Shown: piece after piece, positions 1 through 47,539 of the stretch
Position numbering within the stretch: the first letter of the stretch is position 1
Layout: each line of letters starts with the position of its first letter
NCBI RefSeq assembly: GCF_018614525.1
Contig: NZ_JAGGOL010000023.1
Coordinates: forward strand, 1 to 47,539
Length of the DNA: 47,539 bases
From: Streptomyces sp. ISL-11
GTDB lineage: Bacteria; Actinomycetota; Actinomycetes; Streptomycetales; Streptomycetaceae
Direction: 5' to 3'
The notes under the pieces: generated by a model
Seen by the model: only the letters and a program-made list of their open reading frames with translations
Told to the model about the DNA's origin: nothing
The model's database searches: none
Program-made: the position numbers and the translations under genes

Positions 1-273
1 CGGCACGGCGGCACGGGCCAGCTCGGCGCGCTCGGCGGCGCCGAGCCGCCCGGGGCGGCCGGGCCGTCGGCCGGGCAGGCAGGGCTCGATCTCGCTGCCG
101 TCGACCGGGTTGACGGTCAGGACGTAGTCGCCGGCCACGAGCTGGACGACGCGCACGGGCCCGGTGTTCCGGCCGGCCGTCTCCCGGTCCGGTGCCGGCT
201 GCTCCGGGACGGCGTCGGCGACAGGCTCCTGGCCGTGGTCGTCGAACTCATCGGATCGGTTCGTCGGGTCCAT
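1..273 (-). CDS. 5' end of an unrecognised gene (partial)
   Basis: An open frame starts at an ATG at 273 and runs without a stop to the window edge, giving 91 residues. The N-terminal 30 residues are acidic and low-complexity, rich in Asp, Glu and Pro. A more ordered stretch follows containing VRVVQLVAGDYVLTVNPVDG, then an Arg/Pro-rich linker and an Ala/Glu-rich helix. I do not recognise a catalytic motif. From memory, similar N-termini occur in streptomycete ATP/GTP-binding proteins at this locus, but the part seen here cannot confirm that. It reads out of the window, away from the STAS gene, so its promoter must lie in 274-582. Confidence 0.5.
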   Translation of the reverse strand, partial: MDPTNRSDEFDDHGQEPVADAVPEQPAPDRETAGRNTGPVRVVQLVAGDYVLTVNPVDGSEIEPCLPGRRPGRPGRLGAAERAELARAAVP

Positions 274-457
274 GGTGGTCAAAGCCCCCCAATGCGTGGC
301 GTGCCGTCGTGCCCTCCCGGCCTGTCCGCACTCCCTCACCCTCAGCCGGGACGTACCCGGCCGGCGCTTCGTGTCCGGTGCCCGCCGTGGGCGTGCTGAT
401 GCGGCCTTATGCGGCGGGAAAACCGAACCTCAGACCTGCGGACAGTATCCATGAATA

Positions 458-479
458 CCCGGGCGGCTCGCCGCCCGGG
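458..479. terminator. Perfect GC hairpin downstream of the STAS gene
   Basis: Arms CCCGGGCGG (458-466) and CCGCCCGGG (471-479) enclose the tetraloop CTCG. It lies about 100 nt past the stop of the minus-strand STAS gene and upstream of the partial gene at 1-273. There is no strong U-tract, which is common for streptomycete terminators. The rest of 274-582 shows no gene. Confidence 0.5.
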
Positions 480-582
480 GCATGTCACGGTCTCATGAGA
501 AAGCGGAGGGGCTCCCGAGCGAGCCGGGGGACAGAACGGGAAGGAATCGACCAGGACCTCCCGTACCCCACCGGCCCCGGCG

Positions 583-906
583 TCACACCCGCGGCAGGGA
601 CTCGGCCTCGATGCCGCCTTCGATGGCGAGGATGCGGTGCAGCCGGGTGGCGACCAGCAGCCGCTGCATCCGGTCGGGCACGCCGCGCAGGACCAGCCGC
701 CGGCCGGTGCGTCCCGCTCGGCGGTGGGCGCCCATGATGACGCCCAGGCCCGTCGCGTCCCAGGAGTCGAGCTCGGAGAGGTCGAGGACGAGGTCACCTC
801 TGCCCGCGTCGAGAGCCGAGTGCAGCACCGTACGGGCGTCCGCCGCGCTGCGGACGTCGAGGCGCCCCCCGACGACCAGTTCGGCGTGGTCGCCCCTGAT
901 GTGCAT
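583..906 (-). CDS. STAS-domain anti-sigma factor antagonist
   Basis: A 107-residue single-domain protein of the SpoIIAA/RsbV family, which bind anti-sigma kinases and release sigma factors. It shows the family pattern: an N-terminal strand, a conserved GRLDV turn, then DLSELDSWDATGLGVIMGAH and a C-terminal Arg-rich helix. At the normal phosphorylation motif D-S-(S/T)-G-L-G this protein reads D-A-T-G-L-G, so the usual phospho-serine is alanine and only a threonine follows. The start is ATG at 906 with GGGGAG five bases upstream. No partner kinase lies next to it. Family assignment is firm. Whether it is switched by phosphorylation is uncertain. Confidence 0.85.
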   Translation of the reverse strand: MHIRGDHAELVVGGRLDVRSAADARTVLHSALDAGRGDLVLDLSELDSWDATGLGVIMGAHRRAGRTGRRLVLRGVPDRMQRLLVATRLHRILAIEGGIEAESLPRV

Positions 907-1042
907 ATGCGCTCCCCGGAGTGGTGCGTGATGTGGGTGAGGTCCTAAAGAACTGACTGCCTCTCACACGACAAGGTTGCCGCTTGTTGGCGAACCGATA
1001 CCTAATTCACCCCAGTGGGTGAATGGTCTGGCGGCCACACCG

Positions 1043-1891
1043 TCAGTGCTGGTAAAAGCCCTGCCCGCTCTTGCGGCCGAGGTCCCCGGCGTCGACCATG
1101 CGGCGCATGATCTCCGGCGGCGCGAACTTCTCGTCCTGGCACTCCGTGTAGATGTTGCCCGTGGCGTGCATCAGGATGTCGACACCGGTCAGGTCGGCCG
1201 TGGCCAGCGGACCCATCGCGTGGCCGAAGCCCAGCTTGCAGGCGATGTCGATGTCCTCGGCGGAAGCCACGCCGGACTCGTACAGCTTGGCGGCCTCGAC
1301 GACGAGCGCCGAGATCAGCCGGGTGGTCACGAAGCCGGCGACGTCGCGGTTGACGACGATGCAGGTCTTGCCCACGCCCTCGGCGAACTCGCGGGCGGCG
1401 GCGAGGGTTTCGTCACTCGTCTTGTACCCGCGGACCAGCTCGCAGAGCTGCATCATCGGCACGGGCGAGAAGAAGTGCGTGCCCACGACGCGCTCCGGGC
1501 GCTGCGTGGCGGCCGCGATCTTCGTGATCGGGATGGCGGAGGTGTTGGAGGCCAGGACGGTCTCGTCCTTCACCAGTCCGTCCAGGGTGCGGAAGATGTC
1601 CCGCTTGGTGTCGATGTCCTCGAAGACGGCCTCGACCACGATGTCGGCGTCGGCCGCGCCGTCGAGGTCGGTGGTCGTGGTGATCCGGGCGAGTGCCCGC
1701 TCGGCCGCGTCGGCGTCGAGCTTGCCCTTGGAGACGAACTTGTCGTACGAGCTCTTGATGCCGTCCGTGCCACGCCGCAGCGCCGCGTCGGTGACGTCCC
1801 GCAGGACGACGTCCCACCCGGCCTGAGCGGAGACCTGGGCGATCCCCGAGCCCATCAGACCGGCCCCGATGACGGCGAGCTTCTTGGCCAC
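1043..1891 (-). CDS. 3-hydroxybutyryl-CoA dehydrogenase
   Basis: A 282-residue NAD(P)-dependent 3-hydroxyacyl-CoA dehydrogenase, of the kind interconverting acetoacetyl-CoA and 3-hydroxybutyryl-CoA in butyrate, PHB or ethylmalonyl-CoA metabolism. The N-terminal Rossmann motif is GAGLMGSG. Further on come ASNTSAIPIT, the catalytic-His region GTHFFSPVPMMQLCE, and the C-terminal helical domain with KLGFGHAMGPLATADLTG. The length is normal for the stand-alone bacterial enzyme. I chose the GTG at 1891 over an in-frame ATG at 1918 because AAGGGG sits about seven bases before the GTG and the fold begins at once. It has its own promoter region between 1892 and 2089, divergent from the cobalamin adenosyltransferase. 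Confidence 0.9.
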   Translation of the reverse strand: MAKKLAVIGAGLMGSGIAQVSAQAGWDVVLRDVTDAALRRGTDGIKSSYDKFVSKGKLDADAAERALARITTTTDLDGAADADIVVEAVFEDIDTKRDIFRTLDGLVKDETVLASNTSAIPITKIAAATQRPERVVGTHFFSPVPMMQLCELVRGYKTSDETLAAAREFAEGVGKTCIVVNRDVAGFVTTRLISALVVEAAKLYESGVASAEDIDIACKLGFGHAMGPLATADLTGVDILMHATGNIYTECQDEKFAPPEIMRRMVDAGDLGRKSGQGFYQH

Positions 1892-2089
1892 TGCTGTCCC
1901 CTTACTCCCTGTGCACATGCCTGTTCAGCTACGGCTCTCGGCCGGACCTTAGCGCCCGCCGACCGGCCGTTGGGCAGGAAGAGATGCGCGTCACGTCCCA
2001 AATGACGGACATCACACCGGACAGTCACCACACGCCTCACGCGCCACAGTTGACCCGTTCCTGCCGTGTACGTGGCTACGCTCGTACCC

Positions 2090-2662
2090 ATGGTCAAACT
2101 GACGCGCATCTACACCCGCACCGGTGACACCGGCACCACCGCCCTCGGCGACATGAGCCGCACCGTGAAGACCGACACCCGCATCGCCGCCTACGCCGAC
2201 GCCAACGAGGCGAACGCGGCGATCGGGGTGGCCATCGCCCTCGGGCAGTTGCCGGAGGACATCGTCAAGGTGCTCGTCCGCATCCAGAACGACCTCTTCG
2301 ACGTGGGCGCCGACCTGGCGACCCCCGTCGTCGAGGACCCCAAGTACCCGCCGCTGCGCGTCGAGCAGTCCTACGTCGACAAGCTGGAGGCCGACTGCGA
2401 CCACTTCCTGGAGGGTCTGGACAAGCTCCGCAGCTTCATCCTCCCGGGCGGCACTCCCGGCGCGGCCCTGCTGCACCAGGCGTGCACGGTCGTACGCCGC
2501 GCGGAGCGCTCCACGTGGGCGGCGCTGGAGCTGCACGCCGACATCATGAACCCGCTCACGGCGACGTACCTGAACCGCCTGTCGGACCTGCTGTTCATTT
2601 TGGCCAGGACGGCCAACAAGGAGCTGGGCGACGTGCTCTGGGTGCCGGGCGGGGACCGCTGA
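2090..2662 (+). CDS. ATP:cob(I)alamin adenosyltransferase (PduO type)
   Basis: This 190-residue enzyme adenosylates cob(I)alamin to make the coenzyme used by B12-dependent mutases. It begins with the family signature TRIYTRTGDTGTTALGDM at the ATP-binding N-terminus. RIAAYADANEANAAIGVA, a central helical bundle, and ILPGGTPGAALLHQACTVVRRAER follow, all typical of the PduO family. ATG 2090 is preferred to a GTG at 2066 because the signature begins directly after it. The last 66-68 bp, including the stop, are repeated 126 bp downstream. The AdoCbl it makes could also serve the glutamate mutase at 17995-19793 (inference). Confidence 0.92.
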   Translation: MVKLTRIYTRTGDTGTTALGDMSRTVKTDTRIAAYADANEANAAIGVAIALGQLPEDIVKVLVRIQNDLFDVGADLATPVVEDPKYPPLRVEQSYVDKLEADCDHFLEGLDKLRSFILPGGTPGAALLHQACTVVRRAERSTWAALELHADIMNPLTATYLNRLSDLLFILARTANKELGDVLWVPGGDR

Positions 2663-2789
2663 GAGGGCGCGGCACCGTCGGCCCGGCCGGGGGCCCGGGG
2701 GTTGCCCCCGGACAGACGCAGCATTCTGGCGAGGACGGCCAACAAGGAGCTGGGCGACGTGCTCTGGGTGCCGGGCGGGGACCGCTGAG
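2596..2789. repeat. Direct duplication of the 3' end of the cobalamin adenosyltransferase gene
   Basis: Bases 2596-2663 recur at 2722-2789 with two mismatches in 68, at an offset of 126 bp. The first copy encodes the enzyme's last residues and TGA. The second has no start of its own and ends at 2789, one base before the stop codon of the convergent membrane-protein gene. Between the copies lies a hairpin, CCGGGGG-TTG-CCCCCGG (2695-2711), that looks like a terminator or small dispersed element. The second copy is a gene fragment that carries no function I can see. Confidence 0.9.
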
Positions 2790-3371
2790 TCAGCGCTTCT
2801 CGAAGGCCCGGGGGCGGTCGGGCTCCTCGGCGGTCCCCGGCTTCGGCTGCTTCGGCCACAGCGTGTAGCTCAGCGCGATGACGACGTTGATGCCGATCAC
2901 GATGAGCATCTTCGTCTGCCAGGCGCGCAGCGAGCCGGTGTCGCCGGAGTCGCCGACGTACCAGACGGCCGCCTGGAGCAGGCCCATCGCCACGGCGGCG
3001 GCCAGCACCCAGCGGGCGGCCACCTTCCACTCGTGGACCGCACGGGCCATGCCGTACTTCGGCGGCTTCACGGGCGGCGGCCCGCCGGCGAAGCGGTGGG
3101 CGAAGCGCTGGTCGACCCAGGTGATCGTGGAGTGGCCGAGACCCACCGAGTAGCCGATGTAGACGGCGGCGATGCCGTGCTTCATGCCGGCCTGCGCGCC
3201 GTTCTTCAGGTCGATCGCCGTGGCGATCAGCAGGACGAGCTCCAGCACGGGTTCCATCAGGAGCACCGCGGCCCCGGCGCGCGGCATCCGGGCCAGATAG
3301 CGCAGGCTCAGGCCACCGGCCAGCAGCACCCAGAAGCCCACCTCGCAGATGACGATCAGCGTGATGATCAC
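2790..3371 (-). CDS. Small integral membrane protein of unknown function
   Basis: This 193-residue protein has about five hydrophobic spans, near residues 3-23, 34-53, 66-82, 117-136 and 154-170. A polar segment holding PPPVKPPKYG lies between the third and fourth, and the C-terminus is charged. The first span begins directly after the initiator, so it is a membrane anchor rather than a cleaved signal. I recognise no enzyme motif; conserved-looking points are DLKNGAQAGMKHGIAAVYIG and the GHSTITWVDQRF loop. It is transcribed towards the adenosyltransferase and away from the histidine kinase, sharing a 158-bp divergent promoter region with the latter. Any role in signalling with that kinase would be guesswork. 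Confidence 0.7.
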   Translation of the reverse strand: MIITLIVICEVGFWVLLAGGLSLRYLARMPRAGAAVLLMEPVLELVLLIATAIDLKNGAQAGMKHGIAAVYIGYSVGLGHSTITWVDQRFAHRFAGGPPPVKPPKYGMARAVHEWKVAARWVLAAAVAMGLLQAAVWYVGDSGDTGSLRAWQTKMLIVIGINVVIALSYTLWPKQPKPGTAEEPDRPRAFEKR

Positions 3372-3529
3372 GGATCTCTCCTTCCCTCACCTCCAGCCTC
3401 CCGGCGCGGACCGGCCGTTTCTTCGTCGCCGGTGACGATCCACGACTGCATCCTTCGATGTAGTGCACGCCGTCGCGAAGCTCCCCGGAGCGGACGACCG
3501 CACCGCCTGCCACGTGCTGTGATGGACCC

Positions 3530-4732
3530 ATGCCCGCCCGCCTGCCCCGCCGCCCCGACCGCGAGGCCGTCCTCATCGCGGCTGCCGGCCTGATCGGCGG
3601 CCTCACCCTGTGGTTCCTCGGCCTGCGCAACAACCCTCCGCTGCTCGGGCTGCCCAAGTGGCTGACCCTCGTCGCGCTGGTCGTGATGTGCGGCGCCGAA
3701 CTCCTGCGGCGCAGCGCCCCGCTGACGGCGGTCGCGATCGGCACGCTCACGATCTGCCTCGACATCTGCACGGGCTCGCTCATCGCGACGATCGCCATGT
3801 ACACGGACCTGGTGTACGCGGCGGTGCTGTACGGCCGGCCGTCCGTCGCCTGGCGCATTCCGCGCGTGTGCGAGGTGCTGACCGTGCTGGCGACACTGCT
3901 GGCCCTGGTGATCATCCGGGAGCCGGAGGGGCTGCTCATCGGCTTCGCCTTCGCGGTGCTGCTGGTGGCGCCGGCCTGGACCGGGGTGGGCATCCGCCGG
4001 CACCGCGACGCCGCGCACGCCGCCCGGCTGGAGGCGGAGCGCACCGCGCTGCTGGCCGAAATGGACCGCCGCCAGGCCGTCGGCGCCGAGCGCGCCCGGA
4101 TGGCACGGGAGCTGCACGACATGGTGGCGAACCATCTGTCGGCCATCGCGATCCACTCCACCGCTGCCCTGTCGATAGGCGACCCCAGGGCGTCCGAGGA
4201 GGCCCTGGGTGTCATCCGCGAGAACAGCGTGCAGGGGCTGGCCGAGATGCGCCGCCTGATCGGGCTGCTGCGGCACGCGGGCGCCGAGGCGGAGCCGGCT
4301 GCCACGCCCCGGCTCGACGGGGTGGACGCGCTGCTCGCCCACGCCCGTACCGCCGTGCGCGACGAGCGGTTCCGCTTCGCGCTGTGCGACGAGCGGGGGC
4401 CGGGGCCGCTGCCCGCGCCGGTCGAGCTGGCGGCGTACCGCATCGTGCAGGAGTCGTTGACGAACGCCGTCAAGCACGCGGCGCCCGGTCCGGTCACCGT
4501 GCGGCTGACGAGCGCCGCGGGACGGCCGCTGGTGGCCGAGGTGACCAGCGCGTTCGGCTCGGGGCCGACGCCGCGCGCCCCCGGGTCGGGGGCCGGGCTG
4601 GTGGGGATGAGCGAGCGGGTCGCCCTGCTCGACGGGGAGTTCGAGGCGGGGCCGGTGGACGGCCCGGACGGCAAGCGATGGCGCGTACGGGCGGAACTGC
4701 CCGTGCCGGAGGAAGGCAGAGGATCACTGTGA
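3530..4732 (+). CDS. Two-component sensor histidine kinase (HisKA_3/NarL-partner type)
   Basis: A 400-residue membrane kinase. Roughly the first 155 residues form about five membrane spans with little extracellular sequence, suggesting it senses a membrane or intramembrane signal. A coiled linker (160-190) leads to the dimerisation/phosphoacceptor helix ARMARELHDMVANHLSAI with His196. The ATPase domain has the N-box TNAVKHA (Asn312) and a GSGAGLVGM G-box. This type normally phosphorylates LuxR-like regulators, and one follows directly: its GTG overlaps this stop codon (GTGA, 4729-4732), so the two are co-translated. The pair sits just upstream of the chitinase gene, but the chitinase promoter carries DasR-type sites, so a direct link is only possible. 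Confidence 0.9.
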   Translation: MPARLPRRPDREAVLIAAAGLIGGLTLWFLGLRNNPPLLGLPKWLTLVALVVMCGAELLRRSAPLTAVAIGTLTICLDICTGSLIATIAMYTDLVYAAVLYGRPSVAWRIPRVCEVLTVLATLLALVIIREPEGLLIGFAFAVLLVAPAWTGVGIRRHRDAAHAARLEAERTALLAEMDRRQAVGAERARMARELHDMVANHLSAIAIHSTAALSIGDPRASEEALGVIRENSVQGLAEMRRLIGLLRHAGAEAEPAATPRLDGVDALLAHARTAVRDERFRFALCDERGPGPLPAPVELAAYRIVQESLTNAVKHAAPGPVTVRLTSAAGRPLVAEVTSAFGSGPTPRAPGSGAGLVGMSERVALLDGEFEAGPVDGPDGKRWRVRAELPVPEEGRGSL

Positions 4733-5424
4733 GCACGTCAACGCCCGCGTCCGGCCCCGGTGTACCGGAAGGCATCCGGGTCGTGGTCGCCGAGGATCAG
4801 GCGGCCGTACGTTCCGGGCTGGTGCTCATCCTGCGCTCGGCGCCCGGCATCGAGGTGGTCGGCGAGGCCGCCGACGGTGAGGAAGCCGTGCGGCTGGCGC
4901 GGGAGCTGCGGCCCGACCTGGTGCTGATGGATGTGCAGATGCCGCGTCTGGACGGCGTTTCCGCCACCCGGCAGGTGGTCGGCGAGCGGCTGGCCGACGT
5001 GCTGGTGCTGACCACGTTCGACCTCGACGAGTACGTCTTCGGGGCGCTGCGCGCGGGGGCGGCCGGTTTTCTGCTCAAGGACAGCGACGCGGGCGAGCTG
5101 ATCGCGGCGGTACGGACCGTCGCGCGCGGCGAGGGCCTGATCTCCCCGGCGGTGACCCGCCGGCTGATCGCGGAGTTCGCCCGGCCCGTACGGCAGGCGA
5201 ACGGCCCCGGCCCCGCGATCCTGGAGGTGCTCACCCGCCGGGAGCGCGAGGTGCTGGCCGCTCTGGGCGAGGGCCTGTCGAACGCGGAGGTCGCCGGGCG
5301 GCTGCGCATGGCGGAGGCGACGGTGAAGACGCATGTCAGCCGCTTGCTGAACAAGCTGGAGCTGCGCAGCAGGGTGCAAGCGGCCGTACTGGCCCGGGAG
5401 TTGGGTCTGGTCCAGACCTCTTGA
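4729..5424 (+). CDS. NarL/LuxR-family response regulator
   Basis: A 231-residue regulator in two domains. The receiver (about 15-130) has the acidic pair ED (22-23), the phospho-acceptor Asp68 in LVLMDVQMPRLDG, a Thr in LTTFD and Lys117 in FLLKDSD. The C-terminal GerE helix-turn-helix begins at LTRREREVLAALGEGLSNAE and contains EATVKTHVSRLLNKL. The GTG at 4729 overlaps the kinase stop by four bases and has the kinase's GGAAGG sequence upstream, so it is the cognate partner. The last codons of this gene (CTGGTCCAGACCT) form the first repeat of the chitinase control region, so the regulatory DNA is embedded in coding sequence. Confidence 0.92.
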   Translation: MSTSTPASGPGVPEGIRVVVAEDQAAVRSGLVLILRSAPGIEVVGEAADGEEAVRLARELRPDLVLMDVQMPRLDGVSATRQVVGERLADVLVLTTFDLDEYVFGALRAGAAGFLLKDSDAGELIAAVRTVARGEGLISPAVTRRLIAEFARPVRQANGPGPAILEVLTRREREVLAALGEGLSNAEVAGRLRMAEATVKTHVSRLLNKLELRSRVQAAVLARELGLVQTS

Positions 5425-5449
5425 CCATTGGTACGGACCTTTTTACTCT
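5408..5449 (+). promoter_or_regulatory. Chitinase promoter with two DasR-type 12-bp direct repeats
   Basis: TGGTCCAGACCT (5408-5419) and TGGTACGGACCT (5429-5440) are direct repeats with starts 21 bp apart, two helical turns. The first matches the repeat known in streptomycete chitinase promoters, which overlaps the dre site of the GlcNAc-responsive repressor DasR. A sigma-70-like promoter is interleaved: TTGACC (5421-5426), 17 bp, TACTCT (5444-5449). A repressor on either repeat would cover the -35 box. The first repeat lies inside the 3' end of the response-regulator gene. Confidence 0.8.
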
Positions 5450-5524
5450 CCCCAGCACACCCCCGGTGCGGGTGTCCGGACAGCGCACACCGCACCGGGC
5501 ACCCCCCACCCTGAGGAGCTCGCC

Positions 5525-7846
5525 TTGAGCGCAGGAACCGCACCGGGCACCGGACGTCACTTACGCAGAACCGTGGCCACCCTTTCCGCGCTGCTGCTTC
5601 CGGCCGCCGCGCTGATCGGCCTGGCCTCCCCCGCACCGGCCGCGCCCCAGGCGTCCGCCGCCACCGCCACCTTCGCCAAAACCTCCGACTGGGGCACCGG
5701 CTTCCAGGCCGAGTGGACGGTCAGGAACACCGGCACCACCACGATCAACTCCTGGACCGTCGAGTGGGACTTCCCCTCCACGACCACCGTCGGCGCCTAC
5801 TGGGACGCCCTGATCACCAGCTCGGGCGCGCACCACACGGCGAAGAACCGGGAGTACAACGGCACGATCGCGCCGGGCGCCGCCGTCACCTTCGGCTTCG
5901 TCGCCTCGGGCAACGGCGACCCCGAGGGCTGCAAGCTGGACGGCGGGCCCTGCGACGGCTCCCCCGCCGACACCCCGCCCAGCGCGCCCGGGACACCGGC
6001 CTCCACCGGTGTGACCGCGAACAGCGTCTCCCTGAGCTGGGCGGCCGCCACGGACGACAAGGCCGTCAAGAACTACGACGTCCACCGCGGTGAGACCGTC
6101 GTCGGCACGGTCTCCACCACCACGTTCACCGACACCGGGCTGACCCCCGACACCGACTACACCTACAAGGTCGTGGCGCGCGACTCCGCCGGCCAGACCG
6201 GCCCCGCGAGTCCGGCCACCACCGTCCGTACGGGCACCGGCGGCGGCACCGACAAGCCGCCGTCCGCCCCCGGCACGCCCCAGGCGACGGCGACCACCGA
6301 CACCTCCGTCGCCCTGAAGTGGGCCGCCGCCACCGACGACAAGGGCATCAAGAACTACGACGTCTACCGCGGCACCGTGAAGGCCGCCACGGTCACCAAG
6401 CTCTCCTACACCGACACCGGGCTGACGCCGGGCACCGACTACACGTACACCGTCGTCGCCCGCGACACCGCCGACCAGACCGGCAAGGCGAGCCCGCCGC
6501 TGACCGTACGGACCACCGGGGGCGGCGGCGAGCCGCCCGCCGACCGGGTCAAGGCCGGCTACTTCGTCCAGTGGGGCATCTACGGGCGCGGCTACACCGT
6601 GAAGTCCCTGGAGAACACCGGCGCCGCCGCCAAGCTCACCCACATCAACTACTCGTTCTCCAACATCGACCCCACGAACCTCACCTGTCTCAATGGCGTC
6701 ACCAAGGCCACCACACCCAACCCGCAGGACCCTAGTCAGGGCGACGGCGCGGGCGACTCCTGGGCCGACTACGAGAAGGGCTTCGGCGCCGGTGAGTCCG
6801 TCGACGGCGTGGGCGACACCTGGGACCAGCCGCTCGCCGGCAACTTCAACCAGCTGAAGAAGCTCAAGGCCAAGCACCCCAACCTCAAGATCAATATGTC
6901 CATCGGCGGCTGGACCTACAGCAAGTACTTCTCGGACGTCGCCAAGACGGACGCCTCCCGGCAGAAGTTCGTGAAGTCCTGCGTCGACATGTACCTCAAG
7001 GGCAACCTGCCCGTGACGAACGGCAGGGGCGGGACCGGCGCCGCGGCCGGGATCTTCGACGGATTCGACATCGACTGGGAGTGGCCGGGCTCCGAGGGCC
7101 ACGCCGGCAACCACGTCTCCAAGGACGACAAGGCCAACAACACCCTGCTCTTCGCGGAGTTCCGACGGCAGCTGGACGCCCTGAGCTCCACCACGGGCAG
7201 GAAGTACCTGCTCACCGCCTTCACCCCGGCCGACCCCGGCAAGATCGAGGCGGGCTGGGACATCACCACCAAGGACGGCACGCCCAGCGTGTTCGACTCC
7301 ATGGACTTCGCCAACGTCCAGGGCTACGACTTCCACGGCTCCGGCAGCGACAACAGCTGGGAGCCCCACCGCACGGGCCACCAGGGCAACCTCTACACCG
7401 ACGCGCAGGACCCGTACACCACGAAGTTCAGCGTCGAGTCGACCGTCCAGGCGTACCTCGACGCGGGCGTCGACCCGCGCAAGGTCGTCCTGGGTCTCGC
7501 CTTCTACGGGCGGGGCTGGCAGCAGGTCGCGGACGGCGGGGCGCACGGCGAGTGGCAGAGCGCGGGCGGCGCGGCACCGGGCCAGTTCCCGGAGGAGTCC
7601 GGTACGCGCGGCTACGACAACCTGATCGCATCCGTGGCGAATCTCATCGTCCACCACGACGAGCAGTCGGTGGCCACGTACGGGTACACCGGTGCCGGTG
7701 GGCAGTGGTGGACCTTCGACGACGTCTGGTCGATCAACAAGAAGACGGCCTGGCTGAAGGGCAAGAAGCTGGGCGGCGTGATGATCTGGGAGATGTCGGG
7801 CGACAGCGGCACGCTGATGACGGCGGTCGACAACGGTCTCCGATAA
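5525..7846 (+). CDS. Secreted GH18 chitinase with CBM2 and two FnIII domains
   Basis: This 773-residue extracellular endochitinase hydrolyses beta-1,4-GlcNAc chains. It has a signal peptide (about 1-46: basic RHLRR, hydrophobic core, APAAPQASA), a CBM2-like chitin/cellulose-binding domain (47-146, with a Cys pair at 136 and 143), two fibronectin III repeats (about 152-238 and 246-332) that share long identical stretches such as KNYDV and TDTGLTP, then GH18 (about 341-773). The catalytic signature is DGFDIDWEW with acid Glu519. SIGGW and the terminal VMIWEMSGD strand are present. Start is TTG 5525, supported by GAGGAG six bases upstream and by the signal peptide. The CBM-FnIII-GH18 order is typical of streptomycete chitinases. 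DasR-type repeats lie upstream. Confidence 0.95.
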   Translation: MSAGTAPGTGRHLRRTVATLSALLLPAAALIGLASPAPAAPQASAATATFAKTSDWGTGFQAEWTVRNTGTTTINSWTVEWDFPSTTTVGAYWDALITSSGAHHTAKNREYNGTIAPGAAVTFGFVASGNGDPEGCKLDGGPCDGSPADTPPSAPGTPASTGVTANSVSLSWAAATDDKAVKNYDVHRGETVVGTVSTTTFTDTGLTPDTDYTYKVVARDSAGQTGPASPATTVRTGTGGGTDKPPSAPGTPQATATTDTSVALKWAAATDDKGIKNYDVYRGTVKAATVTKLSYTDTGLTPGTDYTYTVVARDTADQTGKASPPLTVRTTGGGGEPPADRVKAGYFVQWGIYGRGYTVKSLENTGAAAKLTHINYSFSNIDPTNLTCLNGVTKATTPNPQDPSQGDGAGDSWADYEKGFGAGESVDGVGDTWDQPLAGNFNQLKKLKAKHPNLKINMSIGGWTYSKYFSDVAKTDASRQKFVKSCVDMYLKGNLPVTNGRGGTGAAAGIFDGFDIDWEWPGSEGHAGNHVSKDDKANNTLLFAEFRRQLDALSSTTGRKYLLTAFTPADPGKIEAGWDITTKDGTPSVFDSMDFANVQGYDFHGSGSDNSWEPHRTGHQGNLYTDAQDPYTTKFSVESTVQAYLDAGVDPRKVVLGLAFYGRGWQQVADGGAHGEWQSAGGAAPGQFPEESGTRGYDNLIASVANLIVHHDEQSVATYGYTGAGGQWWTFDDVWSINKKTAWLKGKKLGGVMIWEMSGDSGTLMTAVDNGLR

Positions 7847-7862
7847 CACCCGCACGAAAAAA

Positions 7863-7893
7863 CCGGCCGGGCTGATCCATCAAGCCCGGCCGG
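7863..7893 (-). terminator. Terminator between chitinase and DUF2550 gene
   Basis: An 11-bp perfect stem, CCGGCCGGGCT (7863-7873) and AGCCCGGCCGG (7883-7893), has a nine-base loop. The + strand has a run of A just before it (7857-7862), so on the minus strand the hairpin is followed by a T-run. That makes it a classic intrinsic terminator for the DUF2550 gene, and its stem can also stop chitinase transcription. Confidence 0.85.
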
Positions 7894-7912
7894 CGATCGA
7901 GGCCACAGGAAG

Positions 7913-8365
7913 CTAGGCCACGTTCACACGCTGCCCTGGAGGCGCCGCCTCCAGCCACGCCAGGAACCCCGTCAGCGCGTCCTCACTCATCGCCAGTTCC
8001 AACCGCGTCCCCCGGTGCGAACAGATGAGCACCACCGCGTCGGACAGCAACGCCAGCTCCTCGTCCCCCAGCGGCGGACGCCGCTCCAGCACCTCGATGG
8101 AGGCGCGCTCCAGCAACCGGCGGGGCCGATACGCGTAGGAGAAGACCCGGAACCACTCGATCCGGTCACTGTTGTAGCGGGCGACGCCGTACACCCACCC
8201 CTTGCCGTCCGGCGCGGGGCCCCGCTCGGGCACGTCCCACCGCAGGCTGCAGTCGAACGTCCCGCCGGACCGCTGGATGAGCCGCCTGCGCAGCCCGAAG
8301 ACGAAGAGTCCCACCAGCACCAGCAGGACGAGGATGCCGCTCACGAGCAGAGCGAGGACGACCAT
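7913..8365 (-). CDS. DUF2550 family membrane-anchored protein
   Basis: A 150-residue protein of unknown function with one N-terminal membrane span (about residues 2-25, ending in a GLRRRLIQRSGGTFDCSLRW basic stop-transfer region) and a cytoplasmic domain of about 120 residues. FDCSLRWDVP, GVARYNSDRIEWFRVFSYAYRPRR and the C-terminal ALTGFLAWLEAAPPGQRVNVA match the actinobacterial DUF2550 family that follows atpC in Streptomyces. ATG 8365 lies nine bases after AGGAGG and is preferred to the GTG two codons upstream, which is only three bases from it. It is the last gene before the terminator at 7863-7893 and could receive read-through from the atp operon. Confidence 0.85.
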   Translation of the reverse strand: MVVLALLVSGILVLLVLVGLFVFGLRRRLIQRSGGTFDCSLRWDVPERGPAPDGKGWVYGVARYNSDRIEWFRVFSYAYRPRRLLERASIEVLERRPPLGDEELALLSDAVVLICSHRGTRLELAMSEDALTGFLAWLEAAPPGQRVNVA

Positions 8366-8411
8366 CTCCACCGACCTCCTCGCATCATCTAGAGCAACCG
8401 CACCTGTATTG

Positions 8412-8462
8412 CCTCAGCCGCGAACCGCCCTGGAGTGGCTCCAGTACGGTCCGCGGCTGAGG
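8412..8462 (-). other. Long multi-tier hairpin between atpC and the DUF2550 gene
   Basis: Outer arms CCTCAGCCGCG (8412-8422) and CGCGGCTGAGG (8452-8462) pair over 11 bp. Inside, ACCG (8424-8427) pairs with CGGT (8447-8450), and CTGGAG (8430-8435) pairs with CTCCAG (8439-8444) around a TGG loop. All tiers are nested, giving one 51-nt rod with small bulges. It directly follows the end of the atp operon. It may be the operon terminator or a processing or stability element. No U-tract follows on either strand. Confidence 0.7.
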
Positions 8463-8484
8463 GACGATCTCTGTGGGTCGCGGG

Positions 8485-8859
8485 CTAGTGAACGCCCGTG
8501 ACCGCACGCAGCCGGACATCCGCGCGACGCTCGGCGGCCGCGTCGGCCTCCGACTTCGCGCGCTCCAGCGCACGCTCGGCGCGCTGGACATCGATCTCGT
8601 CGGCAAGCTCCGCGATCTCGGCGAGCAGCGAGAGCTTGTCGTCCGCGAACGAGATGAACCCACCGTGTACCGCGGCGACGACAGTCCCGGCGGCGGTCTT
8701 GATGGTCACCGGGCCGGACTCCAGCACACCGAGCAGCGGCTGGTGGCCGGGCATGACGCCGATGTCGCCCGATGTGGTCCGCGCGATGACCAGAGTGGCC
8801 TCGCCGGACCAGACGCTTCGGTCCGCCGCGACCAGCTCGACGTGCAGCTCAGCAGCCAA
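8485..8859 (-). CDS. atpC: ATP synthase F1 epsilon subunit
   Basis: This 124-residue central-stalk subunit couples gamma to the c-ring and restrains ATP hydrolysis. The N-terminal beta-sandwich shows AAELHVELVAADRSVWSGEA and SGDIGVMPGHQPLLGVLESG. The C-terminal helical pair is EIDVQRAERALERAKSEADAA-like and Arg-rich. The TTG at 8859 is the chosen start because GAGGAG lies five bases upstream and it gives the usual 124-residue length; an upstream in-frame GTG at 8880 would add seven residues. It is the last atp gene, 111 bp after atpD, with two strong hairpins in that gap. Confidence 0.96.
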   Translation of the reverse strand: MAAELHVELVAADRSVWSGEATLVIARTTSGDIGVMPGHQPLLGVLESGPVTIKTAAGTVVAAVHGGFISFADDKLSLLAEIAELADEIDVQRAERALERAKSEADAAAERRADVRLRAVTGVH

Positions 8860-8878
8860 CGTGGCTCCTCGGGTCTCC

Positions 8879-8956
8879 ACCCGCCGGGTGCGGCGGGTGT
8901 TGGGTCAAAGAATAGGGGACGTGACGACCGGGGGCGGGAGCGCCCCGCCCCCGGTC
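8879..8956 (-). other. Two GC hairpins in the atpD-atpC gap
   Basis: The first on the transcript (minus strand) is a 13-bp perfect stem, GACCGGGGGCGGG (8926-8938) with CCCGCCCCCGGTC (8944-8956) and a 5-base loop. The second is ACCCGCCG (8879-8886) with CGGCGGGT (8891-8898) around GGTG. It ends about 12-14 nt before the atpC ribosome site. They fill most of the gap and could give partial termination or RNA processing, lowering atpC relative to atpD. Confidence 0.75.
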
Positions 8957-8970
8957 GAAGAGCACGGGGC

Positions 8971-11333
<2,363 letters not shown>

Positions 11334-11356
11334 GGATCAGGTCCCTTCCGTCGTCG

Positions 11357-12949
<1,593 letters not shown>

Positions 12950-12990
12950 CTGGGTTCCCTGCTCTCCTTGTTGGGCCCGAAGTATTTCTT

Positions 12991-13036
12991 CTCCGGGGTG
13001 TGGTTCCCGCAGCGGATCGGCTGCGGGTCCCCGGAG
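12991..13036 (-). other. Two-tier hairpin in the atpH-atpA gap
   Basis: Outer arms CTCCGGGG (12991-12998) and CCCCGGAG (13029-13036) enclose inner arms CCCGCAG (13006-13012) and CTGCGGG (13021-13027) with an 8-base loop. It ends 41 nt before atpA and lies in the 140-bp gap after atpH. It may act as an attenuator, a processing site that stabilises the atpA-distal transcript, or part of an internal promoter leader. Confidence 0.75.
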
Positions 13037-13089
13037 GACACCGTCGGCCCAACTCGGGCCGTCAGTCATGCTCTTGAGTTGGTGGCTGG

Positions 13090-13905
13090 TCAGCCGGCCA
13101 TCCGCCGGTCCGCCTCGGCGAGGCGGTCCGCGATGCTGCCGTTGATGACCTCGTCGCCGATCCGCACCTGGACACCACCGAGGATCTCGGGGTCCACGTC
13201 CAGGTTGAGGTGGACACGCCGCCCGTACAGCTTGGCGAGCGCGTCACCGAGCCGCTGCCGCTGAGCGTCGCTCATCGGCACCGCGGACGTGACCACCGCG
13301 ACCATCCGGTTCCGGCGGTCGGCAGCCTGCTTGGACAGGGCGTTCAGCCCTGCTTCCAGGCTACGTCCCCGCGGCGCGGACACCAGACGGACCACGAGCC
13401 GCTCGGTGACCGGGTTGGCCCGGCCGTTCAGCAGCTCGCGCACCAGCGCGGCCTTGGCCGTGCGGTCGGCGACCTTGTCGGTCAGCGCGGCGCGCAGGGC
13501 GGCGTCCGAGGTGACGATCCGGCCGAAGCGGAACAGCTCGTCCTCGACGTCGTCCAGGTCACCGCCGCGCTCCGCGGCGACGAGATCGGCACCGGCGGCC
13601 AGCTCCTCGGTCGCGTCCACCAGGTCGCGCGAGCGCGACCAGCGGGAGCGGACCATCCCGGCCACCAGGTCGGCGGTCTCGCCGCCCACCTGGCCGGCGA
13701 ACAGGCGCTGGGCCAGCTCGGCCTTGGCCTCGCCGGGCTGCGCCGGGTCGGTCAGGACCCGACGCAGCGACACCTCGCGGTCGAGCAGCGCGGTGACCGC
13801 GGCGAGCTCGTCGGCGAGCTTCGCCGCGTCCACGGACGTGTTGTCCGCCAGCGCGTCGAGACTCTCACGTGCGGAGGCCAGGGCCTCCCGGCTCGCTCCA
13901 CTCAT
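13090..13905 (-). CDS. atpH: ATP synthase F1 delta subunit
   Basis: The 271-residue peripheral-stalk subunit joining F1 to the b dimer. The actinobacterial form is longer than the roughly 180-residue E. coli delta because of an N-terminal helical extension. Here [22 protein letters not shown] and a duplicated helical region precede the classic C-terminal part: [20 protein letters not shown] and [23 protein letters not shown] 13905 overlaps the atpF stop by four bases (ATGA), showing translational coupling. A 140-bp gap with a hairpin follows before atpA. Confidence 0.96.
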
Positions 13906-14468
13906 CGGGTGACCTCAGCCTTCGTCGCGTCGGCCGTCTTGACCTCGAGCTCGTCGAGGAAGCGGTCGATGGTGCGGCTCTGCCGGGCGCCGTCCGTGAG
14001 GGACTCCCGGACGATGCGGCCGGCCAGGTCGGAGGCGAGCTTGCCCACGTCCTGGCGCAGCGTGGCCGCGGCGGACTTGCGGTCGGCCTCGACCTGGGTG
14101 TGGCCGGCGGCGATGATCTCCTCGCGCTGACGCTGTCCCTCGGACCGCATCTCGGCGATCACCGCGACACCCTGCTCCTGCGCCTCCTGGCGCATCCGCG
14201 CAGCCTCGTGGCGGGCGTCGGCGAGCTGCGCCCGGTAGTCCTCGAGTACCTGCTGGGCCTCGGCCTGGGCGGCCTCGGCCTTCTCCATGCCGCCCTCGAT
14301 GGCCTCCCGGCGCTCGTCCAGAACCTTGTTGATGTTCGGGAGGAGCTTCTTGCCCAGGAAGATGAGGACGATGAAGAAGGCGAGAAGGCCGATGACAAGC
14401 TCCGGAATCGGCGGAAGGATCGGGGGTTCCCCGTCCTCGGCCGCCAGCGTTGCTGCCAGGGCGATCAC
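13902..14468 (-). CDS. atpF: ATP synthase Fo b subunit
   Basis: The 188-residue stator subunit. One N-terminal membrane span (about 22-42, PELVIGLLAFFIVLIFLG) is followed by KKLLPNINKVLDERREAIEGG and a long charged coiled coil rich in Glu, Ala, Arg and Gln. This matches Fo b. GTG 14468 is the start; an overlapping ATG one base upstream runs straight into TGA, so it cannot be used. AAAGG lies seven bases before the GTG. The gene overlaps atpH by four bases and sits 40 bp after atpE. Confidence 0.96.
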   Translation of the reverse strand: MIALAATLAAEDGEPPILPPIPELVIGLLAFFIVLIFLGKKLLPNINKVLDERREAIEGGMEKAEAAQAEAQQVLEDYRAQLADARHEAARMRQEAQEQGVAVIAEMRSEGQRQREEIIAAGHTQVEADRKSAAATLRQDVGKLASDLAGRIVRESLTDGARQSRTIDRFLDELEVKTADATKAEVTR

Positions 14469-14508
14469 ATCAGTGCCTTTCGTCGCTTAGGTGGTGGCCG
14501 TCTACCGA

Positions 14509-14808
<300 letters not shown>

Positions 14809-14834
14809 CTATGGGTTCTTGGGGGAGGGACTGC

Positions 14835-15644
14835 TCAGTGGTGCTTAGCGAGAGCGCCCTGAATGTAGCTGCAGGCCAGGAGCACGAAGACGTAAGCCTG
14901 AAGGGCCTGGATGAACAGCTCGAAGGCAGTCAGCAGGATGACCATCACGAACGAGACGCCGGCATAGGCGATGCCGATTCCGTTCAGCAGGTACCAGCTG
15001 GCGATCGTGAAGATGAGCAGCAGGACGTGACCGGCGAACATGTTGGCGAAGAGCCGGACCGCGTGGGTGAACGGCCGCACGATCACGTTGGAGAAGAACT
15101 CCAGCAGCATGACCAGCGGCAGGACCCAGCCCAGGGACTTGTCATAACCGGTGATGTTCTTGAGGCCGCCGACGAAGCCGTGCTTCTTGAACGTCAGGAA
15201 CATCCACAGGACGTAGACGATCACGGCCAGCGCCACCGGGAACGCGATGATCGACGTCACCGGGAACTGGGCCACCGGGATGACCGACCAGAGGTTCATG
15301 ATCCACACGAAGAAGAACAGGGAGACCATGAGGGGGACGTACTTGTCGCCCTCCTTCTTCCCGAGCGCCTCGTAGACGATCCCGCGACGGACGAAGTCGT
15401 AACCGGCCTCGCCCACCATCTGGAGTTTGCCGGGCACCACCTTGGCCTTGCCGAAGGCCGCCCAGAAGAAACCGATGATGACGACGGTGCTCAGCACGGC
15501 CAGCAGCATCGGCTTGTTGATCTCGTATCCGGCCACCTTGAACAGTGGTTCGAAGACGAAAGAGTGGAGCCCTGGGGTCGGGAAGCCGCACCCATCGAAG
15601 ATGTGGCAATCGGTCTCGAAGGCGAGCATCTGGTCAGCACTCAC
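14835..15644 (-). CDS. atpB: ATP synthase Fo a subunit
   Basis: The 269-residue proton-channel subunit, with about five or six membrane helices. Family hallmarks are PGKLQMVGEAGYDFVRR, IIPVAQ-like VIPVAQFPVTS, LEFFSNVIVRPFTHAVRLFA with the essential Arg in the HAVRLFANMFAGH helix, and AFELFIQALQAYVF in the last span. GTG 15644 is chosen over an ATG at 15710 because AAGGAG stands six bases before it and the conserved SADQMLAFETDCHIFDGCGF begins there. A 264-bp gap precedes it after atpI, in which I see no gene. Confidence 0.97.
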   Translation of the reverse strand: MSADQMLAFETDCHIFDGCGFPTPGLHSFVFEPLFKVAGYEINKPMLLAVLSTVVIIGFFWAAFGKAKVVPGKLQMVGEAGYDFVRRGIVYEALGKKEGDKYVPLMVSLFFFVWIMNLWSVIPVAQFPVTSIIAFPVALAVIVYVLWMFLTFKKHGFVGGLKNITGYDKSLGWVLPLVMLLEFFSNVIVRPFTHAVRLFANMFAGHVLLLIFTIASWYLLNGIGIAYAGVSFVMVILLTAFELFIQALQAYVFVLLACSYIQGALAKHH

Positions 15645-15908
15645 CGCGAGCTCCTTCAGCGTGGCGCATAGGTACGGCAACCTCGTTGTGTCGGCGCGGC
15701 ACGCAGCCACGGAACGGCACTGGACTGGTCTTGCGAATGGGGGTGTGGCAGGTCGGCCAGTGGCCGGAAGGCATCGAGGGCGTCAGCCGCGCCGGCGGCC
15801 GGTTCTCTCCCGTACGAATCGGGGATCCGGCTACCTGCGTTCGCTGCACCTCAGATGGCACCGGACGATAGCAGGTGAGCGCACGGCGACTTATCCCGCC
15901 CCTACCGC

Positions 15909-16346
15909 TCATGACGGGGACCCGGCCGACGCCGACTTTTCCGCGTCGGCGGACTCGGGATTCACGTACAAGATCTTTTCCTTCATGTGCGCACGGGTCT
16001 GCGCCGCGACCCAGACAAGGGTGGCGGCGAGCAGCGCGAAGGCGAAGGCGCGGGTGTTGAAGAGCGTCGTGTCCTTGAGGACGGCGAGCAGGATCGCGAG
16101 CAGCAGGAACTGCGTCACGAAGAGCGCGAGCCCCATCGACTGGAAGATGCCCGGATAGGACTTCGCGGTGCGTTGCAGCACGAAGAGTCCCAGGCCCATG
16201 TTCGCGGCGGCGACGGTCGTACCGACTGCGGCGCCGATTCCCCCTTCGCCGCCGACGAACACAAAGCCGAGAGCGACAGCGACAACACCGGTGATGGCGG
16301 TCGGGACGGCGCACTGCAGAAGCGTTCGGGCGTCGTTGGACTGCAT
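15909..16346 (-). CDS. atpI: ATP synthase protein I (AtpI-like membrane protein)
   Basis: A 145-residue protein with four predicted membrane spans (about 13-32, 38-58, 73-92 and 98-115) and a short acidic C-terminal tail. AtpI proteins head bacterial atp operons and assist c-ring assembly or cation supply. Sequence conservation is low, so position is the main support: first gene of the atpIBEFHAGDC operon, same strand, upstream of atpB. ATG 16346 has GGAGAA seven bases upstream. A Rex-type operator lies about 125 bp before it. Confidence 0.85.
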   Translation of the reverse strand: MQSNDARTLLQCAVPTAITGVVAVALGFVFVGGEGGIGAAVGTTVAAANMGLGLFVLQRTAKSYPGIFQSMGLALFVTQFLLLAILLAVLKDTTLFNTRAFAFALLAATLVWVAAQTRAHMKEKILYVNPESADAEKSASAGSPS

Positions 16347-16471
16347 GAAGGGATTCTCCGGCGATCGGTCGGAAGCAACGATTCGTCGTGAACGAGCGTA
16401 TCCCCGGGAAGTGAGACGTGACTCGCGACGAAGGGCCGCGCACTACGGTCCTTCGGCTTCAGCACCGGGTT

Positions 16472-16489
16472 TCGTGAACGGTATCACAA
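16472..16489. promoter_or_regulatory. Rex operator (ROP) upstream of atpI
   Basis: TCGTGAACGGTATCACAA matches the streptomycete Rex operator consensus TTGTGAACGCGTTCACAA at 14 of 18 positions, including both TGA/TCA half-site cores. Rex is the NADH/NAD+-sensing repressor of respiratory genes, and control of atp operons by Rex is known in streptomycetes. The site lies in the 252-bp leader between the transferase gene and atpI. A second inverted repeat, CGTGTG-N8-CACACG, lies at 16517-16536. Confidence 0.75.
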
Positions 16490-16516
16490 ACTATTTGATG
16501 AGGCCTTTACCTACAT

Positions 16517-16536
16517 CGTGTGCTCGACGTCACACG
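16517..16536. promoter_or_regulatory. Inverted repeat upstream of atpI, possible operator
   Basis: CGTGTG (16517-16522) and CACACG (16531-16536) are perfect arms with an 8-base spacer. They are 28 bp from the Rex-like site on the promoter-distal side. The size fits a dimeric regulator site rather than a terminator, but I cannot name the protein. Confidence 0.4.
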
Positions 16537-16598
16537 GAAGGGTTAAGTGGCTGGTCATAGCACTGACGCAGCCTGCGGATCTCTGGTAGGTCGCGCCC

Positions 16599-17954
16599 TC
16601 AGCGGGGGCTGCTGATCTTCCTGGGGTGGCTGAAGCGGGAGCGGTCGCCGATGGCCGTCGCACCGTGCAGGCCGGCGGGCACGGGCTCGCGCCCGGGCTC
16701 CTCGTCGGCCGCTTCCTCCTCGCTCACCGCGGTGGCGCCGTGCAGGCCGGCCGTGCTCTCCCCGGTGGCGGCCGCCGGCACCGCACGGCGACGGCGGTAG
16801 CGCGGCGGTACGAACGCCTCGGCCCAGCGGGGCGCCCGCGGCTTGACGCGCGGCAGCAGTAGGAGCACCAGGCCGACCGCGCTCAGCGCGACGATCAGCA
16901 GCAGGATCCACACGCTCGCCGAGTGCACCGAGTAGGCCACCGTGCCGAAGCCGATGAGCGCCGACCAGAAGTACATGATCAGCACGGCCCGGCTGTGCGA
17001 GTGGCCGAGCTCCAGCAGCCGGTGGTGCAGGTGTCCGCGGTCCGCGGCGAAGGGCGACTGACCGTTCCAGGTGCGCCGCACGATCGCCAGCAGCAGGTCG
17101 GCGACCGGCACCGCGATCACCGTGAGCGGCAGCAGCAGCGGGATGTAGACCGGCACCATCGTCTGCACGGCGTTCCGCTCGCCGCCGACCTGCTGGTAGA
17201 GCAGGTCCGGGTCGACCTGGCCGGTGATGGAGATCGCGCCCGCGGCCAGCACCAGGCCGATCAGCATCGAGCCGGAGTCACCCATGAAGATGCGCGCCGG
17301 GTGCATGTTGTGCGGCAGGAAGCCCAGGCACATGCCCATCAGGACCGCGGCGAACAGCGTCGCGGGCGCGGCCGCCTCCACGTTGTGGCCGAACCAGAGC
17401 CGGTAGGCGTAGAGGAAGAACGCGGCGGCGGCGATGCACACCATGCCGGAGGCCAGGCCGTCGAGGCCGTCGACGAAGTTGACCGCGTTGATGGTGATCA
17501 CGACCAGCGCGACGGTGAGCAACGTGCCCTGCATGGACGTCAGCGAGACGGTGCCGACGCCGGGCACCGGGATCCACAGGATGGTCAGGCCCTGCAAGAC
17601 CATCACGCCGGCGGCGATCATCTGCCCGCCGAGCTTCACCAGGGCGTCCACGCCCCACTTGTCGTCCAGCACGCCGAGGATCCAGATCAGCCCGGCGCCC
17701 GAGAGCAGCGCTCTGGGCTCGTTGCCCAGCTCGAAGACCTTGCCCAGGTTCGACAGGTGGGCGGCCACCAGCAGTCCCGCACAGAGCCCGCCGAACATCG
17801 CGATGCCGCCGAGGCGTGGGGTGGGTTCGCGGTGGACGTCGCGCGCGCGGATCTCCGGCATCGCACCGGCCACGATCGCGAACTTCCGCACCGGTCCCGT
17901 CAGCAGATAGGTGACCGCCGCGGTGACGCAGAGCGTCAGCAGATATTCACGCAC
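16599..17954 (-). CDS. Polyprenyl-phosphate GlcNAc-1-phosphate transferase (WecA/MraY family)
   Basis: This 451-residue membrane enzyme transfers GlcNAc-1-phosphate (or a like sugar) from UDP to a polyprenyl phosphate, beginning cell-wall glycan or teichoic-type polymers. It has about ten or eleven spans. Motifs are RARDVHREPTPRLGG, the aspartate pair GVLDDKWG, NAVNFVDGLDGLASG, FMGDSGSMLIG, and the cytoplasmic His loop ADRGHLHHRLLELGHS. The C-terminal 70 residues are polar; AGLHGATA occurs twice (402-409 and 427-434), separated by an acidic linker. GTG 17954 starts it. Only 40 bp separate it from the polyketide cluster, whose last gene reads towards it, so read-through is possible. Confidence 0.92.
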   Translation of the reverse strand: MREYLLTLCVTAAVTYLLTGPVRKFAIVAGAMPEIRARDVHREPTPRLGGIAMFGGLCAGLLVAAHLSNLGKVFELGNEPRALLSGAGLIWILGVLDDKWGVDALVKLGGQMIAAGVMVLQGLTILWIPVPGVGTVSLTSMQGTLLTVALVVITINAVNFVDGLDGLASGMVCIAAAAFFLYAYRLWFGHNVEAAAPATLFAAVLMGMCLGFLPHNMHPARIFMGDSGSMLIGLVLAAGAISITGQVDPDLLYQQVGGERNAVQTMVPVYIPLLLPLTVIAVPVADLLLAIVRRTWNGQSPFAADRGHLHHRLLELGHSHSRAVLIMYFWSALIGFGTVAYSVHSASVWILLLIVALSAVGLVLLLLPRVKPRAPRWAEAFVPPRYRRRRAVPAAATGESTAGLHGATAVSEEEAADEEPGREPVPAGLHGATAIGDRSRFSHPRKISSPR

Positions 17955-17994
17955 CTATTCCCCAGATGGCTCGCGGGAGTATGAGACCCATACC

Positions 17995-19308
17995 TTAGGG
18001 CACCGGCCCACGGTACGCGGATGCCCCGGGCGCCGGAGAGAGGGCGCGGGCCGGCACCCCTTGTCCCAGGGGTGCCTCGTCGAACCGTCTGCGCACGTAG
18101 GACAGGTCGTCGAGCAGTCCGGCCGAGGTGACCCGGCGGGGGCGGTCGCGGGCCACGAGGCCGCCGATCGGCAGGCGCCCGATCCGGTCCCAGCGAAGCC
18201 GTCCGCTGTCGTCTATATAGCTTCTGGTCTCGCCCCGGTTGTCCGGGTGCAGGCAGTAGGGAATGTCGAGATATCCGGCCCGGAAAGCCAGCAGCAGTGC
18301 CTGCCCGACGTCCGCGTGGAGACCGAGGACGGCGTGCACGAGGGCCGCCGCCTCCTGATAGGTCTGGCTGTCGGCCCCCTCCGCGGCACGGGGCCGGGCC
18401 GCCCGGGCGGTGCTGGAGGCGTGCTCCAGCGCGCGGACGTTCTCGGCGACGGTGGGGATGCGGCGGGACTCCGCCTCGGTCTTGACGATCAGTCGCTCGG
18501 ACCCGGTGGCCACCGCCAGCTCGGCGGCCTCCCCCAGCAGCCGCAGGGCGCCGTGCGAGGTCTGCGGGTACAGGCCCATGTACGCGTAGACGACGACGTG
18601 CCAGTTGTCGGTGGGCAGCAGTTCCGCGCACAGCCGCCGCAGGGCGGCGACGGCCTCGCGGTCCTGTCCGGCGTGGGTTTGTTGGGCGTAGCTGACGGAG
18701 ACGCTCCGCAGGCCGTGCCGGACGAAGAACAGCGCCTCCAGGACGCTGATGGCGACCAGCTGGCTCGGTGGGCACAGCTGCCCGAGCATGCAGCCGCCGA
18801 AGGTCTCCAGGTGCGGCTCGGCGCCGTGCTCCCGCAGCCCGAGGAAGAGCTCGCAGCTCTCCTCCCAGTTGCGCACGGAGTCGCGCAGCGGGGTGCGCCC
18901 GTAGGGCAGGCAGTAGGAGACCGGCCCGCCCTCGCTGGCGTCGAGCCACAGCCGGTTCAGGGCGCGGAAGATGTCGGCGGGGGTCGCGGACCCGTGCCGG
19001 ACCTGGACGGGGAAGCCTGCGTCGCGGATGCCGGCAAGCACCCACCGTGTGGTGTCCGCGTCGTGGCTCACGACGGGGTAGCCGTTGAGGTCGATGCCGT
19101 CGCGCAGCGCGCTCTCGACCGCCGCGAGGTGACCGACCCGGGTGTGGGCGTCCAGGGTGATGGTGCCGACGGTGGTGGCCCGGGCGGCCCGGGTGGCGGC
19201 CAGGCCGTCCCGCATCCGCCGCGGGTCGCTGAAGCCCATACGCGGCTGGACCACCAGGTGTCCCTCACCCGCCCTGGCCCGGACGAAGGCGCCGAAGTCC
19301 ACGCTCAT
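17995..19308 (-). CDS. glmE: Glutamate mutase (methylaspartate mutase) epsilon subunit
   Basis: This 437-residue TIM-barrel subunit of adenosylcobalamin-dependent glutamate mutase converts L-glutamate to (2S,3S)-3-methylaspartate. The N-terminal RAGEGHLVVQPRMGFSDP, then LDAHTRVGHL, DGIDLNGYPVVSHD, QVRHGSATPADIF and ETFGGCMLGQLCPPS match the family. It overlaps the small B12-binding subunit by four bases (ATGA), so the two are made together. In vicenistatin-type pathways this enzyme starts the route to the beta-amino acid unit, and the next genes here continue that route. It ends the 13-gene operon with TAA, 40 bp before the GlcNAc-1-P transferase. Confidence 0.92.
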   Translation of the reverse strand: MSVDFGAFVRARAGEGHLVVQPRMGFSDPRRMRDGLAATRAARATTVGTITLDAHTRVGHLAAVESALRDGIDLNGYPVVSHDADTTRWVLAGIRDAGFPVQVRHGSATPADIFRALNRLWLDASEGGPVSYCLPYGRTPLRDSVRNWEESCELFLGLREHGAEPHLETFGGCMLGQLCPPSQLVAISVLEALFFVRHGLRSVSVSYAQQTHAGQDREAVAALRRLCAELLPTDNWHVVVYAYMGLYPQTSHGALRLLGEAAELAVATGSERLIVKTEAESRRIPTVAENVRALEHASSTARAARPRAAEGADSQTYQEAAALVHAVLGLHADVGQALLLAFRAGYLDIPYCLHPDNRGETRSYIDDSGRLRWDRIGRLPIGGLVARDRPRRVTSAGLLDDLSYVRRRFDEAPLGQGVPARALSPAPGASAYRGPVP

Positions 19309-19793
19309 ACGGCTCGCGCCTCCCCCGTCAGGACGGGGGCGGGCCCCGGCAGTGCGGCGATGAAGTGCTGCAGGGCGGCGACGGGGTCCGAGCCGTCGTC
19401 GAAGACGGCGTCGAACCCCGCCGCCATCAGCTCCCCGGCCCGGGAGGCGTCACCCTCGTCGGTGACGCCGAGCTTGCCCCCGATGACGGCCGGGGTGGAG
19501 CGCAGCCCGGCCACGCCCCGCAGCCGCTCGATGACGCGCAGGCCGTCCTGGTAGCCATGGCCGTTGACGCTGCTGAAGACGATCAGCGCCGGGTCGAGGT
19601 CCGCGCAGCGGGAGACCAGCAGCTCGTCGGGGACGCACGGGCCGAGGTTCACCACGCGGTACCCGAGCTCCTCGATCAGCAGTTGCAGGAACACCAGGTT
19701 CCAGGTGTGGGCGTCCGAGGCCATCGACGTCACGACGACGCAGCCGCCACGGGGCTCGGGCGCCGTCTCCCAGCGGTCGAGCGCGTCACCCAT
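19305..19793 (-). CDS. glmS: Glutamate mutase sigma subunit (B12-binding)
   Basis: A 162-residue cobalamin-binding subunit with a Rossmann-like fold. The lower-ligand motif normally reads DxHxxG; here it is S-D-A-H-T-W-N, so Asp and the Co-coordinating His are present but the glycine is Asn. Downstream, SSVNGHGYQDG and IGGKLGV fit the SxL and GG motifs. It is somewhat longer than typical (about 137-150), with a short N-terminal lead and a C-terminal tail. It overlaps the decarboxylase by eight bases and the epsilon subunit by four. It pairs with the epsilon subunit to make 3-methylaspartate. Confidence 0.9.
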   Translation of the reverse strand: MGDALDRWETAPEPRGGCVVVTSMASDAHTWNLVFLQLLIEELGYRVVNLGPCVPDELLVSRCADLDPALIVFSSVNGHGYQDGLRVIERLRGVAGLRSTPAVIGGKLGVTDEGDASRAGELMAAGFDAVFDDGSDPVAALQHFIAALPGPAPVLTGEARAV

Positions 19794-21078
19794 GCGCGTC
19801 CGTGTCCGCGCCGTCCGAGCCGTCCGCAGAGCCCCCGGCGGCCCCCAGCTCCTCGTGGACGCGCACGTGCGTGATCCGGGAGACGGAGAGCACCTCGCCG
19901 CCGCGCACCAGGGCCTCGGCCGGCGCGGGGCGGCCGAGGAACATCAGGAGGCTGGCGGTGGGCCCGTACGCCCCCGTGTTGGGGACGGCCACCACGTCGC
20001 CCGGGCGCAGCCCCGGCAGGTCGATCTCGCGGCCCAGCATGTCGCCGGGCGTGCACAGTGGCCCCACCAGGCTGGCCTTGTGCGTGGGCGCGCCGTCGGG
20101 CTCGACGTGCACCGAGACCGGGAAGATGCGGCCGAGGCCGGACATCCCGCCGAAGGTGTTGATGCCGGCGTCGACGACGACGAAGGTCTTGCCGCGGCTG
20201 ACCTTGACGTTGCTCACCGTCGTCAGCAGCGTGCCGGAGTCGCCCACCAGGTAGCGGCCCGACTCGACGGCCAGCTGGGGGAAGCCCTCGCGCCACCGCG
20301 GAAAGCGCTCGTCGAGGGCGGGCTCCAGCGCGGCGCGCAGATTCGGGTACGCGGCTCGCTCGCCGTGCTGCCCGTAGGGGGCCGCGAAGCCGCCGCCGAT
20401 GTCCAGGAGCCGCAGCGGTACGCCCAGCTCGTCCTGGATCCGTGCCGCCAGTTCGATGCTGTGCAGGAGCTCGCCGGTCAGGGCCTCCTCGTCGCGGGCG
20501 TTGCTCTGCGAGAACAGGTGCAGGCCCACGACGGTGGTGCCGGGCACGGCCAGGAAGCTCGGTGCCAGGTCGGCGACGGTCTCGCTGTCGATGCCGAACT
20601 GGGTGGGCTTGCCGGTCATCCTGATGCCGGTGGTGGCGCTCCCGGTGGCGCTGTTGATGCGCAGCAGGCAGTCGGCGACCACGCCCTGGGCGAGGGCGGC
20701 CTCGCCGATGTGCTCCAGGTCGGTGAGCGACTCGGCGGAGAACAGCCGCACCCCGGCGGCGACGGCCTCGCGCAGCTCGCCGGGCGTCTTGCCCGGGCCG
20801 GTGTAAAGGACGCTCGCGGGCTCGTACCCGGCCTCCAGGGCCGCCGCCAGCTCACCGGTGGAGCTGATCTCGGGCCGGCAGGCGGGGCCGTCGCCCTCGC
20901 GCAGCGCCCGGACGACGCCGGTGTGCGGGTTGGCCTTGAAGGCGTAGAAGACCTCGGTGCCCTCCGGCAGCCAGCGGAAGAGGTCCTCGCGGGCCGCGTC
21001 GAGGCGCTCGGCGTCGTAGACGTACAGGGGGGTGCCGAAGCGCTCGGCCAGCTCTGCGTGGGTGGTGTACCGGCTCAC
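19786..21078 (-). CDS. PLP-dependent decarboxylase, likely for 3-methylaspartyl-ACP (VinO-like)
   Basis: A 430-residue fold-type III decarboxylase of the diaminopimelate/ornithine decarboxylase group. The PLP lysine is Lys48 in VFYAFKANP. IGGGF binds phosphate, and the inter-subunit Cys is in SLVGPLCTPGDML. GAYG near the C-terminus is usual. In vicenistatin biosynthesis a member of this group (VinO) decarboxylates ACP-bound 3-methylaspartate to 3-amino-2-methylpropionyl-ACP. Placement between glutamate mutase and a VinN-like ligase argues for the same step. Relatives such as BtrK act in butirosin side-chain assembly. The GTG start overlaps the ligase stop (GTGA). The C-terminal 25 residues are low complexity. 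Confidence 0.85.
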   Translation of the reverse strand: MSRYTTHAELAERFGTPLYVYDAERLDAAREDLFRWLPEGTEVFYAFKANPHTGVVRALREGDGPACRPEISSTGELAAALEAGYEPASVLYTGPGKTPGELREAVAAGVRLFSAESLTDLEHIGEAALAQGVVADCLLRINSATGSATTGIRMTGKPTQFGIDSETVADLAPSFLAVPGTTVVGLHLFSQSNARDEEALTGELLHSIELAARIQDELGVPLRLLDIGGGFAAPYGQHGERAAYPNLRAALEPALDERFPRWREGFPQLAVESGRYLVGDSGTLLTTVSNVKVSRGKTFVVVDAGINTFGGMSGLGRIFPVSVHVEPDGAPTHKASLVGPLCTPGDMLGREIDLPGLRPGDVVAVPNTGAYGPTASLLMFLGRPAPAEALVRGGEVLSVSRITHVRVHEELGAAGGSADGSDGADTDAHG

Positions 21079-22622
21079 TTGTCGCCTCCGTCGAGCAGCG
21101 CCTGGAGTTCCTGGCGCGCGTTCTTGCCGTGCAACGTGAACGGGAAGTCGGTGAGGACCCGGCAGATCGCGGGCATCTTCGCGAGCTCCAGGCGGGCGCG
21201 GAGCTCGTCGACGACGGTGTTCGCGTCCAGGTCGGTCGCCACGAACAGGGTGAGGTCGTGCCGGTCGCCGGGCGGCAGCGCCGCGGCGGCCCGGACGCCC
21301 GGGATGTCCATGGCCGCGCTCTCGATCTCGAGCGTGCTCATGCGGAAGCCCTTGCGCTTGAACATGTCGTCGCGGCGGCCCTCGAAGTAGAGGTAGCCGT
21401 CGTCGTCGAGGCTGCCGTAGTCGCCGGTGTGCAGGCGGGCCTCGCCGGTGTGCGGGTCGCGGCGGAAGGTCCGCTCGGTCACCTCGGGGTTGCGCCAGTA
21501 GCCGCCCATCACATGGGGGCCGGCGGCGACGATCTCGCCCACTTCACCGGTGGGCACGGGCTCGCCGGCGTCGTCCAGGATCAGCACCCGGGTGCCGGGC
21601 AGGGGCAGGCCGACGGAGTCGGGCCGCTCCAGCTCCTCGTGCGGCGGCATGACGGTGATGCGCTTGGCCTCGGTCTGGCCGTACTGGCGGACGACGGTCG
21701 CGCCGGGGAAGTGCTTGCGGAGGGCGTCGATGGTGGTCTGCGGGAGCGCGGCCCCGGTGTTGGTGAACATCCGCACGGGCGGCAGGGCGCCGGCGGCCCG
21801 GCGGGCCAGGCCGGTGATCATGGTGGCGAGGGACGGGACGATGGGGACGACCGTCACCCCCGTCTCGTGCATCCGCTTGAGCAGCACGAAGTCGGACTCG
21901 CCGTCGGCCAGCACGATCTCGCAGCGTGCGACGCAGGTCATCAGGACCTTGTACAGGCCGTAGTCCCAGGACATCGGGAAGCGGCAGAAGACGACGTCGT
22001 CGGCGCGGTAGCCCAGTGCCTCGGTCAGCGCCCGCGACGCGAACGCCACCTGGCGGTGCGGGCTGATGACGGCCTTGGGGGCGGCGGTGCTGCCGGAGGT
22101 GTAGATCAGGGCCGCCACGTCGTCCTCGTGCACGGGACCGGCACTGTGGCGGGCCCCTGCCGCGTGCAGCTCCGCGACCTCGGTCCACAGTCCGGCGAGG
22201 TCGTGGACGGGGGCGTCGGTGACGCCGCGCAGGCGCTCGGTGCCGGCGGCGTCGGTGATGCCGAGGACGGGCTCGGCGTTGTCCACGACCGAGCGGAGGT
22301 GGAACTGCTTCATGGCCGGGTTCAGCGGGACGAAGACCGCGCCGACGCGTGCCGTGCCATGGAACATGGCGACCATCTCGCGGCTGCTGGGGAGCTGGAG
22401 CACGACGCGGTCGCCGCGCCGGACGCCCCGGGCGCGCAGCCAGGCGGCGAACGCGTGGCTGTGGTCCGCCAGTTCCCTGTACGTCCACATTCCGGCCGCG
22501 TCGCGGACCGCGGGGGCGCCGGGTGCCTCGGACACGGCGTCGTCGAGCAGGCTGTGGATGAGCTGACCCCCGGCGGGCGCTTCCCCGGCGTCAACACGTA
22601 TCGGATCGGAGTGGCTGTCCAA
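21075..22622 (-). CDS. VinN-like adenylation enzyme, probably 3-methylaspartate:ACP ligase
   Basis: A 515-residue stand-alone ANL-family ligase: ATP motif LIYTSGSTAAPKAV, YGQTEAKRIT, HTGDYG, and catalytic Lys500 in TLHGKN. Asp220 lies in SWDYGLYK and Lys320-Arg321 follow the YGQTE motif. From memory, VinN uses Asp230 for the amino group and Lys330/Arg331 for the side carboxylate of 3-methylaspartate; the same residues occur here at a constant offset of ten. With glutamate mutase and decarboxylase next to it, 3-methylaspartate is the best substrate guess. The start is TTG 22622 with only a weak GAGAG site, so the exact N-terminus is uncertain. Confidence 0.78.
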   Translation of the reverse strand: MDSHSDPIRVDAGEAPAGGQLIHSLLDDAVSEAPGAPAVRDAAGMWTYRELADHSHAFAAWLRARGVRRGDRVVLQLPSSREMVAMFHGTARVGAVFVPLNPAMKQFHLRSVVDNAEPVLGITDAAGTERLRGVTDAPVHDLAGLWTEVAELHAAGARHSAGPVHEDDVAALIYTSGSTAAPKAVISPHRQVAFASRALTEALGYRADDVVFCRFPMSWDYGLYKVLMTCVARCEIVLADGESDFVLLKRMHETGVTVVPIVPSLATMITGLARRAAGALPPVRMFTNTGAALPQTTIDALRKHFPGATVVRQYGQTEAKRITVMPPHEELERPDSVGLPLPGTRVLILDDAGEPVPTGEVGEIVAAGPHVMGGYWRNPEVTERTFRRDPHTGEARLHTGDYGSLDDDGYLYFEGRRDDMFKRKGFRMSTLEIESAAMDIPGVRAAAALPPGDRHDLTLFVATDLDANTVVDELRARLELAKMPAICRVLTDFPFTLHGKNARQELQALLDGGDK

Positions 22623-22712
22623 CGCTGATCTCTCATTTCTGAGCTGGTGCGGAGGGGGCCTGGGCCCCCGCTCTGGCCGTCGCGCGCCCCGTGGGGCCGC
22701 GCGCCGGCGGGG

Positions 22713-24293
22713 TCACCGGGCCGGCCTGCGCCGCGGTGCGAGGGCCTCGCGCAGGGCGAGACGGTCGGTCTTCCCGTTGGCGTTGAGCGGGAAGACGTCG
22801 TACGGGGTGAGGGTCTCGGGGACCATGTACGGAGGCAGAAGGGCGCCCAGCTCAGTGAGCAGCCGGCCGGGGTCCGGGTCGTCGCCGGTGCAGGCGGCGG
22901 CGAGGCGGGTGTCGCCGCGGGGCCCCTGGACGGTGACCACGGCCGCGTCCCGGACGCCGGGGAGGGCGCGCAGGGCGGTCTCGATCTCGCCGAGCTCGAC
23001 GCGGTAGCCGCGCACCTTCACCTGCTGGTCCAGCCGGCCGAGGTGGACGAGACCGGTGCGGGGGTCCTGGCGGACCCGGTCACCGGTGCGGTACCAGAGG
23101 CCGTCGGCCGGGGGCTGTGCCTCCTGGACGACGGTGGCCCGGCCGCCGTCGAAGCGGAGGAACCGGCCGGCGTTGTCCCGGGGGTCGAGGTAGCCGGGGA
23201 ACCGCTGGACGCCCCGGACGCACAGCTCGCCCTCGGTGGCCGGGTGGCCGTCCTCGTCGACGACGAGCTGTTCCAGGCCGGGGTAGAGGTGACCGATGGG
23301 CACGGTGTCGCCGGCCGGGGCCCCGCTGGGGGTGCCGGCCGGCGGCAGCCGGTACTGGGTGCAGCTGAGGGTGAGTTCGGTGGGCCCGTAGAGGTTCTCC
23401 AGGACGCTGCCGGGCGCGGCGGCCCGCCAGGCGGCGGCCTGGGCCGCGGTGAGGGGTTCGCCGCAGAACAGGCTCCACCGCAGGGTCGGCATGCTGTCCG
23501 GAGTCAGCCCGCGCAGCCGCATGGCGAAGGAGACCACCGAGGGCACGGAGAACCAGTGGGTGATGCGCTCGCGGGTGACGAAGCGAACGGGTGCGAGGAC
23601 GTCGTTGGCGTCCGGCACGACGAGCGTGGCGCCGGAGCCCCAGGTGGCGAAGAGGTCGAAGACCGACAGGTCGAAGGTGAGGTCGAAGGTCTGCGAGACC
23701 CGGGCGCCGACGCCCAGTTCGTACCGGCCGATGACGTGGCCGAGGTAGGCGGCCACGTTGCGGTGGAGGATCGGCACGCCCTTGGGGGTGCCGGTGGAGC
23801 CGGAGGTGAAGAGGATGTAGCAGGTGTCGGCCGGGTCCGGCCGGTGGGCCGGGGGCACGTCGGCGGCGCCGTTCGCCGGGAGCGCGGCCGCATCGGCGGT
23901 GAGCACCGGCGCGGGCAGTCCGGTGGTGTCGGCGCCGGGCTGGGCGAGCACCAAGTCGAGGCCGGCGGCCGCCGCGACGGCGGCGTTGCGGGCCGGCGGG
24001 AAACCGGGGTTGAGGGGCACGACGGTGGCGCCCAGGCGCTGGAGGGCCAGGTAGCCCGCGTAGGCGGTCAGGGTGCGGGCGGCGAGGAGCCCGGCCCGGC
24101 GGGGCGGCCGGCCGTCGGCCGCCGCGACGGCCTGGGCGGCCAGGTGCCCGGCGAGGGTCTCCAGCTCGGCGTAGGTGCGGCTGTCGCCCGCCACTTCGAG
24201 GGCCACGGCGGTGGGGTGGCGGCGTGCCGAGGCGGCGAACCACTCGTACAGGCCGCGGCCGTCCGCGGTCTGCGGGGCGGGGTCAGGCGTCAT
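22713..24293 (-). CDS. Stand-alone amino acid adenylation enzyme (VinM/DltA-like)
   Basis: A 526-residue ANL ligase with A-domain motifs LFTSGSTGTPKGV, QTFDLTFDLSVFDLF (Asp208 for the alpha-amino group), SLFCGEPL, NLYGPTELTLS, YRTGDRV, and catalytic Lys in NANGKTDRL. The FDLSVFDLF and FCGEPL patterns resemble D-alanine ligase DltA and VinM, which adds L-alanine to the beta-amino group of an ACP-bound starter as protection. The amino acid cannot be read reliably from the sequence. It overlaps the BtrH-like gene upstream by 11 bases and is separated from the VinN-like gene by 90 bp. It probably loads one of the free carrier proteins or acylates a carrier-bound amine. Confidence 0.75.
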   Translation of the reverse strand: MTPDPAPQTADGRGLYEWFAASARRHPTAVALEVAGDSRTYAELETLAGHLAAQAVAAADGRPPRRAGLLAARTLTAYAGYLALQRLGATVVPLNPGFPPARNAAVAAAAGLDLVLAQPGADTTGLPAPVLTADAAALPANGAADVPPAHRPDPADTCYILFTSGSTGTPKGVPILHRNVAAYLGHVIGRYELGVGARVSQTFDLTFDLSVFDLFATWGSGATLVVPDANDVLAPVRFVTRERITHWFSVPSVVSFAMRLRGLTPDSMPTLRWSLFCGEPLTAAQAAAWRAAAPGSVLENLYGPTELTLSCTQYRLPPAGTPSGAPAGDTVPIGHLYPGLEQLVVDEDGHPATEGELCVRGVQRFPGYLDPRDNAGRFLRFDGGRATVVQEAQPPADGLWYRTGDRVRQDPRTGLVHLGRLDQQVKVRGYRVELGEIETALRALPGVRDAAVVTVQGPRGDTRLAAACTGDDPDPGRLLTELGALLPPYMVPETLTPYDVFPLNANGKTDRLALREALAPRRRPAR

Positions 24294-25209
24294 GGTGCTC
24301 CCCCTGGGGCTCCAGGCGTCCGGCGGCGTCGATGACCCGGGCCAGGGCCTTCTCCACCAGGGCGGGCCGGGGCCGGCCCCGTTCGGCGGAGGCGAGGGCG
24401 AAGCGGATCGCGCGCGGGAGTTCCCCCCACGCGGCGACGGCCTCGGCGGTGGCCTCGGGTTCCTGCGGGCGGGCGGCCAGCAGGAACCGCTGGTGGCGGG
24501 CGGCCGTCCAGAGGTCGTCGGCGTGCCGGTCCAGGGCGGCGGGGTCCGGGCAGATGCGGTCGGCGACGTGGCGCAGCACGGGGACGGTGCCGTGCACCCA
24601 GATTCCTTCGAGGGCGCCGTCGTCCGGCTGCGGGGGCAGGGCGGCCCGCTCCAGCCAGCGGTGGCCGGCGGGGTCGGGCAGGTCGACGGGCCGGCCCAGG
24701 GCGTAGCGGTCGCGGTTGGCGGCCTCGGGGGTGAGGAGGCTGAGGGGCGTCAGCAGGCGGCGGAGCTCCTCGTCGTCGAGCAGCCCGGCCCAGGGGGTCT
24801 GTTCGCCGTGCGGGGTGAGGGCCTCGAAGTCGTCGCGGACGGACCACTTGCCGTCGGCGTGGCCGTGGATCAGCAGCCAGTGGGGCGTCTCGCCCTGTTC
24901 GTGGGACGGCGACCAGGGGATGTGGCGGGTGTTGCCGATGGCGAGGACCCGTCCGTGTCGCCGGAGTTCGGCTTCGAGGGCGGTGCGGGTGTCCGTCCAG
25001 CCGGTGGCGCCGCGGTAGGCCAGGCCGTGGCCGTCGGCGCCGATGTCGACGCGGGTGTGGTGGGCGAACGCCGTGCCGCCCTCCGGGGGGTCGGTGCGGA
25101 CCGACAGCCGGACGGCGTCCGCGAAGTCCTCGATGACGGCCGGGGCCTCAGGGGCGAGGTACGCCACCAGGTTCGCGGTGTAGCAGCTCAGTTCCCATGG
25201 CTCGTTCAC
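24283..25209 (-). CDS. BtrH-like papain-fold acyltransferase/hydrolase
   Basis: A 308-residue protein of a family that resembles the N-terminal domain of butirosin acyltransferase BtrH. A possible catalytic triad is visible: Cys9 in ELSCYTANLVAYL, His110 in GETPHWLLIHG and Asp126/127 in WSVRDDF. The spacing and the NTRHIPWSP segment fit papain-like enzymes that bind a substrate amine. BtrH moves an aminoacyl group from a carrier protein to an amine. A like role here, on the beta-amino starter or an amino sugar, is inference. The GTG start overlaps the PPTase stop (GTGA). The C-terminal 100 residues are helical and of unknown use. I am unsure of the family name but fairly sure of the Cys-His-Asp layout. 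Confidence 0.55.
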   Translation of the reverse strand: MNEPWELSCYTANLVAYLAPEAPAVIEDFADAVRLSVRTDPPEGGTAFAHHTRVDIGADGHGLAYRGATGWTDTRTALEAELRRHGRVLAIGNTRHIPWSPSHEQGETPHWLLIHGHADGKWSVRDDFEALTPHGEQTPWAGLLDDEELRRLLTPLSLLTPEAANRDRYALGRPVDLPDPAGHRWLERAALPPQPDDGALEGIWVHGTVPVLRHVADRICPDPAALDRHADDLWTAARHQRFLLAARPQEPEATAEAVAAWGELPRAIRFALASAERGRPRPALVEKALARVIDAAGRLEPQGEHHDA

Positions 25210-25847
25210 GCGGCCTCCTGAAAGGTGCTCGCTGCGGGCGGCTCGGCGAACGCGCAGCTCAGTGGTACGGGGGAATGCTCACGCAGGCTCACCCACCGGT
25301 AGGCGCCCCAGCTGCCCAGGCGGGTCAGGGGGGTTACGTCGATGGCCCAGGGGCGGCCGGAGAGGCCGGTGCCGGCGGCTTTGACGCACGCTTCCTGGAC
25401 GGTCCACACCCAGGCGAACTCCAGGTTGCGGCGGGCGGGCGGCAGGCGGTCGAGGACGGGGGCGTGCTGTTTGAGGCAGCGGCGCAGCAGGCCGGGCCGG
25501 AGGACCTCGGGGGCGTGCTGGATGTCGACGCCGACCGCGCGGTCCCGGGCGGCGCAGGCGGCGCCCAGCTCGCCGTCGTGGGAGACGCTGATGTCGATCC
25601 GGGGCAGGCCGGCCAGTTCCGGGCGGCCGTGCGGGCCGTAGACCACGCGGGCCCGGGCGGCCTCGGGGAAGCGGGCGGTGAGCAGGTGGCGCAGGGCGGA
25701 CCGCCCGGCGAGGTGCTGGGCGGCCTGCCAGCCGGGCAGCCGTCCGGCGCCGGCGAGGTCCTCGTCGGTGAGGAGGTGCCGGGCCGGGGGTCCCTGGTGG
25801 GTGGCCACCCAGATGCCGGGGGCCGCCTCGACGGTCCGCGGGGTCAT
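25206..25847 (-). CDS. 4'-phosphopantetheinyl transferase (Sfp type)
   Basis: A 213-residue enzyme that transfers phosphopantetheine from CoA to carrier-protein serines, needed here for the three stand-alone or fused ACP domains and the PKS. Motifs: ISVSHDGELGAACA, AVGVDIQ with the Mg-binding Asp, and WVWTVQEACVKAAGTGL with the conserved Glu and Lys. Gln replaces the usual Lys of KEA, which is tolerated in actinobacterial members. It overlaps both neighbours by four bases and so belongs to the starter-unit operon. Confidence 0.9.
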   Translation of the reverse strand: MTPRTVEAAPGIWVATHQGPPARHLLTDEDLAGAGRLPGWQAAQHLAGRSALRHLLTARFPEAARARVVYGPHGRPELAGLPRIDISVSHDGELGAACAARDRAVGVDIQHAPEVLRPGLLRRCLKQHAPVLDRLPPARRNLEFAWVWTVQEACVKAAGTGLSGRPWAIDVTPLTRLGSWGAYRWVSLREHSPVPLSCAFAEPPAASTFQEAA

Positions 25848-26929
25848 GGCGCGAGCCCGTTCAGGACGGCGTCGAGGCGGTCGGCGACGGTGTCGAGGAC
25901 CACTTCGGTGGTGCCGCCGCCGATGCCGAACACAGCCGCTTCGGCGCGGAGTTGCTGGATGCCGCCGGTGGCGAACCCGTCGGCGCCCTGGAGCTGCGCG
26001 CAGGTGGTGAGCACGCTCTCGACGGTGGTGCCGGAGGCGGCCTTGAGTACCGCGGCGGCGGTGCTGTCCCGGTCGGTGGCGATGCTCTCACGGGAGTGCG
26101 TCCACAGAGCGTCGAGGGAGGCGGCCTGGACGGCGCAGCCGGCCAGGCGCTGCCGGACGCTCGCGGATCGGCTCAGCGGGACGTCCGCCACGAGCCGCTC
26201 CCGCAGCAGGCGTTCGGTGTCGGTGATCACTCTCCGGCACAGGGCGATCGCCCAGGCGGCCGAGGCGAGCCGTTCGACGGCGATGTGCCGGGCGAAGAGG
26301 GCGAGCGCGCGGCCGGGGCGGCCCAGGAGGTGCTCACGGGAGAGCGTGACGTGGTCGAGCTCCAGGTGGCCGACGCCGGAGCCCTCGAACATGGCGGTGT
26401 CCGCGGGGCGGGCGGTGACCCCCGGCGCGGACAGCGGGACGAGCACCCAGCTGAAGCTGGTGAAGTGCCGGCCGGGCCGGTGGCGTGCCAGGACGAGGGC
26501 GTGGTCGGCGGTCAGGGCGGAGGTCACCCAGCGCTTGGTGCCGTGGACGACGAGGTCGCCGCCGTCCTCCCCGAGGTCCACGGTGGTGCCGAGGGCGGTG
26601 AGGTCGGAGCCGGCCGTCTCGTCCGTGGCGGCGAGGGCGAGCAGGGCCGTGCCGTCCAGGGCCTCCCGCAGGATCCGCTGCGCCAGGGGCGAGGTGGCGG
26701 TCTCCGTCAGCAGGGGTACGGCCGTGGCGAGCTGGACGAGCAGGGCCAGGACGGTGCCCTGGGGGCCGCGCGCGTCGGCTTCGGCGAGGATCCGCCGGAG
26801 GACCAGCGGGTCGAGCCGGCCGGCCGGCCGCCGACTGTAGAGCGCGGCGAGCTCCCCCGCCCGGGCAAGCGCCGAGACGATGTCCTTCGCCTCGGCGCCG
26901 GCGGGCGGCCCGGTGGGCGCCTCAGGCAA
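25844..26929 (-). CDS. Acyl-CoA/acyl-ACP dehydrogenase-like flavoprotein (second)
   Basis: A 361-residue protein with the acyl-CoA dehydrogenase fold: ATDETAGSDLTALGT and TKRWVTSA in the middle, and a C-terminal helical domain ending GIGGGTTEV. Gly replaces the MCAD-type catalytic Glu there, but HIAVERLASAAWAIAL offers a Glu at the alternative isovaleryl-CoA-dehydrogenase position, so it may be active. It probably oxidises a carrier-bound amino acyl or acyl group. It starts at TTG 26929, supported by GGAGG six bases upstream, and overlaps the first dehydrogenase by eight bases. The two may form a heteromer. Confidence 0.75.
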   Translation of the reverse strand: MPEAPTGPPAGAEAKDIVSALARAGELAALYSRRPAGRLDPLVLRRILAEADARGPQGTVLALLVQLATAVPLLTETATSPLAQRILREALDGTALLALAATDETAGSDLTALGTTVDLGEDGGDLVVHGTKRWVTSALTADHALVLARHRPGRHFTSFSWVLVPLSAPGVTARPADTAMFEGSGVGHLELDHVTLSREHLLGRPGRALALFARHIAVERLASAAWAIALCRRVITDTERLLRERLVADVPLSRSASVRQRLAGCAVQAASLDALWTHSRESIATDRDSTAAAVLKAASGTTVESVLTTCAQLQGADGFATGGIQQLRAEAAVFGIGGGTTEVVLDTVADRLDAVLNGLAP

Positions 26930-28103
26930 AACGCACCTCCGGGTCGAGCAGGGCGAGCCTGCCGTCGGCCAGGTGGAGCCGGTCGTTGCCGTAGTTCAGG
27001 GCGGCCGAGCGCAGGTCGCGCAGGGCCCGCTCCAGCCCGGTCGGGGAGTCCTTGAGGTAGCCGTGGCGCAGGCCGACGGCGTCGATGAGGTCCTCGACCG
27101 CCCGGTGGCACTCCTCGGACGCGGTGATCTTCAGCGAGTTGATCAGCAGCTGGTACCGGGGGCGGGACACGTCGTCGCCGTCGGCCCGCACCTGGGCGAG
27201 GACGTCGGCGGTGTGCCGCATCAGGGCGTGCACGCTCTCCAGCCGCTGCCGGGACCGGGAGAGGCGGGAGAGCAGCAGCTCGGAGTCGAGGCCGTTCCTG
27301 CGCCCGGCGGGGGTGCGGAGCATGCGCAGCACCCGGGAGAGGGCGCCGGCGGCGGTGCCCAGCCAGGAGGCGGACCAGCCGAGGTGGGCCATCGGGCTGA
27401 ACGTCTCCAGGACGATCTTCCGGAACTGGCCGTGCTCGCCGACGACCTGGTGTCCGGGGACGCGGCCGGTGAGCTGGAGCGCGGTGCTGTGGCTCGCGCG
27501 CATGCCGAGCGGGTTCCACTCGCCGGAGGGCGTGACGGTCAGCTGGTCGCGGTGCGCGTACACCAGGGAGACCTCGCCGGGCGAGCGGGCCTCGGGGCTG
27601 AGCATGGTGATCAGGAAGCCGTCGGCGTGGCTGCCGCCGGTGACGATCGGCGCGAACCGGTCGATGTCCAGGTGGCCGTCCCCGGCGGCGAGTTCGGCCT
27701 CCGAGGTGAGGAGGTGGCCGCCCTTGCCGGCTTCGGTGGTCACCGAGGCGAGGTACATCCGGCCGGCGGCGATCTCGGGGAGCAGTTCCCCGGCGAGCCG
27801 CTCGCCGGCGTGCCGGACGACGCCGGCGACCTGCTGGCAGTGCATCGAGTAGATCATCGCGACGGACATGTCGGCGCGGCCGAGGGCGATGCTGACGTCC
27901 AGCATGTCGTCGACGCTGCCGCCGAGGCCGCCGTGTCCGGTGGGGACCAGCAGGCCGAGCAGGCCGGTGCCGCGGAGCGCGTCGAGGACGTCGGCGGGGA
28001 ACTCGGCCGCCTCGTCGGTGGTCCGGGCGTTCTTCTCCGCCAGGGCGCGGACCTCGGCGACCGCGTCCGCGAGGTCCGGGCGGACGTCCTGCCGGGCGCT
28101 CAT
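26922..28103 (-). CDS. Acyl-CoA dehydrogenase-fold flavoprotein lacking the catalytic glutamate (first)
   Basis: A 393-residue protein with the acyl-CoA dehydrogenase fold: LLGLLVPTGHGGLGGS, ASVTTEAGKGG, NPLGMRASHS, and a helical C-terminus ending GLERALRDLRSAALNYGNDR. At the place of the catalytic Glu (YEGT in MCAD) it reads YGND (371-374), and the alternative isovaleryl-type site (AHLGWSASW) has no Glu. It may act as an oxidase, an oxygenase-like enzyme, or a structural partner of the second dehydrogenase. ATG 28103 overlaps the ACP stop (ATGA) and is preferred to an upstream GTG at 28139 inside the ACP gene. Confidence 0.75.
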   Translation of the reverse strand: MSARQDVRPDLADAVAEVRALAEKNARTTDEAAEFPADVLDALRGTGLLGLLVPTGHGGLGGSVDDMLDVSIALGRADMSVAMIYSMHCQQVAGVVRHAGERLAGELLPEIAAGRMYLASVTTEAGKGGHLLTSEAELAAGDGHLDIDRFAPIVTGGSHADGFLITMLSPEARSPGEVSLVYAHRDQLTVTPSGEWNPLGMRASHSTALQLTGRVPGHQVVGEHGQFRKIVLETFSPMAHLGWSASWLGTAAGALSRVLRMLRTPAGRRNGLDSELLLSRLSRSRQRLESVHALMRHTADVLAQVRADGDDVSRPRYQLLINSLKITASEECHRAVEDLIDAVGLRHGYLKDSPTGLERALRDLRSAALNYGNDRLHLADGRLALLDPEVRFA

Positions 28104-28342
28104 ATCGCCTCGGGCATCGCGCCGGACACCGCGCCCCACAGCTTGCCCGCGGTGCTGAAGGTCTCCTCGGTGAGCAGCTCGTCGGGGAGTTCGACGCCGA
28201 AGGTGTCCTCGACGGCGAACATCAGCTCGATGGCCTGCATGGAGTCGAGGCCGAACTCACGCAGCGGCGTCTCGTCCGTGAGGGGGTGATCGTTGAGGTA
28301 GGGGAGGAAGGGCGTGAGTATCTCGGTAAAGCGGGCGTCCAC
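28100..28342 (-). CDS. Free-standing acyl carrier protein (ACP-A)
   Basis: An 80-residue carrier protein. Helix I begins ARFTEILTPFL, and the phosphopantetheine site is Ser34 in REFGLDSMQAIELMFAVED. The acidic helix II and a C-terminal helix are normal. GTG 28342 is preceded by AGGA at six bases; the frame is open further upstream but without similarity. It overlaps the following dehydrogenase gene by four bases. As the only free ACP here with a classic DSM motif it is the best candidate to carry 3-methylaspartate for the decarboxylase (VinL-like role), by inference. Confidence 0.88.
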   Translation of the reverse strand: MDARFTEILTPFLPYLNDHPLTDETPLREFGLDSMQAIELMFAVEDTFGVELPDELLTEETFSTAGKLWGAVSGAMPEAI

Positions 28343-28386
28343 GGTGAATCCTGCGCCTTTCTGAGTCCTATGTCCTGAAGTTCGGT

Positions 28387-29559
28387 CTACGGCCGGGGGC
28401 CGTCGAGTGCGCGGCCCACCAGGGCGCACAGATCGCTGATGCGGTGCAGCTTCTCGGGCACCAGGTCGGCGGCCTCGAATTCCACCTGGAACTCCGTTTC
28501 CAGGCACTCCACGATCTCGACCATGCGCAGGGAGCTGAATGCCGGGAGGCCGGTCAGCTCCGTCTCCGGCAACTGGTCCTCGTCGAGGCCGAGAACGGAG
28601 GCGACGACCTCGCGCACCGTGGCGCGGAGCCGGTCGTCGACAGCGGCGTGTTCGCCTTCCGTCCGTGCTTCCGATGGGGTGCCGCCGAGGGCGGTGGCAT
28701 CGGCGTGGAGCACCTCGCCGGCCCGGTCGAGCAGCTCGGGCGGCTCCGCCCGGCCGCGGGCGACGCGGCGGAAGGCCAGGTAGGCGTGCTCGACGAGGCC
28801 GTCCCAGCGGGCGAGGTGCTCCCGCACGAGCCGGGGCTCGGCACCGGCCGCGCCGGCGGCGTAGGCGGCGTGCAGCCGCCGGGTGCGGGCGAGCAGCCAG
28901 GTCTCCAGCGTGAACTGCTCCAACGCCTGCGGCCGGTCAGTGTGTTCGGTGAAGGCCCGCAGGTAGTCCGTCACGCACCGCGCGTCGAGCGTGCGCTCCG
29001 GGGCGGGGGCGTCACCGAGGGGTCCGGCGGTGAGCCGGACCACCTCGGCACCCTCGGGTATCGCGTCGAGGGCGGCGGCCAGTTCGGCGCGCTCGTAGCG
29101 GAGTTGGACGGGCCTGGCGCGGCCCCACTGGGTGTCGTTGTGGTAAGCGTCGCTGACGGTGATGCCGGTGCCGTCGTCCTCCGGCTCCACCAGGAAGCTG
29201 TGTTCGACGTGCTTGTTCCCGAAGTACGGTCCCCACGGCAGGTGGTAGGCGTCGGCGACGACGTAGAGGAGCTCGTCCGTGGCGGCCACCTTCGTACCGG
29301 GCACCCCTTGCTCGCGGCTCTCCACCACCAGGCCCAGCAGATCCCGAGCGTCCGCCAAGTGGTCGTCCAGGGAGGGCTCGACGGTGGGCAGGCCGTGCTG
29401 CCCGGGGCGGGGGGCGAAGCCCAGGCGCGCCCCGAGGCGGAGGTGGGTGCCGGGCCCGTGGAGCCGGTCCGCGAGGAGGCCGAGGTTGGCCTGGAGGCAG
29501 TCGAGCAGCTCGGCTCGTACGGCCGGCTCCGGCGCCGGCTCGGTCGTCGGCGCGGTCAC
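28387..29559 (-). CDS. BtrH-like papain-fold domain fused to an acyl carrier domain
   Basis: A 390-residue two-domain protein. The N-terminal 290 residues resemble the BtrH-like protein at 24283-25209. Triad candidates are Cys21 in LLDCLQANLGLL, His120 in KHVEHSFLV and Asp137 in TVSDAY; the HLPWGPYFG segment corresponds to HIPWSP of the other. The last 80 residues (about 312-385) form an ACP: VREVVASVLGLDEDQL, then LPAFSSLRMVEIVECLETEF with Ser343 at the phosphopantetheine position (SSL in place of DSL). An acyl group could be held in cis for transfer. GTG 29559 has GGAGG four bases upstream and overlaps the ACP-B stop (GTGA). A 44-bp gap follows before ACP-A. Confidence 0.65.
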   Translation of the reverse strand: MTAPTTEPAPEPAVRAELLDCLQANLGLLADRLHGPGTHLRLGARLGFAPRPGQHGLPTVEPSLDDHLADARDLLGLVVESREQGVPGTKVAATDELLYVVADAYHLPWGPYFGNKHVEHSFLVEPEDDGTGITVSDAYHNDTQWGRARPVQLRYERAELAAALDAIPEGAEVVRLTAGPLGDAPAPERTLDARCVTDYLRAFTEHTDRPQALEQFTLETWLLARTRRLHAAYAAGAAGAEPRLVREHLARWDGLVEHAYLAFRRVARGRAEPPELLDRAGEVLHADATALGGTPSEARTEGEHAAVDDRLRATVREVVASVLGLDEDQLPETELTGLPAFSSLRMVEIVECLETEFQVEFEAADLVPEKLHRISDLCALVGRALDGPRP

Positions 29560-29822
29560 GGCGCCTCCGGGGCGGTCACCAGGTCGATGAGGTCCTGGAC
29601 GCTCTTGAGGCTGCGGCCGGCGAACACGTCGTCGGGGACGGCGTCCCCGAACTCGTCCTCCAGCCGGGTGAGGATGCCGAGCAGCGCCATGGAGCTGACC
29701 TTGAGCAGGCCGCCGTCGAGCGGCTCGTCGTCGGGCACGTCGGCCACTGCGGCGGGGCACCGTGCCTCGTCGAGGACGATGCGCTTGACGGTCTCGGCGA
29801 CCGTGTCGTGGCGCGCGGTCAC
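29556..29822 (-). CDS. Free-standing acyl carrier protein (ACP-B)
   Basis: An 88-residue carrier-like protein with the four-helix pattern: TVAETVKRIVLDEA, then LLKVSSMALLGILTRLEDEFG and a C-terminal LKSVQDLIDLV. The prosthetic-group serine should be Ser44 in VSSM; the usual preceding Asp is Ser, as in the fused ACP nearby. The GTG start overlaps the KAS III-like gene stop (GTGA). Next to that acyltransferase, it is a likely donor or acceptor in an acyl shuttle, much as CloN1/CloN2 act in aminocoumarin pathways. Confidence 0.82.
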   Translation of the reverse strand: MTARHDTVAETVKRIVLDEARCPAAVADVPDDEPLDGGLLKVSSMALLGILTRLEDEFGDAVPDDVFAGRSLKSVQDLIDLVTAPEAP

Positions 29823-30862
29823 TTCGGCTCACCCCACGAGGGGACCTCGGTGATCGTCAGGATGCAGGAGGAGCAGATCCACCCGGGGCCCTGGGACGTC
29901 ATCAGGACGTTGTCGCCCGGCTGCAGCTGACCGGTGCGGGCGAGGTGGTCGAGGGTGATGAAGATGTCGGCGCCGCCCGAGTGGCCGACCGACTTCCCGA
30001 ACTCCGCGCACAGCCGGTCCGCGGGAATGCCCAGGGGTCGCATGAGGGCCTGGTCGATCATCCGGCTGTCGACGTTGATCGTGATGACCTTGGTGATGTC
30101 CTCGGCGGTCATGCCGGCATCGACCAGGGAATCGTTGATAACGCCCAGATCGAATTTGAAAAAGCTCTCGAAGAGCTGCGGGAGCGGCATTTCATTGTCG
30201 ATGAAATGCTGCGAGCGCTCGCCCATGTTGAAGTGCTTGGAGGATTCTCCGCGAGGCGGCAGAAGCGATTCCTCACCGCGATGCCACTTCTCCAGCTCAT
30301 GCAGCGTTCCGGAATTCATGGACCGGACCTTGGCGAATCCGCCGGCACTGTTGACCACGGCCGCGGCGGCACCGTCGGAGTAGACGGAGTTGGTGCCGAA
30401 GTCCATCCACCGGTTGAACAGCGGGGTGGTGAAGTTGGAGGCCGTGGTGAGCAGCACGTTCTGCATCTTGGCAGCGCCGGTCAGCTGGCCGATGGCGACC
30501 TCCAGGGCACCCAGCATGCCATTGCAGCCCTGCTGGATGTCAAAGGAGTTGATGTTCCCGGTGCCGAGCTCGCGGAGGATGTAGCCGGGCGCGTAGGCAC
30601 CCTCGGGCACCTGGTAGTAGACGCTGCCGTGGATGTGCGAGTCGATGTCGGCGGTGTTCGCGGAGGACCGCTCGATAGCGCTGCGAGCTGCGGAAACAGC
30701 CATGTCGACGGCCGGGGTGTCACCAGCGAGGTAGGTGCCGGTCAGCCCGGCGGCCTTGAACTCGCCCCGCTGGTAGTCGCCGATCCCCTCCGCGTCGTCC
30801 ACGCTCACCCAGTCCGGCAGGTGCACGCCGACAGAGCTGATGTACACGTCCTCGACCCGCAT
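29819..30862 (-). CDS. KAS III-like acyltransferase with altered active site
   Basis: A 347-residue thiolase-fold protein. The nucleophile is Cys113 in FDIQQGCNGMLGAL. The two other residues of the condensing-enzyme triad are changed. The usual HQAN region reads TINVDSRMID, so His is lost and Asp265 is near. The usual GN(T/S) region reads VGHSGG, giving His294 in place of Asn. This Cys-His-(Asp) arrangement is like the CerJ/ChlB3/CloN2 group, which transfers acyl groups to another carrier or to a sugar and does not condense. It heads the operon, so the whole set is probably read from its promoter. ATG 30862 has GAGGGG eight bases upstream. It could take the place of the VinK acyltransferase (inference). 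Confidence 0.8.
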   Translation of the reverse strand: MRVEDVYISSVGVHLPDWVSVDDAEGIGDYQRGEFKAAGLTGTYLAGDTPAVDMAVSAARSAIERSSANTADIDSHIHGSVYYQVPEGAYAPGYILRELGTGNINSFDIQQGCNGMLGALEVAIGQLTGAAKMQNVLLTTASNFTTPLFNRWMDFGTNSVYSDGAAAAVVNSAGGFAKVRSMNSGTLHELEKWHRGEESLLPPRGESSKHFNMGERSQHFIDNEMPLPQLFESFFKFDLGVINDSLVDAGMTAEDITKVITINVDSRMIDQALMRPLGIPADRLCAEFGKSVGHSGGADIFITLDHLARTGQLQPGDNVLMTSQGPGWICSSCILTITEVPSWGEPK

Positions 30863-31167
30863 TACGGATTCCCCTCACGTTCACTACACACAGCAGGACT
30901 TGCTTCGCGGGATAAGAGGAGGCGCACGGCGGCCGGCACCGGGAATCCACCGGACTCGGCACACGCCAATGGCCTGCGGAAGGGTCGGCGACGAACCCCC
31001 CGCTAACTGCTACAACTTCCCCCGTCACAGCTTCGTCCGGTGTTTGGACCAGACCCGGCGAGTATCGCACTCAACACCTCACACCCGCAAGATCGAACTA
31101 CGTTCACTCATTCACATTCGGGAGCCGTTTCCGGTATGCTCGCGAAAATTTCCGGTGAGGAGAAGCG
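30863..31167. promoter_or_regulatory. Divergent control region of the cluster
   Basis: These 305 bp separate the starter-unit operon (minus) from the N-acetyltransferase (plus) and hold no gene. For the plus side, TTCACA (31111-31116), 18 bp, TATGCT (31135-31140) forms a plausible promoter 27 bp before the ATG at 31168, which has GAGGAG five bases upstream. TGGACCAGACCC (31045-31056) resembles the DasR-type repeats of the chitinase promoter (10 of 12 bases the same as TGGTCCAGACCT). ACGTTCACT occurs at 30877-30885 and again at 31100-31108 in the same direction. No clear promoter for the minus operon was found. Confidence 0.55.
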
Positions 31168-31773
31168 ATGGATGCACAAATCGATCCCGGCGCCGAGGTC
31201 GACAAGCGGGCCGGAGTGGGCGCCGGGACGGTCGTCTGGGGCCTGGCGCATATCCGGGAGGACGCGGAGGTCGGCCGTGACTGCAGCATCGGACGCGGCG
31301 CGTACATAGGCCCCGGGGCGACCCTCGGGGACAACTGCAAAGTCCAGAACTTCGCCCTCGTCTACGAGCCGGCCCGGGTGGGCGACGGCGTCTTCATCGG
31401 CCCCGCCGCCGTCCTCACCAATGACTCCTACCCCCGTGCGGTCACCCCGGAAGGGGTGCCGAAGGGGGCCGGGGACTGGACTCCGGTCGGGGTGACGGTC
31501 CGCGACGGCGCCTCCATCGGCGCCCGCGCGGTCTGTGTGGCCCCGGTGACCGTGGGCCGCTGGGCGACGGTCGCGGCCGGCTCGGTGGTCACCCGTGACG
31601 TACCCGACTTCGCCCTGGTCGCCGGTGCCCCGGCCCGCCGGATCCGGTGGGTGGGCCGGGCCGGCGTACCGCTGCGCGAGAACGACGACGGCGACTTCGT
31701 CTGCCCGTCCACCGGTGAGCGGTACACCGAGCGGGACGGCGTCCTCCGTCTCGACGGCGAAGCCGCCGCCTGA
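31168..31773 (+). CDS. NDP-3-amino-sugar N-acetyltransferase (left-handed beta-helix)
   Basis: A 201-residue hexapeptide-repeat protein. Repeats such as VGAGTVVWGLAHI, CSIGRGAYIGPGATLGDN and VGDGVFIGPAAVLTNDSYPR build a left-handed beta-helix trimer that uses acetyl-CoA. The VYEPARVGDGVFIGP..LTNDSYPR pattern is typical of WlbB/QdtC-type acetyltransferases acting on 3-amino-sugar nucleotides, which suggests that the aminotransferase product here carries its amine at C-3. The C-terminal FVCPSTGERYTERDGVL tail occurs in relatives. It is the only plus-strand gene of the cluster and ends 28 bp from the convergent 2,3-dehydratase gene. ATG 31168 is supported by GAGGAG. Confidence 0.85.
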   Translation: MDAQIDPGAEVDKRAGVGAGTVVWGLAHIREDAEVGRDCSIGRGAYIGPGATLGDNCKVQNFALVYEPARVGDGVFIGPAAVLTNDSYPRAVTPEGVPKGAGDWTPVGVTVRDGASIGARAVCVAPVTVGRWATVAAGSVVTRDVPDFALVAGAPARRIRWVGRAGVPLRENDDGDFVCPSTGERYTERDGVLRLDGEAAA

Positions 31774-31801
31774 CCCCCGCACCGGCCCCACGCCCGCCCC
31801 G

Positions 31802-33223
31802 TCAGCCCAGGCTGTGCAGGCAGGCCAACAAGGTCCGCGCCTGGACGCTGACGTAGTGGCCGTGCCGCAGCAGCCCGCTCAGCTGCGGCAGGGTGAACCA
31901 CGCGCAGTCGTCGGGGATCTCGGCGGGGAACGAGTCGTCCGCGCGGACGATCAGGTGGCGGCCGACCGCGTTCAGGAAGCGCCCGCCCTCCTCCGAGTGC
32001 ACCACGTCGTACAGGACGCGGGACGGGTCGGCGGCCAGGACGTGGTCCAGCAGGTGCGGCCGGTGCGCCGGGTCGTAGTTCTCCGGGACGCACTGCACGG
32101 TGGGACCCAGCTCCACGGTCTCGCGGAAGCCGGGCTCGGCCCGGGCCCGCATCAGCAGGTGGAGGACCCCGCCGAACTCCCGGACGACGAAGGCGACGAC
32201 GCCCGGGCCGCGGGGGGCGAACAGCGGCTGGCTCCAGCCGGTCACCTCCCGGCTGCCGGCCTCGACCGACACCGCCTGGACGCTGAAGAACCGCCCGTCC
32301 TCACGGGCGATCTCGTCGGCACCCCGGTGCCAGCCGGCGCCCTCGGTCTCCCGCAGCGGGACGCGGTCCGTCTCGACCTCGCGGTCGCTGCGCTGCCCGG
32401 TGATCCAGCTCAGCAGCTCGGGCGTGGGAGTGAGCGCCCCGCCCGCGCCGGGCTCGTGGTCCCGCCCGTGGGACAGGAACGGCGCCAGGCACGACAGCAC
32501 CGTGCGGGAGTCCATGTTGACGACGTTGTCCCGGCCCAGCAGCGTGTTGATCTGCCCGAGCGTCAGCCAGCAGAAGTCGTCGCCGACGGGCACGTCGGCG
32601 TCCGTTTCCACGAGCATGTTGCGGTTGTGCTTGCGGTAGAACCACGCGCCGTGCTCGGACTGCAGGACGTCGGCGACGACCCGGCCGCGGCCCGGCCCGG
32701 CGAAGTGCTCGATGTAGCGGACGGCCGCCCCCCGGTGCACCCGGGTGTAGTTGCTGCGGGTGGCCTGGACGGTGGGCGAGAGCTGGAGCAGGTTGGTGTT
32801 GCCGGGCTCCATCTTCGCCTGCATCAGGAAGTGCGGCACCCCGCCGAAGTCCTTCATCAGGATGCCGAGGATGCCGACCTCGGGCTGGTTGATGACGGGC
32901 TGGTGCCAGGCGCGGTACGGGCCGCGGTCGGAGCGGACCCGCAGGCCCTCGACGGTGAAGAACCGCCCGCTGCGGTGGCCGAGGTTGCCGGTGGCCGGAT
33001 CGAAGCTCCAGCCGTCGGCCGCGGCGAAGGGGATCCGTTCGACGCGGAACGGGTGGGCCCCCCGGCGCCCCTCCAGCCAGTCGTCGAACTCGGCGGTGGG
33101 CAGCAGCACCCCGTCCACGGCCCGCGCCGAGAGCGCCAGCCGGGCGGGCAGGCCTGGGTCCTCACCGGGGCTCAGCACGGAAGCGGTGCCCGCCGGGGTG
33201 CCCGGAAGCGTCGGTGTGCTCAT
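31802..33223 (-). CDS. NDP-hexose 2,3-dehydratase
   Basis: A 473-residue enzyme that removes the C-2 hydroxyl of dTDP-4-keto-6-deoxyglucose, giving a 3,4-diketo-2,6-dideoxy sugar. It shows the internal duplication of this family: GGVPHFLMQAKMEPGN..LSPTVQATRSNY in the first half and GGVLHLLMRARAEPGF..LGPTVQCVPENY in the second. ATG 33223 overlaps the rfbB stop by four bases; the longer upstream frame only shadows rfbB. It is the last gene of the sugar operon and establishes a 2-deoxy sugar. Confidence 0.93.
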   Translation of the reverse strand: MSTPTLPGTPAGTASVLSPGEDPGLPARLALSARAVDGVLLPTAEFDDWLEGRRGAHPFRVERIPFAAADGWSFDPATGNLGHRSGRFFTVEGLRVRSDRGPYRAWHQPVINQPEVGILGILMKDFGGVPHFLMQAKMEPGNTNLLQLSPTVQATRSNYTRVHRGAAVRYIEHFAGPGRGRVVADVLQSEHGAWFYRKHNRNMLVETDADVPVGDDFCWLTLGQINTLLGRDNVVNMDSRTVLSCLAPFLSHGRDHEPGAGGALTPTPELLSWITGQRSDREVETDRVPLRETEGAGWHRGADEIAREDGRFFSVQAVSVEAGSREVTGWSQPLFAPRGPGVVAFVVREFGGVLHLLMRARAEPGFRETVELGPTVQCVPENYDPAHRPHLLDHVLAADPSRVLYDVVHSEEGGRFLNAVGRHLIVRADDSFPAEIPDDCAWFTLPQLSGLLRHGHYVSVQARTLLACLHSLG

Positions 33224-34200
33224 GCCGCGGCCCGCAGACCCTTGACGGGCTCCCACCAGGCCGCGTTGTCCCGGTACCAGGCCACGGTGTCGCGCAGCCC
33301 GGCCTCGAAGGGGACGGCCGGGGCGTAGCCGAGCTCGGTGCGGATCCTGGTGTCGTCCAGGGAGTAGCGCAGGTCGTGGCCCTTGCGGTCGGCGACGTGC
33401 CGGACGAGGTCCCGGGGCGCGTCGCACAGCTCCAGCAGGGCGTCGGTGATCTGGCGGTTGGTGCGCTCGTTGCCGCCGCCGACGTGGTAGATCCCGCCGG
33501 CCCGGCCGCCGCCCAGGACCAGCTGGATCGCGGCGCAGTGGTCGGTGACGTGCAGCCATTCGCGGATGTTGGCGCCGTCGCCGTACAGGGGCACCGGCTC
33601 GCCCCGGAGCAGGTTGGTGACGAACAGCGGGATGAGCTTCTCGGGGTGCTGGTAGGGCCCGTAGTTGTTGGAGCAGCGGGTGATGGACAGGTCGAGGCCG
33701 TGGGTGCGCCAGTAGGCGTGGGCGACGAGGTCGCTGCCGGCCTTGGACGCGGCGTAGGGGGAGTTGGGCGCGAGCGGCCAGTCCTCCGTCCACGAACCGG
33801 TCTCGATGGAGCCGTACACCTCGTCGGTGGAGACGTGCACGACCCGCTGGACGCCGGTGCGGACGCATGCCTCCAGCAGGGTCTGGGTGCCGGCCACGTT
33901 GGTGCGGACGAACGCGGAGGGGGCCGCCAGGGAGCGGTCCACGTGCGACTCGGCGGCGAAGTGGACGACGGCGTCGTGCCCGGGGAGCAGGTCCAGCAGC
34001 AGGGGCAGGTCGCAGATGTCGCCCTCGACGAAGTCGAGCCGGTCGTGGTGGGCGGGGAGGTTGGCGCGGTTGCCCGCGTAGGTGAGCTTGTCGAGGACGG
34101 TCACCGAGGCGTCCTCGTAGCCGCGGTAGCCGCCGTCCAGGAGGGTACGGACGTAGCAGGAGCCGATGAAGCCCGCGCCGCCGGTCACCAGGAGCTTCAT
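33220..34200 (-). CDS. rfbB: dTDP-glucose 4,6-dehydratase
   Basis: A 326-residue SDR that turns dTDP-glucose into dTDP-4-keto-6-deoxyglucose. The NAD motif is TGGAGFIGS. HFAAESHVDRS, STDEVYGS, the catalytic pair in SPYAASKAGSD (YxxxK), RCSNNYGPYQHPEKLIPLF and GDGANIREWLHVTDHC follow, all diagnostic of RfbB. ATG 34200 overlaps the rfbA stop (ATGA), and its own stop overlaps the dehydratase start. Length is normal. Confidence 0.96.
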   Translation of the reverse strand: MKLLVTGGAGFIGSCYVRTLLDGGYRGYEDASVTVLDKLTYAGNRANLPAHHDRLDFVEGDICDLPLLLDLLPGHDAVVHFAAESHVDRSLAAPSAFVRTNVAGTQTLLEACVRTGVQRVVHVSTDEVYGSIETGSWTEDWPLAPNSPYAASKAGSDLVAHAYWRTHGLDLSITRCSNNYGPYQHPEKLIPLFVTNLLRGEPVPLYGDGANIREWLHVTDHCAAIQLVLGGGRAGGIYHVGGGNERTNRQITDALLELCDAPRDLVRHVADRKGHDLRYSLDDTRIRTELGYAPAVPFEAGLRDTVAWYRDNAAWWEPVKGLRAAA

Positions 34201-35264
34201 GCGGCCGCCACCTCGACCGTGGCGTGGTCGCCGACGACGAGCCGGTTGAGGCTGCCGGTGGCGGGGGAGGTGACGCTGGCGTCCCGGCCGATGACCGAGG
34301 CGTGCACCCCGGTGACGCCCTGCACGCTGGCGCCCTCCTGGACGATGGAGTAGCCGATGCCGGTGCCGCTGAGCAGGCACTCCCGGCCGATGGCGGTGTG
34401 CGGGCCGATGTCGCTGTCGGCCACCACGGCGCCGGCGCCGACGATCACGGGGCCGACGATGCGGGAGCGCAGGACGCGGGCGCCCTTCTCGACGACGACG
34501 GAGCCGATCAGTTCGCTGGCGGCGTCGACGTCGCCGAGGACGGCGGGCTTCTGCCGGTCGAGGAGTTCGCGGTTGCACTCCAGGACGTCGTCGACCTTCC
34601 CGGCGTCCTTCCAGAAACCGGTGTAGGTGCGGGCGCGCACGTCGGCGCCGTCGTCCACGAGCCACTGGATGGCGTCGGTGATCTCCAGCTCGCCGCGGGC
34701 GCTGGCCTCGATGGCGGCCACGGCCCGGTGGATCGCGGGGGTGAAGAAGTACACACCGACGACGGCGAGGTCGCTGACGGGGCGTTCCGGCTTCTCGACG
34801 AGCCGGACGACGCGGCCGCTCCCGTCGACCTCGGCGACGCCGAAGGCGCGGGGGTCGGCCACCCGGTGAACGACGACCTGGGCGTCCGGGCGTTCGGCGC
34901 GGAAGTCGCGGGCGATCTCCTGGACGCCCTCGGTGAGCATCTGGTCGCCCAGGTACATCACGAAGTCGTCGTCGCCGAGGAAGTCCCGGGCTATGGAGAC
35001 GCAGTGGGCGAGGCCGCGGGGGGCCGCCTGCGGAATGTAGGTGATCTCCACATCGAAGGCGGAGCCGTCGCCGAGGACCGCCCGGATCTGCTCGGCGCGA
35101 TCGCCGACGATCACCCCGATCTCGTGGACGCCCAGTTCCCGCAGGCCCTCGATCACATGGACCAGGACGGGCTTGTTGGCGACCGGGATCAGCTGCTTGG
35201 GCATGGAGTGGCTGAACGGCCGCAGCCGCAGTCCCATGCCGCCGGACAACACCAGTGCTTTCAT
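34197..35264 (-). CDS. rfbA: Glucose-1-phosphate thymidylyltransferase (long, StrD type)
   Basis: A 355-residue nucleotidyltransferase that makes dTDP-glucose. The N-terminal catalytic domain begins MKALVLSGGMGLRLRPFS (Leu replaces the usual Thr of GGxGTRLRP) and has MPKQLIPVANKPV, YLGDQML, VEKPERPVSD and TGFWKDAGKVDD. The C-terminal 110 residues are a left-handed beta-helix with hexapeptide repeats, as in the StrD-type enzymes of antibiotic clusters. ATG 35264 overlaps nothing upstream; 35 bp separate it from the aminotransferase. It is the entry step to the cluster's deoxysugar. Confidence 0.95.
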   Translation of the reverse strand: MKALVLSGGMGLRLRPFSHSMPKQLIPVANKPVLVHVIEGLRELGVHEIGVIVGDRAEQIRAVLGDGSAFDVEITYIPQAAPRGLAHCVSIARDFLGDDDFVMYLGDQMLTEGVQEIARDFRAERPDAQVVVHRVADPRAFGVAEVDGSGRVVRLVEKPERPVSDLAVVGVYFFTPAIHRAVAAIEASARGELEITDAIQWLVDDGADVRARTYTGFWKDAGKVDDVLECNRELLDRQKPAVLGDVDAASELIGSVVVEKGARVLRSRIVGPVIVGAGAVVADSDIGPHTAIGRECLLSGTGIGYSIVQEGASVQGVTGVHASVIGRDASVTSPATGSLNRLVVGDHATVEVAAA

Positions 35265-35299
35265 GGGGCTCCTCCCGGGAGTCTCAGGGCGAGAGATCG

Positions 35300-36421
35300 T
35301 CACAGCGTTGTCAGGACATCGCGCAGGGCGGCGATCACCTTGTCCTGGAGGGCTTCGGGCAGCGACGGGTACATGGGCAGCGAGAAGATCTCCTCGGCCA
35401 GCGCCTCGGTCACCGGCAGCGATCCCTTGGCGTAGCCGAGGTGCTCGAAGCCGGTCATGGTGTGGACGGGCCAGGGGTAGCTGATGTTCAGCGAGATGTC
35501 GTGGCTCTTGAGGCGCTCGATGATCTCGTCGCGGCGGGGGTGGCGGACCACGTAGACGTAGTAGACGTGGTCGTTGCCGGGGTTGACGGTCGGCAGCACC
35601 AGGCCGCCGGGGCCGGTGAGGTCGCCGAGGCCCTCCTCGTAGCGGCGGGCGACGGCGCGGCGGCCCTCGAGGTAGGTGTCGAGGCGGGTGAGCTTGCGGC
35701 GCAGGATCTCGGCCTGGACCTCGTCCAGCCGGCTGTTGTGGCCGGGGGTCTGGACGACGTAGTAGACCTTCTCCATGCCGTAGTAGCGCAGCCGCCGCAT
35801 GGCGGCGTCGACGGCCTCGCTGTCGGTGACGACCGCGCCGCCGTCGCCGTAGGCGCCCAGGACCTTGGTGGGGTAGAAGGAGAACGCGGCGGCGTCGCCC
35901 ATGGTCCCGGCGATCCGCCCGTGGTGGCGGGCGCCGTGCGACTGGGCGCAGTCCTCGAGGATGACGAGCCCGTGCCGGTCGGCGAGTTCGCGCAGGGGCG
36001 CCATGTCGACGCACTGGCCGTAGAGGTGCACCGGCAGCAGGGCCTTGGTACGGGGGGTGATGGCGGCGGCGACCTGGTCGGTGTCCATCAGGTAGTCCTC
36101 GGCCCTGATGTCGACGAAGACGGGGGTGGCGCCGGTGCCGTCGATGGCCAGGACGGTGGGGGCCGCGGTGTTGGACACCGTGATCACCTCGTCGCCGGGG
36201 CCGACGCCGAGGGCCTGGAGGGCCAGCTTGATGGCGTTGGTGCCGTTGTCGACACCGGTGCAGTGCCCGAGCCCGTGGTAGGCCGCGAACTCCTCCTCGA
36301 AGCCGCGCACGCTCGCGCCGAGCACGAGCTGGCCCGAGCTGAAGACCGTCTCGACCGCGTCGAGGATGTCCTTGCGCTCGTTCTCGTATTCCGGCAGGTA
36401 GTCCCAGACGTACGTGGTCAT
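35300..36421 (-). CDS. DegT/DnrJ/EryC1 sugar aminotransferase
   Basis: A 373-residue PLP enzyme that aminates a keto-deoxysugar nucleotide. Lys186 in [18 protein letters not shown] binds PLP; Asp157 in [11 protein letters not shown] holds the pyridine nitrogen; the N-terminal [19 protein letters not shown] is typical. The YPTK..GA(Y)GDGGAV region is like 3-aminotransferases (DesV, TylB, QdtB type). Together with the 3-amino-type acetyltransferase this suggests a 3-amino-2,3,6-trideoxyhexose, but C-4 amination cannot be excluded. An 80-bp gap separates it from the upstream glycosyltransferase gene. Confidence 0.88.
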
Positions 36422-36501
36422 GGGGGGATCAGTCTCCTAGCTCAGGGTGGGATGGGGGTGCGCCGGGCCGGGTGGCGCCCGGGCGGGGCGGGGCGGCCGC
36501 G

Positions 36502-37740
36502 TCAGGCGGGCCGGGCCTCGCCCCACTGCTCGATGAGGTCGCAGGCCGTCTCCACGCCCCGGTCGGCGCGGACGAGTTCGCCCAGGCGGGCGGCCCGTTC
36601 GGCGATGCCCGGCTCGTCGACGGCCTGGGCCACGGCCTGGGTGAGGGCTCCGCCGGTCAGCTTCTGGAACGGCACGGGCGGTGCGGAGACGCCGAGTGCG
36701 GCGAGCCGGGCAGCCCAGTACGGGCCGTCGGCCCAGCAGGGCACCGTCACCTGCGGCACCCCTGCGCGCAGGACGTCGGCGGTCGTGCCGAAGGACGCGC
36801 CGTGGATGACGGCGGCGGCGCGCGGGAAGAGCCAGCCGTAGTCGACCTCCCCGGTGCGGAACTCGTCGTCGGGCAGGTCGCCTTCGGGGCCGCCGACGAC
36901 GACCAGGCGCCGCTTGGCCTTGCGGACGGCGTCCCGGACCAGCTCCAGGGTGCGCTCGCCGTAGACCGGCCAGGCGCTGCCCAGGGCGAGCACCACGGGC
37001 GCGGGGCCGCTGTCGAGGAATTCCACCAGGTCGGCGGGCGGCTCGGTGGTGCGGTCCAGGGTCCAGTAGCCGGTCACGTGGGCGCGCTGGGGCCAGTCGC
37101 GCGGCGGCGGCATGAAGGAGGGGCTGTAGGGATAGAGGATGGGCTGGTCGGTGCCCAGCCGTGCCGCGGGCGACGCCATGCCCAGGGCGGGCAGGCCCCG
37201 GCGCTTCCGGAACCTGTTGACGGCGGGCCGGTTCCACTGCCATTCCATCTGGGCGCTCATGAAATGGGTGAAGCGGGTCCAGGGCGCGCCCAGCGGCAGG
37301 TCCGGGGTGTTGTAGGCCCGGAATTCGCCGGTGGCGGTGATCGGCCACCAGGAGACGGTGCCCCACGGCACCCCGGGGCCGGCGTATCCGACCCCGCGGG
37401 TGATGAGGGCGTTCAGCATGAAGTCGGCGTCCTGCCCGGCCTCGTACATCCGCTCCATGGACTCGACGACCTCGTCGAGGCTGGGCTTCGGCATCTTCAG
37501 GGCCGTGCGGATCGACGAGGGGCTCTTGCGGATGGAATCGACGACCGCGGGGGTGGCGAAGTAGTCCTTACCGCTACCGGGAATCTCCCGGAAGTTCAGC
37601 CCGGCCTTCTCCACCATCTCCCGGAAGTCGGCGGAGGTGGCCAGCGCGACCTCGTGACCGCGGGCGACGAGACCGGCCCCCAGCGCGATGAAGGGGTGGA
37701 CGTCGCCGCGTGTCCCGAATGTCAGCAGTGAAATCTTCAT
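36502..37740 (-). CDS. GT1-family glycosyltransferase (secondary metabolite type)
   Basis: A 412-residue GT-B enzyme. The N-terminus MKISLLTFGTRGDVHPFIALG is typical of the sterol/vancomycin-type UGT group. The C-terminal donor domain has VVLALGSAWPVYGE, a VDYGWLFPRAAAVIHGASFGTTADVLRAGVPQ motif and ADGPYWAARL. It is likely to attach the amino-deoxysugar to the polyketide aglycone. ATG 37740 overlaps the SDR stop (ATGA) and is preferred to an upstream GTG inside that gene because the fold begins there. The donor His loop reads HGASFGT rather than the common HGGAGT, which is found in some members. Confidence 0.88.
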   Translation of the reverse strand: MKISLLTFGTRGDVHPFIALGAGLVARGHEVALATSADFREMVEKAGLNFREIPGSGKDYFATPAVVDSIRKSPSSIRTALKMPKPSLDEVVESMERMYEAGQDADFMLNALITRGVGYAGPGVPWGTVSWWPITATGEFRAYNTPDLPLGAPWTRFTHFMSAQMEWQWNRPAVNRFRKRRGLPALGMASPAARLGTDQPILYPYSPSFMPPPRDWPQRAHVTGYWTLDRTTEPPADLVEFLDSGPAPVVLALGSAWPVYGERTLELVRDAVRKAKRRLVVVGGPEGDLPDDEFRTGEVDYGWLFPRAAAVIHGASFGTTADVLRAGVPQVTVPCWADGPYWAARLAALGVSAPPVPFQKLTGGALTQAVAQAVDEPGIAERAARLGELVRADRGVETACDLIEQWGEARPA

Positions 37741-38759
37741 AGTGCCCTTTGCAGCTGTGCCTGGTGCTTCTGGAACCAACGGACGGTGTCGAGCAATCCG
37801 TCCTCCAGCGTTCTCGGAGTGAAGTCGGCGAGGGTGTGCAGCTTTTCGAGGTCGAGCGCCCGCCGGCTCGCGCCGACGGGTTTGTCCGGGTCCATGCGCA
37901 CCCGCTCGGCGTGGCCGGCGGTGGCCGCCACCAGGTGGGCGAGGTCACGGATGGAGACCGCTTCCTCGGTGCCGATGTTCAGGGTGTGGTGCGTGCCGTC
38001 CGCCACCATGCACAGGACGGCCCGGACCAGGTCCTGCACGTGAATGAAGGTCCTGGTCTGGCTGCCGTCCCCCCAGATCTCGATGTCCCGGCCGGCGGCC
38101 AGCCGCGCCAGCATGTTGGGGATGACGTGGTTGGTGGAGCCCTCGAAGTCGTCCCGGGGGCCGTAGACGTTGCTCGGGCGCGGTGTGTAGATGTTCATCC
38201 CGTACTGGCCGCGGTAGAGGTCGGCCATGACCTCGGTGAACATCTTGGACAGCCGGTAGCCGTTCGGCGAATACTCCATGTGCCGCCGGTGGTCGTCCTC
38301 TTCGCGCATCGGGTGCGAGCCCGCGTACGAGTAGATCTCGGCCGAACTCACGAGGACGGTGTCGGACACTGCCCGACTGCGTGCGAAATTCAGCACGTTG
38401 GAGACCATCCGCGCGTTTTCGTCGAGCATTCTGCCCGATTGCTCGAGCAGGAACTTCATATTCCCGTCCAGCGTAGCGCAGTTGATGATCGCGTCAACAC
38501 CTGTGCCGGTCCGGTCCGTTACGGAATCCACGGCGGCGGCCAGTGCGTCCGCGTCGAGGAGGTCGAAACGGCGCAAGTGCAGCGCATCGCTGGTAGGGAG
38601 TTCATCGATGACGGCGGACTTTTCGGTGCGATAGGCGCAGATGACTTCCGCACCGCGGTCCAGGAGCTCTTCGACGAAATGCGAGCCGATGAATCCGAGT
38701 CCACCGGTCACCAGTACCGTACGGCCGGCCCAGGGGTCCGGCGGCGTGTTCCCCCGCAC
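37737..38759 (-). CDS. NAD-dependent sugar epimerase/ketoreductase (SDR)
   Basis: A 340-residue extended SDR. TVLVTGGLGFIGSHFVEELL binds the cofactor, VSSAEIYSYAG and the catalytic YRLSK (YxxxK) follow, and RPSNVYGPRDDFEG and GDGSQTRTFIHVQDLV bind substrate. It resembles GDP-fucose synthase-like and NDP-hexose 4-ketoreductase/epimerase proteins. In this operon a 4-ketoreductase role is reasonable: after 2,3-dehydration and amination the 4-keto group must be reduced. The GTG start directly abuts the stop of the macrolide-type glycosyltransferase. Confidence 0.8.
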   Translation of the reverse strand: MRGNTPPDPWAGRTVLVTGGLGFIGSHFVEELLDRGAEVICAYRTEKSAVIDELPTSDALHLRRFDLLDADALAAAVDSVTDRTGTGVDAIINCATLDGNMKFLLEQSGRMLDENARMVSNVLNFARSRAVSDTVLVSSAEIYSYAGSHPMREEDDHRRHMEYSPNGYRLSKMFTEVMADLYRGQYGMNIYTPRPSNVYGPRDDFEGSTNHVIPNMLARLAAGRDIEIWGDGSQTRTFIHVQDLVRAVLCMVADGTHHTLNIGTEEAVSIRDLAHLVAATAGHAERVRMDPDKPVGASRRALDLEKLHTLADFTPRTLEDGLLDTVRWFQKHQAQLQRAL

Positions 38760-39956
38760 TCAGACACGCTCCAGGAAGGCTTCGATCTCGTCGGCGGCGC
38801 GTGCGGAGCCGCCGGCGGCGCGGGCGCGTTCGCCCGCGGCGGCGACCCGCTGCCGGATCTCCGGGTCCCCGGCCGCCCGCACCGCGGCGCGCAGTGCCTC
38901 GGGGGTGACCTCGTCCCGGGCGATCCGCACGCCGAGGCCCAGTTCCTGGGTGCGGCGGGCGTTGAAGTCCAGCTCCACGGACTGGGCGACGGCCACGGTC
39001 GGGGTGTCGAAGTACAGGGCCTCCATGGTGCTGCGCAGTCCGGCGTGCGTGAGGAAGACCTGGGCGTGTTCCAGGACGGCGAGCTGCGGGACGTGCCGGT
39101 GCACCTCGAAGTTGGGCGGCAGGGGGCCGAGGTCGGCGGGGTCGGTGTGGCCGGTGGCCATGACCACGTGCCAGGGCTGTCCGGCGAACGCGTCGAGGCA
39201 CGCGCGGTAGAAGTCGGGCCGCTCGTTGAAGAGGGTGCCCAGCGCGATCAGCAGCACGGGGTCGCCGTTCCCGGGCGGTGCCCACGGCCCCTGGGCGGCG
39301 GGGTCGGCGAGGCCGGGCCCGACGAAGACGTAGCGGGAATCGAAGGTGTCCGCGGCGGGCTGGAAGTCCTCGGACACGAAGACGAGGTTGAGGTCCTCGG
39401 CGACGCCGAGGAAGTCGGCGGCCTCGGGGGCGGGCAGGCCGTGGCCGGCCCGGAACTCCACGAGCTTCGCCCCGAACTCGGCCAGTGCCGGGTGCTGCGG
39501 GTCGAGGGGCGGGAAGTCCCCGGCGAGGGCCTGGAGCATGGAGAAGTGCTCGTTCGACGCGAGCACGGGCACGGACTGCGCGGCGGGCAGGCCCCACTTC
39601 TCGGTGAGCGCCCGGCCGGCGAAGTTCATGAGCGTGTCGTAGACGACGAGATCCGGCCGGTCGGCGGCGAGGGCGGACTCGGCGGCGGTGGCGGCCGCGA
39701 TGTTCTCCCGGAGCAGCTGGAGCGGGCCGCCCGCGAGCTCGTCGGCGGTCAGGTCGGCCCGGACGCTGCGGTCGGCGGGCCAGACCGACGTGTAGGTGAC
39801 GGGCTCCGCGCCGGCGGCGGCGACCTGCTCGGCGAACTGGGGGGCGGTGACGTAACTGACCCGGTGGCCGCGGCCGGTGAGGCCGGCGACCACGGACAGG
39901 GTGGGGTTCACGTGTCCCTGGTAGGGGGCGCCGAGGAAGGCGATGTGGTGGTTCAC
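38760..39956 (-). CDS. MGT-family macrolide glycosyltransferase
   Basis: A 398-residue GT-B enzyme of the OleD/OleI/Mgt group: HIAFLGAPYQGHVNPTLSVVAGLTGRGH at the start, then LLIALGTLFNERPDFYRACLDAF, NFEVHRHVPQLAVLEHAQVFLTHAG and an AQSVELDFNARR donor-site segment. Members of this group often glucosylate and silence the producer's own macrolide, so self-resistance is likely, but attachment of a second cluster sugar is possible. It lies 36 bp after the terminal PKS gene. GTG 39956 has AAGGAG nine bases upstream. Confidence 0.88.
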   Translation of the reverse strand: MNHHIAFLGAPYQGHVNPTLSVVAGLTGRGHRVSYVTAPQFAEQVAAAGAEPVTYTSVWPADRSVRADLTADELAGGPLQLLRENIAAATAAESALAADRPDLVVYDTLMNFAGRALTEKWGLPAAQSVPVLASNEHFSMLQALAGDFPPLDPQHPALAEFGAKLVEFRAGHGLPAPEAADFLGVAEDLNLVFVSEDFQPAADTFDSRYVFVGPGLADPAAQGPWAPPGNGDPVLLIALGTLFNERPDFYRACLDAFAGQPWHVVMATGHTDPADLGPLPPNFEVHRHVPQLAVLEHAQVFLTHAGLRSTMEALYFDTPTVAVAQSVELDFNARRTQELGLGVRIARDEVTPEALRAAVRAAGDPEIRQRVAAAGERARAAGGSARAADEIEAFLERV

Positions 39957-39992
39957 GAGCGGTGACTCCTTAGGTGGTGCTGTTCTTGCCCG

Positions 39993-47539
<7,547 letters not shown>

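Follow-up and report, generated by a model that had tools for sequence, protein, structure and literature searches.

A vicenistatin-like gene cassette in a putative KSQ-primed macrolide cluster of Streptomyces: a candidate route to a methylated dehydro-beta-alanine unit

Described pathways to related units

The 3-aminoisobutyrate starter pathway of vicenistatin has been reviewed (PMC11284099) and, in the available part of that review, comprises gene types also present in the locus reported here: a mutase, enzymes of the VinN, VinO and VinM types and a discrete ACP. Other pathways lead to dehydro-beta-alanine. In the bolagladin pathway (BolO, BolC, BolN and BolQ, with the KAS III enzymes BolM and BolP), deletion of the ACAD gene bolQ replaced dehydro-beta-alanine with beta-alanine in the product (excerpts of PMC7756342). 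Bolagladins and AFC-BC11 (AfcQ, AfcK, AfcP, AfcE and AfcL) share a logic of VinN-type loading, PLP decarboxylation, N-acylation, ACAD desaturation and KAS III-like transfer, according to excerpts of PMC7756342 and PMC12186527; in the latter, the KAS III-like enzyme AfcL, which has a Cys/His/Asp set, accepted beta-alanyl thioesters and then transferred the chain. Dehydro-beta-alanine also occurs in the Streptomyces lipopeptides enamidonin and autucedine (PMC11204786, in part), a likeness at the level of the compound.

Here we analyzed 47,539 nucleotides of Streptomyces sp. ISL-11 (contig NZ_JAGGOL010000023.1, hereafter the window). In contrast to vicenistatin, no VinK- or VinJ-type gene was found in the cluster here, its PKS is KSQ-primed, and its cassette adds ACADs, BtrH-fold proteins and a KAS III-like enzyme. 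Likened by type, it shares with bolagladin, as excerpted, the VinN-type loading, BtrK-like PLP decarboxylase, ACAD and KAS III-like genes. The excerpts give aspartate as the proposed precursor of bolagladin and show neither mutase nor BtrH-fold protein, whereas the window has both; the bolagladin cap is a fatty acyl group and the unit feeds an NRPS, while an amino acid cap is predicted here. Similarly, the AFC-BC11 pathway, as far as excerpted, resembles the window in type by its VinN-type A domain, carrier, decarboxylase, expected dehydrogenase and KAS III-like Cys/His/Asp acyltransferase (which there acts on beta-alanyl chains), but differs by an iterative trimer, a fatty acyl cap, a lysine acceptor and an aspartate precursor. 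In an open-access library we found no paper on this gene set, whether sought by pathway or by compound, and none on a methylated enamide acid.

Gene content of the cassette

The cassette consists of 13 adjacent genes on the minus strand (17995-30862), followed by sugar genes and the end of a PKS:

17995..19308, minus: methylaspartate (glutamate) mutase E subunit (PF06368, E=7e-75)
19305..19793, minus: mutase S subunit, B12-binding (PF02310, E=1e-11; MutS models below cut-off)
19786..21078, minus: PLP decarboxylase, VinO/BtrK type (PF02784/PF00278, E=1e-34; Lys48 in 49/49 aligned)
21075..22622, minus: VinN-type beta-amino acid:ACP ligase (3wvn, E=2e-195)
22713..24293, minus: VinM/IdnL7-type amino acid adenylating enzyme, for an aminoacyl cap (6akd, E=1e-93)
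24283..25209, minus: BtrH2, BtrH-fold papain-like acyltransferase/amide synthase (AF2 pLDDT 92; Foldseek AziU3/CcbD/CtaG; C9/H110/D126 conserved)
25206..25847, minus: 4'-phosphopantetheinyl transferase, PPTase (PF01648, E=2e-7)
25844..26929, minus: ACADb, ACAD-fold flavoprotein (PF02770/PF00441; E219 in 50/50 aligned)
26922..28139, minus: ACADa, ACAD-fold flavoprotein (PF02771/PF08028; A251 and G384 at the usual Glu positions)
28100..28342, minus: ACP3, discrete carrier protein with DSM motif (PF00550, E=1e-10; Ser in 52/52 aligned; ORF to 28507, start uncertain)
28387..29559, minus: BtrH-ACP, BtrH-fold protein with C-terminal carrier domain ACP2 (AF2 pLDDT 90; Foldseek AziU3, CtaG, CcbD; PP-binding E=4e-6)
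29556..29822, minus: ACP1, discrete carrier protein (PF00550, E=4e-4)
29819..30862, minus: KAS III-like acyltransferase, CerJ/ChlB3 type (ChlB3 E=3e-61, CerJ 9e-43; Cys and GHxGxxD in common)
31168..39956, mixed strands: sugar block of 7 genes (same order in S. himastatinicus)
39993..47537, minus: last PKS modules with thioesterase (DH-KR-ACP-KS-AT-DH-ACP-TE; open at the contig end)

All 13 genes lie where an earlier note on this DNA had placed them, with the three carrier domains (three PP-binding matches) and two dehydrogenase-fold flavoproteins that it listed. Its remark that most genes overlap by 4-11 bases is true of 9 of the 12 junctions; the VinM and VinN genes are separated by 90 bases, and two junction figures depend on start codons, that between BtrH-ACP and ACP3 on the ACP3 start (best fit GTG at 28342) and that between ACP3 and ACADa on the ACADa start.

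The vicenistatin-type front end recognized in that note (glutamate mutase, PLP decarboxylase, VinN-like and VinM-type ligases) is borne out by Pfam and PDB matches. The mutase E gene is the only PF06368 match in the genome, and both ligases match AMP-binding Pfam models (E=3e-80 and 8e-62). The best PDB matches of the first ligase are 3wvn and 3wv4, which we take to be VinN structures; that of the second, 6akd, is presumably IdnL7, the incednine counterpart of VinM. In the alignment, VinN residues D230 and R331 (roles given in the available part of PMC7756342) are kept as D220 and R321, with Thr289 at the position of VinN S299. Only for the first steps does vicenistatin biosynthesis serve as a model.

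The BtrH-like assignments of the same note are supported by structure prediction, with weak support from sequence. PF14399 matched neither of the two proteins, nor anything in the genome scan, and scored E at or below 1 in 6/24 and 3/24 of their aligned relatives; neither protein reached the gathering score of the model. The AlphaFold models of BtrH2 and BtrH-ACP (pLDDT 92.1 and 90.4) had AziU2-U3, CcbD and CtaG as best PDB matches in Foldseek (best E 8e-10 and 1e-7), at modest TM-scores of about 0.4-0.6, and a Cys-His-Asp set is conserved in the alignment. Both proteins are thus predicted to have the papain fold of the BtrH/CcbD/AziU3/CtaG family, from which the window differs by a second copy, a carrier fusion in one of the two, and the lack of a PF14399 match in both. 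The KAS III-like acyltransferase, also correctly called, is by sequence match of the CerJ/ChlB3 type, and keeps the catalytic Cys and the His and Asp of GHxGxxD. A VinN-type ligase, a BtrK/VinO-type decarboxylase, a carrier, an ACAD and a KAS III-like enzyme, the gene types of dehydro-beta-alanine pathways, thus occur together.

Proposed pathway

Our view leans slightly towards a cassette that loads and decarboxylates 3-methylaspartate, caps the product, oxidises it to alpha-methyl-dehydro-beta-alanine and acylates a KSQ-primed macrolide with it. The sequences themselves give the gene content, predicted folds, catalytic residues, borders of the cluster, KSQ loading and recurrence; all reactions, their order and the acceptor on the macrolide, the desaturation and the roles of the BtrH-fold proteins included, are predictions. 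Glutamate mutase would form 3-methylaspartate; the PPTase would arm ACP3, onto which the VinN-type ligase would load 3-methylaspartate by its beta-carboxyl, and the decarboxylase would leave 3-aminoisobutyryl-ACP3. The VinM-type enzyme would then put an amino acid, probably alanine, on the free amine, a cap expected to stabilise the next product, an enamide. ACADa and ACADb would remove two hydrogens from C-alpha and C-beta, giving N-aminoacyl alpha-methyl-dehydro-beta-alanyl-ACP. Transfer or coupling of the unit between carriers may fall to the two BtrH-fold enzymes, one of them using its fused carrier as the recipient; the glycosylated macrolide would finally receive the unit from the KAS III-like enzyme.

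We counted in favour of this pathway the protein families and best matches, the borders of the cluster, the recurrence of the core cassette, the VinN D230/R331 equivalents, the KSQ, ACADb Glu219, the bolQ and AfcL precedents and the Amycolatopsis bartoniae locus; against it, the oxygenase likeness of ACADa, flavin reductase genes, loci without BtrH2, the S. tailanensis locus, and the fact that no hydrolase for cap removal was seen.

Desaturation or oxygenation

The two flavoproteins are probably one heteromer with the catalytic base in ACADb. In ACADb, Glu219 occupies an alternative base position, which we take to be that of the isovaleryl-CoA dehydrogenase type; neither usual position in ACADa holds Glu, and this protein matches DszC/SfnB-type oxygenases. 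The pair could therefore be a flavin-dependent oxygenase, and the capped unit hydroxylated or N-oxidised instead of desaturated; BtrO, for instance, hydroxylates in butirosin. This role stays conceivable because a PF01613 flavin reductase gene is present in 11 relatives, directly after VinM in 8 loci and after BtrH2 in 3 (two representatives scanned). We nevertheless regard it as unlikely, though well worth keeping in view: the top NCBIfam model of ACADb is prolyl-PCP dehydrogenase, with MbtN also matched (all below cut-off), ACADb keeps the alternative base, the cassette genes of the window include no flavin reductase, and the close functional precedent, bolagladin, is a desaturation (PMC7756342, as excerpted). 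Pyrrole- or azetidine-type chemistry was also considered, and set aside without evidence.

Recurrence and genomic context

The core cassette was found in 56 actinobacterial loci, mostly without the mutase. Counts refer to the 49 loci with at least 9 kb downstream (7 with less were left out) and require a match over 60% of the query length. An earlier count included cross-hits (NRPS A domains taken as VinM, a VinM as VinN); a recount by identity and position removed them and was used for all genes except mutase and KAS. Within the cassette, ACP3 and ACADa were each present in 46 loci, ACADb and VinN in 45, VinM and VinO in 44, and all six together in 38/49. The PPTase was found in 36/49 and BtrH2 in 35/49; its absence from 14 indicates that BtrH2 is not needed everywhere. 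Before removal of cross-hits, mutase E was counted in 4/49 loci and the KAS III-like gene in only 2/49 other loci, both macrolide clusters. The S. tailanensis locus (L059) lacks ACP3 and both ACADs, has a truncated BtrH-ACP and looks decayed.

In ISL-11 the cluster is an island: its border inside the window is marked by ATP synthase and a wecA-like gene, the other by glyA on contig C111, which synteny with Streptomyces himastatinicus ties to the cluster; the island of that species likewise ends at glyA. The glyA and wecA genes are neighbours in 11/12 same-genus relatives examined and in 3/7 more distant ones. The sugar block has a hexapeptide acyltransferase on the plus strand and, on the minus strand, NDP-hexose 2,3-dehydratase, glucose-1-P thymidylyltransferase, DegT aminotransferase, glycosyltransferase, NAD epimerase/dehydratase and MGT-type glycosyltransferase genes.

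Conceivably, the cassette makes a small product of its own and the macrolide is an unrelated neighbour. In A. bartoniae, the 61 kb around a mutase-bearing cassette showed no match to KS, AT or condensation domains, and a second cassette elsewhere in the ISL-11 genome adjoins an NRPS gene, as some related cassettes do. We find this improbable, however, since cassette, sugar genes and PKS keep the same order in ISL-11 and S. himastatinicus within a single island between chromosomal genes, a KAS-bearing cassette, sugar genes and a terminal PKS also occur together in Streptomyces sp. DSM 15324, and the added gene, KAS, is of an acyltransferase type.

Polyketide loading and the search for VinK and VinJ

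The S. himastatinicus PKS begins with KSQ-AT(HAFH)-ACP, in which the KS cysteine is replaced by glutamine. The counterpart loading domain in ISL-11, on C111 and adjoining glyA, has the same KSQ signature, VDTGQSSS. Module 1 of the S. himastatinicus PKS could be read incompletely owing to runs of N inside the PKS, and in the comparison of the two PKSs, which shows blocks above 500 bases, some blocks on contig C136 match similar modules out of order. Neither loading region is of the vicenistatin type, in which a loading ACP without KSQ serves a PKS primed by the beta-amino unit. Because the PKS that seems to go with the cassette has its own, different loading domain, the unit is likely oxidised to a rare enamide and would decorate the finished macrolide.

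The PF00698 family, to which we take VinK to belong, had 38 matches in the ISL-11 genome, 34 of them in frames of at least 1,119 aa. The others were contig-edge pieces on C37 and C136, a 403-aa frame on C144 that we take to be probably FabD, and, on C196, an AT-ACP gene rejected as VinK, its translation showing that it adjoins a large PUFA-synthase-like gene. TIGR01250, which we take to represent the VinJ type, gave 15 genome matches, none above cut-off and none on the contigs of the cluster; the S. himastatinicus gene list, on reading, contained neither gene. The earlier note had seen no VinK or VinJ, and this holds past the window too: its suggestion that they might lie beyond, which would have undone its interpretation, was followed up with these scans and gene lists, and none was found in the cluster or beside the window.

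That interpretation stands for the vicenistatin-type front end, the BtrH-like and KAS III-like proteins and the missing VinK and VinJ; its starter role does not. Delivery of the unit to the PKS as a beta-amino starter, with the KAS III-like and BtrH proteins in the roles of VinK and VinJ, would fit a PKS ending in a TE and the enzymes of vicenistatin type for making 3-aminoisobutyrate and capping it with an aminoacyl group, but we reject it as very improbable on the KSQ loading module of both genomes, the mutase-bearing cassette without PKS in A. bartoniae and related ones with NRPS, and the rarity of KAS in other loci.

Distribution and implications

More broadly, and tentatively, Actinobacteria may carry a widespread, portable dehydro-beta-amino-acid machine for NRPS, PKS or stand-alone use, to which the window would add the mutase (hence alpha-methyl-dehydro-beta-alanine) and KAS III-like grafting onto a KSQ-primed glycosylated macrolide, a building block and a route of decoration that would both be so far undescribed. 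The proposed parts of the machine, under the same joint reading, are VinN, decarboxylase, VinM cap, heteromeric ACAD, BtrH-fold transferases and several carriers. A real enamide unit would be a reactive, rarely seen building block from a compact gene set that could be assayed and reused. Macrolactam clusters are searched for with VinN- and VinM-type genes together with VinK (PMC10662134, in part); in the window, VinN- and VinM-type genes point to a pathway of a different kind, and clusters could therefore be mislabelled by this approach. Among 392 genomes sampled from the genus, with loci of about 4 kb that are too short for judging whole cassettes, the BtrH-ACP marker was found in 33, ISL-11 included.

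An island between a wecA-like gene and glyA

The window makes up one entire contig (C137, 47,539 bases). Its left part comprises the ATP synthase operon as well as a wecA-like gene; left of the operon, 5525-7846 encodes a family 18 chitinase with CBM2 and fibronectin type III domains. In Streptomyces himastatinicus, ATP synthase and a wecA-like gene are followed by the cassette, the sugar genes and the PKS, next by 3HCDH, ACAD, HAD-type (FkbH-like by reading) and O-methyltransferase genes, and finally by glyA. Four further contigs of the ISL-11 genome (C136, C76, C38 and C111) align with successive stretches of this PKS, some C136 blocks falling on similar modules out of sequence. The aligned blocks of neighbouring contigs are 0.2-1.9 kb apart on the S. 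himastatinicus PKS, and unaligned contig ends cover part of these gaps. On C111 the PKS start adjoins glyA, which scans as SHMT (E=7e-131), with no room between them for the 3HCDH, ACAD, HAD-type and O-methyltransferase genes seen in S. himastatinicus (3696354-3700439). Since glyA adjoins the wecA-like gene in 11 of the 12 same-genus relatives examined and 3 of the 7 more distant ones, we infer that the cluster is an island between these two genes. S. tailanensis has its wecA-like gene on the glyA side; a search of the mutase side in DSM 15324 did not reveal one.

The PKS opens with its own loading domain

The earlier note had read the cassette as a beta-amino starter operon with vicenistatin-type chemistry. 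The S. himastatinicus PKS opens with KS-AT-ACP, with a KS signature (VDTGQSSS) of the KSQ type (loading ketosynthase with Cys-to-Gln), and the C111 PKS gene has the same KSQ; the PKS thus has its own loading domain. The AT of the S. himastatinicus loading module carries HAFH, a motif commonly taken to indicate malonyl specificity. Genome scans with PF00698 and TIGR01250 and the S. himastatinicus gene list revealed no VinK- or VinJ-type genes (vicenistatin transferase and amidohydrolase) in the island, extending the absence first seen in the window. Given the KSQ domains, the starter proposal did not hold, and the cassette product is very probably not the PKS starter. A separate cluster on contig C196 (L034:9690-15925) encodes an AT-ACP protein followed by a large gene read as PUFA-synthase-like.

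Enzymes of the cassette

All 13 genes of the operon (17995..30862, minus strand) were confirmed, in the order KAS III-like acyltransferase, ACP1, BtrH-ACP (BtrH fold plus carrier), ACP3, ACADa, ACADb (ACAD-fold flavoproteins), PPTase, BtrH2, VinM, VinN, VinO (PLP decarboxylase), MutS and MutE (glutamate mutase). Because 9 of the 12 junctions overlap by 4-11 bases, a single transcript is likely. The KAS III-like assignment also stands: the protein matches ChlB3 and CerJ in sequence, and the Cys and GHxGxxD motif are common to all three. The VinM-type enzyme matches 6akd (which we take to be IdnL7), and the VinN-type enzyme matches 3wvn, presumably VinN, with E=2e-195. By alignment, Asp220 and Arg321 of the latter correspond to VinN Asp230 and Arg331, which are discussed in passages of the bolagladin report (PMC7756342), and Thr289 replaces Ser299; these residues would fit side-chain-carboxyl loading of aspartate or 3-methylaspartate.

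Pfam BtrH_N had no match in either BtrH-like protein of the window, and a weak one in 6/24 and 3/24 of their aligned relatives. The predicted structures of both nevertheless support a BtrH fold, as had been claimed, with AziU2-U3, CcbD and CtaG as top PDB matches (TM-scores modest, about 0.4-0.6). Among aligned sequences, Cys, His and Asp are kept in 39, 40 and 40 of 40 for BtrH2 and in 51, 51 and 52 of 52 for BtrH-ACP. The roles of these proteins are guesses drawn from the fold.

Recurrence of the cassette

Searching GTDB genomes with the BtrH-ACP alignment yielded 56 loci, of which the 49 that extend 9 kb or more downstream were used for gene counts; for the eight genes from ACP3 to VinO, only hits inside the cassette and at ortholog-level identity were counted. 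ACP3 was present in 46 loci, ACADa in 46, ACADb in 45, VinM in 44, VinN in 45 and VinO in 44, all six together in 38. PPTase (36) and BtrH2 (35, missing from 14) were less constant, and ACP1 (20), MutE (4), MutS (3) and KAS (2) were rarer. Within the genus, 33 of 392 sampled genomes had a BtrH-ACP match.

VinN and VinO fell into two groups by identity to the window's copies: 59-80% (5 loci) and 28-47% (the rest, the lowest values being cross-hits). All four mutase loci belong to the former; its fifth locus, from Lentzea, has no mutase in view. Extra genes occur in many of the majority-type loci, assigned to families by scanning one or two representatives each: PALP-family (TrpB-like; group from 21 loci), aldehyde-dehydrogenase-family (ProA-like; 18), NRPS C-A-T (14) and flavin reductase (13). 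The ISL-11 genome itself has a second cassette of this type (C141:33001-53000); it includes an adenylation-domain gene, genes read from the sequence as ProA-like and TrpB-like, and a separate VinN/VinO pair, 44% identical to the window's. Around the mutase-type cassette of Amycolatopsis bartoniae (L043 with L119 and L120), a 61-kb stretch gave neither KS nor AT matches, and its only NRPS matches were the cassette's VinM and VinN; genes read as cobalamin biosynthesis-like flank the cassette on one side, and a gene read as an EamA-like transporter follows MutE. A copy in S. tailanensis (L059:9165-17770) occupies the same site in the chromosome and looks decayed, with BtrH-ACP truncated and ACP3 and ACADa/b missing.

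Predicted pathway and fate of the product

The whole pathway is predicted from genes. Passages of the bolagladin report propose VinN-type aspartate loading, BtrK-like decarboxylation, N-acylation and ACAD desaturation, and show that beta-alanine remains when the ACAD gene bolQ is deleted (PMC7756342). For AFC-BC11, the corresponding passages describe reconstituted loading, decarboxylation and capping, and a KAS III-like enzyme shown to take up and transfer beta-alanyl chains (PMC12186527). As far as these passages go, the window matches both pathways in enzyme classes and adds a glutamate mutase, by which the predicted unit would be the alpha-methyl homologue. The vicenistatin review presents VinM capping as a means to protect the amine (PMC11284099); because an uncapped enamine could fall apart, as the AFC-BC11 authors note (PMC12186527), the cap may serve a second purpose here, keeping the enamine intact.

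The Pfam domains of the ACADs are complementary (N-terminal only in ACADa, middle only in ACADb) and the two co-occur in 45 of the 49 loci, which suggests a heteromer. A Glu at an alternative base position is retained in ACADb; of the two positions checked, ACADa has Glu at neither. We lean towards desaturation of the predicted unit by this pair. Oxygenation instead is possible: in some majority-type cassettes, 11 loci in all (e.g. L042:19902-20396), a flavin reductase gene stands directly after VinM (8 loci) or BtrH2 (3 loci), a neighbour that simple dehydrogenase activity of the ACADs would not explain.

What sets the macrolide clusters apart is the KAS gene. An S. caniferus protein, not tied to a particular gene of that species, is 53% identical to the window's, and KAS III genes of the S. 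caniferus PM100117 cluster were suggested, in passages of its report, to help handle an acyl group ending on the macrolide (PMC4763440). The cassette product probably decorates the macrolide; a non-starter unit, desaturation and decoration all together are little better than an even bet. The acceptor of the acyl unit would likely be an aminosugar amine or a hydroxyl.
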